Position numbers and translations under genes: made by a program. A stretch of DNA of 64,000 nt from Isoetes taiwanensis (Eukaryota > Streptophyta > Lycopodiopsida > Isoetales > Isoetaceae). Numbering within the stretch: position 1 is the first letter of the stretch; every line of letters starts with the position of its first letter. Of the stretch, positions 1 through 64,000 are shown one piece after another. The stretch is from the NCBI GenBank assembly GCA_021234155.1, contig JAJEKV010000053.1, positions 8,935,798-8,999,797 of the forward strand. Reading direction: 5' to 3'. Below the pieces are notes generated by a model that was given only the letters and a program-made list of their open reading frames with translations, had not been told where the DNA came from and made no database searches.

Positions 1-171
1 CATAGCCAGCCTTGAGCGGGAATCAAGATCCATCATTCCTGCTATTTTTGGCCAAGTCATCGATCCCGAAATTTTAGTTTGCAATTTCCAATTCGAATTG
101 GAATTTCCCCGCCCAATTCAAATGCTGCACCTTTAGAATTATGTTGTTTCAGCGTTTCTTGAAGCACAGCT

Positions 172-1716
172 ATGGTTCTTGAGTTGAGAGATGAATTTCT
201 TGCTTCTGTGTCCAAGCATTGTGCGCAATTTGATGCCCGGGGAATGCTGGCGGGCATGCAAGAGTTCGTCAACAATTCCAAGCGATTTCTGGAGTGCTGT
301 TCACAATTTGCAGAAAATTACCTTGAAGAATCACCTACACAAATCGAAGCTGGTACTCACATTTCATCTCAAACAGTGGATTTCACAAGGAATGAAGAAA
401 CTACATATGAAGTCGAAAATTCAGATCAAGAATTCCATCATGAAGATGAAAGACAAGGTAGTCCTTGTTAAATGCTTCGCTATTAAATTGCTAAATTTTT
501 TTGTTCTAAATTGCTGATTGATGTAATGTACTGCTTTCAGTGGAACAGAATTCATTCAATGGTGCTGAATTTATGGACTTTGAACATGATTTCAACATGT
601 CGAGTATGCAATTTAAATTTTTTACTTGGTTTATAAAAACTAAACTGACATGCTAAAATTACAGGAGAATATGGTGGAATATCAATTGAGGATGTTGAAG
701 TTATGGATGTTGGCAATGCTGTAGAGGTTGGGTCTGACTGTCATAATACATGTACTTGCTATAATAGAGGTTGATAAATTTCGTTCTGACTGTAGTTAGA
801 ATTGTTTCATCAATGTAGGTGCTATGAACCATGCAGTGCTTGCAAACCAAGAGAATTATGAAGCCGCTTTCAAAAAAAGACAGGTTGAAATCAGGAGGAT
901 TCAAAGACAGAAAAAAGAGAAGTGGATGCTGCAACTGGCAACTTAGGTGCACTTGCAAATGATGCTACTGTTGGTAAGAAAGGTTCATTCAGCAGTTGGA
1001 AGAAAAGAAAGTTGTCAAAAGAATTAGGCAAGCTTGTGAACGAATTGTGTGAGAATGCTACATCTGAAGAAAGAGTGGAAATTCTAGGGGATGTTAGAAA
1101 GTGGATACCTGAACTAGATCTCTCAAACAGCAAAGAATTAAACACAATGAAAACAATCATTAACAATTTGAGGGAGTCTTTTGCAGCTCATACGTATTCA
1201 AAAAATACAGATGTGTGGAGAGCAAGAAGTGCTGCAATGACTTTTACAGTCAATGGTGAAACTAACAAGTCTGCTTAGAAGTAAATAGAAGATTGGCTGC
1301 AGAGCATGGTAGTGGACTATGGTCCATGTTCAAGAAGAATACTAGATGTGACAGACTCTCTTATGATGAGAGGAAACTAATAGTTGACTTTTGGAGAGAT
1401 AACACACGAGTGTCTCCATGCAAGAAACATGTTATAAGGATTAGAGTGGCTGAAGGATTCAAGATCATGCATCCATTACACTTCCTGGAGGATACTCAGG
1501 TTAGTTTGATTGCACATGCTGGATGTTGTTACAATTGCTGTAATTGCTGTAATTCTGCTGTAATTGCTCTAATTGCTGTAATTCTTGTGTCTGTTTTTGC
1601 AGGTTTCATTTTACCAGCGTTTCAGAAGGGAGTATCCTAAGTTTGAGGTTTCTTTCTCAGTTTTTCATGCCTTGAAACCCCTTTATGTCAGGAAAGTAAA
1701 GGACAGAGAGACATGC
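172..1716 (+). pseudogene. Transposase-like gene, N-terminal part, multi-exon, truncated
   Basis: Exon-like blocks run from an ATG at 172. Exons 172-457, 541-603 and 665-726 join in phase across GT-AG introns. Further coding blocks lie at 819-940, 922-1278 and 1283-1499. The last intron (1500-1602) is clean GT-AG and joins LEDTQ to VSFYQRF. The product has an acidic N-terminus, a basic helical block (KKRKLSKELGKLVNELC) and the series FWRDNTRVSPCKK, then FYQRFRREYPKFEVSFSVFH and LKPLYV. This order resembles the N-terminal half of a eukaryotic DDE-transposase-like family, in which a 'fW..d..sr..pgkk' block precedes 'LY..F...hP...i..s.F..LrP'; the match is from memory. The frame changes near 1278, and homology stops at about 1716, where DIRS-like DNA begins. 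The catalytic C-terminal half is absent. A domesticated host gene is possible but less likely. Confidence 0.5.
1524..1586. repeat. Imperfect TTGCTGTAA microsatellite inside an intron
   Basis: About six imperfect copies of a 9-base unit, TTGCTGTAA, lie within the 103-bp intron 1500-1602 of the transposase-like gene. They are non-coding and sit just upstream of the polypyrimidine tract and acceptor. Confidence 0.7.
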
Positions 1717-2707
1717 TTTCTTCGACGATCCCTCTTTGCCCTTCTTTACCTCGGCGTTGGTGTTTGTCCTCCAGTCCCGTGCATCGTCTACCTTGCTCAG
1801 TTACTCTTCCGCCTGGCTATCCTTTCGTCATTGGTACAGCTCACAGCAGATTACAGCACTACCTGCCTCCTCCCTATATGTCGCCGCGTTTTTCTCCTCG
1901 TTGGTATCCGCCCGTTGCAGTCCTAACTCCATAGGTATCGCTTCTGCTGCGATCGCTTTTTTTTCATGGCTTGGTCAACTTCCCGTCTCCTTGCTCTGCG
2001 CCCCTTCTTACCTTAGTTCGTCAAGCGGCCCCACGTGTCCATAGCCCTTCACGGGTGCGTCTACCATTGTCTGTGGCTCACGTTCGCCAAATCATTTCAG
2101 TACTTGCCCCGTCACAGGCCCATTGGCGTAGTATTATGAAAGCATGCCTTGTCACCATCTGCTTTGCTGGATTTCTTCGTATCTCTGAGGCCTTGCATCT
2201 AAATTGGCACGATCTTTCTTTCTTTCCCGATCATGTCCAGTTGTTTATCCGCAAATCCAAGTGCGACCAAGCTGCTGCCGGTCAGGAAGTCCTCATTGCT
2301 CGCACTTTTTCTTCCTCTTGTCCTGTGATGTTATGCAGCATTTATTATCTGCCTGTGGTTTTCGCACCTCTGACCCATCGTCAGGTGGTCCGCTTTTTCG
2401 CTCTTCCTTAGCTTCCTCGTGCCCCTTGTCATATGCCATTGCCCATTCCTGGTGGTTCGAGTCTCTGCGTCTTATCGGCTTGGAGCCTCAGGCGTTTGGC
2501 ACCCATGCAGGTTGTAGGGGGGCACCACCGCCGCTGCTGCTTCTTCCGTCCCTTCGGACATTGTCCGTTCCCATGGACGTTGGCGCTCTGCCTCCTCCCA
2601 TTCGCGCTATATTCTTCCCAACGTTCAGGAGCGCCTCATTGTGTCTTGCCACCTTGGTCTTTGAGGTAGGTTCCTCTTCTATCGGCCACTTGTTGTATCT
2701 CAGGACC

Positions 2708-2765
2708 CATCCTAGGAATGCTACGGTTCTATTACACTAGCAATAGAACCGCCATTCCTTGGATG
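2708..2765. repeat. Long imperfect hairpin downstream of the recombinase region
   Basis: Outer arms CATCCTAGGAATG (2708-2720) and CATTCCTTGGATG (2753-2765) pair with one mismatch. Inner arms GGTTCTATT (2725-2733) and AATAGAACC (2742-2750) pair perfectly around an 8-base loop. It lies just after the recombinase reading frame, where DIRS-type elements carry terminal or internal complementary repeats. A structural or terminal role is inferred. Confidence 0.75.
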
Positions 2766-2959
2766 GAGATGCCACCTCAGCTCTTTCCCCTTTTTATAGC
2801 CAATTTTTCCTTTTCTTTGGCTATCGGCGTTTTCCTTGGGCTTTTCTCCTAGTTACAATCACCTCTACCTGGTCCCCTCCCCCCCCCCTCCCCCTCCGTT
2901 GGTCTGCTTGGTTCTTGGTCACTTAGGCTTGATGGTTTATTTGGTCTCTTTATTCATTC

Positions 2960-3085
2960 TCGGCGTGGCTTTGTCGCCTCCGAGGCGGTACCAACCGGTC
3001 ATTTTGTCGTATGGTTTTTTCCTCCTTCTTACCGGTTGGTCGACCTCGATATTCTCTCGGCGTGCCCCTGCGACCTCCGAGTTGT
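2960..3085. repeat. Short direct and inverted repeats in the DIRS-like tail
   Basis: Two related blocks of the form TTCTCGGCGTG...CCTCCGAG lie near 2958-2985 and 3053-3081. ACCAACCGGT (about 2990) and ACCGGTTGGT (about 3031) form an inverted pair between them. They probably belong to the non-coding end of the DIRS-like fossil. Confidence 0.5.
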
Positions 3086-3453
3086 TTTTTCCATCATAAC
3101 TGGCATCGGTCCTGCCACTATTTCACTTCTAACATCTAACGGGTTATGTTGTCCAGGTCCCTTTTCGTGTCAATTGCAGGGTTCGCAGTCCACAAGCCAG
3201 ACGCGGGGGTACTTGTTCATAGGACGTTGGGCATCGATCGTCTTCCTTTTTTGATATCGTCTCACCCCTTTTTTCTGTATAGGCCCAGTGGCAGAAAATC
3301 ATCTTTTCCTCTCTTCGTGCTCAGGTAGGAATTTCGCAGTGTACCTATTTTAATTTTTATGTTACAACGAAAGCAAACATTTGCAATTAATATACAATAA
3401 ATCTCCAATTAATCATCACTTAAATTTATATTACATAGATTCATATACGAATA

Positions 3454-4295
3454 TTATTTTTGGTGGTATGCATGACCCCAATTTATACATTCTTCTCTGC
3501 GCTTTCCCACCTTCTGGCCATCTATCATAAAATGGAAGAAATTTAAGTCTGTCTCAAATTCCAATTGCCGTTGGACATCGAATAGAGACCACTCGTTCTC
3601 CGCTCTGAGACTTTTGAACAGCTGATTATCCTTATGAATGTTTAAGTCTATGACAGCGGAATGAGTGCCATCATTGTCATCTTGTTCTATTGGGATCCAG
3701 ACGTACTTTATTCCTTCACGGACATTTCGCCATCTTCTATATTTAAAAGTGACATACATCATTTGCTTCCGAATGCAATATCTGAATCGAACCGTGTCTC
3801 GATTTATCCTGCATTCAGTAGATTCAGCTCCATCGTGAAGTCGAGCACTCCAACCTTCAAGAAATAGACTATCTAAAAAACTATCCACTGACTGTTGAAC
3901 TGTAAGCATCTTCAAGGTCTTCTTAACATTATCGGCGCTCTTGAATAAGGCAATGAACAGATCAATTCCTAAATTTATCTTCACATGCCCGCAGACTCCT
4001 CCCTTCTCCTTCAATGCCGTGAACATTTCCTGCGACAACTTACTCCATGCTAGTAAGACAGAAGTGGCATCCAGAGGCCTGCAGTATAGCTCGGACAGGC
4101 TGGGCAATGGAAGCTCAATAAGCTTGGAGCTTCGTGGAGAGTATTCATACCTCCAGAACCATATACCCCTTTCTCTGAGCTGAACTGGTGTGCTAACTTC
4201 GAACAACAAGGAGCCCATATCTTGGTGAAAGCAATGGAATACACTACTTATCGAGTGTGAAAAGACTGTGTTCTCCACATCAGATATACACAAAC
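3454..4295 (-). pseudogene. Unrecognised minus-strand gene, last exon, with BAH-like region
   Basis: Open from an acceptor at 4295/4296 (TTAG) to a stop at 3454, about 280 residues. The start of this exon (DVENTVFSHSIS, then HCFHQDMGSLLFE and GIWFWRYEYSP) follows the spacing of the C-terminal half of a BAH domain, where 'NEVF.S.H.D' is followed by '(F/W)CRYEYDP'. The rest (VLLAWSKLSQEMF, TVQQSVDSFLDSLFLEGW, a basic RWRNVREGIKYVWIP block) matches nothing I recognise. An upstream exon candidate is 4379-4522, with donor GTGAGT, encoding HWKALVVSFRSGKEIFVQVR, which would fit the first half of a BAH fold. An in-frame stop precedes that donor, so the model is damaged or incomplete. The BAH assignment is inference from pattern alone. 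Confidence 0.4.
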
Positions 4296-4378
4296 CTAAG
4301 AGAGAGAAATGAACTGGATAAGTAACTGAACTAATTTTGATATGGATTGCACAGAAATATATACTCACAATTTGCTTC

Positions 4379-4640
4379 TAACCGTGGAAAGTTCGTCGCT
4401 TGCTTATTTTTTCTTTTGCCATATCTGTTGGAGTGTATACATGCCTTACTTGTACAAATATCTCTTTGCCTGATCGAAAACTGACCACCAAAGCCTTCCA
4501 ATGTGCAGAAACATCATTTCTCCTGCATCTTTTGACTTGTCATTCACCTCTCATTCCAGGTTGGAGTGTAACAAAGCTCCCGGTCGACACCACGAAGCTT
4601 TCAAATTCATTTCCGACAGTGATAGAGCTTACAGCCACCT
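4379..4640 (-). pseudogene. Upstream exon-like pieces of the BAH-like gene
   Basis: On the minus strand, 4379-4522 is bounded by an ATGCAG acceptor and a GTGAGT donor and encodes HWKALVVSFRSGKEIFVQVR plus a Lys/Arg-rich tail. A further block at about 4555-4640, after a CTAG acceptor, encodes VAVSSITVGNEFESFVVSTG and LQPGMR. Phases between the pieces do not join cleanly, so this is either a decayed gene or a wrong splice choice. Confidence 0.3.
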
Positions 4641-6340
4641 AGACATGACAGGGTCAAAACTGTTGCTTGTCTTCTGTAAACCAATACTAGTTTCCAGAAA
4701 GCTATTCCCAGATAACATCTCTAACTTTTGTAGGGAAATGAATTTTGACCTAAAATTTTGAATATAAGTAGTAGACGACTTGCTTTATCCAAGAAAAATG
4801 TTCATTAGCCTTGATGATGAAGTTTTGATTTTCTTTTATTTTTTCATTGATAAGTGACTAATAACTTATGTCTACATAGGAGTGAAATGATTCAAATTCT
4901 TCCTCCAAAAAATCATATTATGAAAGGTTACCATGATATGGAATCATCCCAAAAAAAAACACATAAAAAAAGCATAGCGTTCTCAAGAAATCAAGAAATA
5001 TTTGTATACCTGAGACCATTACTGGCCCACCTTCTTTTTAAAATTAAAAACTCCCTCATATTAATCGATTTCCGTTTCAATTGTAGGATATAGGCACCTC
5101 ATGAGCTACTCTATTCATTAAGAATAAGCAATGCTCATGATCTTGAGGTTTCGAAAAACATTTCTTATGTCCATTCCAAGTTATCTGTTAGATTACGCAT
5201 TCCATAGATTTCATAAACCTATGCATTGAATGTTAAACTCAACTTGTATTTTCAAACTTCTCAAGTTGTGGAAGCAATGCAAAAGAATGAAGAACAAATA
5301 TAAAAAGCTATAACTATGAAAAATAAAGGTACATTGCATGTTTGTTTTCCATTCCTGGTCCATATGGCTTAGGATCATGCAAAAGGCCAGAACATCCTGA
5401 TCTTAATTGGTTTTAAACTCACCTTAAGAATATATAAGTCTCATGTATAGTATTCTATTTGAAAAAATTAGTTAGTTGCTAGAATTGCATTATTTAATAG
5501 TAATGTTGAAGCACAAGCAAACTGAACCTATATGAATCTCCACTCACCCTTCCAAAAATTATGTTAGAGAAAGTAGAAAATCACCATATCATTGTATAAG
5601 TGACAAATGAACAATAAATAGAATTGGTAATGATAATTAGAGAGATTTACTTCTATACCCAATTCGTCTAATTGTGGATCATAATGGCAGTATATTATTT
5701 TTAACATCAAATTGGAGATTTATATTGCCAATGAAGCTTAAACCCATAAAAATTATGGTCTATCATGAAAGACAAGCTAAAGTTACTATTATTATACCTA
5801 AAATAAGAACTTCTAAGCAACAAATATGTCCTAAATTTATGATAGTAAACAATAAGAAAATTTCATCGTGTGCTTTGCACTAAGATGATAGAAACTATAT
5901 TTTGAACTTCTATCACATGTTTTCCTCAATCATGAGTTGAAAAAGAATGGTATCTTGCTTTAAAATATGGCAAACCTAAGCACAAACCAGAAATGGTCCA
6001 TGTCTATTTTAAATCAAATCTTGTACATAATGTGTTACTTTAACATAAAATTCAAGGTCTATGTTGCCAAGGAAATATCACATTCATAAAAAATATTGCG
6101 TACCATAAAAGATGAGTTTTTTGTACTACTACCTTAACTCCAATTTTGTATAGTGGCAACCACTTCTAAATATAAAGAATATATGGTTATTCACCATATT
6201 TAAGTTGATAAAATTCTTTAATGGAGTGTATCATTTATTGCCTTTAGAAAACTTATATATGGGTTTAGTTAAACCATTTTAGTTCTATTTTTATCTCGAA
6301 TTCTGTGTCGAATTTTCTTTAGTGAAAATTGGGATCAATA
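4641..6340. other. AT-rich stretch without a supportable gene
   Basis: About 1.7 kb of AT-rich sequence with short, biased reading frames only. No splice-compatible coding blocks, terminal repeats or RNA genes were seen on either strand. Confidence 0.6.
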
Positions 6341-6355
6341 TGACTTATGGACACT

Positions 6356-8976
6356 TTAATTCATAGTTGTTTTGTACTGTCGTGCACTCTCTTCTTGATT
6401 TTTGCAGAAGGAGTTCCATAATGCTATGTACTTGCTGATGTTATCTACCAGGCCAGGGAGATCTTTTAATATCTTCCTTGGAGGGATATTTTTAGGCACC
6501 CCTATTGGTAACATTGGCTCACCATTTTCATCGTCCTTCCACATTCTTATTCCTTTTTCTGGAATCGGGTTGGACGCATCTTATATTGCATAATGGGCCA
6601 TTTTCCATCCATTTTAAATCGGAATAGTAATGGGTTGATATGGCCTGTTAGACGTTGGCCTTTATCAGGGATATATCCCTTGACAAAGCCTTTCCAATCT
6701 GGAACCTCATCCACAAAATATGGAATAGGAGACTTTGCATTGCACTTGCTAAACAAGTAAAGCAACTCAGGCAAAGTTAGAGCATCCGATGAACTCATTA
6801 ACGTCGAAAAGTTCCCAAACAATGCATCGATATCGTCATGAGTGTGCCCAACCATCATGAAGCCAACCTGGATCTCATCGAATACCTTAAGCCATGTCAA
6901 ATAATAGAGATAGGAGGAACGACCTGATGCATTATCCAACTGCAAGTAGGGATTGAAGCCTTCTAAGTTGGCACTAGGAGATGAAGGCATCATCTCTTGT
7001 GTCTATGCTAGCTTATGCTGCAGTAGTTCTGCTTTCACACAGATCACCACACTTGTCTTCGTCTGGCAACTCAAGATAGCATAGGACCCTAGAAAGTGAC
7101 CCAACATGAAAGTTTGAGTCATCTTTCCAAAGATCAAGAGAGAAATGACCATAAGCCCGTCCACCATGACTATGTGTCAATGCACCTGTCAAGCTGCTCT
7201 TTAAGCGATCTCCTCTCCAAACAGACTTTGCGAGATAATGACTTCTTGGTGTGAGTGTTTTGACCTGATCCATCTTGTCATATATTATGCAAAGGTGACT
7301 TTCTGGTGAACGATGTGATAATGCACGCCAATGCCAATATTGACTCCTATAGGAACGTTGTTCCAACATATATGCCCGAAGTTGAACTGAGAGGTTGCGT
7401 CTCTTCCTTGTATCTTTTGTTCTTTCCAATTCCTGCTTGATGACAACACATATGTTACATTTGAGAGAATGCTGTATTTTTTGCTATGCTGATGTCTAGA
7501 AACTCTTTCTTCCAAATATTGTAAAAAGAGGGTAAGGTTGCACTCTTTCCTGTCAATTCTTCCACCATGGCACCCACTTCCTTATGTATGCTCTTCTTAT
7601 TAAGGATGGAAGGAAGTTTGTGAATATTCTCCCTTATATCATCCTTTCCCTTTTTGCTTCTATGTGGAATGCTCTCCACATTCTCATTAATGAAGGTATC
7701 AAGCACACTTTCTGTAGCTAGTGTCACAGATCTAGGCTTCTTAGAGCCTGTATTACCATGCTTCGTTCATTTTCCACCTAACTTGAACCTCTTCTTCCAA
7801 TTATAAAACGTAGACTGAGCAACTCCTAAAGTCACGCGCCATGCAAATTGACACCATTCCACTCTAAAGGCCTCCGACTGCCCTGTATAAATTACACTCA
7901 ACACATCAAAAACAAGTGTAATCCTTGCACTGCTTGATTGAGAATAAAATTCTTTTCTTAAGGCACATACTTGTTCTCGGCTCAGTTTTTTGATACAATC
8001 TTCCTTGCAGCATGTTGATATTAGAGCATTCTTGATTGACTTGGAAGCACACATCTTCTCCTCCTTGTTAACCCCCTTTGGTTCCCTCCTGACCCTCTTC
8101 ATATATGTATATTTCCTTTTCCTCTTGAATTTCTTCCCAACATCAGCTTCCAGACATTCACCTTCTAAGTCATCCTCTTCAAGTTCAGCTCGAGCTTGTA
8201 AATGTTGCGAAATTGTTCTACCATCACTAAGCATAACATCACAACTCTTCTAAGATATTAGACTTGCAGTAGGAGGCCTCTCTGCACAAAGATGACATGA
8301 TCTCATATTTTGGCTCCCAGTTGGATCCATTATCTTATCCATTGTAAGCCCGACCTTTGATACCCCCAAGAACTCATTGTCCATAGCATCCTGAGGATCA
8401 CTAAAGACTATGTTTGCTTCCAAATATTTAGACCCGATGCAGGAATGAAGAATATAGCACGGCAAACCAAGTAGATCTGTTCTGGAATAGTTGATTGCCT
8501 CAACTTCAGGCTTGAACATCTTGAGGCCAAGACGGGCATCTAGTTTCTCCCCTGCTCCAATCTCCTCTACTATCTCAACCTCCTCCGTTGTTGCAGTGTT
8601 CCTTGATTCACCAAAGTGGGTAGTGAAGCTGATGTCTAGCTGGCTACTAACAGATGGTGGGCTGCTAGATGAATCCTCTGAAGATGGCAAATGAAGGGAT
8701 GTTCCCGAAGAGGTATCTTCACTTGACGAGCACTCAACAGGTTTTACATCCCTTTTTGACGACTCAATAAATGTTCCTACTGCTTCTTCAATATTATCTG
8801 CCCCCCTCGCAAGGGACTGGCAGGTTAGTGGCGGGAACCACAGACTCTGTCACTTCTATTGCCACATTTATGGGGTGCACATCCTTGCCATAAAGAGTTG
8901 TTCTTTTCAAAAGGTGGCCCCTAGCAACAATTGTCCTCCCAACGAACAGGTTGTACAAGGAAACTAGAACCTGCAT
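6356..8976 (-). pseudogene. DDE-type transposase-like gene (DUF7869-like), minus strand
   Basis: A run of minus-strand coding blocks reads 8976 to 6356. In order: a short block (SLYNLFVGRTIVARG) like the 'GR.V.L.SL' region of plant transposon proteins; a Ser/Glu-rich segment; a basic block KKFKRKRKYTYMKRVRRE; a Cys-containing block (CCKEDCIKKLSREQ) and FAWRVTLGVAQSTFYNWKKRF; a central part; and a C-terminal block QLDNASGRSSYLYYLTWL followed by GFMMVGHTHDDIDALFGNFS. The last block, with its conserved GHTH(D/N)DID, matches from memory a eukaryotic transposase-like family labelled DUF7869, where these acidic residues belong to an RNase H-like core. Several frame changes and stops separate the blocks. 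Some may be introns, but at least the junction near 8790 looks like an indel. The 5' ends of this gene and of the ParB-like gene (11.4 kb) face each other across a palindrome-rich spacer. Confidence 0.55.
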
Positions 8977-9089
8977 TTAACACAAAAAATATCAGAACAA
9001 CATATCAAATGCAAGGAAAATACTAAAAAAACAGACAAAAATGGTGCCATATTATAGAATTATTTGTCTTTTCTGGGACTTTTTGGAAG

Positions 9090-9400
9090 GTGAAGGCGCC
9101 ATGGCGCCATTTATACCTCTACAATTATGTATTGGCAACCAAAAGGCGTCATGGCGCCATCTACAAATAGTTGCTTCAGTTGACACCCTAGGGTGGGAAC
9201 ATCAGCCACCAAATGGCGCCATGACGCCATTTACACCCATGTTGCGGCTGTTGACCACCAAATAGCGCCATTTGCTTTAAAATGGCTGTTTGAATCTAAA
9301 TGGCGCCATTTAGTGGCTTGAGCCACCAAATGGCGCCATGGCGCCTTTATGATTTAAATAGTCATTTAGAGCAAATGGCGTCATGGCGCCATATGGAGGA
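9090..9400. repeat. Palindrome cluster 1a (ATGGCGCCAT type)
   Basis: At least eight GGCGCC-centred palindromes, most in the form AAATGGCGCCATTT or as doublets AAATGGCGCCATGGCGCCAT. Examples: 9093-9112, 9211-9232, 9298-9311, 9328-9346, 9372-9392. Single-base variants (GGCGTC, GACGCC, AGCGCC) keep the two-fold symmetry partly. Spacers differ, so this is not a simple tandem array. Confidence 0.9.
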
Positions 9401-9847
9401 TTGGGCTTATAGTGGCATGAGCATTTTCCTAGAGAATATTTTTGAGGTGCCTATGTATGCATTCTTGCTCATATTGGTAAATATGTTACAATAGAAGCAG
9501 GCACGCATAACAAGGGACCCCCATTAACATCCTCTAAATGCAAAACTGAAGCGAAAGATTGGAACGGCTCCAAAGAACTCCAACTAAAAATGCTGCTCTA
9601 AACTATTAGAATCGTTGGGCGCTCAAAGATCTGATCTTGATAGCGCCTACAAGTGAGTATTCGCCGAACAACACACACATGCCTTACAAAAGATCTACCA
9701 AAGCGCCTGAATAGATGCGTGCAAGCGAGCATCAGCCAATATGCAACAATGCGGAGACGAAAATGCCTAAGATGGCGACGTTGGCGTCGTTGTCGGACCA
9801 TCCATATTTATGAAGGCGACCGGTGACAAAGACAGGCATTTATAGGA

Positions 9848-9992
9848 GGACGAAATTCAAATTTGGGCGGACGTTCAAATTTTCAAATTTGGGCAGGCGG
9901 GCGTTCTAATATCAAAATTTGGACGGGCGGGCTTTTGAAACTCAAAAATTGGGCGGGCTTTTGAAATTCAAAATTTGGGCGGGCGGGCTGGC
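9848..9992. repeat. Degenerate tandem repeat, about 30-bp unit
   Basis: Four to five copies alternate a G-rich block (TTGGGCGGGCGGGC) with an AT block (TTTTGAAATTCAAAATT). The AT blocks are themselves inverted repeats (GAAATTC, CAAATTTG). No coding sense on either strand. Confidence 0.8.
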
Positions 9993-10329
9993 AGGCTGAA
10001 GACCGCAGCTTGGCGGAAGGACGCTGGCTGGGTTGCCAGCTGGGAGATCGACTGTTGGTATTTTATTGGAGGCCACATCATTTGAAATCATACCCGCCAA
10101 CTTCCAGACGCCAGTGCCTTCTCCTAACTGCCAGCACCCAGCGCCATTTGATCCAGCATCTTCCACTTGAAGTTTTTATTGGCTTGCTGATCTCCATATT
10201 CATTCTCTCTTTAACGCACAGAGTTCGAGGCAAAAACGAAGGCTACAAGAAATCCAACAGTCGGAGCCAGTGCCCATCAAGGCTCAAGTATGTTTTTTTT
10301 TGTTTTGATCTCAAGCTAGGCAGTTCTCG

Positions 10330-11100
10330 ATGCAAATGGCGCCATGGCGCCATTTGCCTGCTTACAATGTCTGTCCTAAGTGATGCATGCTTGGTTCAGG
10401 CAATGTGGGGAAGACAAATGGCACCGCGGCACCATTTAGCCCATTCATGGTAGTTGCACAATAGAATACAAATATGCTCAATTCACAAGTTGTTTGCAAA
10501 AAGGAATAAGCAAAACAACAATACAGTTCTCGAGATGGAAATGGCGCCGTAGCGCCACTTGATGTGAAATGGCGTCGTGGCGCCAATTAATGTGTTTCAC
10601 ATCGAGTGGCGCCACGATGCCATTTCCATCTCCAGAGCTGTATTGTTTTGCTTTGCATCATGTCCCATCATTGTACTGGGCACATCAATGCAGCTCACAC
10701 TATGCAAATGGCGCCGCGACGCCATCTGTTGCTCAGGAGGCAGCCTGCCTTCTGGTTGCCGGACTTGTGTTGGCCCTCTTGATGCAAATGATGTTGCAGT
10801 GCCATTTGCATAGTGTGAGCTGCATTGCTAAATTTTGAGACGTCCAGTTCTTTGCAAGTAGTAGACGTCCGACATGCAGCTATCACAATGCAAACGGCGC
10901 CGTTTGCATCGTGAGGGCCCACACAAGTCAGGCAACCAGAAGGCAGGCATGCCTCCTTTTGGTTGCCTGACTTGTGTCGGCCCTCATGATGCAAATGGCG
11001 CCACGGCATCATATGCGTCGTGAGAGCCACATTGTTGTTTTTGAGACCGAATGCGTAACTATATATGGCAAATGGCGCCGCGGTGCTATTTGCATCTGAA
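10330..11100. repeat. Palindrome cluster 1b, including a perfect 26-bp palindrome
   Basis: About ten ATGGCGCCAT-type palindromes are scattered in 770 bp of non-coding DNA. The best, at 10332-10357, is a perfect 26-base palindrome with two GGCGCC cores. Others sit near 10415-10436, 10549-10560, 10568-10587, 10603-10624, 10704-10727, 10888-10904, 10990-11014 and 11069-11093. Many are flanked by GCAAAT/ATTTGC. Longer inverted segments also occur: text on either side of 10600 and of 10955 repeats in reverse. Confidence 0.9.
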
Positions 11101-11366
11101 ATGCTGCATTTGAGTTTTGTAAACCAGTTAGACTATTCGTTCTATTTGCCTTATATGCATCCTTTGTTTTCAGTTGTCTTGGGTGCAGAAACAACATTCC
11201 AGTCTGAGTTCTGCTGAATGAACGGGCCTGGTGCATGGAGATAATGAGGATAAGCACTTCTGCTCCTTTGGGTTCAAAGGGTGACAGTAGAAGAGAGTTG
11301 TGCTTACTTACAACGGAGATGTCCGCCAACATCGAAGGAGTTTACTAGCCAGGCATTATCGTTAAT

Positions 11367-12902
11367 ATGAGGACAGCTCTCAAGAACGGGCGCGAGGACT
11401 GGCTCCGCGTAGTTGTTGAGAACACAGAGGACATAAAGATAAATATTTACTATGTGGACTGGCGGTTCTATGATCCCACAATGATGCCCGCAAGTATTTC
11501 CAATGTCAGTGGCTCGACAAGGATGGGCTCTTCTCTCTTACAAGAGCTTCCAAGAGGCAGACATACAAGGCCCTACCGAGATTTTAAGGGGATACAACAT
11601 TCTTCGGAATCGAATGAACGAGTCGAAGAACTCTCCTTATTTGGTTGTGAAGGCCTTGAACTTGCAGAACCCACCTCGCTTAGTGGACACCGCTTAGCTT
11701 CGAGCTCAGAAGAAAACGAAGACTTGTGATGTCAAAGGAGGTTCCTGCTACTGAGAAGGACTCTTCTGATACTAATGAAAAGGTTAAAAAGTCAGAAGCA
11801 AAAGCTACAGAAAAACATTAACAGGGAAAAGAAGGATAAGGAGGGAAAGGGAAGTAAGAAGGAAAGGGATGGAAAGGGAAGCAAGAAGGAGAAGAAGAGG
11901 GGAAGCAAGAAGGGAAGGATAAGGAGGGGAAGGGAAGCAAGAAGGAGAAGAAACGAAGAAAGGAAGAGAAGGGGAAGGAAGGTAGTGTAAAGAAGGAGCA
12001 GGAAGAAAAAGGAGAGGAGGAAGAAGAGAAGACCAAGAGAAAATATAGGCATGGCACATCAGATGTTGAGGGAACTCCAAAGAAACAAAGAAGACGATGC
12101 CCTCGACCTTCTAGTCCACAGTCTAGTCCTGCAATTCCTGTGGCCTCTCCACAGCGTGATGAGGCCACTAGCAGTGGTGGTGTCGGTGGTGGTGCCACTG
12201 CAAGCAAGGCAGAAAAGGGGGGTATCTTGGCACCACAAGTCTAGGGGTCCGCGCCATCTCAATTAATAAAACTGCGGATAGCCGCGCACTTGTTAGAGGT
12301 GCCCCAAGGCCTCAAGGTGGAAAGGTCCAAGGAGGAAAAGATGGCAGAAATGACATTGAATAAAATTTATGACCACCATCATCTTTTCCCTCTCGGTATT
12401 ACGTTTACAAAGAAAATAAACGTGTTCAGTTTATACCAGGGCCCTCCAAATTTGACTTCCAGGCCAAGAAATATGGAACACGTCAAGACTCTGCTGGAAT
12501 CTTTCTAGCGTGATCCTCACCCAGTGTTCACACCCGCGGATGTGGTTCCCTTTCACCCCAACACAAAGAAATTAGTTCCTTGGAAAATAGAGGACGATCT
12601 TATGGGATTGCACTTCTATATAGTGCATGGCAATCACTCGGTATTGGCAGCACAGCTTGTTTGCAGAAAGTTAGGCACTGCAAAGTCCCAGGAGCAAATG
12701 GCCAAAATATACGAGGGTGTTGTCAGGAGTGGTGAACGAGCAGGACTGCCTGCAGCTCAGTTGTGAGGTGAATGACATTGCTGTGAAGACCATCTTCAAA
12801 GAACCATTCATTGACAAGATTACCCACCTGAGGCATCAGTACGTACTTTGCGGCAGGCCTGATCCTTCGAGTCGTGGGCAGACGCGATCGGAACCTTATA
12901 AG
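11367..12902 (+). pseudogene. Decayed ParB-like gene, N-terminal part
   Basis: Plus-strand coding blocks: 11367-11470 (GREDWLRVVVENTED, then YYVDWRFYD, which looks like a small beta-barrel reader module), a Lys/Glu low-complexity linker (about 11775-12050), a Ser/Pro linker (12051-12240), and a ParB-like block at 12290-12770. The last includes RPRNMEHVKTLLESF, then VVPFHP, and FYIVHGNHSVLAAQLVCR, which corresponds to the ParB/sulfiredoxin 'D-G-x-H-R' box with Ser in place of Arg. The block order matches the intact-looking paralogue at 24.0-24.8 kb (YYVLGGTHSYKA). The exon ends at 12902 with donor GTATGA. There are several in-frame stops and frame changes, for example the stop just after LLESF at about 12506. 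Likely a dead or dying copy of the same gene family. Confidence 0.6.
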
Positions 12903-13215
12903 GTATGATATTTACATCATATGGCCCTACGGTGTCATTTTGAAATTTTGCTAGTTATTTTCATTTGTGTCTTGATAGGAAAATGGCGTCGTGGCACCAT
13001 TTCATGTGAAATGGCGCTGTGGCACCATTAAGACGCCATTTCACATCATTAAGGCGTCATTTCACATCAAATGGCGCCACGACGCCATTTCATAGGCGTT
13101 GTCTTGACTGTAGGTTTTCTTGGGTTCAACACATAATGAGTTTTAAATTTTACCATTGAAATGGCGCTGCGGCACCTTTTGCATTCCATTGCTAACAAGT
13201 GTCCTTTGCATTCAG
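12903..13215 (+). other. Intron of the ParB-like gene, loaded with palindromes
   Basis: GT-AG intron (AAG|GTATGA ... TTCAG|CGG) between the ParB-like block and the exon encoding MPEDIFQLFQSLWNQW. It contains palindrome cluster 1c. The paralogue at 24802-25161 has an intron at the corresponding place, also filled with palindromes of a different sequence. Confidence 0.65.
12978..13180. repeat. Palindrome cluster 1c (ATGGCGCCAT type), intronic
   Basis: Six or more related palindromes: AAATGGCGTCGTGGCACCAT (about 12980), AAATGGCGCTGTGGCACCAT (about 13009), AAGACGCCATTTCAC, AAGGCGTCATTTCAC, AAATGGCGCCACGACGCCAT (about 13069-13088) and AAATGGCGCTGCGGCACC (about 13160). TCACAT segments between them are repeated too. 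Confidence 0.85.
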
Positions 13216-14780
13216 CGGTACCTGGCTCTAGCAGAAGTTACCATGCGTGGTAAGCAGCCCAAAGACTTCAACTGGTGGGTCTTCATGCCAGAGGATATCT
13301 TTCAGCTGTTCCAGTCCCTATGGAACCAATGGAAGACTGGCAAACTCAAGGACAACAAAGGGTAGCCTATCGTCTGTGTCTAGGCCAAAGATAGTGACTA
13401 CTTCAGTCAGACTTATCTGTGGTGCCTCAGAGGCATGCACTATGAGGATTGCAGAGTCTTATTCCAGGAGGTGCTTGACAAGAAGGTATATGTTAAGGTC
13501 TCCACTGATTACACAGGTGACTACTTCTTCAAGACCACTCTCAAGGCATTAGCGTTCTTGAAGAAAGAAATTTTTTAGTATGTCAAGGAAAACTTCCCAA
13601 GGAAGTTCACCTCCTTTGAAGACTTCTGTTCCACTGTTCCAGGGTTTGACGATGACAGCTTAAAGGCCATAGGGACACTGCACAACAAATGGGTCAACGA
13701 TGGCATTTCCAAGAAGGGAATTTTTGGAAACATACCTCCATTCTTGATAAAGTTCTATAGAGGGATGACATTCAAGAGTTCCGCTACGAGGTTGAGCTCA
13801 CTGATAGCAGAGGGCAGATCAAATGCACTCCTGTGCCAGCCTCTTTGATTGTTCTGGATACACGAAGTCTAACTCCAATGTGGGACCAATCAACACTATC
13901 CAAGTTCTTTGACACTATCGTCAAGAACACGACTGCTGATTCTTTTTGGATAGTTTGCTTCGCACGCTCAGAACACAATTTTGTTGTCTCCTCAGTGTTG
14001 GATAACCTGGACTCTAGATACAGAGTTTATATTGGCATGTACGAGGATGAATACAAGAATCCAGCACCAACAGGGGTGCTGGAACTGCATGCTCTCGTCT
14101 ACGCCACCAAGATCCAGTCCTCTGCCCTGACTATTCTCGAAGAGATTGACCTCATGTTTTACTATGCCGATCACCCCCAGTATCTTCCACCACTTCCTGC
14201 TCAAACTGAAGAAGAGGTAGACGGGGAGAGTAAAGCTATGATAGAAAAACCCTTTCGCATCAGATTCAGATACAATTGGTAAGGCTTACCCAGAGAAATC
14301 ATAATGAGAAGTCAGTTAGGTCCTGCAACCTGTTCCTACCTCGTGCAGGAGCTGGTACAGCCAAGTACATGAGTGTTCGATTAATTCTCTTGTGGTGCTT
14401 TTGGCAGAGATGCATTGATTCACAAAAGGTTTTGCATCGTGTTTGAATATATCCAGCCAAACAACAGCGCCTGAAGGGGATTCTTGGCAGGCTAGACTAT
14501 GTGCTCAAACCTATCCTGGTTGTAGTCCCTGTGTCCCAGCAGCAAGGTTCTCTTCCACGTGGAGTTGAGGAACATGCGAAAACAAGACAAGCAGTGAAAT
14601 CACCTGAGATTGCTGATGTTGACTACGAGGTTATTAAAAAAGCTAAGTTCGACCTCGACAATCTCGATGAAGCTGACCTCACTGCCCATGCTTTTGATTT
14701 TGATCCCATCAACAGTGCCGGGCCATCTAATCCTATTGTTAGCACTGAGAAGCCTGAGACAGCAGAGAAAGACTTGTAAA
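13216..14780 (+). pseudogene. Decayed ParB-like gene, C-terminal part (methyltransferase-like region without clear motifs)
   Basis: Continues the 11.4-12.9 kb gene. Block 13216-13364 (MPEDIFQLFQSLWNQWKTGK) aligns in place with DLQERIFCMFEDGELKEQ of the paralogue. Blocks 13400-13790 (YVKENFPRKFTSFEDFC, then FDDDSLKAIGTLHNKW) and 13796-14282 (PASLIVLDTRSLTPMWD, then FFDTIVKNTTADSFWIVCF) correspond in order to the methyltransferase half. The catalytic DPPY-type box is not visible; LDTRSLT stands near where it should be. A donor TTG|GTAAGG lies at 14280. The final block 14480-14780 is an acidic tail (VIKKAKFDLDNLDEADL) ending at TAA. Several in-frame stops show decay. The relation to the paralogue is inferred from order and pattern, not from a strong alignment. 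Confidence 0.5.
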
Positions 14781-14895
14781 TTATGCGTATCTCAAATGTA
14801 AAAATAATATTTTTTTGTATATAAATTTATCGAGCTCATACTCTCTAAATGTCGATGGATATATTTTTAACTATAATTTCTGCACTGTCATGTTT

Positions 14896-14955
14896 TTAAT
14901 GGCGCCAAATAATGGCACTTCACATGCACGAATACACATAATGACGCCATAATAG
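14896..14955. repeat. Palindrome cluster 1d, 3' of the ParB-like gene
   Basis: Degenerate copies (TTAATGGCGCCAAATAATGG, AATGACGCCATAAT) in the 3' non-coding DNA, about 120 bp after the stop. This mirrors the palindromes at the 3' end of the paralogue (27.03-27.08 kb). Confidence 0.65.
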
Positions 14956-15041
14956 CTCAAAAATTGGTCATAAAACAGACTAAAAAAGAATTTCGTCCCT
15001 AATTGGAATCACGAAATTTCTCATTTTAATGAAATTGTGCT

Positions 15042-18030
15042 TAGGTGGTGTACAAACCTGGTAAATATAACCTGGTTGTAGATGCTCTTTCAAGGCACGC
15101 TTTGGTGACTCGCACGCATTGCAACGTCATTTCCACTCTCACCAATGAGTTTGAAAAGACCATTGCACAAATATTCCCTACAGACCCTGAATTCAGGGAG
15201 GTGTGGCACAATTTGTCTGAGGAGGCTCGGACGGAAAAGGAACGAGAAACTTTTCGCCATTTTAAGAAAGAAGGCAATCTCCTCTACCATCAGAATAAGT
15301 TATGTATCCCGAAGACCTCAGGCGTTTGGAAGCTCATCTTTCACGACACACATAACAGTCCTATAGCGGGACATGCTGGATCTATGAAAATATATTTTAA
15401 GGTATGATCCAGCTACTTGTGGCCCATTATGAAGAAGCACATTGCCGGCTATATCAAGCAGTGCCAGGTTTGCCAACAGACAACAACTGAACAGTTGCGC
15501 CTTCCAGGCGTTAGAGCCTTTAGAGGTGCCCCATGCTAAGTGGGAAATCATCACTATGGACTTCATTGTCGGTCTTCCACGGACCCTTAGGGGATTTGAT
15601 GCCTTGATGGTGGTGGTCGACAAGCTCTCCAAGATGGCGCACTTCTTGCCATGCTGCACCACTGATACGGCCTTGGATACGACACTGTTGTTTGCTAAGG
15701 AGATTTTTCGACTCCAGGGGATGCCATGCCAAATTATTTCGGATCGAGATGCCAAGTTTGTAAGTGCATTCTGGACAGATTTCTTTGGCACTATATAAAC
15801 CAAGCTTGCCATGAGTACCGCATACACCCCCAGACGGATGGTCAAACGGAATGCACCAACCGCATCATTGAAGATATGCTACGCAACTATGTCTGGAATA
15901 AGCAATCACAGTAGGCCGATTATATCCATTTGGTAGAATTTGCTTATAACAGTTCTAAATAGGAGTCTTCTCGAATGGCTCCTTTTATGATTAACTATGG
16001 CTATATATCAATGCCTAACTCCAGACACGTGGCATAACTCTGTTTCCAAGTTTGAGGTCTCTCAGTAGTTGCTCACAGATATGCAAGTTTTGGTTGAAGA
16101 GATCCGTGAATATTTGTTAGTGGCTTGAAGCAGGCAAAAGAGTGTTGCAGATAAGCATCACACACCTTGGGACTTTTAGGTTGGAGATTCTGTGTAGTTA
16201 AAGATCAAGGTAAAGCAAGCCAAGCTCAAGGTTGGCAATTGCAAGAAATTGGCACCCCGATGGGTGGGACCATTTGAGATTATTCAGAGGGTAGGGCCCC
16301 AAGCCTACAAGCTCAATCTCCGTGCTCATCTTAAAGTCCATAAGGGTTTTCATGTGAGCCTTCGAAAGAAGCATACTCCTGATCCAGAGGAAATATTAGA
16401 TATACCCATATTTCTTGAAACGACAGATGAGCAAATGGAAATAGTCCCAGAGGCTCTTCTTGATCGCGCGTAAGGACTCAAATCCTGCAGTATTTGGCTA
16501 AGTGGAAACACTTACCGACTGGGGATGCAACATGGGTACTAAAGATGGATCTTGATAAGAACTACCCAGGACTTTATGTAGGAATTCCAGGGATGCACCA
16601 TCAATGATGCTATCAATCTTGACACCAGTGGTAAGCAATGGAGGCTTGACCCAGCAGGGGTCATGCAGGGAACTGGTCGGGTAGATGCATTCTAGGTGGG
16701 ATAGGCATGTACATCATAGGACGCACTCATCCCGGCGATAATGGGAACATAGCCATTCCTTATGCCGCGATGACTTCCCAGATTTAGGCATGATAGGATA
16801 CCCTTCTTTTTCATTTATATTCAAAAGGGGGTGGTCCCTTCCATGGAAAAAATTAGCGGCTATTCTTAGCCAAATGGCGATTTTTTAGGGGGTCTAGGCA
16901 ATTTTTGCGGCGAATTTTATGAGGAGAGATTTTTAAAATAAAAAATAAAAAATAGCCATAGTTAAAATAAGTACTCCATTATTTTTTCAGGTTTAACCAA
17001 ACTATTTTTCCCCTTTTTCTTAATGAAAAAGGGATTAGCCTTTCTTTATATTACAATATTTATATACTAGATCATTAATAGGCAAATAAAATGAATTCTT
17101 ATTAAAGATTTTTACAGATCGTCACCTACCATCATTGGTAATAGTAGTTTTTCACAATCATGAATTTCTATTACATATACCACATATGTATCTTAAAAAA
17201 GGAGTTGTAAGAGACGCTAATATCCATTTAGATGCCCGAGTCAGTTGCATAACTTCCTTCAAGAGTTAGATATAAATGCAATTTGATCACCATATCTAGA
17301 AGGATGTTGTTGCATTGAATGTAGTTCAGACTATGGATGTTATAAGCTATGCTGTGAGCTTCTGTTAAAGTTTTTTAATATCATCGTATGTTCCTTGATT
17401 GTTGATTATTATTTGTAATTCTAGATGTCTAAAACTATAGAGACTACATTTTTTGCTTTTTCTAATAGAAAAGGTAATCAAGTGAAAGCTTAAAGGAATA
17501 CTTAATTCAAAAGTTTCGCCAAGTCCAAATACATATAAATGTAATGTTAATAATAACTTTAGCCAAATATATATCATAAAATACGGTAAGATTCTGAAAA
17601 ATAGCCAAACCATTTTTTATGAAAAAGTATATACTGTGCTTAATTTTTTCCCTGGTCCCTTCAACCACATTCTTTAATTATTATATGATGCACTGATGTA
17701 CTATAATTTTGCAGGCCAGTAGCGTGTACCAAGGGTCTGCAGTTTTCTATGATGGCACTGAGGGGCCATCCGTGTTTTTACATATATTTGTTTTGTCTAC
17801 ATATTGTGTTGTTACCACACGGTCCACTAAGAACCTGGTTGTGTTTCTCTCTATTATATCATGCCAGTGCATTGTGAACGGACTATGGTCCTGAACTTAT
17901 GTGATCTATGATCCTAATGTAATTTTCATTCTTTTATGCAGTATATGTTATCTTTTGACTTAATTAATTACTTTAATATTAATTCATTAACCCCAATGCC
18001 GAGGACAACATTATTTTAAGGGGGGTAGAA
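15042..18030 (+). mobile_element. Chromovirus (Ty3/gypsy) copy A, 3' internal part
   Basis: Starts abruptly at the end of the RNase H region (VDALSRHALVTRTHCN). It then shows the integrase zinc-binding and catalytic regions (15.3-15.9 kb), the integrase C-terminal region (16.2-16.4 kb) and a chromodomain-like segment (about 16.48-16.60 kb). A purine-rich tract (AAGGGGGGTAGA, about 18018-18029) precedes the 3' LTR. Gene order and many residues match copy B at 57.4-59.0 kb. Broken, with many breaks. The 5' half is absent: the element is cut at 15.04 kb by the ParB-like locus. Clearly older than copy B, from the greater divergence. Confidence 0.9.
16842..17653. mobile_element. 0.8-kb non-autonomous DNA-transposon-like insertion with 9-bp target duplication
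   Basis: AT-rich 812-bp segment inserted between the chromodomain and the 3' LTR of copy A. It is flanked by direct repeats GGTCCCTTC at 16833-16841 and 17654-17662. Copy B (59.22 kb) has a single uninterrupted GGTCCCTTC at the same place, which acts as the empty site. The ends form a short inverted repeat: GGAAAAAATTAGC at the left, and the complement of GCTTAATTTTTTCCC at the right. The 9-bp duplication and short AT-rich body suggest a Mutator-like MITE. No coding sequence. Confidence 0.8.
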
Positions 18031-19205
18031 TGTGACTTTCCATGTATTTATACAATAGATGTATAAATACCTTGACATGTCAGCAGCGTATTGGGACCAT
18101 TGGGGACTAACCTAAAGGGGTTTATTGCAATCAACTTAGTCTAATACGACTAAGTAATGGTATTAAATAGTAATGTAGGCTAACTAGACAGTGCCACATG
18201 GCCTAGTTCGATTGACCAAGAGGCAACTTACCATTTTGGGATGGCAAATTGGGCTCCCATCCTCAATTCTGCCCCAATTTGAACTTGGGGGGAAGATTGG
18301 GGAAGATAGGAGCTGCTACAACCCTGCAACCAGATCTGCACCATGAATGTTCTTCGTGATACTGGCTCCAGCCCGGATACCGGTTAGTTTCAGCATAGTT
18401 TGTGTTCTGCTAATCCTTGTTTGAGTAGATGAATGATTAGATTCTATTCTAAGATCTATTTGGGAATGATGATATATGCTTTGTATATGATTGCTCTCTC
18501 TTTCTGTTCCTCCTGTGTTATATTGGATTAAGGGGGGTAGAGATCTAAAGGCTATCTAGATTTAGTAATGATCCTAGCTAGAACCCCGTAAATCCCATTA
18601 AATGCGGCCTGTGCACAAGATCTTACCAGGCTGGGGATGCTATGCTGTGATTCAGCATCAGATAATGAGCATGATGGTGAAATGGAGGTGGAATTTTGCC
18701 TAGTTTGACTACAGGATTCTTAGAGTGTGTTAGGCTTATAATCGGTCACCGTGTAGGGTCGGGTATGGGTCTGACACCTCCTGGGTCGCAAGATACGTAC
18801 CTAAAGAGATGTCTTGGGCTCGATGGGTGCACCGTGGCGGCCTATGCATTGGGGGGTTAAGTCAGGTATGGATGCATGTTCACCAGTCGTGGCACAATCC
18901 TCTAGCCACCCATGGAACCAGAGTGAATTCATTTCCTCCCTGCTTCGTCGGACCGGGGAGATGTAACCCAGAGTAGTCTCATAGGGTGAATCCATGAGAT
19001 TGCATCTCCGGAAGGCTATAACCACGTCATAGCATGATTCAGCCTATCTGCAAAGTGTGCATAGGAGGGGCGGATAGAGTGGACTACCCTAGTCATTGTT
19101 CTATGCCAGCCAACACCATTGCCATTACCTTGTCTGTTGTTATCTGGAGGCCTTGCCAGTTAGTTGACACCGTGGAGTCTAAGCCCGGGAATTAAATCCT
19201 TTATT
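18031..19205 (+). mobile_element. Chromovirus copy A 3' LTR, first part
   Basis: Begins TGTGACTTTCCATG right after the purine tract and is collinear with the copy B LTR (48455-49690), though clearly more diverged. It breaks off at about 19200, where the inverted-repeat element begins. The rest of the LTR resumes at about 27457. Confidence 0.85.
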
Positions 19206-19224
19206 TGATACATTTGTCATATTT

Positions 19225-19315
19225 AACAAAGTTTAAATTGAAATGCACTTATTTGCTCCAAACGCACTTCAGAAGGAATCTTTGAAAGATTCCCTAAAAT
19301 TTCCTAAAAAAAGAC
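19225..19315. repeat. Left terminal inverted repeat of the 8.25-kb element
   Basis: GTTTAAATTGAAATGCACTT (19231-19250), then CGCACTTC and TTTGAAAGATTCC (19281-19293), then AAAAAAAGACC. The reverse complement of 27463-27388 gives, in the same order, GGTTTAAAACGAAACACACTT, AAGTGC, TTTGAAAGATTCC and AAAAAAGAGAC. The match is imperfect and includes small indels. Confidence 0.7.
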
Positions 19316-19637
19316 CATTTTGAAGGATTGTTCGTGACACGTGTGACAATTTAGGTAATTCAGGCACCCTTTTTGAGGGGTTGATTGAACATAGCTTCTA
19401 TGCAAAAATATTTAATAGCCACTTTCAGCCTCCTAATTTGGAACAAAAAATAGTTACTTTTATGAGGTGTAGCAAAAAGAAGGCAATGAAAAAAACTGCA
19501 AGGGTAGTAGAGTGATAAAGAAGTTATATATTCAGTGTTTGTGAAAATTTTACAAAATTATAAACAAAATTGTCAAAAATATAGCACATTTTGACAAAGC
19601 CTCATCACCTGCAATTTCTCTTGTTTACATGTTTGAG

Positions 19638-20672
19638 TCATCGGACGAACTTATATTTTGCAGCAATATCGGGATGCATGTCATCCTTAGACTCATTTAG
19701 TCCTTCATCAGTGGAGCCTTCATCCTCACCTTCACTCTCAAAACTGGATGTACTCGAACGATCTTCTTCCTCACTGTCTACAAGTGAGTCTTCATCATCA
19801 TCTTTTTTGGCCACCTTTCTAGGTTGTTTATGTAATCCGCATGCCGACCTTATTAAAGTTTGAGTGACCGCATGTAACTTATTAGCAGCAGTCAGAACAA
19901 AGTCATATGCAAGGATCCTTACTTCAGCCAGATCTAAGATACTAGTCTTTGCTTTAGACTTTGCTCTTCTTCCCACTCCTGTTTTTACCATCTCCAAACT
20001 ATAACTCCCACTGAAAGCATTGGTAGCGCTTGTTCTCATCCAGTGCACTTTTAATTGAGTGGGAATTCCATCCTCTCTTGTTACCTCCAATACTCTAGCC
20101 AGCCAAAATGGCTTCCCAGTCTCATCATCATCAGCTGGGACAGCAACAAGCGTTCCTTTTTGAATATCTGAGACAGAACCAGAAACCCGAGCAACTTGTT
20201 GTGCTGTGCGTCTGGGGCCAGTATACATGACTCTGTCATCTTCATCTGAGCTAGGCAGTAGCTGCACATGTTCTTCTTGATCCTCAACTTGCATAGGCAG
20301 AGTTTGCCTAGATGGCCAGTTGAATGCAATAGGTCTTCGATCTTGTGACATGGCTTGTAATAAGTCACGTTGCTGAGAAAAAAACTGAGGCCACCATGAA
20401 GCATCTGCCTCCCCAAAGTGATTAGAGCATGACTGAATACCGGACACAATGCAATCCAATGATTTTTTTGAGTCAAATGCTCTTTGTGACCTCTTTCAAG
20501 CTCTTAAGAGGCATTTGCTCTGCAGAGAGCATGGAAGTAGTCTCGGGTATGGTGCGAATAAATTGAATACCAGCTGCTGGCTGCCATTGCAAGGATGTGG
20601 CATATTTCTTTCCTTGAAGGATGGCCTTGCCATCTGCGAGTGAGAATTTGATCTGATGCTGAAATGTAATGT
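19638..20672 (-). CDS. C-terminal part of the element's minus-strand gene: acidic protein with chromo/tudor-like segment
   Basis: Follows the FCP1-like exon. An acceptor (ACATTTCAG) leads into HQIKFSLADGKAILQGKKYA and IQFIRTIPETTSMLSAEQM. After one apparent frame change near 20480 it continues to the stop at 19638 (about 270 residues). The central segment GTLVAVPADDDETGKPFWLA then RVLEV and LKVHWM looks like a small beta-barrel reader module, of a kind often found at the C-terminus of transposon proteins. The end is strongly acidic and Ser-rich (EDEGSTDEGLNESKDD). Function unknown. The continuous strand and close spacing suggest it is the last part of one gene starting at 23477. Confidence 0.5.
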
Positions 20673-20673
20673 T

Positions 20674-21424
20674 TCATAAGGGCTCAATTGCACATTGAGC
20701 CATCTGATCTCTCCGAAAAATCCATTCCTTGAAATCATAAATTTCTTTCAATATCTCGATTTCTGGGCGAGGATTGTAGCATTCTGCTCTAGTGTTATTC
20801 TTCAGTACAGCTAAAGTATCTTCCGCATGTGACACCTGTCTAAGTATTGGAAGCAAATAAACATCCAGAATTTCATCAGTTGGCTGACAGGTGAAAGTAG
20901 GCACCATGATGGAAGTAAATGGTGGGGACAGAAATGTCTTGTAAACCTCATCATCTGCAATAATTACATTTCTGCCATACTCAGGGAAAGCTGCATATAC
21001 CTTGTGGAGTGGCTTCATAAAAATAGGATTAGAAAACTCCAAAGGATACTTGAAAGGCATCTTATCGCAGAAACTCTGATCCCAAATGAATATGAACATG
21101 TCTTTCTGAGCAGGACATAAGACATTAAGCACTTTATGAACATTAAATTTGTTCATAGCTGACCAAATGGCTAAGTCATACCAGTAAGATGCTTCCTGCA
21201 AGAAAGCATGTACTCTCGGCCTGAAGACAACTACTTTGTTAGTTGTTGATGATTTTAGTAATTGAGGGCTTATCTTTTTAAGATCATCCCTCAATTGACT
21301 GCCTCTTCTAAACGTCTTCACGAGAACGCCATTAAGATCTAGAATCAGCAATCTCTTTTGCCTAATAACAATTGGCAGTGCAGTGGAACTTGAAGCTACA
21401 TTTACACTTTGTACCTCGGTGGAC
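20674..21424 (-). CDS. FCP1/NIF-like phosphatase domain exon of the element's minus-strand gene
   Basis: Begins after an acceptor at 21424/21425 (GAATGTTAG). The fold signature is that of the HAD-superfamily FCP1/NIF domain: RLLILDLNGVLVKTF (first catalytic Asp present), then VVVFRPRVHAFLQEA, then DLAIWSAMNKFNVHKVL, then IFIWDQSFC, then NVIIADDEVYKTFLSPPFTS. Canonical members have DxDx(T/V). Here the second Asp is Asn (D-L-N-G), as I recall for a plant subfamily, so activity is doubtful. A short upstream exon (about 21508-21568, donor at 21506) encoding VVQSDEDLNVSQLTS joins in phase. An FCP1-like domain inside a transposon-borne gene is unusual. The domain call is firm; the gene boundaries are not. 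Confidence 0.7.
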
Positions 21425-21506
21425 CTAACATTCACAACATTAATCAAGTGAATACACACCCAAATTCAAGTACAAATATTGAGATTAAATTAAAAAAGCA
21501 CAAGAC

Positions 21507-22300
21507 CTGGAAGTTAATTGGGAGACATTTAAATCCTCATCACTTTGGACTACTTTGTCACTCCCTATTTAAGAATTCAAATTAAACAACCAGGAATGAA
21601 TTATTCTGCTCAAGGGGATGTTGTTAATCCCCCTCATGGATTCAATCATTGCTGCAATTTTTGTACCTTTATCTTGTACAGATAGTGCTGCAGCTTGTAC
21701 ATTTGGTGCAGGTTCTAGTATTGGCTGCTCTTCATGAACTTCTTTTGAACTTTCAAATCCTGCACCTGCAATATCAGCAAGGGTTGAGTTTATGTTGTCC
21801 ATGACATTCTTCTCAACCTCTTCTTCATTGCCTTGCAAGTTCTGTTGCCCTGCATCATTCCCATCATTCTTTTGACCTCTCCCTCTCAAAGGATACTTTC
21901 TAGTAACCTTGGCTTTGGTCTGAACAGCTGCTTTGGCCTTGCCACCTCCTTTCTTCTTGCTAGTCTCTTCTTTATTCAATGTCTTCTTTTCCTTCCCTGT
22001 CTTCTTCACAACCACATCAGCTTTTTCTTCTTGATCTTGCTTCTGCTTCTTCCTGGTTGGAGTGTCTAAGACATACTCAATCTCCTCATCCGGCGACCTT
22101 TGTTTCTTCCCCGGAATTCTTCGCCACTTCTTAACTGCCTTGGGGTCACCTGTGCCTGAACAACATCTGGCTCAATATCAGAATCATCCCTGACATGTCT
22201 CAACCTTCTCTTCGTGCTAGTAGAAGGGGACTTCAATTGGTCAGATTGCACATCTACTACATCTTCAATTGCCCGACCTGTATTTGATCCCAAATCTGAT
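21507..22300 (-). CDS. Basic, Lys-rich linker of the element's minus-strand gene
   Basis: Between the RING-H2 part and the FCP1-like exon. It contains KKWRRIPGKKQRSPDEEI, then KKTGKEKKTLNKEETSKKKG and KVTRKYPLRGRGQKNDG, then an acidic segment (EEEVEKNVMDNINSTLAD). The composition fits a nuclear, DNA- or chromatin-binding linker. The frame changes near 22283 and again near 22145; splicing or indels could explain either. Confidence 0.45.
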
Positions 22301-23477
22301 TTCAAAACTTAATCTAGGATCAAAGGAAGCAACCCGCTCAATCGCAATGAGAATGCTCAAGCCAAGCTCAACATAAAGGTCTTCAGGAACTAGGCATTCA
22401 CATTTCAAACATTTGCCTTCTTTTAACAAGGCAGCACACATCACATGATATTCATGTGAGCAATCAAGAATTAAAGAAAGCTTGTACTTATCATGAAATC
22501 CCAAACCACAAGCATTACAAAAATTTTGTAAAAAACCTGGAAGATTTCTCTTGATGGTGTTGATGCAGAAAGTTGAATTCTTGATGTTTCCTAGACTGTC
22601 AAGGTTTTTTGCATATTCCTTGGCTGCCTTGATGTCACCATCCAGTTGAATTAGTTCTGCCTCCAAATTTCCCTTCTTCAAAATCAGATCTGGATCTCCA
22701 GGTCTGCATAATGACTCCATGGACTCTGCAGCATACTCCTCAAACATCAACTTTCTCTCCAACTCCTTGATTTCCTGTTCTACTTCCTGTGTCATGAACA
22801 GGCCCCTCTTTTCAACAAGCAATGATTTCAATTGTTCCATGTTGTGTCTTTTTTCGGTTAGCCTTTTAAAAATTTTGTCATTTGACTTTTCTTCAGCTGC
22901 CAGGCTAACAACTATATCCTGCATTTCTTTTTCCATCTGAGTTTTCTTGATCATAAGTTTTTCCAGATTCTCTGTCACTATCTGCAGATTCAGTTTCAAG
23001 TTTCTCTGATCAAGTTTATTACTTGCTACCTCTTTTGCTCGAAACTGAGGCTTTGAATCAATTTCTTGTTTCTCTTTAAAACCCTGAACTCTCGGCCTGC
23101 TAAGCCTGTAAACCATAACCTGTGCACCATATGCAGCCCAATTGATTTGATGGCCTTCAGGATCTTCAAGACCTTCTTCGCAATTTTCCCAGGCAAATGC
23201 AAGGGCAAATTGCTTTCTGACTTCATTGTTTGAGACCCCATCTGGATAAAGAATCCTTAACAAACTGTCCAATTTGGCCTTCAAATGTGGCTGAATAGCA
23301 GCAACTTTAGTGCCAGCCTTCGACTTCGCATTGAAGGGTTCTTGCCAAACTGATTCCCACTGTTCTTGTGTAACATTATTTGCCAGCCAATTGAATCTAC
23401 TCTGAGGCTGCAAACCATGGTTTGAAAGGCCGTGTATCCTTTCGAAATCCTCTGCTATAACTGCCTCCTCTACCATT
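22265..23477 (-). CDS. Coiled-coil RING-H2 protein, N-terminal part of the element's minus-strand gene
   Basis: The chosen start is the ATG at 23477 (MVEEAVIAEDFERIHG). An in-frame ATG 113 bp upstream would add a hydrophobic stretch and is less likely. Residues about 15-150 form an unrecognised helical domain (FNWLANNVTQEQWESVWQEP). Residues about 180-330 are coiled coil (LNLQIVTENLEKLMIKKTQ, then EVEQEIKELERKLMFEEYA). A RING-H2 finger follows: CNAC, then CSHEYHVMC, then CLKC, giving the C-x2-C ... C-x-H-x2-H-x2-C ... C-x2-C ligand order typical of ubiquitin E3 ligases. It faces the methyltransferase gene, with about 270 bp between start regions, so a shared bidirectional promoter is likely. 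E3 activity is inferred from the ligand pattern only. Confidence 0.65.
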
Positions 23478-23745
23478 GTAATCGATTCACAAATGTAAAT
23501 TCCGGATAATTGATCTATGATGTGAGCGGGATGGAAGAAAAACAGAGCAAAAGAAACACAAATTGGGATCAAAAAAAAGGAAGGTGCCAAAAAGCTAGGT
23601 GCGCGCGGGAACCGAGGTCGAGATTGTGGGAGGTATAACTACGGGTTGCTAAGTGCTTGGAAGTGCTTTAGGTGCTAAGTGCTTTCGCGTTGTTTTGGGT
23701 AGCATTACCATATTTACACCCTAACATGGTGGTACGTGCACAGGG
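23478..23745. promoter_or_regulatory. Divergent intergenic region of the two element genes
   Basis: Short spacer between the minus-strand start (23477) and the first plus-strand coding block (about 23746). It contains repeats of GTGCTTTAGGTGCTAAGTGC type (AAGTGCTT at about 23650-23685). A bidirectional promoter is inferred from gene orientation; no TATA box is clear. Confidence 0.4.
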
Positions 23746-26700
23746 GTGCTAGGGAATGCTACCCCACTGATGCATACCTGTACCTTTGCAACAAGACAGG
23801 AAGGGGAAAGTTCAAGGCTGAGGACTACTACCCAGTCTGACGTCCACATAGTAGACATTCTATCCTCAGGCATTCTTTGTGACGAGAAGGTTATTGTGAA
23901 GGGCCTCTGGCACCCACGGTCAAAGGAAGAGGTGGAAAAAGACATTGAGTAAGAAGAGGAGGAGGAGGAGGAGGAAGAGGAAGAGGAAGTTGTAGTCAAA
24001 GGGAAGGGGAAGAGGAAAGCTTTGGTCGTTCACACACAGGCGCCAAAGAAATCAAGGAAGACCAAAGCATTGACCATTGAAGAGTCAGCAGAAGCACTAC
24101 AAAAGGCACCAGGGGCCGACATTGTCTTGAGACCCTCGGACAAGTCAAGTGCTATTCTTAAACGTGTTAATGAAACAAAGCTCCTAAAGCAAACAATCTC
24201 CTTATCTCTAAGCACTATCAAGAGGCCGCCAAAAAATGAAGACGGGGTCAGAGTGCTTCAAGTATGGAAGTTGTACGCAGCACATGTGGCCATATTAAAG
24301 CAAAGAATGCCCAGAAATCCACATGCCCATGTGTCTCCTCTGGTTGTCATGGTTGACAGAGAACAGGTCCAAGAGCTCAGGGATTACAGGAAGGCTGACT
24401 TTGAGGACTATACATATTACGTTCTCGGTGGAACACACAGTTACAAGGCCAGGAAGGAATTGTCTAAGGAGGAAAGCAGAAATGAGGTCTGGAAGAGCGT
24501 GGAAGCCCATATTTATATTGGGTTGACAGACAAAGAGGCCAAAGTCATTGCCGTGAGCCACAACCTGGACAATGACTTTAGGTTGAAGATGAGCCTCATA
24601 GATAAAATCCGCTTCATGCACAGAGAATACGTTGAGTTCAAGCAGTTGCATGGAGAAGACTTCAAGAAGCAAAACAAGCTCCAAGAACTGCGGGAGGCTT
24701 GTGTGACAGAATGTTGTTTAAGTTACGACTCAGATAAGAAGCCCATAATGGCGGTAAAGCAATACGACAACTACTTTCAACTTGCTTTCAGAGATGGCCA
24801 AGTAAGTATTTCCTCCTTCCTGTTTAAGTTTGTTACAAGGCATAGCAGAATGTGTGCATTAAATGCAGTCCCGTCCTCGGAACAGTGTAAATTTATACCG
24901 CGTCTTGGAGCGGTATAAATTTATACCGAGCAATGCCACGGTATAAATTTATACCAGGCCATGTCACTGTGTAAGTTCACACCGTTCTAAAATGCGGACG
25001 GTTAGAACCTCGGCCCTCTACGGTATAAATTTATACCGTTGCTTGGAAGCGGTCAAGAACGGGATAAATTTATACCGTGGCCTCGACTGGCTAGAATTAA
25101 TTGTTTCACAACTGGCCTTAGGCATTAAGCTGCTGCATTAACGGTCCTCAATTTTCAACAGGTGTGGGATCTGCAGGAAAGAATCTTCTGCATGTTTGAA
25201 GATGGCGAACTTAAAGAGCAAGCCAGCAGCGCTGGTAAAAAACCAAAAAACGTTTCTGAGATAAAACAAAAAAATATGAGCATAGTGCCATGGACACAAC
25301 TACAGGGCTTAAAGAGCAAAGAAATATTTGTGCGGCTCCTGGAAAAAGTTGTTGCCAAAGAATTTACACTCGACGAAATGGCTAAGGAAGCTAAGACGTA
25401 AGGAGATTTTACTATGCACTGTACTCAATCCATGTCTTTGCCTAACAATCTCTTCTTGTTTGCAGTCAGAAGGACATTGTCACATGCCAGTCGGAGTTAA
25501 TGAAGCAACTAAATTTAGAAGACTGGGAGGAGTGCAAGCTTCTTTATCCCACATGTACAACAGACAATATAATACGAGAACATGTTGTGAACTTTAGTGG
25601 CTGGGTGAGTTTGTTAGATTACGTGTTTTGCTTTTGTGCCTCTGCCTTACTCTTTTCTTAAAGAACAAGAAGAAAGCTCTGCCAGCAGGCTTCTTGAATC
25701 TGGTTCGGAGGGCCAAAGAGGAAAGGCAAAGATTAAAGGCCATCGAACAGGGCAAGCAAGTCGCTGAAAGCAGTTCTGAGGGTGGCTACGAGAGATTTAC
25801 AACCTATGGCCAGGACTGCTTGTACAAGGTTGTACATGGGAACTGCACTAAACTAGGGATACTGTTGGATAAGCAGAACTTTACGTTGTGCATAGCCGAC
25901 ATTCCCTACGGGTTTAAGATCAAGGACAGTGTTTTTGATGATGAAGCCTTCACTCATGTACAAGTAAGAGCCTTTTTGAATGGTCTGAAGGACGTCACCT
26001 TGTCGACAAATTGGAGGGTCATAGTCTTTCATTCCGACCTACAAACGATGTCTGTGTTAAAGCCTGTCTCAGCGGTCTGCAATGTCGAATTTGAAAACTG
26101 CATCTGGTAAGCCTCGCAGTCGCTTGTGTTTCATAATTTGCAAAAGATCATGCTGCACATATTTGCGGAGGCCTTGCTGTACACATTTATACGGCAGGAG
26201 CAATGGGGTATAATTTCATACCATGGTAGCCCCGCGGTATAAATTTATACCAACCAGAAGCCCTGCTGTATAAATTCATGCAGCAGTCCACCTGTCGTAT
26301 AAATTTATACCATTTTGCTCATTACTTTCGACTTATCTTTTCTTTCTGTTCTAGGCTGAAGACAAACGTTAAAGGTCATGGTGGTGGTCCACGGTTAGTC
26401 AGCTGCTTCGAACACTTTCACATAGGCTACTACAGCGCTGACACCAAGAAGACCATGGTGCACTTTAACACTCAAGGTGACAAGACCCCACCATGCAATG
26501 CATTCCAATTCCCTACCATCTTACAGAAGCTGAGAGACCCGCAGAGCAAGGCGCTGTGGTGTCTCACTATTAGAAACCCCAGAGGTTAATTAACAATCTG
26601 ATACAATGGTTTTCACGCCTTGGGGACTGGGTTTTGGATGCTTTTTCTGGAACTGGCACCACAGCTATATGCGCTCTTAAGAAGGGGCGTAATGTGGTGT

Positions 26701-27032
26701 CAGTTGACATTGACCTGGACAAAATCAGTTTCATCAGGACACGAATAAGTTCCTATGAGTCCTTTCCTGATGAAAATGAGGAATTAGGCACAAAAAATGG
26801 TGCTGGGGATGTCAAAGGCACCTACACTGAAATCCAGCCTCCTATAATAGGAAGAAAAGACGAGGAGGTGGAGTTTGTAGACCTCGAACCAGTGGAGCTA
26901 GAGCCCCCTCAGCAGCCAGTTCCAGTACCATTAGAATCAAAAGCAGGTATCTCAGGCTTCGTGGCATCACAAGAAACAGAACAAAAGGGAGATGAGAGCC
27001 CTGTGGACTGGGAGGAACCTCCCCCCGTATAA
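23746..27032 (+). CDS. ParB-like / beta-class DNA amino-methyltransferase fusion, five exons
   Basis: Exons about 23746-24801, 25162-25397, 25466-25604, 25664-26106 and 26355-27032 join in phase through four GT-AG introns; total about 850 codons. Order: N-terminal block, acidic run (about 23950-23990), basic linker, ParB-like segment (HVSPLVVMVDREQVQELRDY, then YYVLGGTHSYKARKEL, matching the ParB 'G-x-H-R..A' box with Ser for Arg), helical middle, then the methyltransferase. Motif IV is DIPYG (25898-25912), with Ile where DPPY has its first Pro. Motif I is DAFSGTGTT (26637-26663), preceded by WFSRLGDWVL and followed by KKGRNVVSVDIDLDKI. Motif IV before motif I defines the beta class. ParB-like plus N6/N4-methyltransferase is a common prokaryote and phage architecture. 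Damage: one in-frame TAA at about 23950 and a one-base frame change at about 26586. The tail is acidic and Pro-rich. Confidence 0.75.
24802..25161 (+). other. Intron 1 of the methyltransferase gene, palindrome-rich
   Basis: Donor GTAAGT and acceptor TTCAACAG join GGCCAA to GTGTGG, keeping the frame (FRDGQ|VWDLQ). It carries palindrome cluster 2a. Confidence 0.85.
24883..25080. repeat. Palindrome cluster 2a (GGTATAAATTTATACC type)
   Basis: Six copies in about 200 bp. 24911-24928 and 25021-25038 are perfect 18-base palindromes CGGTATAAATTTATACCG. Others are near 24885, 24940, 24967 (diverged) and 25060. Spacers are unrelated in sequence and about 10-60 bp long. Confidence 0.95.
26107..26354 (+). 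other. Intron 4 of the methyltransferase gene, palindrome-rich
   Basis: Donor GTAAGC after ATCTG, acceptor TTCTAG before GCTGAAG, phase kept (CIW|LKTN). It lies between motif IV and motif I. It carries palindrome cluster 2b. Confidence 0.85.
26175..26312. repeat. Palindrome cluster 2b (GGTATAAATTTATACC type)
   Basis: Five copies: a perfect 16-mer at 26236-26251, a near-perfect copy at 26296-26311, and diverged copies near 26177, 26196 and 26265. The last has changed symmetrically to TGTATAAATTCATGCA. Confidence 0.9.
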
Positions 27033-27082
27033 ATTTATATCGACAGGTTTCAATTTTAAAATGTCGGTATAGATTTATACGA
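27026..27082. repeat. Palindrome cluster 2c, overlapping the methyltransferase stop codon
   Basis: CGTATAAATTTATATCG (27026-27042) contains the TAA stop (27030-27032). A second copy, CGGTATAGATTTATACG, follows at 27064-27080. This is the only copy that touches the reading frame. Confidence 0.9.
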
Positions 27083-27387
27083 GAAACTCTTATATTTATG
27101 TCCTCTAATATTGCATAAATGCCCTTTGTATTGTATTATAATCTCACTAAGAAATTTGAAATGGAATCTATTATTCTGTCTCTAGCAATGTCTAATTAGA
27201 GCAACTACCACTTTTTTTCTACATACTTTATTCTTTTGTTTTCGTAAATTGCACTTTAAAGGCCTTGCAAATTATGGTACAAAATGACACACCTCCTCAA
27301 ATTTTTTTTTTTCGTCACATTTCTATAAAAGTGCTATTTTTTATGGGGTTTTTTGAACACTTTCTTGCTCCCTATTTTGTCTCTTTT
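27083..27387. other. 3' non-coding DNA of the element
   Basis: AT-rich, no coding blocks. It leads into the right inverted repeat. Confidence 0.6.
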
Positions 27388-27463
27388 TTGAATTTTTCAA
27401 AATTTTCAAAGGAATCTTTCAAATGCACTTCTTGAATAAGTGTGTTTCGTTTTAAACCTTGTT
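27388..27463. repeat. Right terminal inverted repeat of the 8.25-kb element
   Basis: GGAATCTTTCAAATGCACTT (27411-27430) then AATAAGTGTGTTTCGTTTTA, read as reverse complement, parallels the left repeat. It abuts resumed LTR sequence. Confidence 0.7.
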
Positions 27464-27733
27464 ATTCATCTCTGTTGCGAGGAGATGTACTATTGATGGT
27501 TGGGCCCCCTTCGCGGTGGCGTATTATTTTATGTATGGTGTGCCAGGTGCTAACTTGTATTTATGCTTCTGCTATATAGGATTCCCATAGAAGGCGTGGG
27601 ACGAATGACACCTCCGTGTCCTTTCCCCGGGCATTTGGCCATCCCAGGTGGCCCGAGGTAGACAGAGTTGCCATGGAAAGGGGATTTCCCGTATCTATAC
27701 GATGGGAGCATCGTATACTCGGGGAGCATCACA
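27457..27733 (+). mobile_element. Chromovirus copy A 3' LTR, second part
   Basis: Collinear with copy B LTR positions about 49703-50017, through the GGATTCCCATAGA...GACACCTCCGTG block, and ending GGGAGCATCACA, the same LTR terminus as copy B. Together with 18031-19205 it makes one LTR split by the 8.25-kb element. Confidence 0.85.
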
Positions 27734-30700
27734 ACGATTGCTTCCCTCGCATCTTATTTTTTGTTGGAGGATTTGAGCTACTTCCCACTGCATGCATGTC
27801 CGATGGGTATAATAACTGGCCAACACATAAAAGTACACGTGCAACCAGTTAGAATTTATATTCGACCTTCTGGGAGTTGTACTCAATTAGAATTTATACC
27901 CATCTCCTTTCCATATATTTGTACTCTCTACTTTTGTCTTGCATATGTGGTTGGATGGTTTGGCTCTAGTGGACAGTTTCTCCACTGAGTTTTTAGTCCT
28001 CCATGTATTCTTTCCATTCTTTAAATCAATAAAGCTCCACGTTCATCAGAAAACAAAATAAACAAGGTGCTGCGCACAGAGGGTTGCCATCCGGTGCCTC
28101 GAGGGTGTGTTTGCATATTCTTTAATGCATAATGCTCCAAACTAAAAATAAATTTAATAAGGTCTTGCACAATTTTATAGCCTTCAAGTCTATCAAATGT
28201 TAAGACATAGACTTTCTATGATTTTGACATTTGCAAGAACAACCACCATCATTTATATTTTATTTATATTTATAACGTATGTTCCTTTGTACGTCCATAA
28301 CATTGATGAGAAAAAGTTAGGTAGTCAACCATTTAAACAAGATTCCACACTTATCTAGATTTTAGTCATACCAAGATGCATTGTAAAAATCAGAAGAATT
28401 CAGACAAGGTGTGCATATGAAGCACATGATTTTTTGCTAAATGCTGCACATACAAGTTAAAATGTTTCCATTAGTTTAAACTATACAAAAGGGGTTAAAT
28501 AGTGAGAAGAAACAAATGGCAATTCTCAATGGCCTTTTATGGAAACATTCACACTTTATAAACGCTTTGCAAGGAGGGAGCATTGAATGATATAATTTGA
28601 AAAGAATAGCATGAAGTTCCATTCCAAGTATAGATGAGAGACATATAATGTCAATCTAACATGTTTTATTTGCATCCGTTGGCATTGTTACCACAAAATT
28701 TAGAGGTAATTGGCATTGTTACCATAAAATTTGGAGGTAAATGTTTGTTCTTACATAAGGAGGATCTGTAGTGACACATGACACATGCATCAAACCCTGT
28801 TTGGGAGCATTATTTGTTCTTGTCCATGGCAAACTAAATAATATGGGTAACTTCCTCAAGTTTAAAAAAAGGCGTAAGGTTACATTTTGTGCTTGAACAA
28901 AATGTACAAAATTTGCATTCTTTACAAAAATTTTACAAGGGGAAGTGTCACAACTTTATATACAGTATCACAAGTTTGGTTGGAGATACGGAAGGCCGAG
29001 AAACTCAAAAACTTCGTATTCTATTTTGCATGGAACACCCGTGATCTCTCATTGGCTTCCCCTTTCGAACCAATATGGTCATCTTCAGTTTTAATCAAAT
29101 CATGCTAAGCCTTTTGAAAAATAATGTAGAATGAGTTAAACTTATGACCGGCTGCATCATGGGTGAAGGGACATAGTCCGTGATCATCAAGCTTGTATCC
29201 ATTTGATTCGACCATTAGTCTTAGCCTGAAAAGAATCGAAAGGCAAGCATAAGCGTAATGGTTACATTTTCGTGAATCAATAACCTTTCCTAGTTGTTAC
29301 TATAGCTGCACAGGCAAGCTTTTTATCAGTAGGACTTCAACATGACATAGCTCCTATTTAGGTAGTTGCATCTGAGACAATGCAAGTTATGTATCCAATA
29401 AGTGCACCACTCCATAGAAAAATAATAGATAGAATACTTTACCTCATTCCTTGGTATTTTTCTTCATGTCATCGGGATAAAGTATCCCCAACCTCTGACT
29501 CTCGGTTAATGTATTGTCACGAAGTAAGTCCTATGGCCTTTGTCGTAAAACTTTTGTGCAATAAATCATCCTTTTAATTAATCGCACGAGGTGGGTGAAC
29601 AAGAATTCCTTAGCATATAACACAGCAAGTTCTCCCTCTTTGTACTGACTATTTATGCATATCCACAAAAGGAAGTCTTGAATATGTAAATTGATTCACT
29701 GTCTGTCTAAATCTAAACTATATTGTTCTTTGAATTCACCTAGCATTTTTCTTTTTGTGAAGTCTGCTTCCTTGGGCCATGTCGGTTTCAATTGACTGCA
29801 TACCTAAGGCGATTTCCTACCATACAGAATTGAGAAGAAAAATGGAACATTTTCAGATGCTCCAATCTAGAAAGCTTGCCAGTCTCAAGTATTTCCTGAA
29901 TCTGCCAAGCCAATATCATTATAAGAGGCTTGATTTAACTTTTTTAACATGTAAGTTCTAACATATGATGTCAGAATAAGACACTTGTATTCATAAAAGG
30001 AAGCAATATTCAGCAATATTGCAAATGCTTTACCTGGTTTTGCAATGATTTTCCAAAGAGGCATCCTGCTGGATTCCGTGCGCTGCCATGAGATGAAACA
30101 ATTTTCAACTCAAAACAAGTGCCCTGTGACATAGCCTTTGAAAAGATTCAATATGCAAGTACATCTTCAGTGCCTTTGCGGTAAGATGCAATGCCTTTGC
30201 AATGTGCGTGCACCTTCTTTGGTGCTTGCTTCGAGTCTTCAAAACTAGTGGGGATTTAGATAAGATCTTCAAAACCATACCATGGGAGGGTCCCACTTCC
30301 AGAAATTCAAAGAAGAACTTTGTATTTACATATCTAAGTCATTTATTGAAAACCAATAGATCTAGCTTAATCAAGATTGAAAAACGCAAGGGTATAAGAT
30401 TAGGCGCCACGCTTTATATGATGCAAATGCCGGAATCAGAACAACAATTGATATTTAGCAATTTAGAAATATTCATCCAATATTGATAACATAATTCCGC
30501 ACAATAAGAAGATATGCCACCACAATATGAAAATGGGTGCGATGATTCCAACCAAGGATATCGGTAGATAACTTCGATGGAGTACCTAGCTTGCAAGCAA
30601 ATAAGTCCGGAGTTTGATATCCAAAGGTTTCTAACAGGTACCGGATAAAAGAAAAAGCAGAGAAAAAGAAAAGTTTACCAATATCTAAAAGTTAAGACTG

Positions 30701-31770
30701 GTTTCTCTTGCTCTTATTGTCACTGATGAGGAACGAGGTGATTTCCATCAGTATATGTCATGCCAAGCTTGGCCTACTCAGTTGTTAGAGAGACATACTG
30801 CTAGACATTTCCAATCAGCAGATCAGATAAGCCTGGTAGGAATGTGGCTATACAGAATAGAATCCACCATATCTCTCATAGTACACTGTAAATGCGAAAC
30901 ATAGTGCGCTTCCAATCCAAATTGGATCAAATGACATAATTGCAGGTCCTACTCATGCTTGGAGCCAATCACGACAATCAGCAAATTGCAATTCACAAGA
31001 TCCAAAAAGATTGGCATTTTCCGTCTTTTGAGAGTCAGTTTGAGCACAAACACCTTTATAATAAGCTGCCTATTCTTAGGCAAGCAAAAATGAACATCTT
31101 CAGGCATGTGTCAATGAACGGACTCAACTGAAGCATAACTTTAACTAAAGACTTGGAAAGTACACACATTAAATTCAAAGGAAAACAAACAGATACATGA
31201 ATATAGTTGCTGGTATAACATATGAGTGCATCTTTTAACCTGAAGGAGGCATTTTTCAACATCAGCTTAAAGACACATCATTGTCATGCTAGTTTAACTA
31301 AAAGATAAAGCCATGCTGAAACATCTCCAAAATCAGCTTGGACAGGGAAACACAACCTTTTATAAGCATTGTATGTGCTTCATACACTAAAGGAAAACCT
31401 ATATATTGCAAGCCTAGCTATGTATATTATAAAACTATGTCGACTGGCTAAAATACAAGTGGAGCAAATGCATGCATGCTTTCGTGGATTTGTTGAACAT
31501 CATCACCTTTGTTTTGTTCCAAAATGTCTTGCTTTGTACAAAATTTCCCTAGTGTGAAGGAGGGGGCTATATGCCCTTCAAAGATGTCCTTTTATTGAGA
31601 TAAATAGGTCTATCTTGGATAAGAGAAGAGAAAAATCATGCATTCCAAGCTAAAGGCATGGTTTGCAAAAACTCTGTAAAATGTGTAACTTAAGTGGAAA
31701 CAAAAGAACACTTTCTCTTCTTTTGTCATGTATCATATGAAATAACTGTCGTGGACAAGAGTGTGCAGCC
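27734..31770. other. Non-coding stretch, no supportable gene
   Basis: About 4 kb of AT-rich DNA with only short biased frames. Small minus-strand blocks may be remote exons of the decayed gene at 31.8-33.6 kb, but none has both splice signals and convincing codon use. Confidence 0.5.
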
Positions 31771-31779
31771 CATATCAGA

Positions 31780-33585
31780 AGGAGGACCCACTTGTGCGGA
31801 GCTGCAAGTTGTTTTGGGATAGCTTGAAGGTGTAGTTCATTGTTCTCTGCTGAACGTGTCAAACCAATCTCAAATATCTCCATACTGGAACATCAAATCC
31901 ATCATATCGCATTCTTTCATCATTATGATACTAGGATAGCATTTTCACATTTGATTGGGAAGTTCCATCAACGGATCTTGCACTAGCATCCTAGGTTATT
32001 ACTATCATGGTCTCAATTGCTAAAACAATCGGAGTGATTGAATCATGTCGACCTCACGGCAAGCCCGGTAATATTTTTATGCTATTGCCCGGCCTCCACA
32101 ACCGTAAATTGTTTAAAAGACTGTGAATATTAGAATTATTTAGCATATGCCGTGCAATGTAGTCTTCATCATCACTTGATAACTCCAAGTGTGTTGCTTC
32201 TATTTCTGGATCTGATTCACCAGATTCTCCATCAAAGTCCCGTGTACATTCTGATGTGAAGCTTGCTTCAGAAGTGTCGCTGCCAAAACCACTAAGATCA
32301 TTTTATGCTATTGCTGCATTTCTAATTGATGTGCCATTTGCATCTTGGTCTAATATAGGGGCTCCTTCCAGATGTCCAGAGTTCAAACAAAAGCCCCAAG
32401 GCTTTAAATGGTGATTTTGCTTCCATGATCCCATTTGCATTTGAAATTTTCATACTTTTCACAAAAAGATCATCATTAGAGTGTTGTTTTAGTTCGACGC
32501 CTTTTGACCTTATCTCTAAGGGATGTTGAGACATAGAATCATATGGTAACTCAATGCATACAACCTTTGTAGTACTTGAGAGTGACTAGCCGACTTACCT
32601 TGCGATCGACAATGATGACATCCTTGCCCGCAATTGGCATTGTGGAGCCACCAAATAATGCTTAGATGTCATAGAAATGTAGCAACATATAACATATAGA
32701 GTTGACCTTGGTGCTTTCAGACTTGAAGCTGGAGATTCTATGTTTGTCAGCCTACAAGATATTCGAAGCTGCAGGGAGGAATGGATGGGAAGACAGATGG
32801 GAATAACCACTAAAAACATATGGTTCGCAATGAATGTCATGTTGATTCGGACATCTTGAGTCTGGGCTTTGCTTATTGTGCCACATATTAGTAGAAGGCA
32901 TGAGAGTAATACTTGCTGGTGCCTAGGACTTTTTCTCTTGGTAGAACCTAACAGATTAGTTTCAGCCTTATGTTCCCCATCAGAAACCGTTGGATCACTG
33001 AGTTCCCACGAAGATCTTTGAGTTCTAGTCCGCTTCCCAAAGCCGGAGAAGATAAGGTTCTGTACGTAGGCAAGATACTAATTTTAGGGAATCTTCAATC
33101 CATTTGTACCTCAAGAATAACTAACATAGCCGGATTAGATTATCCAAAATGATTAACATTAGTATCTAACAAAAAGAAAGCAGTAATATACCACTTTTAA
33201 ATCTGCAAGTTTCTTCATCCTACATTGACCAATACGATCCAATAAGCTCTGTATATCTCTGGCAAAAACATGAGTGAGTCTTTTTGAAAGGTGGCTCTCA
33301 ACTTTGGCCCCCATTTGTTTTTACTTGTCCTTCCGGACACGCAACAAAGCATTACACTCTAATGAAACAAATATCGACCAGTTTGAACAGAAAGCTAGAA
33401 CCAAAAAATATTTCAAAAATAAGAGTAAATGATTTGCAATTAGTTACCTTGAGACGAATTGGCGACACTCCGGTTTCCACAAAAAATGCAGTGAATCCAT
33501 CAAATCTAAGAGGGGTTTAAAAACTTGTTCATCTGGACGACTTCTCCATATCCAAGTATAAAAGCTGCCTTGCCAGTTACCGGGT
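31780..33585 (-). pseudogene. Unrecognised, decayed minus-strand multi-exon gene
   Basis: A chain of protein-like blocks on the minus strand. 33448-33580 encodes SFYTWIWRSRPDEQVF, then FLWKPECRQFVSR, with donor GTAACT. 33192-33315 encodes VESHLSKRLTHVFARDIQSL and LDRIGQCRMKKLADLKV. About 32911-33057, after a TACAG acceptor, encodes FGKRTRTQRSSWELSDPTV. Then come NMWHNKQSPDSRCPNQHD, FGGSTMPIAGKDVIIVDRK (donor GTAAGT at about 32600), a block from 32534 (MSQHPLEIRSKGVELKQH), GFGSDTSEASFTSECTRDF and LELSSDDEDYIARHMLNN (about 32120-32290). 31780-31990 holds RMRYDGFDVPVWRYLR and NELHLQAIPKQLAAPHK. Several in-frame stops and frame changes indicate a pseudogene. I recognise no family; a host origin is more likely than a transposon, from the intron pattern. 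Confidence 0.4.
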
Positions 33586-33658
33586 TGAAACACCCGCGTT
33601 TAGGAACGCAGGTGACCGCCAGTTTACACAGAATAGTAGGTTTTTAGCAGTCACTAGC

Positions 33659-33694
33659 ATATCCTAGGTATATTCCAGCATATACCTAGGATAT
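33659..33694. repeat. Perfect 14-bp inverted repeat (hairpin)
   Basis: ATATCCTAGGTATA (33659-33672), 8-base loop, TATACCTAGGATAT (33681-33694). Next to it, GGTTTGCCCC/GGGGCAACC (33717-33740) forms a second, weaker hairpin. Confidence 0.85.
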
Positions 33695-33740
33695 CCCAAA
33701 AACCCACATAAACGAGGGTTTGCCCCCCTAGGGGCAACCC

Positions 33741-36700
33741 AAAAAGTAAAAAAAAGGAGAGATTGGACTAGTAAGGGCTTGGTCTTTTAGAAATTAATTC
33801 ACAACCTATTTTCTCACAAAAAGTGTTGCATATATAAATATTGTTGCGTATTAGCATTACAGGTATGCCATAAAACCAAACATCATTAGCATATATAAGT
33901 TGCTTGATCCAAGAACATACATAAGTTGCTTAAGTCAAAGTGCAAATTCAATAAAGCTTCCACAATAGCTCCACATGCTCCTAATTGGTACCAAGAAAGG
34001 CATTTAGCATTGGCATGCCACATTAGAAATAGGAAAGAAAACATGGTTCCGCCTCCATTCTTTAAAAGATTTTACACTTAATAAAGGCCTCACTGGATGC
34101 TCCCACGCTGAACTTCTTTGCATTTCCAATCCCCTCCTCGCTGCAAGAAAGTAAGATAAAACAAATTAATTCATATATTGACTAGTATAAGCGCGCATGC
34201 ACTTTTGTTTTACAAAAAGGCACACGTGGTCAACAAATCTGCTTGAACCATCTATGGGTCTCCACTACCATTTGCTTGCCCGTTGTCAATAAACACAACT
34301 TAAAAGCAATTGGATAACATCATCATTGATAAGAGTGTCTTCTTATATTTATTGATGGAACTACAGAATGCTCTGGTTACACAACAATGATATGTCTGCT
34401 CGTTAGTTATTAATTTACATATCGTATCAATCTCTCTTAAAAAAATGTAGGGCAGATAGAACTCCTTATATTAAACCATATATCAATGTCAATCTCTTAA
34501 GAAGTGTAGGGCGAATAGGGTACCCAAACTTTACAACAACAGCAGAGCACCCAGGTTCTTACATAACATGGCCCGAGGACAATGATACATGCATATTTAA
34601 ATAAAAGGCAAAACTGAACATCTTATTTAATTGCACTTTCATAATCCTCCTTGATCTTTTTCAAGGCAATACCAACCTTGTTCCATCTTTCCCTCTTTTG
34701 GGGCATATGTAAATTAGCGAAGACGACAAGCATTGACTACGTAACACTCAATGTTGGTCAATTCACATGCACCCTCGTGCTCCAAATCTAACCGAACACC
34801 CCGATTATGTTTGCAGACAAACAAATATTAATACAAGGAGGGAATCAATCGGGAGAAAGATACGCGAGGAAAGAAGAAACAACTACAAAAAGAGATTCTT
34901 TTCTTGAGCAGATGGAAGATGATTGGATGGTGTGGTGGTCGAAGAAGATACAAGGAGGGGAACAAGGATGGACATATTGAAGGATATTCTGACCCATAGA
35001 TGGGAAAGGGAATGAAGGCTGGTGGAGGTTGAAAACGATACAAGATTGATGGAGGTATATTAATGTTTTTAATACATGTAGATGGAGGATTTCCCTTTGG
35101 GCAACATGTAGAAGATGCAAGAGGAGTGAAAGGTTAGTCAAACGTAGCTTTCTCAACACTTTCTGTTTGCCGGGTCCTAGGGGGACGAAAAATGGCTCAA
35201 TAAACAAGTGTGGAGAAAAGGAAGAAGAAAGTGCCCTTGAGCCAGGGGAGCTAGGTCTTTTACCTTACCTTTACTTTATATTATATTCTTTTGGTGCCAT
35301 AAGGCTGGCATTCTCCTCCTCGGCCTGGAATTTTAGACCTAGTCTTGTTTATAGTGGAAATGGAAAGGTTAAATTCACAGGTGCATCATGCTACCAATCT
35401 ATAGAGGGGGAAAATAGATCTTGATTATTAAGATGGTAGAAATGCAAAGGAGTATGAGAAAATCGCATGTTTGGTGCATGAAATCTCATCAAGAAATGTG
35501 AATAAATAGTTCTCTTTTTTTTCCATATTTTAAATAGGACATAATAACTGTTGAAAGGTAATTTTTTTTGCATGCTTGAGTTCCCTAAACTTAGCTGTCC
35601 TAAATACCCTACAAAAAAGGTTTACAACCAAAGGGTGTGATAGGAACACTTATAAATGCAAAACAATCATATCCAACCATTGCATTTCGTATTGTATCGC
35701 ATCCTTGTATGATATTTGAAAAACATGGAGTTCCCGTTGACGTTAAAATTCCATTTATCATTATTATTTATCCCCCTAATCCCTAATAGCGCACAACATA
35801 CATAAAGCCTCTAGTTAGTCCCAATCCCTAATTCCCTCATATAAAGTTGGACAAACAAATACGTAGGGGAAAGTCATTATCGTTGCCCCTAATTTGAAGG
35901 GGGAAAGGTACAAGAGCAAGCATCTTCTTCTACTATATCAACACCTCTTACACAAGAAGATATGGAACTGTACTTTTCCCTACTGCAAACCCCCAAAAAC
36001 CCAACAAAATACACGATTAAATATTGTAACAAAATTAAATCAAGGAATATAATATAATTTGTCATACTGAAAAGAAAGATTGAAGAGGACGGATGAGTAC
36101 CTGAAATCCAGAGGCAGGGCAATGGGAGTGTCGGTAATGCCAGCGCATGGGGGGGGGTTTAGACGGAGGACTAGGGAAGGACATGCACAATTTACACGAG
36201 GAAAGAAATGGGAGAGAAAAAGGGAGAATGGGCGCCCTAGCTTGGAATGTGGAGCCCAATGAATGCGGCACTGAGAGGGAAGTGGCGGTCCCGGGGGTGT
36301 AGGAATGGGCAAGGACAGTTCTTGGTAAGGCCCACCGGTGGAAAAGAGACCCTATCAAGGCGGGTTGGTGGCCGGTGATGTAGGCATGTGGTCCTCAGCA
36401 TGCTCGGATTCAACGAAGCAACAAAAAAAGTTAGACGACGGCCGTACCCCAGTTGGCCCGGCCACATGTAAAGCTCTCGCCCTCCCCACCGACGGTGACG
36501 GCCCTCCGTCGTCGTTACTTTGACACCCCCGCATGTGGCCCGCCGCTCCCCCTACTGCCGTACCCCCCTCCCCGCCGGCCACCCGGCGCCGGTGCCGGAA
36601 GCTTTAAACCCCTTCGATTGCGACGTCTTAAATTGCCGGAACGGTCTATTCCGTTCCCTTTCCCGGCTCCTGTTATTTAATCAGGTCAACGTTCTCGCCT

Positions 36701-38400
36701 TACCTCTCGACACGTCAGCACCCCGCTTAGATCTCGTCCCTTGGATTTGTTGTAAAGGTGTAATAACGTAAAGACATTCCTGGCTTACACAACAGAATTT
36801 AAAATATGCTTTCGCTTGTTATTTTAATCAAAAAGTATTGGTTTTTGGATAGTAAAATATATAGCGTGTTGCGTGTGTCAGGTGTGTTGGCTACTCATGG
36901 TGCTTCTAGGCTAGCTAGAATTGGCGAATTCCTATAGTAGAGGGGCCCTTAACAAATTTTCTATTGGGAAAATTATTCTTTATTCCTCTTACTTATTTCA
37001 AAGGTTTCTTCAATTTCTTTTTTTTTTTAAATTCCTAGGTAGTTTACATTTACAACATTTGATTTCGCTCCATGGTTCCAACACCAGCTTGGTGACATAG
37101 GGAATCGAGCATCTACCAACCCTACCCACCTGATTGATTGGAATGCCAAGGAAAAAAAAAGGAAGGAAATAATAAAAGTAGGGATCCCAAGACGCACCAA
37201 CTTGTTTGCATCATATATATTCTGAGCTTTTTATGATTCTCCTTGTCATTAGCTACTCATACACCAAAAAGTTAAAGCCAAACTCTTTTTGGTGGACTAA
37301 TATCAATGCTTAATAATCCCAGGTCCAAAGTTTACTCTTGCAAACTGTAAGAATCTATGCATTGAAACGTTGGAAAACTGCAAACAATCTTGACTAGTTC
37401 TTGTTCTCGATGATGACGGTCCATGAGTTGTTGGGCTTTGTAGTGGTGTTCTTGTCAACAAATGATTTTGGGTAGCATGAAAAAGAAATGTGGAGGACAA
37501 GATGGGAATGGAATGGAATGAATGATAGATTGTCACAGCACCAAGGTTTCATGTTTTATCCATTTGGGCAATAATCAAAGTGATGCTTCTTGCATGATCA
37601 TCTGGAACGGACCAGACGAGATGGACCAGGGTCAGTATCGAGCGCTACAAACGAGAGAGTATAGCAACATCTCCAACTGTACACATACAAGCCCATGCAA
37701 GGTAAAGAGAGTGAAACCCAACCCTGTCAACATAGACCTAGTGGCTGGGTCCTGGATACTTGCAGCACCAATAACAACAACATACTGGTCGAAGTCAAGA
37801 GCATAATAAATAACAAGAGGAAGCCGATTGGGAGCAAAAATCTAGAAGGATTTGTGGAGGGGGCAACCATTGAACCATGATAAGATAAAGGGGGGTGCAA
37901 GGGGTATGGCTGTGCCAGTGTCTGAAAATGATACGAGCGATGTCGACGCGGTTGTCATGGGGTTTAATGTTATTTTTCTTTTGGGGTTAAAAGCCTAGGC
38001 CATGCATTCAAATTTTTACATGGTTTGGATGGGATTGGATTCTTTTTATATAAATAACTAAATGATTCAAACTTTTACATGGTAAAAGAAAATACCCTCT
38101 AAAACCTTAAAAACAAATTGTCGAACCTTTTGGGTAAGGGTTGATATTTTCATTTTATATGTGGTTGTAATTGTGAAAGCATAAATTTAAAAAGGAAAAA
38201 GAAAAAGAAGAGTGGTTGTTGCCCTCTTGGTTAAGGGACCCAAGATTGTTAGGGTGTCACTTGTCCAACAACTTAAGGAGGTTAGAACAAAGGAAAAAAA
38301 AAGGCGTAACTTTACGAAATGTCGTCCCTGGACAAAAGCCGAAAACAACTCTATTTTTTTCTCTTCCTAACTAAAAGCCGGCCTCTTCTTCGCATTTGTT
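33741..38400. other. Intergenic stretch without a supportable gene; GC-rich island at 36.1-36.8 kb
   Basis: Mostly AT-rich and non-coding. At 34.63-34.80 kb the minus strand reads LANLHMPQKRERW then NKVGIALKKIKEDYESAIK before a stop, a possible isolated exon. 36.10-36.77 kb is clearly richer in G+C and CpG (for example CGCCGGCCACCCGGCGCCGG) than its surroundings, and may be a promoter-like or unmethylated patch. No transcript can be assigned. Confidence 0.4.
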
Positions 38401-39837
38401 ACTAGTTCTGTTTCTGACACTGGTCTCCCTCTCTCGCATTCAATCCCAAAATCCGACCCATTTTTTTCCAACCATGCTGCAGCGGCGAGCCCCCTCACAA
38501 CCCACACACTGCGGGAATAAGATCTGGCAGTCAAAATCATAAAAAATCATGCCTAATCCATCCATTTCTTGAGAAGGAGCTTTATTTTTCCGCCATTTCT
38601 GTGTCATCTAGTTGATGAATCCTTTTTCTTCCGCCCTCTGGATTCATGGGTTTTAAAGCCCTTGAGAGCTATGGCTATGGCTATGGCGGTGATGTCAAGC
38701 TGACACTTACAAGGCTAGAATAGCGTGCTTTTTTTTTAGTGGGCTATGTCGTAATACTACGATTCAGGATCACAGGGCTTGAAAATCTGCAATTTGCGTA
38801 GTACCGGATTCTTTCTTTTCTGTTAGGCAACAGAGATTTGGACAGGATCGAAGGAAAGATGCTTTGTATCAAGATGGGAAAACTAATCGGGATGCACGAT
38901 CAGGGGAATAAGCATGGATTACTACACAAAATAATGGGCTTGCAAATCCGTAAACTGGGTCAGAGTTTTCCATGGATTTTGGTGTAGATGGAGCTCCTTG
39001 GTGGAAGAGGTCCGTTTTCCTTTGTTGTTTTCCTGTTCAATCCGGCTCTGATGTAACCCCTTTGATTTTTGAGTTAATTCTCTTCCGGTACCAGACTTCT
39101 AGTCTGAATCATTGGCGTACCTCGCAGTTGCGGATGCAATCTTAACAAAAACTCATGCTTTATGATAGCGTCGTATTTTAGATTCTTACCGATATACCAG
39201 TTCTGCACTTGGAAATTTATCGGCTATCTTCCTCAGCCTACTCTGCCGGTTTAGAACTGTCAAATAGGATTGAAATCCGGCATCCCAGTGCCGTATCTTT
39301 GCTCCGGTTTCTACCTACTGGGCGATGCTCAAGTCTGAAGGAATCGTTTTTTGCGTTTCTTTCACTACATTCTTTCCTCATGATTTAGCATAATGGATGG
39401 TTGATCCTTTTTTTGTTGTTGGGTTGTAAAGCTAAGGAAGATTCAAGCAGTGTTTTTTTTTACTCCGACACGCTATCTCGCAAGCAATATTTCATGCAAT
39501 TCCTAGAGTGTAGCTTTCTGGGTTTTACTTGTGCTCTACTTTCCCGCCGGAAAAACCATCGTCCTGCCTTCGCTTTGTTCATCCGCAATGATGCGAACGG
39601 ATTAACAGCAGTGTAAAATTCTTAGCTTTACGATAAATATTATCTTGAAGTCGTTAGCTTTTGCGATAGCTTTTCTGTCTCATAGATAGATTAATCAAAG
39701 CCCACGAAATCGGAATGGAATGAAGCCATTATTGATACAAACTGTATGGTCTTTGATGCGGGTTCTTCTTGTTTTGCAGGCGATAGGAAGGAGCAATAAA
39801 GTCCATAGCCTCAGCTTTGGACCCGTTAATTTGCAAA
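38401..39837 (+). promoter_or_regulatory. Upstream region and 5' UTR of the BEL1-like gene
   Basis: No coding blocks. An acceptor TTTTGCAG ends at 39780, 57 bp before the start codon, indicating an intron in the 5' UTR. An in-frame TAG at 39784 shows that the ATG at 39838 is the first possible in-frame start on the spliced exon. Confidence 0.55.
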
Positions 39838-42800
39838 ATGCCACTGGTTCATGTTTCGCCAAGGGAGACCTCTCTTCAATCCACAGCTTCGGCAACGCCA
39901 TACTCGTTCTTAAGCCCTTCCAGCTTTATTCCGGAAGCCAGGATGGGCTCCGGCGGAGATACTGCCTTTTTTCTGGCATCTAGAGACCGAAGTATGAATT
40001 TGGGCAGTAACTGTGCTTCGTCGGGAGTTAGCAGCGATGGTATTACGTATCTTACACCTTCTCTTGCGCAGTATCAGAATACCGAGCTGCCATCGCTGAG
40101 CTCGGTTCCGTCAGATGGGTCTGAATTTAATGGGTTTACGCAGAAAGACGCAAAACGAGAATCTGAAAACTGGGCTCCTACTGATTCATCTCAACAGCCT
40201 ATGAATCAATTGCAACAAGCTCAAACGCATGTTGCCCAACAAAGCAGACGTGAAAAACTTCGGATTCCCGGTTCCTTACATCCTGCTTCGCCGCAGAGTG
40301 GCACTCACAGTGATCATTCTGCTGGATCTGCATCGGCCTTAGAAATCCGGCAAGGGGCACCTGTTCAACAATCAGAACATATGGAAACGTCTGCACAGAT
40401 GAGGTATTCTAACCAAACCAATATGAACGACGTGCTCCCTGTATATAATGCTTCCTTGATTTCTGCTGATCCTTTTAACTTCCCTACCGGAGCAGAGCTG
40501 TTAGCCATGTCTGCAAAAAATAATGGTTACATGGGTAATTCCGTTGGCGATATGCTTCCTCAATCTCCTGCACTAGTTGGCACTATTTATTCTGGCCAGG
40601 CTATTGCGTTTCCTAACCAGGCTATGGTGTCTAAAGGATCAAACTGGAACAACGGAAATGGCCAACTAGGGCAGGGTAATCCTTTACCCGGAATGCCTGC
40701 AAATGGAACTCATGGGAATGGTTTGACAGTTCTGGTTGGATCAGGTATGCAAAGTGGTTCTTTTGGAAGCTCAGTTAAAGATGGATACTTCTCTGGCTCA
40801 AATCCTCAGGCAGAGATGCAGTTATATCTGATGAATGCAGGAGGATATTCTGGTTATACTGATGCTACTTCTGGTGGCAACATGGTTTTTATTACTTCTC
40901 CCAATGGAGGAGTGACTCAGAATAATCTTGTCAGCCGAGCCCAGAATCATCATCTTGTAGGTACTCCAGTTGAGTCTCAGAATGCCATTTCTCATGGTTC
41001 TGCTGTAAATTCATCATCTTATGGTAGCCTTTCATCAAGTATTGTAGGATCCCGCAGCGTATACAGCAATTGGAGAAATGCAGATGAGCTGGTCTTCATG
41101 CCTTCAAGTGAAGCAACCCAAAGAACAAATTCTCAAAGCAACCCCTCGATGGGCCCTATGACAGACATCCCTGAGTATAACAACAGGCCTTCTCCCTTAC
41201 CTGGTCAGCAGCAGACTCTTCTTCAGGCTGGAATTGGACATAGGCTAGAAGAAAATATACAGAATGGACATGTTGGATATCACTCTCAGCATCCACAAAG
41301 TCATGGATTTGATGTACAACTTCAATTGGGTGTTAACAATTCGGCAACAATCAATTCGGCAGAGGCACAGGCAGAACGGACAGCACAATTTGTCAATAAG
41401 ATCAATAAAATTCAAGATCTTAGTCAGTTTCGCCCTATACCTAAGGAAGCAACTTCTCCAACTGGCTACCCTAATGTGGTCAGTGGTAATGTTGGAAAGC
41501 ACATGCACATTGATCAAAGCTTGTCTGCCTTATCAGGATCATTCAACTTCATTTCCAACAGTAGATATCTGAAACCTGCTCAACAAGTACTTGACGAGGC
41601 TTGCTCTGTTGGAAGGACTTTGAAACCAAGCAACTCTAGACAGAGGGGCGGCTCACAGGCTTGGACAGGTCAAAGCCAGGCAGCTAACTCTACCTTTTCC
41701 AAGGATGGAACTCAAGATCATGCTAGTAATAATGTGACTACAGGGGCTTCCACTGCAACACCAACTACTGTTAGTTCATCTGCTGGTACAACTATGCCAT
41801 CTTCTAACGTTACTGAAAGTGTTGAAGTGACTGCTGCACGCACACCTGAAGAGAGGCAGGATCTAGAGAGCAAAAAGACAAAGCTCGTTGCCATGCTTCA
41901 AGAGGTAATACAGATAAAAAGAGGAAACCTGTTGGAATGTTGTAATATTTTCTATGTTATATAATTACTTGTAAACATAACAAATAATCTGTCTCACTTT
42001 GTTTCAGGTGGATAGGCGATACAGACAATACTATGATCAGATGCAAGTTGTTATTAGCTCGTTTGATGCTGTTGCAGGTGTAGGAGCTGCAGTTCCTTAC
42101 ACTGCATTAGCTTTGCAGGCAATGTCACGATATTTCAGATGTTTGAGAGATGCTGTAACAGGCCAGATACAAGCAACTTGCACTGCCCTAGGAGAAGAAG
42201 ACATTTCAAAGCAAATTACAAGCAGAGGATCGTCACGTCTTCGAATTGTTGATCAACAATTGCGTCAGCAACGTGCATTCCAACAGCTAGGGATGCTTCA
42301 TCATAATGCTTGGAGACCTCAACGAGGACTTCCCGAACGTTCTGTTTCAATACTCAGAGCCTGGCTGTTTGAACATTTCCTTCATCCGTAAGTGGTAGCT
42401 TGTTCTTTGATGACATTATAGGGCATCTTGCAGAATCATGATCCTAACTTGCTTTATGCCATCTCTTTGTAGGTATCCAAAAGATGCAGATAAGTTGATG
42501 TTAGCTAGACAAACTGGTCTTTCCAGAAGCCAGGCAAGTAAAATATATTTGATTATTTAATGGATAAATTGTGACAGATTAATTAATGCATACGTTGTGG
42601 TTACTCTCATTCATAAATGTACTTCTAAACAGAGTTTAAATTTTCAGGTGTCGAACTGGTTTATAAATGCTCGAGTTAGGCTATGGAAACCCATGGTTGA
42701 AGAAATGTATCAAGAAGAAGCAAGGGATGAGGGTGATGTGCCATTAGTAAGATTGAATGGGGATGGTGATGGTGACGGCAGTTGCAGTGACAAAAGTGGT

Positions 42801-43532
42801 AAGGCAGAAAGCAAGCATGAAGAGAATGCCAAAGCCGCAACAAATGATAGCAAGTTGCAATCTGAAGGGGGGCAGGACTTTCTGGATGGCGGTAGTCTGT
42901 CTTCTGATTATATGATAAGCAATACGCATTCCTTGCGGAGACAAGGAGTTGGTACACTTGGGACTTGTGCCCAGGATGTTCAGCTGTTTGAAGAAGCTCA
43001 GAAAGAAACCATGAGGCAGGCTCAACTAAAAAAATCTAGGTATGGGATTGAAGACTCTATACTCTCAACAAATGCTGGTATTGAAGTTGACATGAAACCT
43101 CAAGATACCAGTAATGTCAATGTATGTGAGAATGATCATAAGTTCGCTAATACGGACAGGGCTAACAGTGATCAGTACAGTATTTCACAAAGCAATGGGG
43201 TCCTGCATGCAGATTTTCCTTCTTATGAAGGAAATATGGCAAGGTATGGAAGCACGGCATTTGCTTCAGGTTATCCAGGAAATGGAGTCTCATTAACATT
43301 AGGTCTGAGACACAGTGAGAACTTATCATTATGTGGGGCTCAGCAGGCATATATACATTCTGGTCAAACCTTCACAATTGGTAGAAGGGATAATGTTGCT
43401 TCTGAGCATGATTTCTCCAATCTTTACGATGGGAACGCCCTGAGTGGTAGCCATATTGGAGAGAATGAGGCAATGGATTACCAGAGCAGAAAACACATAG
43501 AAAGCCAACTGTTGCATGACTTTGTGGCGTGA
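39838..43532 (+). CDS. BEL1-like TALE homeodomain transcription factor
   Basis: Four exons, 39838-41904, 42008-42387, 42473-42533 and 42648-43532, sum to 1131 codons including the stop; the frame is perfect. Residues 1-570 are a low-complexity Ser/Gln/Gly-rich region. The SKY box ([20 protein letters not shown]) is at about 575-595. The BELL domain ([20 protein letters not shown], then [11 protein letters not shown]) is at about 680-750. The TALE homeodomain is at about 790-852, with the three-residue loop in FEHFLHPYPKDADK and recognition helix [17 protein letters not shown]-terminal ZIBEL-like motif VSLTLGL is at about 1050. BELL proteins dimerise with KNOX homeodomain proteins and act in the nucleus on meristem and diploid-phase development. 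Intron 3 uses a GC donor (CAG|GCAAGT). At over 1100 residues it is longer than the usual 500-800, mostly from the N-terminal exon. Intact. Confidence 0.97.
42534..42647 (+). other. GC-AG intron within the homeobox
   Basis: Donor CAG|GCAAGTA and acceptor TTTTCAG. No GT donor nearby keeps the frame, and the join SRSQ|VSNWF restores the invariant homeodomain sequence. Confidence 0.9.
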
Positions 43533-44875
43533 TTTGTTGGCAAGATTCGACACCCTGAATTCTTATAAGTAATGGGACAATACAGAATCCAGGTTCCTAC
43601 CTTCAGAATGTTGGCCTGCTCCTGCAATAAGTTGAGAGTGGGTTAGATTTTGCTTCTGACAGGTAGATACTGCAAGTAGCCTCTTGCTTTGGTTCACTCA
43701 TGGCCAATATATGATTCTCGAAGGCTGATCAGTGGTCCAAATTGTAATCCTGGCCATCTGCATCCGGGATAGTACTCAAACTCAAGATGTAATTTATAGT
43801 TTTGAAGCTATCAGATGCAAGGGCAGTTTGATATTCTTCGTCACTATGCAGAGGCAACATAAAGTCTACTCAAATGTAATACTAGAATGAGTACATGCTT
43901 TTGCAGTTTACCTGAAAAATGTACTTAAAACTAGAAAAATGTACAGCTAACGATACATGTACCATTCTCAGTTGGTCATGAAGTAAAAAAAGATGAGGAA
44001 CTGCTTCCTTTGCCATGAGAACATTTGCTTTCATTATTATATGTTTAATGATGGCATGTTTTAGCATGGAAAATTATGAAAACAATCTGCATGGATAAGC
44101 TTCATAATTCATCATCACATAGAACAGCTAAAAGACAGCTGCTGCTTCGCAAAGAAATTTATAGTTCTTTTTGCTACTCAGCTTAAAGGTGAAAGGTTAT
44201 GGATTACCTGTTCTGCAAATCTAAAGGAAGGCTGGCTATCACAATTTCCTTTGGATTGTGCTGTTCAAGTTGGATTTAGAGAAATGAGAAAACGACGGTC
44301 TCATTACTACAAATCATCGAAAAGAAATTCCTTTCCGTGCACCAGGTTTTTCGCTTTGAAGATCTAATAACCTAAGCGCGGGCCTTTTTGTTTAAATTTG
44401 GTCTCTGCTAGGCTAGTTATTTGCCCCTGTGCCTCGGTAGTTCAGCTTCATCCAAAGAAAGTAATTTGCTAGATGGTCGTTAGAAAACATTTTCATGGCA
44501 TTTATGAGTTGGTAGGGTAATTTTGCTAATCATAAAAATTTACGCCATGGAAAGAGTGTGATGTTGGATGATCATTCAATAATGGCGCTTCAATGTTAGC
44601 TTTCAAAACCATGACCAATGGCTATGGCCATGAGTAGGTATGGAACACACGCAATGAAGAGCCTTGGCCCCAAAAAAGAAAGCCACAATGCTTGCTACAA
44701 CTCTAACTTAGTGCGTCTGCATTTTAGCATGGTGGTAACTAGAAAAACAACAAGCGCTAGAGCATGCTTGTTATGAGAGGAATAACACCTTGAAACAAGG
44801 GTGTTATGCCCTATGAAACATGGGCATGTAGGACACAGGATACCCGACTTGCCAGGATACTAGCGCTACTCAATC
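43533..44875. other. 3' UTR and downstream region of the BEL1-like gene
   Basis: No coding blocks. The transcript probably ends within the first few hundred bases; no strong AATAAA was found, which is common in plants. Confidence 0.4.
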
Positions 44876-44879
44876 TTCA

Positions 44880-47440
44880 ATGATTGCACAGGAAAGCGGG
44901 GGCATGGTTTAGGGGGGGCCCACTACTACCGAACGGCCTTGGCACAATCGATCTCCTTGGTCAAGACGGGCAGGCACAACCGGTACTGTGGGTGCATGTG
45001 CAAAACTGCAGTAGCAGACCTCTCTTTGTGGTAGCCTGCTACTTCCCACATGCAGAGAGCAACTTATATCACACCCACTCGGATGTGGATAGACTGGACA
45101 CCTATGTTGATCTATATGATGACATACAGTAGCATAAGCAGTTGGGCATTGTCACACTCCTTGGAGACTTCAATGTACGCACTGGGGTAGAATAACCCAT
45201 GAGATTTGATCCCTTGACTCATGATGTGTTGCTGCTGCATCGTGCATAAGGAGCTTGGCCATGGATATCAGATGACAATTAGGTCACGTGCTATGGTAGG
45301 CCGTTGCTTTTGCTCTGTGGTATCTTTGACCTGGTAATTTGCAATGGACTGGCACAATGGCCGTTCTTCCGCAAGAGCACTCGCAATCAGGAAAACCAGG
45401 GGGGTGGATCTAGTGTAATGGACTACGTGCTGGTGCCTGAGCAGGATATGCATGTCGTCAAGCACTTCCAGGTGGGAACATCTAATAGGGATGAAGAGGT
45501 CAACTCAGACTATCTACCACTTTACTTGCAGCTGACTTGGCAAGTTGTGCGAATCCCTGTACAATAACTCCTCACATGTCTCAGCTGTGATTGGATTATG
45601 AACATGCAGGGGCTTATGTCCAGATGCTAGTAGATGACCTGGCAGAAATTTTGCAGTACCTTACACTAGAGCAACAGACAGGCCAGCTGATTGACGTGCA
45701 TAGGACTGCTGTTGAAAGGTGCTTTGGGATAAGCCGCCCTCAACTGACCTCCAGGACCACACGCAATCAGTGGTTTGATGTGGAGTGCAAGGAACACAAA
45801 TGCTGACTCCACCAAGTCACAGACCCTGCTTTATGCCCGCACACAGTCAGACACTACCGCATCTTCCTTAAAACTAAGAAAGCCAGGTACATCGCAACGC
45901 ATCAAAGGAAAATGTTTTACCTCCTGGAACGTCACCCCACGACCTTCTGGCAAAGGGTTCTCGAAAAGCCAGTATAGCCCACAGGGAACATCACTCCCGA
46001 GCAGTGGAGGCAATACTTGCAGGGTGGACAAGTAGCATTACCCTTGAAAGAAGGCCCAGTGCTGGAAATCACAGAGTCAGACGTGGACCAATTCTTACAG
46101 CGTCTTGCCAATGGGAAAGTGCCAGACCTGGATGGTATGCAGGCAGAATTGCTCAAGTGCTTCCCACTGCAATGGACCAATAGTAGAGTTGTTCCCATCT
46201 ATAAGGCAGATGACCCGCACTGCCCAACCAATTACCAAAAAATTTCGGTGTTTGCAAAATTGGTAGCTGGGATTCTCGAGCGGCAGTTGACAGACTAGGC
46301 AGAGGCAGCAGAGGTGCGGGCCCTCACTTAGACAGGATTCAGACCCCGACACTCAACCATTGACCACATCTTCATGTTGCGGACTCTGATTGAAGACAAC
46401 AGGAACCGGCAGCAGGACCTATATTGTTGCTTCGTGGACTTTGCAAAGGCCTTTGACACTGTGCCTCGGGAAACGCTATGGGCAAGATCGCAACAGTTGG
46501 GGGTTCCTGTAGATGTGCAGAATGCAGTGTACATGTTATATGAGAGTGCTCAGGCTGGTTGCAACCGATAAGGCAACCATTCGATAGCAGTATCGGGGTT
46601 CGACAAGGGTGCCCTCTCTCTCCAATTGTTTGGGGTTTACATTGATCAGTTGGAGAGCTGGCTTGCTGATAATGGGAGCTCATCTTCTGCACCAGGTCAT
46701 CAGATAGCTAATATGTGCTAATGATGTGGACCTCCTAACTTACACTCCAGCAGACATGCAGCGCCATCTTAATGCCCTGGACACATTCTGCCAAGCGATT
46801 GATATGCGCGTCAACCTAGCCAAGACTAAGGTGGTCCTCATATCATCCTCACATCAACCGAGGATATCCTCCTTCAGTTATCGAGGCCAAAATGTGGAAA
46901 TGACACCCACATACAACTATTTGGGAGTGGAGTTTCCTTCTATTATGCACTGGGACACATCCATACGACTACGAGTGACGGCGGGCTAGAAGGCACTATA
47001 TGCAACGCAGAACAATAGTCACAGAACAGAGCTGTATGATTAGGCCCATCAGTCGCACCTATTCAAGGTTTTAGTGGAGCCTGTCCTTTTATACAGGGTT
47101 GAAATATGGGGCCCAGTAGTGTCCCTCGCTACTTAGAGTGACTTGGAGCAGGTACAGAAAGCCTTCTTAGTATGAGCACTGGGGGTGAAGTCCACAGTCC
47201 CATATCAAATTCTGTTGCAGGAGATGGGTTTCTTGCCTCTTTAGAGGGCGGCCCTTGATCGCCACATTGTATATTTCCAGAAGATGATCAATATGGACGA
47301 TGCTCGTCCCCCTAACCTAGCTTATATCATGGCAATGGAGCCGTAGTGCCGCAATGCCTGCTGGAGGGAAAAGAGAGCTCAATGGTTGGCTAGATGGAAT
47401 GTGCAGGAGCACAGGTGCATAGATGAAATCTTCGAGGACG
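44880..47440 (+). mobile_element. LINE (non-LTR retrotransposon), 5'-truncated and decayed
   Basis: Starts inside the APE-type endonuclease (LGDFNVRTG, about 45164-45190; SVMDYVLVP, about 45414). Continues with the reverse transcriptase: VDQFLQRLANGKVPDLDGMQ (46085), SRVVPIYKADDPHCPTNYQ, then GFRPRHSTIDHIFMLRTLI, then CFVDFAKAFDTVPRETLW. The catalytic YADD box appears as CANDVDLL (about 46711), with Asn for the first Asp. Thumb and C-terminal region follow (NYLGVEF, then VLLYRVEIWGP). In-frame stops, for example at 45130, 46297 and 46987, and at least one frame change near 45580 show it is dead. The clade is not certain. Confidence 0.9.
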
Positions 47441-47449
47441 TACGGAAAT

Positions 47450-47745
47450 CTTCATAGGATGTAAGGGAATCTACATAGAATTATGGGGAATCTAGGTGAA
47501 TCTTAGGACAATTTTTGAGGATCTATGGGAATCTTGAGAGAATTTATAGAAACCTAGGGATTCTTTATAGAATATTTGAGAATCTAGGGGAACCTTGATA
47601 GGATCTTCGAGAATCTGTATAGAATCTTTGAGAATCTAGAGGAATCTTAATATAATCTTTTAGATTCTAGGTGAATCTTGATGGAATTTTGGAGGACCTA
47701 AGGAATGTTCATAAGATCTAAGGGAATATAAGGAATCTTATGTAA
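47450..47745. repeat. Degenerate tandem repeat 3' of the LINE
   Basis: About ten imperfect copies of a roughly 28-30 base unit resembling GAATCTAGGGGAATCTTGAT plus AGAATCTTTGA. It directly follows the LINE reading frames and may be its 3' tail or an independent minisatellite. Confidence 0.8.
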
Positions 47746-47759
47746 TTATCAAAACCATT

Positions 47760-48454
47760 GCATGTGGAGTTTTGACAGTTACGATTATCTACGCCTTTTT
47801 ATACCATGCCTTCTCTCTCCATCTCCATCAGCTCCTCTGCATCTCCTTTCGTTTAGCGGCCAGACTTCCCCACTCCTTCGTGGTTCTCTTCTATTTGTCC
47901 AGTTCCCTGCTTGCCTTGCCCTTCTCGCCCATCCTGTTTTGCCAGACCGGATTAGTTTTTTGTTTTCCCCTTTTGTCTGACTAGAATAGGTCGTGTTTTC
48001 TACAGATCGTTGCCCATTTCGGTCCTGCAATGCCATTTCAGTTTCGGCCTTGTTTCCTGCTTTGTGGCGTTGTTTCTTGTTTCTTTTTCTTTGGCTTAAT
48101 TGTTGGTGGTTCCGATTTTCCTGTGGCAAAACCTAATCTCAATTTGATGGAGCAACTGAGATTCTCTCTTGGTTCGTGCAACCGGGATTCTCACTTTGTT
48201 GGTGTTCTGCTCCTGTCAGCCAGTCCCAGTCTCAGGCCGAGCAAGATCAAGGCAACCTTCACTTACCTCTGTTTTAGTTTTGTTTACAGTTTGAAGGGAT
48301 TGTGGCTGCATCAGGCCTAAGCCAATTGTTCAGATTTCTCTGGAGAGGAAGCGGGCCAGCCTACCGACCGAGGCTTAAGGGTCTGAGTTTTCTTCCCTGT
48401 CATTTCTTTGATATTTGTGGCAGACTCAAAGTGGAGCATCCAGGTTGTTTAAAT
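47760..48454. other. Pyrimidine-rich non-coding stretch before copy B
   Basis: Long C/T-rich runs give open frames by composition on both strands, but no family signature. No gene assigned. Confidence 0.5.
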
Positions 48455-50017
48455 TGTGACGTTCTAGGTATTTATACGGTATAGGTATACATCCAGGACA
48501 CGTCATCAAGACATACTGGGCCTAAGGGTCCAAGTGAGGGTCGACCATAATAGTTTTATTTAGATATGCTAATAAATCCACTATGGATAATTATAAAGTA
48601 TTATGGGCTAATTAGCCTAATTAAGTTAAATTAGCTAATAGGCACCAAAAAGGGGGCGCCACCTGGCCCAAATCGGTTGGCCAGGAGGACTTTCCATTTT
48701 GGGCCTAGGAAAAGGGGTCCTAACCCCATGTTTCTTCCCCAAATTCGAATTTGGGACTAAGGAGGAGCAGCAGCCAGCAGACCAAGCTTGAATTGCCAAC
48801 AATCACTCACCAGTTTCGAGAAATGGGCTCCTATCGTGACCATGGCTCTAGCCAGGACACTGGTTAGTATGTAGATAGCTTGGATTCCTAGATAATCATA
48901 GGATTAACCCTTGTATGATAGATGTATGGTTAATCTCTACTTTGTATTCTATTCAAAGTTATGGATGGATGGATGTTTAAGAATAGCTTTCCTTCTGTTC
49001 CTACTGTGTGGTATGGGTAAAAGGGTGGGTAGAGACCTAAAGGCTATCTAGAAGTAGGGATGTTCCTAGATAGAACCCCTAAAATCCAGTACTTGCGGCC
49101 TGTGCACAAGAGCCTACCGGGCTGTGGATGCTATGATGCGGTTCAGCACCATACAACGGGTATGAAGGTGAATCGGGGGTGGGGTCCTGCCTAGCGCGGC
49201 TACGGGACTCCTACAGTGTGCTAGACTGATAGCCGGTCACTGTGTGTGGGCTGAGTATGGGTCTGACACTCCATGGGCCGGAGGGTGGGAGCCTGTATGG
49301 CCGCCTTGGGCTCGAACGGGTTGGTGAGCTGACCTTTAGATTTAGGGGAGTAAGTCGGGCACGGATGCGGGGTCGCTGATGCGACACGTGTTCTCTAGCA
49401 CACCCAGGGATCCGCCATACCCGGGGAGGAGACGCCTCTCTGACCTGCCTCGTTGGACCGGGGAGATGTAACCCAGAGTAGTCCCGAAGCGTGATTCCTT
49501 GGGATTGCGTCTCCGGAGGGATACAAGCACGTCATAGCATGATTCAGCCTATCTGCAAAGTGTGCACAGGAGGGGCGGATGGAGTGGACAACCCTAGCCA
49601 TTGTCTTATGCCAGCCAACGCCATGTTATATCTCCGTCTGTTGATATCTTGAGACCCTGGCCGTCAGTTGATCCCTTGGAGTCTGAGCCCGGGGTAGTGC
49701 CTTGTTATTATGTTATTTCATGTCGTTATGGTTGGGATTATGGTTGCCATGATGATGAGGATGGGCCACCCTTCGTGGTGGTATATGATTCTGCATTATC
49801 ATTGTATGCTAACATATATGTGTATGCTTCCGCTGTATAGGATTCCACATAGAGGACGTGGGGCGAATGACACCTCCGTGATCCTCGCCCGGATACTTGG
49901 CCATCCCGAGTAGTCCGAGTACGACGGAGGGCCTTGCCATGGTGATTTGGTCACCATGGGAGGGGAATTCCCGTATCTATATGGTGGGAGCATCGTATGG
50001 ATTCTGGGAGCGTCACA
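48455..50017 (+). repeat. 5' LTR of copy B
   Basis: Begins TGTGACGTTC and ends CGTCACA. Collinear with 59537-61381 and with the older copy A LTR. Confidence 0.9.
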
Positions 50018-50018
50018 G

Positions 50019-50031
50019 TGGTATCAGAGCC
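50019..50031 (+). promoter_or_regulatory. Primer-binding site, initiator-Met tRNA type
   Basis: TGGTATCAGAGCC, one base after the LTR end, is complementary to the 3' end of plant initiator Met tRNA. The same motif follows the 3' LTR at 61383. Confidence 0.9.
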
Positions 50032-50700
50032 ATGGTTTTGGTGGACCAAAACTGTTGCACTGGCCATACTCTAACTCGTTAGTTGACGGTGAAAATTCTT
50101 GGTATAGGACGCCCCAACTCTGTAGTTAGTGTGTTGGTTAGCTTAGTTATGGGAGGAATGACCTAGTTGTGATGGAAGTGTTCTCTAGTGAAGTGGCTAA
50201 GGTCAAAAAGTAGAATTAGCAATTCGAGTTTTGTAGTCGTTATAACTTTTTCTACATAGCTCGGATCGGCGAGATCTTTGCTCCAATGGATCAGGCGTAC
50301 TCCAAGTACCCTAGGGGAGTTGTTAAACGGCACTAAAAGGTTGAGCAAGGGGCGGAACCGAACAGCGGCGCTGCTCGGGTTTTAACGTCTTAGAATCGGG
50401 AGATAAACTAAAAAAAAACAGACCGGCGCCGCTCCGTATATTTACGCGTATAATAATTTTCCCGCCATATTTTTTTATTAAAAAAAAAGTTTTTAATAAA
50501 GAAAATTTTTAAAAGTTAAAAAGTTAAACGGGTTTTCTTTTCTTCTCCTCTCGCCGCCCGCCTATTCCGCCGCCCGCCTATTCCGCCGTCCGCCATAGCC
50601 ATCGGACCCGAGCTTGCTCTTCCACCTTGTGTCTTTCCCCACGGTCTCCTCCACCCTCAGCGCCTCTTTTCTCGCTTCTATAATCGCCAGCGTCTCCCTT

Positions 50701-53700
50701 ATGGCCAACACCAAGACTACCCTAGATCCTACTACCCTCCATATACCTCAGATATATGCACTGATTGCGCAGCATATGGCTGCCAACCCTGATTTGATTG
50801 ACATTCTTTTAAATGAGTTGGTGCAGCGGTTTGCTAGCGACCTTAGGATACCTTATCCTATATTCCATTTTTCCGAGCAGTTTTTGATTAAATTGAACCT
50901 CCAATAACTGCCATACATCATAGTCGAGCAACCTGACCTCGTTATGGTGTTGATCAAGTTCTATCCCCCTGAATGTGAGGAACACCCAGAGGAGGAAGCC
51001 ATTCGCATTGAGTCCGCCCGTGTTCGGACATTAGCTCGAGAGGATGACCGTCGGGAGGTAGAGAGGGCAGATACAAAAACCTGGGCTCGGGAATACATGT
51101 ACTTGGGCCATGAATGGGCCATTATCAATTGCCAAGCCCTCGAGATTCCCCCATATGAGTGGCATGAAGCCTCACAGACATTTACCTGGGGACTGATCCC
51201 AGACATCAGCTTGGATTATCTGACGACAGTCCAGATTGACATGGCCCGGCGGCCCGACCGCTACCATGCCGAGCTGATCCGAAGGGTTGCGAACCGAAGG
51301 TTTTCCCAAATGGAAGCTGATATGGAACGAGCCCGTCAGTTCCAGGAAGAACAGGAAAGGGCTCAGCAGGAGCGCCAACAGAAAGAGCAGCAGGACAAAG
51401 GATCCCAAGACCAGCCGGCCAATAGGGAGCAGGAAAACCAGCAGGGGCCTAATCAGGCGGATAAGCCGCCCATCAAGAGACGGAGGAAAGCTGTGGTCTA
51501 TAAGTCCGGCAGCCAGTATAAAGATAAGCTGAAGGCTGTCGGCAGTATTGGGAAGCACACAAGCTCGACTCGGAGGCAGGAGCGGGTGGATGCCTCATGG
51601 CCCCATCCCGTGACTGCAGGAAGACCACGGAACTCCTGATAAGGAAGCTGCCTTTTCAGAGGTTGGTTCGGGAAATAGCACAGGAGTTTAAAACCGACCT
51701 CCGCTTCCAAACTTTTGCAATTTTGGCACTGCAGGAGGCCGCCGAGGCCTATCTGATAGCTCTTTTTGGTGACGCCAACCTCTGCGCTATACATGCAAAG
51801 AGGGTCACCATAATGACCAAGGACTTAGCCCTTGCCCGAAGAATCCGGGGAGAGCATCCATAGTTGCCTGAGGGCATTGCATTGTAATAAATTTTGCTAT
51901 AATAATAGGAAATCCAATTTTGTTACTGTGTTCCTATCATGGATTAGATAGCTCCAATTCCGATTAAAAAAAAAAAATAATTATCTATAATTATAATACT
52001 GACGTCAGCATTAAAAAAAAATTATAAGAGGACTTCAAAAGTTAGGGTTTTATTTTCACTCTCCAGCTTTTGTTTATCCTCTTTCCTCCTTCCTTCTAGC
52101 GCCTATGGCCGCCATCGACCTGCTTGCATGGTACCAAGATGGGGAGCACTGGGATCCCCAAGTACCCTTCGATATCTTAAAGCCTTTTCTACTCCAACAT
52201 ATTGATCTCATTTTGAACATGCAGCACCCGGACTATGCTGGATTTCTGCAGTTCTATACAGAGGAGATGCTTCCTCTTTGCATCCCTCTGGGAGAACCTC
52301 CACGCTTGTACATCGAACGAGCTGTGGTGAAGGAGATGCTTGGAGGGGGTAAGAGTGGTTACGAGGTGCTGCGGGGCAAACTCTGATGGGCCCGGGATCC
52401 TCCTGTTGTCATACACGAGGGACAGGAGCTCCTTGAAATATCATTTGCCCTGGCCATCTTAATGGACCAGTATGTGGAGGATGAAATTCTACCTGCGGAG
52501 AAGGGCAAGGTTCCTGAATCCTCAGATGACGAAGATGATGAGCAGATTACAATGGAAGATTTCGGCTGTTGGAAGCAGCTGGCGAAGAGATGCCGCCACG
52601 GCGGGAGCGGGGAGGACGTCTAACCGGATTGGATGTTCTTCCCGTCATATATCACCAGGGCCAGGAGTTTCTCCTCCTGGATGACATTTTATGGACCTAC
52701 CATGTGGTAGCGGGCCTTAAGGGATGGGGGAAGGCGCAGATTCTTTATGAGCTGGCCGAGTATTGCAGGGGCGACTTTATTGACTTCTCGTCCATGGATC
52801 TTCCCCCTGAGGTACAGCACCTGCTTCGCTTCCATCAGCAGACCATTGAGCCGGCTGAGACACTTCTCTGGCTTAGGGATCTTGTACTCCAAGATCCTCC
52901 GTCTCAGCCTCCTCCAGAAGCTTTTGTGGCTATGTGTCCACAAGTTCCAAATATTAATATGGTCAAGATTTCCCCCAACTCAGATGAGGAAGGGGAGGAC
53001 TTGTATCATAACCCAAGCCATGCCCAAGAAGAGAAGGAGGAGCTCGAGGAAGAGGAAGCCCCCATGGACATAGAGAGGGAGGTAGTCACTTCGGGTACGC
53101 CTCAGGAAAACGTAGGGGCAAACCATCTTACCCGCTTCTTCCTCTCAGCTTTTAGGCATGGGCAAGTTCTTTTTGTGGCCCGTGACCTGGGGCCAGAAGC
53201 AGAGGCATCGTGGTGGAGCCTGCGTGCCCTATCCACTTTGGCGGGGCACAAGAAGTTACCATACCGCGTCTTCACTTACGTGTTGGTGCGGCGCGACCTC
53301 ACCCTGACCGCTTTGGGTCAGGATATAGCACCCTGGATGAGTATGAAACTCCTCACGGTGGCCCCGTTGGCTGTTGCATATCCCCCAGAAATTGCTACCA
53401 TTGCGGCCGCCACTGTGGATCCGGGGGTCACTCTGTTACGTCATCGGCCGCCACCACCACCTCCTACGCCAATGGACCAGGATGCGGGGCCTAGCTCCTA
53501 GTCATTTATATTATGTATTTTAGAGTATAGCCTTTGAGCTACTCAAACATATGTAATCCTATGTTGCTGTTCTTCACGCATTTTTAAATACAATCAAATT
53601 GTCTCTTTCCTACAATACTTGTCTTTCTCTTTTAGAGTTTGAGGTATAAGGAATAATTCATTTGTTGTACATTCATCCTTGCCGTCTTGCAGACGATGAG

Positions 53701-53946
53701 ATCGAGGAGAATGAAGAGGAAATCCCTGAGGAACTGCGACACGAGGACGAGCCACCCCCAGAGCAGGACTATGGGGACGAGGATGGAGAGTATGAGGATG
53801 CTGATGACGATTATGAAGAAGAAGGGCCAGAGGAGGAAGAGGAACCCTATGACCCCGAAAATCTGCAGCAGACACTTCGTCGTACGTGGAATTATTGGGA
53901 TATGACAAAACAGGAAGTCTTTGCGGATGCAAATGATCATCTCTGA
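50701..53946 (+). mobile_element. Extra reading frames between the 5' LTR and gag of copy B
   Basis: Four to five plus-strand frames of unknown function: 50701-50907, 50944-51639 (Glu/Gln/Lys-rich, coiled-coil tail), 52105-52386, 52569-53501 (Pro-rich end) and 53662-53946 (strongly acidic, DDDYEEEGPEEEEE type). The blocks lie ahead of the recognisable gag and have no gag, pol or env signature. Extra frames of this kind are known in some large plant gypsy lineages. Fossil; not intact throughout. Confidence 0.6.
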
Positions 53947-54359
53947 CAAATCTTCTACGCGCTTCGAGACCTCTTCAACTTGTTGATTATTAGTCCTACC
54001 TTGGATTACCAATATGTGATCATTCAGACGTGGGCTCGCTATAAAGTAGTTAGGGCGGTGCGGGAGAGTATTCGTTACTCCATTCTGTACCCCTTCACGC
54101 AGCCCTAGGCCTGACCTCCACAGTCTCTTCATAGTTACGCGTGTTTTATTTGGAATTGTCCTATGTGTAATCGTCAGTTTTGGACTGTACAGCCTCGAGT
54201 TTTTGTTGAAACACTCTTTTAATGTAACTGTGACTTTGTCTTCATAATAAAACTGTTTTCCTTAATTCTCTTTTCTTGTTCTTATTGTTGTTGGTGTTTA
54301 CTTCTTGTTGTCATAAATGGGATGACTTTGCTTATCTTTCTCCTCTTCCTATTTAGACG

Positions 54360-55140
54360 GTGCACGCCCATGGGCGACACCCTTTCAACCGGGCCGTCTT
54401 ACCCCGGAACAGGAGCTTATGATTATGAAACGCCAGCTCACCGAGCTCCAAGCCTATGTGTTGCAGCAGAATCCCCCACAAGAGTATGGACCAGAGATTC
54501 CTGCCCCATTGAACCCAGCGCCACCACCGGCCCCTGCACCTGTACCTGTGGCCGCTACGGCGACTCGATCCAAGAGGACACGCCCTAGTTCCTCTTCGGA
54601 CGCTGCCCCACAGTCTTCTGACTCTTCGGATTCCTCTGAGGATGAGGCTGACCATGCCAAGGCCAGTAAAAAGGATTACCAGAAGACGGTGGATTCCGCC
54701 ATCACAAGTATCTGGAAGAACTGAAAACTTGCGCAGTTCTCGGGGAAAACCAGGAATGGGGTGGATGCCGAGTCATGGTTAGATGAAATGCAGGAATTTG
54801 GAAAGTCATATGGGATGACTGAAAAGGATATTGGCAATCTACTAATCTTACAGGATCGGCAAGGATTTGGTGGAAAGGGTATGCCCGCTCTCATGGGCTT
54901 ACAAGGGGAAGGTGCTGTTACAAAGTCTTTGCTAAAGCCTTCAAATCACACTATGTGCCAAAGGCTCATCGCTGTCAGCAGATCCAAACTTTTTACCGCT
55001 TGGAACAGAAGAACATGACTGTCCAAGCTTATACAGATGAGTTTATGCACTTACGCTTATATGTTCCAGGCATTAATGAGCGACGAGCAGTTGAGGGCTA
55101 TATAGAGGGCTTATCCCCTACTCTTAAAAAATGGTCCGGG
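54360..55140 (+). mobile_element. gag region of copy B
   Basis: Pro/Ala/Ser-rich lead-in, then a capsid-type segment (TVQAYTDEFMHLRLYVPGIN, with the helix pattern of plant gypsy gag). Broken. Confidence 0.75.
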
Positions 55141-56108
55141 CCATAGATCCTAAGACGGTTGCAGAAGAAGAGGCAAAGGCACTGAGCCTAGAAGAGGATA
55201 CCCCAAGGTATCAGCCACCAAGAACCTCTTCGTTCCCTCAGAACAAGGGGTATACACCTTATAAGGGCCGTTCGCCCAGCCCAGGGCCTCCTGCTTCTAC
55301 GGGGTATCCGAAGACGGATAAAAAGGTCTCCTTCAATATGCCGGAGAAACCCACTGGTAGCGCAGGAGTTTTCAGGGATATTCTCCAAGCTATTCCTAGG
55401 GATCAACGAGAACAGTTACGTAGGGAAAAGGCCTGTTATCGGTGTTTCCGCCCAGGCCACCGTATGCAAGAATGCCCTTTCATCACCCAACCAGTGCAGG
55501 CTGCTCTAGCGGATATGGATTGGGAGGACCCACAGAATATCGGAGAGGAGGATGCGCCTGACTATATTCAAGGTGAGTCACATATATTTGCCGCCATTGA
55601 AACGGGCCAAGCCGACCAACAGCCCTCTGTTATTTCTACCGTCGGTCAAGTAGATTGTAAACCTTTTGTCATTCTTATGGACACGGGTAGTACGCATAAC
55701 TTTGCATCTCCTAGAATGGCAGAAGCCTTACAGATCACCCCTTTAAAGTCTAAGCCACATCCAGTTACGTTGGCAAATGGTGCCATACGCCACACCCGGG
55801 GTCGTCGCATCAACCTGAACATTCAGTTGCCAGGCGCACCTGTTGCTCTCGGAGCCAAAATAATGGACATTGGCCGACATGATCTCATTGTGGAAATGAA
55901 GTTCTTGGCTGCTGCCAAAGACAATATTGATTGTGAGAAACGGGAAGTTACCTTCAACGCGGCCAATGGAGCCCGAGTTACGATAGCAGGTAAGCCAGTT
56001 AACCATATGATGCAATGCATTTCCTTACGCCAATTGCATAGGGCTCTCAGGAAGTCACAGATTACCGGCATGGTCCGACTTGCTTCCATAGAAGCTAAAT
56101 CTAAATGA
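55141..56108 (+). mobile_element. Nucleocapsid zinc knuckle and protease of copy B
   Basis: Zinc knuckle CYRCFRPGHRMQEC (C-x2-C-x4-H-x4-C, about 55435-55476). Retropepsin active site ILMDTGSTHNF (about 55672-55704). Confidence 0.85.
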
Positions 56109-57450
56109 TTCTTCGGGAATACCATGATCTTTTTCCTGATGAAATCCATCGGCTACCACCCTTCAGAGGGGTGGAGTGTGAAATTACTCTGGAACCAGGC
56201 ACCAAGCCTACCAGTAAGGCCCCATACCGGATGAGTCTTCCTGAGTTAACTGAGCTTAAGAAGCAGTTACAAGAACTCCTTAAGTTAGGCTTCATCAGGC
56301 CTAGTGTTTCACCCTTTGGAGCCCCAACACTTTTTGTTAAGAAGAAAGATGGCACCATGAGGATGTGCATTGATTACCGGCAACTAAACAAGCATACCAT
56401 TAAGAATCACTATGCTTTACCACGGGCCGATGATCTTATGGATCCGTTGCAAGGGGCTAAGTATTTCTCGAAGATTGATCTTCGTTCAGGATATCACTAG
56501 ATATGAATTAAAGAGGATGACATCCATAAGTCTGCTTTCCGGACTCGTTACGGTCATTATGAATTTACAGTGATGCCATTTGGCCTGACCAATGCTCCGG
56601 CTACCTTTATGCGCCTTATGAATGACGTCTTCCGAGAATACCTTGATGAATTCGTTGTTATATTCTTTGATGATATCCTCATATACAGCAAGACATTGGA
56701 AGATCATGAACGCCATCTTCGCTTGGCATTGCAGAAATTGCGGCGACACCAATTGTATGCCAAGTTCTCTAAGTGTCGTTTTGCCACCACCAAGGTGGAT
56801 CACCTGGGTCATATTGTATCTGCAGAAGGAATAGACACCGACCCAGCTAAAATCGAGGCAATCAAGGAATGGCCCATTCCAACTAATGTGTCTGAGGTTC
56901 GCAGTTTTTTAGGTTTGGCCGGGTATTACCGTAAATTTGTCAAGGACTTTGCCAAGCTCGCTGCACCTCTAACTGACCTGACCAAACATGATAAGATCAG
57001 GGATTGGATGGCACACTGGAAAGAGAAAGTATAGACTGGCTTCCAAGCTTTGAAGGATGCTTTGACAACAGCTCCAGTGCTTACAATGCCAGATCCTCAG
57101 AAGGATAAATGGGTTGCCACAGATGCCAGTCGAATAGCTACTGGAGGTGTTTTAATGCAAGAGGGTCGGGTGATTGCTTATGACTCCTGGAAGATGAATG
57201 ATGCCGAGCAACGATATCCCATGCATGACCAGGAATTGCTTGCTGTTGTGCGTGCTTTGCGTATTTGGTGGCATTATTTGCTTGGACGGCGATTCCAGTT
57301 GGATACTAATCACCAGAGCCTCCAATATATCTTTACACAACCCCATCTTAATTTGAGACAAAGGCAGTGGATGGAATTCCTGGAGGAATATGACTTTGAA
57401 GTCATTTATAAGCCCGGCAAGCATAATGTAGTTGCTGACGCCCTTTCCAG
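56109..57450 (+). mobile_element. Reverse transcriptase and RNase H of copy B
   Basis: RT signatures [31 protein letters not shown] and the catalytic [11 protein letters not shown]. RNase H begins at VATDAS (about 57114) and runs to the VVADALSRH end (about 57450). Confidence 0.9.
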
Positions 57451-59019
57451 GCATCCATTTGTCACTCGCACGCATTGTAATGCCATTTTCACACTCTCCA
57501 GTAAGTTTGGGAAACAGATCCAGCAGACCCTTCCTACGGATCCAGAGTTCCAAGAGGTTTGGCAAAGTGTATGTAAAGAGGCCAGAACGGACAAGGAGAG
57601 GGACACCTTCCGTCATTACAAGAAGGAAGCTCAACTCCTTTATTATAAGGACAAGTTATGTGTTCCTGAAACATCTAGAGTTCGTAAGCTCATACTCCAT
57701 GATACACATAACAGTCCCATAGCAGGGCATGCGGGGTTTATGAAAACTTATTTCAAAATCTGCTCCAGCTATTTCTGGCCCGGCATGAAGAAGCATATTG
57801 CCAGGTATATTAAGCAGTGCCAGACTTGTCAGCAAACAAAGGCGGAACAGTTGCGCATTCCAGGTGAATTGCAACCCCTCGACGTACCCAATGCGAAATG
57901 GGAAGTTATTACCATGGATTTTATTGTGGGGCTTCTGCGTACCTTAAGGGGGTTTGATGCTTTAATGGTAGTGGTCGACAAACTTTCTAAAATGGCACAT
58001 TTTCTACCATGTCGTACCACAGATACTGCATTGGATACCACCTTGCTTTTCACTAAGGAAGTGTTCCGTTTGCATGGCATGCCCCGTACCATTATATCGG
58101 ATCGGGGTCCTAAGTTTGTTAGTGCCTTCTGGAAGGATTTCTTCAGCACTATTCAAACTAAGCTTGCCATGAGCACTGCTTATCACCCGCAGACAGATGG
58201 TCAAACCGAGCGTACCAATCGCATTATTGAAGATATGCTACGTAATTATGTCTGGAACAAACAGTCTCAATGGGCAGACTACATTTATTTGGTTGAGTTT
58301 GCCTACAATAGCACTAAGCAGGAGTCCTCAAGGATGTCTCCTTTCATGATTAACTACGGCTACCAATGCCTTACACCAGACACGTGGCATAATCCAGTCT
58401 CTAAGGTGGAGGTATCCCAGCAATTGCTTGCCGATATGCAAGGCCTGATTGAAGAGGTTCGGGCATATTTGCTAGCTGCAAGAGCTCGACAAAAGAGTCT
58501 AGCGGATCGCCACCGTACTCCTCGGGAGTTTCAGGTTGATGAGTCGGTTTGGCTGAAGATTAAGGTAAAGCAAGCCAAACTTAAAATTGGCAACTGTAAG
58601 AAGCTTGCACCTAGATGGGCGGGACCATTTCGAATAACTGAAAGGATAGGGCCTCAGGCTTATCGGTTGGATTTGCCTGCTCATCTAAAGATCCATAAAG
58701 TTTTTCACGTAAGTCTTCTCAAGAAGCATCATCCGAATCCAGAAGAGGTACTGGACACACCCACATACTTCTGGAGATGACTGAGGATCAGTTGGAGATT
58801 GTTCCAGACGCTCTCCTTGATCGTGCATATAAGCAAACCCGTCGAACTCAAATTTTGCAATACTTGGTTAAATGGAAACATTTATCCACAGAGGATGCAA
58901 CATGGGTTCTTAAGGCGGATTTGGATAAGATTTACCCGGACTTTATGAAGGAGTGCCAGGGCCGAACCATCCAAGATGCGATCATCTCCAACCCCTATGG
59001 TAAGCAGCGTCATCTGTAG
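57451..59019 (+). mobile_element. Integrase and chromodomain of copy B
   Basis: HHCC zinc-binding region (HDTHNSPIAGHAG, then CQTCQQTK), catalytic core starting MDFIVGL with a later IISDRG and HPQTDGQTERTNRI, GPF/Y-type C-terminal region (RWAGPFRI), then a chromodomain (ILQYLVKWKHLSTEDATWV, about 58850-58920). The chromodomain is thought to steer insertion towards marked chromatin. Confidence 0.9.
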
Positions 59020-59523
59020 TGTGACAGGGGTCATATGAGTGCAATCCGGCATGTATTCTTTTAGGGGATGGGTTATCTGCATCCTAGATGGGACAAGTGG
59101 GCATATAGGCATTCCTGATAGGACGCGTTCATCTACGGCCATGATGGGAACATTGCCATTACATGCAAGCCCTAGACATCATAGGATCCATGCATTCATA
59201 ATTTCTTTTTTTTTTTAAGGGGGTGGTCCCTTCAACCACAATATTTTACTTAATTCTTAAACACTAATGCATGTACTTCTGCAGGCCAGTAGGGCATAGT
59301 CAGGAACTGCGGAAGAATGACGGCCTCACGTAGTAGGCCAACTCGTGTTTTTGAATTTCACTTGTTTTCAACGTGTCTTCAAAATGTTTTTGCTACAGTG
59401 TTGTGAGACGGGACTTTTTGTCCTACTGTTTGCTTATGTAAACCTTTTAATTGTAATAAACTAAACTTGTATTTGCTCTAACTTCCTCTCCAATAACTCT
59501 AATGCTGAGGACAGCATTAATCC

Positions 59524-59536
59524 AAGGAGGGGAGAA
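59524..59536 (+). promoter_or_regulatory. Polypurine tract of copy B
   Basis: AAGGAGGGGAGAA lies immediately before the 3' LTR, the plus-strand primer position. Confidence 0.85.
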
Positions 59537-61381
59537 TGTGACGTTCCAGGTATTTATACGGTATACGTATACATCCAGGACACGTCACCAAGACATACTG
59601 GGCCTAAGGGTCCAAGTGAGGGTCGACCATAATGGTTTTATTTATATATGCTAATAAATCCACTATGGATAATTTATAAAGTATTATGGGCTAATTAGCC
59701 TAATTAAGTTAAATTAGCTAATAGGCACCAAAAAGGGGGCGCCACCTGGCCCAAATCGATTGGCCAGGAGGACTTTCCATTTTGGGCCTAGGAAAAGGGG
59801 TCCTAACCCCATGCTTCTTCCCCAAATTCGAATTTGGGACTAAGGAAGAGCAGCAGTCAGCAGAGCAAGCTTGAATTGCCAACAATCACTCACCAGTTTC
59901 GATATGGGGTAGAGGAGTCATGTACGAACCCAAAATACAACTAGCATCTTTCCTGAGGCGACCGAAATAACAGAGAGGAATAACCATACAGGAAAGCATG
60001 CCACTCCAAAACCAAGACTAAAATCCAGAAGAAGGCGACTCCATAAGTCAAGGGAAGAACGTCAGGCATACAGGACACCCACGCAACACTCAAGACCGGC
60101 AATCCACCCACACCAAAGCTGACCAGACGCACGAGGACAGAGAGGAACGTCAGACACACAAGAAGACACACTCACCAGTTTCGAGAAATTGACTCTTATC
60201 GTGACCATTGCTCTAGCCAGGACACTGGTTAGTATGTAGATAGCTTGGATTCCTAGATAATCATAGGATTAACCCTTGTATGATAGATGTATGGTTAATC
60301 TCTACTTTGTATTCTATTCAAAGTTATGGATGGATGGATGTTTAAGAATAGCTTTCCTTCTGTTCCTACTGTGTGGTATGGGTAAAAGGGTGGGTAGAGA
60401 CCTAAAGGCTATCTAGAAGTAGGGATGTTCCTAGATAAAACCTCTAAAACCCAGTACTTGCGGCCTGTGCACAAGAGCCTACCGGGCTGTGGATGCTATG
60501 ATGCGGTTCAGCACCATACAGCGGGTATGAAGGTGAATCGGGGGTGGGGTCCTGCCTAGCGCGGCTACGGGACTCCTACAGTGTGCTAGACTGATAGCCG
60601 GTCACTGTGTGTGGGCTGAGTATGGTCTGACACTCCCTGGGCCGGAGGGTGGGAGCCCGTATGGCCGCCCTGGGCTCGAACGGGTTGGTGAGCTGACCTT
60701 TAGATTTAGGGGAGTAAGTCGGGTACGGATGCGGGGGTCGCTGATGCGACACGTGTTCTCTAGCACACCCAGGGATCCGCCATACCCGGGGAGGAGACGC
60801 CGGACCTGCCTCGCCGGACCGGGAGATGTAACCCGCAGTAGTCCCGGCGGGTGATTCCTTTGGGATTGCGCCTCCTGAGGGCTACAAGCACGCCATAGCA
60901 TGATTCAAAATTATCCGCAAAGTGTGCAATGAGGAGGGGCGGATGGAGTGGACAACCCTAGCCATTGTCTTATGCCAGCCAACGCCATGTTATATCTCCG
61001 TCTGTTGATATCTTGAGACCCTGGTCGTCAGTTGATCCCTTGGAGTCTGAACCCGGGGTAGTGCCTTGTTATTATGTTATTTCATGTTGTTATGGATGGG
61101 ATTATGGTTGCCATGATGATGAGGATGGGCCACCCTTCGTGGTGGTATATGATTCTGCATTATGATTGTATGCTAACATATATGTGTATGCTTTCACTGT
61201 ATAGGATTCCCCATAGAGGACGTGGGGCGAATGACACCTCCGTGATCCTCGCCCGGATACTTGGCCATCCCGAGTAGTCCGAGTACGATGGAGGGCCTTG
61301 CCATGGTGATTTGGTCACCATGGGAGGGGAAGTCCCGTATCTATATGGTGGGAGCATCGTATGGATTCTGGGAGCGTCACA
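59537..61381 (+). repeat. 3' LTR of copy B, with a 266-bp insert
   Basis: Collinear with the 5' LTR apart from an insertion at 59903-60168. Ends GCGTCACA and is directly followed by another primer-binding site. Confidence 0.9.
59903..60168. mobile_element. 266-bp insertion with 16-bp target duplication, inside the 3' LTR
   Basis: Flanked by direct copies of CACTCACCAGTTTCGA at 59887-59902 and 60169-60184; the 5' LTR has one copy. A long, exact duplication suggests LINE-type target-primed insertion. No poly(A), TG..CA ends or inverted repeats; purine/C-rich (AGACACACAAGAAGACA end). Possibly a short retrocopy of a transcript. Confidence 0.75.
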
Positions 61382-61382
61382 G

Positions 61383-62202
61383 TGGTATCAGAGCCATGGT
61401 TTTGGTGGACCAAAACTGTTGCACTGGCCATACTCTAACTCGTTAGTTGACGGTGAAAATTCTTGGTATAGGACGCCCCAACTCTGTAGTTAGTGTTTTG
61501 GTTAGCTTAGTTATGGGAGGAATGACCTAGTTGTGATGGAAGTGTTCTCTAGTGAAGTGGCTAAGGTCAAAAAGTAGAATTAGCAATCGAGTTTTGTAGT
61601 CGTTATAACTTTTTCTACATAGCTCGGATCGGCGAGATCTTTGCTCCAATGGATCGGGCGTACTCCAAATACCCTAGGGGAGTTGTTAAACGGCACTAAA
61701 AGGTTGAGCAAGGGGCGGAACCGAACAACGGCGCCGCTCGGGTTTTAACGTCTTAGAATCGGGAGATAAACTCCAAAAAACAGACCGGCGCCGCTCCGTA
61801 TATTTACGCGTATAATAATTTTCCCGCCGTATTTTTTTATTAAAAAAAAAAGTTTTTAACAAGAAAATTTTTAAAAGTTAAAAAGTTAAACGGGTTTTCT
61901 TTTCTTCTCCTCTCGCCGCCCGCCTATTCCGCCGCCCGCCTATTCCACCGTCCGCCATAGCCACCGGACTTGGGCCATGGGTGGGCCATTATCAATTGCC
62001 AAGCCCTCGAGATTCCCCCATATGAGTGGCATGAAGCCTCACAGACATTTATCTGGGGACTGATCCCAGACATCAGCTTGGATTATCTGACGACAGTCCA
62101 GATTGACATGGCCCGGCGGCCCGACCGCTACTATGCCGAGCTGATCCGAAGGGTTGCAAACCGAAGGTTTGCCCAGATGGAAGCTGATATGGAACGAGCC
62201 CG
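61383..62202 (+). mobile_element. Partial chromovirus internal region following the 3' LTR
   Basis: Primer site and leader (61383-61965) match 50019 onward. Then, after a gap, 61968-62202 matches about 51100-51334. Part of a second, tandemly joined copy with an internal deletion. Confidence 0.85.
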
Positions 62203-62836
62203 TAAAAGGGTGGGTAGAGACCTAAAGGCTATCTAGAAATAGAGATGTTCCTAGATAGAACCCCTAAAACCCAGTACTTGCGGCCTGTGCACAAGAGCCT
62301 ATCGGGCTGTGGATGCTATGATGTGGTTCAGCACCATACAACGGGTATGAAGGTGAATCGGGGGTGGGGTCCTGCCTAGCGCGGCTACGGGACTCCTACA
62401 ATGTGCTAGAATGATAGCCGGTCACTGTGTGTGGGCTGGGTATGGGTTTGACACTCCCTGGGCCGAAGGGTGGGAGCCTGTATGGCCGCCCTGGGCTCGA
62501 ACGGGTTGGTGAGCTGACCTTTAGATTTAGGGGAGTAAGTCGGGTACGGATGCGGGGGTCGTTGATACGGCACGTGTTCTCTAGCACACCCAGGGATCCG
62601 CCATACCCGGGGAGGAGACGCCTCTCTGACCTGCCTCGTCGGACCGGGGAGATGTAACCCGGAGTAGTCCCGAGGGTGATTCCTTGGGATTGCATCTCCG
62701 GCGGGCTACAAGCACGTCATAGCATGATTCAGCCTATCTGCAAAGTGTGCACAGGAGGGGCGGATGGAGTGGACAACCCTAGCCATTGTCTTATGCCAGC
62801 CAACGCCATGTTATATCTCCGTCTGTTGATATCTTG
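62203..62836 (+). mobile_element. Third, partial chromovirus LTR
   Basis: Matches 49017-49650 of the 5' LTR, starting at AAAAGGGTGGGTAGAG and ending at GATATCTTG. Both ends are truncated. The internal-LTR junction falls at a short GTAAAAGGG-like match. Confidence 0.85.
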
Positions 62837-63140
62837 CTTATTTTTCATTTTGGCAGTCTATTTGTAATAGCTCTATGGTGTTGGATTGGATAAAGAATGG
62901 TTACAATCTCCCTTGGCTGTTTTCCCCTCCTTCACAACCTTGGTCAAAACCAAACCATAAGCTTGTTGCTCGCCACTCTTCCTTTGTGCACTCTGCCATT
63001 CAGGACTTGATTAAGGGGGGTGCGGCCGTTGAGTCTCTTTCTATCCCTTTCATTAGCTCTCCCCTGGGGGTGGTTCCCAAAGCAGGTAATAAATTACGAA
63101 CCAAACCATATGGCTTAAACAAGCATATGAGATAATCCAT
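62837..63140 (+). mobile_element. DIRS-like fossil: reverse-transcriptase start
   Basis: Encodes VLDWIKNGYNLPW, then HSAIQDLIKGGAAVESL and SSPLGVVPKAGNKLRT, the N-terminal signature of DIRS/Ngaro-type reverse transcriptases. Joined directly to the broken LTR. Fragment only. Confidence 0.6.
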
Positions 63141-64000
63141 AAAGTAGGAAAATATTATATTGTTTATGAAAATACATTAGTAGGTTGACGTGAAAAAATA
63201 GCTTAAAAGGTTCTTTAGGGCACAAATGAAGTGGAAACGGCTTACAGAGAAGACAAGGACAGCACGCCGAACAACTGGCTAAGGTATGGTAGAGCTCACT
63301 CCAAAACTGTCGGTATTAAGTGCTGGTTTAGGCTATATTAGAAATACACGATCTGCTGGAAAAACAAAACCCTGCACATGCATTCCGGCTAGGCTAGGGT
63401 TGGGCTCCCAAAATCTCTGCCAATAATGCCCAGAAAGAAGGGTGATCTCAATTATGCCACAAGGAAGAGGATAGCAGATGAGAAGCTGAAGTCTAATAGC
63501 AACAAGAGGATATTTCAATACAGAAATTCTGTGGTTTCCCCTGCTTCTGGTGGAAGCAATACAACAGAAAACGATTGCCAGAAAGGGAAGGAGGATACTA
63601 ATGGCTAGGGAGAAGCAATAGGAATTATTCAAAGCATCAATGATGGAGATAGGATTACATAGAATAATATTGCAGCCAGCAGATCTAAAGGCATCACAAT
63701 GAAAATCACCAATGCCACTGGACGTCCCACAAAGGTTTGATAGAATATTGTAAATTTCATAGCATATTTTTGAAAGAATAGTAAGAGATCCATGCTGGTT
63801 TACATCATAGGAAGGATTAATACATAAGAACTTAGGCTGAGTAGTCATGAAATTGGTGTGAAATGTTAAATGTCTAAGTATAGCTAATATTTATGCTAAG
63901 TGACTGAATTATGACAATGCAATTTGTGGCTGGAACAGATATGTAGATTACTCCAAAATGGTAAGATCTGAACAACTAATTATAAGGTATGTAGATCTGA
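63141..64000. other. Terminal stretch, no firm gene
   Basis: A small plus-strand frame at 63426-63608 (MPRKKGDLNYATRKRIADEK, 60 residues, basic) has plausible codon use but no recognised family. The rest is AT-rich and non-coding as far as can be seen. Confidence 0.35.

Follow-up and report, generated by a model that had tools for sequence, protein, structure and literature searches.

Genomic setting and ends of the element

The stretch of Isoetes taiwanensis DNA analyzed here (the window, 64 kb) is plant DNA, with a POX domain (E 9e-14) at 39.8-43.5 kb in a Pfam scan and, in the same interval, a homeobox piece that narrowly misses its cut-off (22.4 vs 24 bits). Within it, a DNA transposon copy interrupts an LTR and carries a gene for a ParB-like/DNA methyltransferase fusion (ParB-MTase) together with a divergent minus-strand gene. 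The element and its insertion site comprise:

18496-19224, plus strand: left-hand portion of the interrupted LTR (75% identity as far as 19189)
19221-19224, plus strand: left target-site copy ATTT (right counterpart ATTC at 27464-27467, three of four bases equal)
19225-27463: DNA transposon copy of 8239 bp, AACAAAG...CCTTGTT, a decayed derivative delimited by its end repeats and by ends common to genomic copies
19225-19315, plus strand: left terminal inverted repeat, from pairwise end comparison
27379-27463, minus strand: right terminal inverted repeat, from pairwise end comparison
27464-28050, plus strand: right part of the split LTR (73% identity over 27548-27733; 70% from 27498)

The host of the insertion is the LTR of an old Ty3-type retrotransposon, which the initial annotation had named a chromovirus. 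The split LTR is homologous to repeated segments at 48.8-50.6 and 60.2-62.0 kb, and the match stops at 19189 and restarts at 27498-27548, which bears out the earlier description of an LTR interrupted by the unit. The end repeats (19224-19315 against 27464-27379) score 44, whereas the highest of 292 random pairs scores 29. We place the borders at 19225 (AACAAAG) and 27463 (CCTTGTT) because other genomic copies have their ends there; the unit with inverted end repeats first delimited at 19206-27456 is real, with its borders off by 19 and 7 bases.

To survey the genome for relatives, we searched the 1.66-Gb assembly with 19206-19500 as query, which gave 1229 first-look candidates, 40 of which were scored. 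All 40 match the left end at E<1e-99 with 89-100% identity, and 33 of them begin at query base 16-21, which is the element end; within the 64-kb window, no further copies of the element ends were found above shuffled level. The best 12 of the 39 scored matches other than the window copy were compared (L023-L034), and both ends could be read in six of these as well as in the window copy. Target-site duplications of 4 bp are exact in four of these seven copies (TTGA in L023, ATGA in L026, AATA in L027, CGTT in L029), while the flanks agree at three of four bases in two (ATTT/ATTC in the window, TACG/TACT in L024) and at two of four in one (TATG/TACT in L030). TA or TTAA duplications were dropped as candidates, since the flanks of the copies show 4 bp. 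L024 has its flanks in common with L030, and L032 with L033; each pair therefore represents a duplicated locus, not separate insertions.

The element belongs to a family of plant DNA transposons that is present in many copies and duplicates 4 bp of target sequence on insertion; the ends and duplications demonstrate that the family is mobile. A lack of other genomic copies with the same end repeats had been named beforehand as the main result that would speak against a mobile element, and many such copies are present. The shared ends and the four exact duplications thus support a mobile element that carries a ParB-like/methyltransferase gene.

The ParB-like/DNA methyltransferase gene

23770-27032, plus strand: ParB-like/DNA methyltransferase gene, five exons, decayed (TAA at 23950-23952, frame break near 26.57 kb)
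23770-24801, 25162-25397, 25466-25604, 25664-26106 and 26355-27032, plus strand: its exons, set by GT-AG junctions and frame
24310-24735, plus strand: ParB-like domain (GGTHSYKA box), limits those of the profile envelope

The four introns, of 360, 68, 59 and 248 nt, are all GT-AG and the frame is preserved across them, as had been described. The broken state of this copy, including the TAA at 23950-23952, the frame break and the scattered minus-strand frames, is absent from the initial annotation.

By homology, the methyltransferase half is a beta-class N6/N4 DNA methyltransferase. Pfam recognizes it as N6_N4_Mtase (PF01555; E 1e-11, 45.7 bits vs a cut-off of 26.7), with motif I (FxGxG) in the form VLDAFSGTGTT and motif IV reading ADIPYG/DIPY, compared with an expected (D/N/S)PP(Y/F); a UPF0020 match (E 0.0026) is below cut-off. 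The C-terminal piece matches five PDB sequences at E<=0.01, namely MboIIA, a putative methylase, CcrM and, twice, RsrI. At E<=1 the ParB-MTase protein matches 746 phage records, and among the 30 matches listed of the 746 the best has an E of 5e-5 and the longest covers residues 479-755. Like the beta-class enzymes MboIIA, RsrI and CcrM, with which its KP..L and VLDAFSGTGTT region aligns, the protein has motif IV before motif I, whereas the DIPY form of motif IV, the ParB-like fusion and the plant introns set the Isoetes gene apart.

The assignment of the ParB-like domain is moderately supported by sequence comparison. Pfam ParB_N (PF02195) is absent at E<=10 from 24301-24801, in a search whose filters drop most matches above 0.1, and DUF6551 matches the region below its cut-off (E 0.018). 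A single phage match to exon 1 (E 3) pointed to a family annotated as ParB-like in many records, and with a profile built from 12 phage ParB-like domains exon 1 comes out on top among the 517 window ORFs (E 3.6e-4; next 1.2), evidence that is not independent because the phage family was reached through exon 1. Without the seed, the profile gives exon 1 15.1 bits (E 5.7e-4) vs a best of 9.1 among 1000 shuffles (751 reported). A profile from three distant GH(T/G)R-type phage members has no match to exon 1, and shuffles score higher; the structure model of exon 1, with a pLDDT of 36.5, is too low in confidence to use. We take GGTHSYKA to occupy the position of the GERR-type box in ParB. Of the bacterial-type ParB-methyltransferase originally proposed, Pfam confirms the methyltransferase, but its ParB_N model misses the ParB part, which is found only by the custom profile.

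The gene is present in nine of the 12 compared loci (L023-L031) and was not found in L032, L033 and L034; the exon 1 protein of L026 is 57% identical to that of the window. We estimated dN/dS from pieces of exons 1, 4 and 5 (up to 639 codons) in the window and nine copies, and values could be computed in 30 of 45 pairs, the other 15 being saturated at synonymous sites, with a median of 0.15 and a range of 0.03-0.80 (for the window and L029, pN is 0.079 and pS 0.692). The highest value, 0.80, belongs to the L024-L030 pair, which serves as a neutral yardstick because its shared flanks mark one insertion, duplicated. The compared codons hold 0-10 stops per copy. Since dN/dS is mostly far below 1, the ParB-MTase protein was under purifying selection while the family spread.

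The minus-strand gene and its counterpart in typical copies

20785-23730, minus strand: replaced segment, to which none of the 12 compared copies has a nucleotide match of >=60 bp (E 1e-10) within its first 10 kb; it holds the coiled-coil/cysteine-histidine part of the gene, which starts at about 23476, together with the greater part of the NIF/FCP1 domain (DLNGVL motif)
19638-20784, minus strand: family-shared C-terminal part of the gene (PFWLARVLEV region), at least partly present in 12 of 12 compared copies by tblastn

The minus-strand gene is spread over several frames, through breaks or unseen introns. Among the domains first assigned to it, FCP1/NIF holds in Pfam (PF03031; E 5e-17, 62.4 bits vs a cut-off of 21.8), whereas RING (11.5 vs 27.3 bits) and the FPP coiled coil (21.4 vs 40 bits) are below cut-off. 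Its DLNGVL, which aligns to DLDETL of CTDNEP1, departs from the catalytic DxDx(T/V) motif of FCP1/NIF. No Pfam family was found for further ORFs of the ParB-MTase element. Most other copies share no more of the FCP1 ORF than its final ~36 residues, and relatives of the RING-part protein occur in two of the 12 (L028 and L031; tblastn, 26-36% identity). The segment at 20785-23730 lacks nucleotide matches and the 3' part is shared by the family, so the second gene is a chimera, and RING/FCP1 is not the family's normal partner; the pairing of ParB-MTase with RING/FCP1 given in the initial annotation does not hold for the family.

DUF7869 lies within 10 kb in seven of the 12 copies (tblastn; in L024 and L030 a second match is outside the element), with E 1.8e-20 and 2.3e-21 in the two ORFs scanned (L023 and L030, respectively). 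In the full-length copies L023, L024 and L030 it has the same orientation as the C-terminal part that the family shares. DUF7869 shows, by eye, a D...D...D-type spacing and is probably the transposase of typical family members, a role we infer; our literature search found no paper on DUF7869. A typical member therefore consists of two divergent genes, one for DUF7869 and one for the ParB-like/beta-class DNA methyltransferase, and the window copy is a decayed derivative in which the DUF7869 region was exchanged for the RING-like/FCP1 segment. That no recombinase is recognizable is true of the window copy only, as typical copies have DUF7869 there, and the notion of an element family without any recombinase was dropped for this probable transposase. 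Relatives of the exon 1, FCP1 and DUF7869 pieces were not found in a pattern scan of IMG/VR.

A probably family-private palindrome in the non-coding parts of the element

24884-25076: intron 1 array, five copies of GGTATAAATTTATACC at <=4 mismatches and a sixth (24968) with 5
26178-26311: intron 4 array, five copies at <=4 mismatches
27026-27081: two 3' palindromes, at the stop codon and in the 3' untranslated region

At <=2 mismatches the window holds 10 copies of GGTATAAATTTATACC vs 0.02 expected. Twelve copies at <=4 mismatches lie in the ParB-MTase gene and none elsewhere in the window, and a limit of <=5 mismatches raises the counts to 13 in the gene and 26 outside it. The midpoints of the 13 palindromes, the 5-mismatch one included, are all non-coding in a gene that is 24% non-coding, and no exon of the window gene contains a GGTATAAATTTATACC core.

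The palindrome accompanies the ParB gene across the family. At <=3 mismatches, L023-L031 hold, in order, 21, 30, 22, 29, 25, 20, 26, 26 and 39 copies (one in L023 is outside the element, and in L031 they lie in a second copy, located further along in inverted orientation), compared with 0 in L032, L033 and L034, the loci without the ParB gene (20, 10 and 20 kb covered), an association that partly reflects whole versus truncated copies. In these loci the sites occupy introns 1 and 4, the 3' end and, in addition, the region between the two genes. Within the six bounded copies (60,808 bp) there are 134 copies at <=2 mismatches, vs 0 in 29,192 bp of flanks.

In MAFFT alignments of the window with these six copies, the ten window cores are 0.76-0.94 identical in intron 1 and 0.79-0.93 in intron 4, whereas the remainder of the introns is 0.44-0.91 and 0.45-0.87 identical, respectively. 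Core identity exceeds that of the rest in 12 of 12 comparisons (two introns, six copies), with L026 at 0.93 vs 0.44 in intron 1 and 0.84 vs 0.45 in intron 4, and L029 at 0.76 vs 0.48 and 0.85 vs 0.49; the aligner favors core-to-core matching and so raises core identity, but the cores are plainly still present. The palindrome cores are conserved while the surrounding intron sequence has turned over.

As an unbiased control, we took the exact palindromes of the window, in sets of 14 bases (n=10, two-letter ones omitted) and 12 bases (n=18). The largest clusters of the 14-base set, at <=2 mismatches per 2 kb, number 10 (this array, array 1) and 9 and 8 (array 2, described below), the next being 2, and those of the 12-base set 7 and 6, both in array 2, the next being 1; ten second-order Markov controls of the 12-base set give <=3. 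Only two palindrome families cluster in the window, arrays 1 and 2, and both do so at ParB-like genes. The same palindrome forms the top cluster (14-20) in the ParB-bearing L024, L026, L029 and L031, and the top clusters in L032 and L034 are 1 and 3. In IMG/VR, the paired array-1 pattern was not found, and a single match to the palindrome 18-mer (L014) was taken as chance.

A second ParB-like gene with an unrelated palindrome

6547-8849, minus strand: DUF7869 gene (E 4.4e-24), probable transposase
9091-13180: palindrome array 2, AAATGGCGCCATGGCGCCATTT, 15 copies at <=4 mismatches in 9091-9394 (5), 10334-11091 (7) and 12981-13090 (3)
11200-14780, plus strand: decayed ParB-like gene with a GNHSVLAAQL box near 12.63 kb, its methyltransferase half recognized by eye only

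This upstream locus was reached through the second match of the 12-member ParB-like profile (E 1.2), which is not significant alone. Its ParB piece scores 60 against the first gene, a value reached in none of 300 shuffles (maximum 50); the methyltransferase half scores 24 vs a shuffle mean of 28.5, and a profile search gave no match. An HTH_23 match in the DUF7869 gene is sub-threshold (E 0.011, 16.0 vs 24.6 bits). Two further AAATGGCGCCATGGCGCCATTT copies, at 10604 and 13159, have 5 mismatches, all 20 window copies at <=7 mismatches fall within 8900-15050, and 30 Markov controls contain none at <=4. The copies precede the gene or interrupt it between exons, with one 7-mismatch copy that may fall in an exon, and their cores are 0.78 identical compared with 0.28-0.32 for the flanks (copies chosen by core). 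Neither a terminal inverted repeat nor upstream retrotransposon parts were found for this locus, and the array 2 22-mer was not found in IMG/VR. With DUF7869 and a ParB-like gene both beside AAATGGCGCCATGGCGCCATTT, the same gene pair goes with an unrelated palindrome, and the locus would be a second family with a palindrome of its own. The initial annotation mentions neither the palindrome arrays nor this second ParB-like gene.

Proposed self-recognition by the ParB-MTase and alternative explanations

The retention of GGTATAAATTTATACC where its surroundings changed suggests that the element recognizes and marks its own DNA. We consider it reasonably probable that the ParB-like protein recognizes the GGTATAAATTTATACC palindromes, methylates the element and so marks it as self against silencing. 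The ParB-like part would find the palindromes as a dimer, in the introns, the 3' end and the intergenic region, and the methyltransferase part would modify the element at these sites, with N6-adenine a likelier target than N4-cytosine because the palindrome core is A/T. The methyl mark would then act as a self tag that shields the element or its genes from silencing. A family-private self-recognition of this kind, our best reading and one we hold with fair confidence, would resemble in layout that of VANC, encoded by the Arabidopsis VANDAL transposons, which recognizes motifs that are specific to its family and concentrated in the introns and remaining non-coding sequence of the element encoding it (available text of PMC5735166). 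The likeness is one of functional analogy only: VANC causes loss of methylation, its motif, YAGTATTAY, is not a palindrome, and the same text does not describe it as a methyltransferase (PMC5735166), whereas the Isoetes protein has a methyltransferase domain and its element a palindromic motif.

The main alternative, which we regard as unlikely, is that the palindromes are bound by a host transcription factor or by the transposase, and that the ParB-MTase has another role. The conserved cores, which include a TATA-like sequence, could be kept by either, transposases presumably often bind internal repeats, and DUF7869 is also at both loci; however, both palindrome families of the window are at ParB-like genes, and a ParB-type dimer would fit the palindromes best. 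Less probable again is an origin of the arrays as neutral palindromic minisatellites, which slippage or template switching would have spread and non-coding DNA would tolerate. The partly regular spacing of about 28-32 nt and the 43-53-nt inverted duplications in array 2 are consistent with such an origin, but the most diverged copies keep cores 76-93% identical amid other intron sequence at 44-49%, and the spacers within the window copy are unrelated. Perfect palindromes are also able to pair, and the intronic ones could act at the RNA level, by forming hairpins that serve splicing or give small RNAs; this is very unlikely, as complementarity is kept in only two of 20 changed pairs in array 1 and four of 48 in array 2 (window), and many palindrome copies are intergenic or upstream. 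Least credible is that the ParB-MTase gene is passive cargo of a Pack-type capture, for although the window copy did gain the RING/FCP1 segment and Ectocarpus elements without a transposase have been compared to Pack-MULEs (PMC12477816, in the part available), the presence of the gene in nine of 12 loci and its low dN/dS largely refute this.

The preferred explanation, self-recognition by the ParB-MTase, leads to a broader proposition that we offer tentatively: plant DNA transposons may carry family-specific cassettes of a bacterial-type ParB-like/adenine methyltransferase and a private, selectively kept palindrome array in intronic, untranslated and intergenic DNA, on which the protein would load, spread and write N6-methyladenine and so hold off host silencing, with palindrome and protein diverging together from one family to the next. 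If true, a plant would harbor a self-marking system assembled from components of bacterial segregation and modification, and one could test whether an adenine mark directed to specific sites functions in plants. The occurrence of 6mA in eukaryotes is described as controversial (PMC12695648, in the text available).

Relation to known systems

Sola elements make 4-bp target-site duplications, the length also found in the Isoetes family. The initial annotation knew of no such combination of genes, but ParB-MTase genes on transposons have a precedent in Sola1-1_Ec32 of Ectocarpus, which carries a ParB-like/DNA methyltransferase accessory gene, and similar genes are cited for green and red algae (accessible account in PMC12477816). 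The Isoetes gene likewise has a ParB-like region (custom profile, not Pfam) N-terminal to the methyltransferase in one gene, inside a transposon whose mobility is evident from shared ends and exact 4-bp duplications. As far as the described make-up of Sola1-1_Ec32 goes (PMC12477816), both elements are DNA transposons that combine a ParB-like and an N4/N6 methyltransferase domain in one protein, with the transposase (probably DUF7869 in typical Isoetes copies) opposite; the Isoetes element differs in its plant host, its length of 8-9 kb and its DUF7869 partner. It also has conserved private palindrome arrays, which the available account of Sola1-1_Ec32 does not mention (PMC12477816). In the literature searched, with most subscription journals outside it, none of the matches listed deals with a ParB-MTase transposon of a land plant or with the palindromes of one. 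What looks new here is the private palindrome in introns 1 and 4 and at the 3' end, in all nine compared loci with the ParB gene (20-39 each) and none of the three without. The authors of the Ectocarpus study propose that the ParB-MTase binds and modifies its own transposon (PMC12477816, same account), and that proposal gains a concrete candidate target, kept while neighboring sequence changed.

Two further systems share single aspects with the Isoetes element. VirB is not known to have a methyltransferase domain. It is a bacterial ParB relative, and the available portions of its literature describe a ParB-type anti-silencer acting at specific sites (PMC10770331, PMC10653881). TET/JBP-bearing fungal transposons share only the cargo of a DNA-modifying enzyme, with a different chemistry, enzyme and host, and ParB is not mentioned in the part of that work available (PMC12730594).

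Other Copies and Minor Features

DUF7869 genes are present in both families, on the minus strand at window 6547-8849 and at L023, L024, L025 and L027-L031, genomic loci matching the left end of element 1 (the decayed DNA transposon at window 19225-27463), and they are probably the transposases of both; no paper on DUF7869 by name was found in the literature searched. Diverged pieces (26-40% identical) of a gene like the RING/FCP1 gene of element 1 occur in L028 (5956-8415) and L031 (1732-4713, both in the element's direction), where they sit within or beside other element copies and look as if they were a separate repeated gene. A copy of a diverged subfamily at L026 (3442-11977, same orientation) carries the same palindrome as element 1; its exon 1 protein is 57% identical. 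The left terminal repeat of element 1 contains an odd palindrome, GGAATCTTTGAAAGATTCC (window 19275-19293), one half of which is also present in the right terminal repeat.

Upstream of element 1, window 9091-14780 holds another ParB-like gene, decayed, with a private palindrome array, AAATGGCGCCATGGCGCCATTT; the original note does not mention this locus. Nested inverted repeats lie inside this array at 10517-11002 (arms of 43-53 nt, 86-92% complementary), and a tandem array of ~30-nt units carrying GGGCGGGC adjoins it at 9859-9989.

Elsewhere in the window, a tyrosine recombinase fragment lies at 1935-2411, where the Phage_integrase profile scores 21.5 bits (E 2e-4) and so falls short of its cut-off of 27.1, and a BELL-type homeobox gene at 39787-43532 (POX, E 9e-14) shows that the host is a plant. 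A retrotransposon copy spans 48804-62836, with long repeats 96% identical and an additional partial repeat at 62202-62836.
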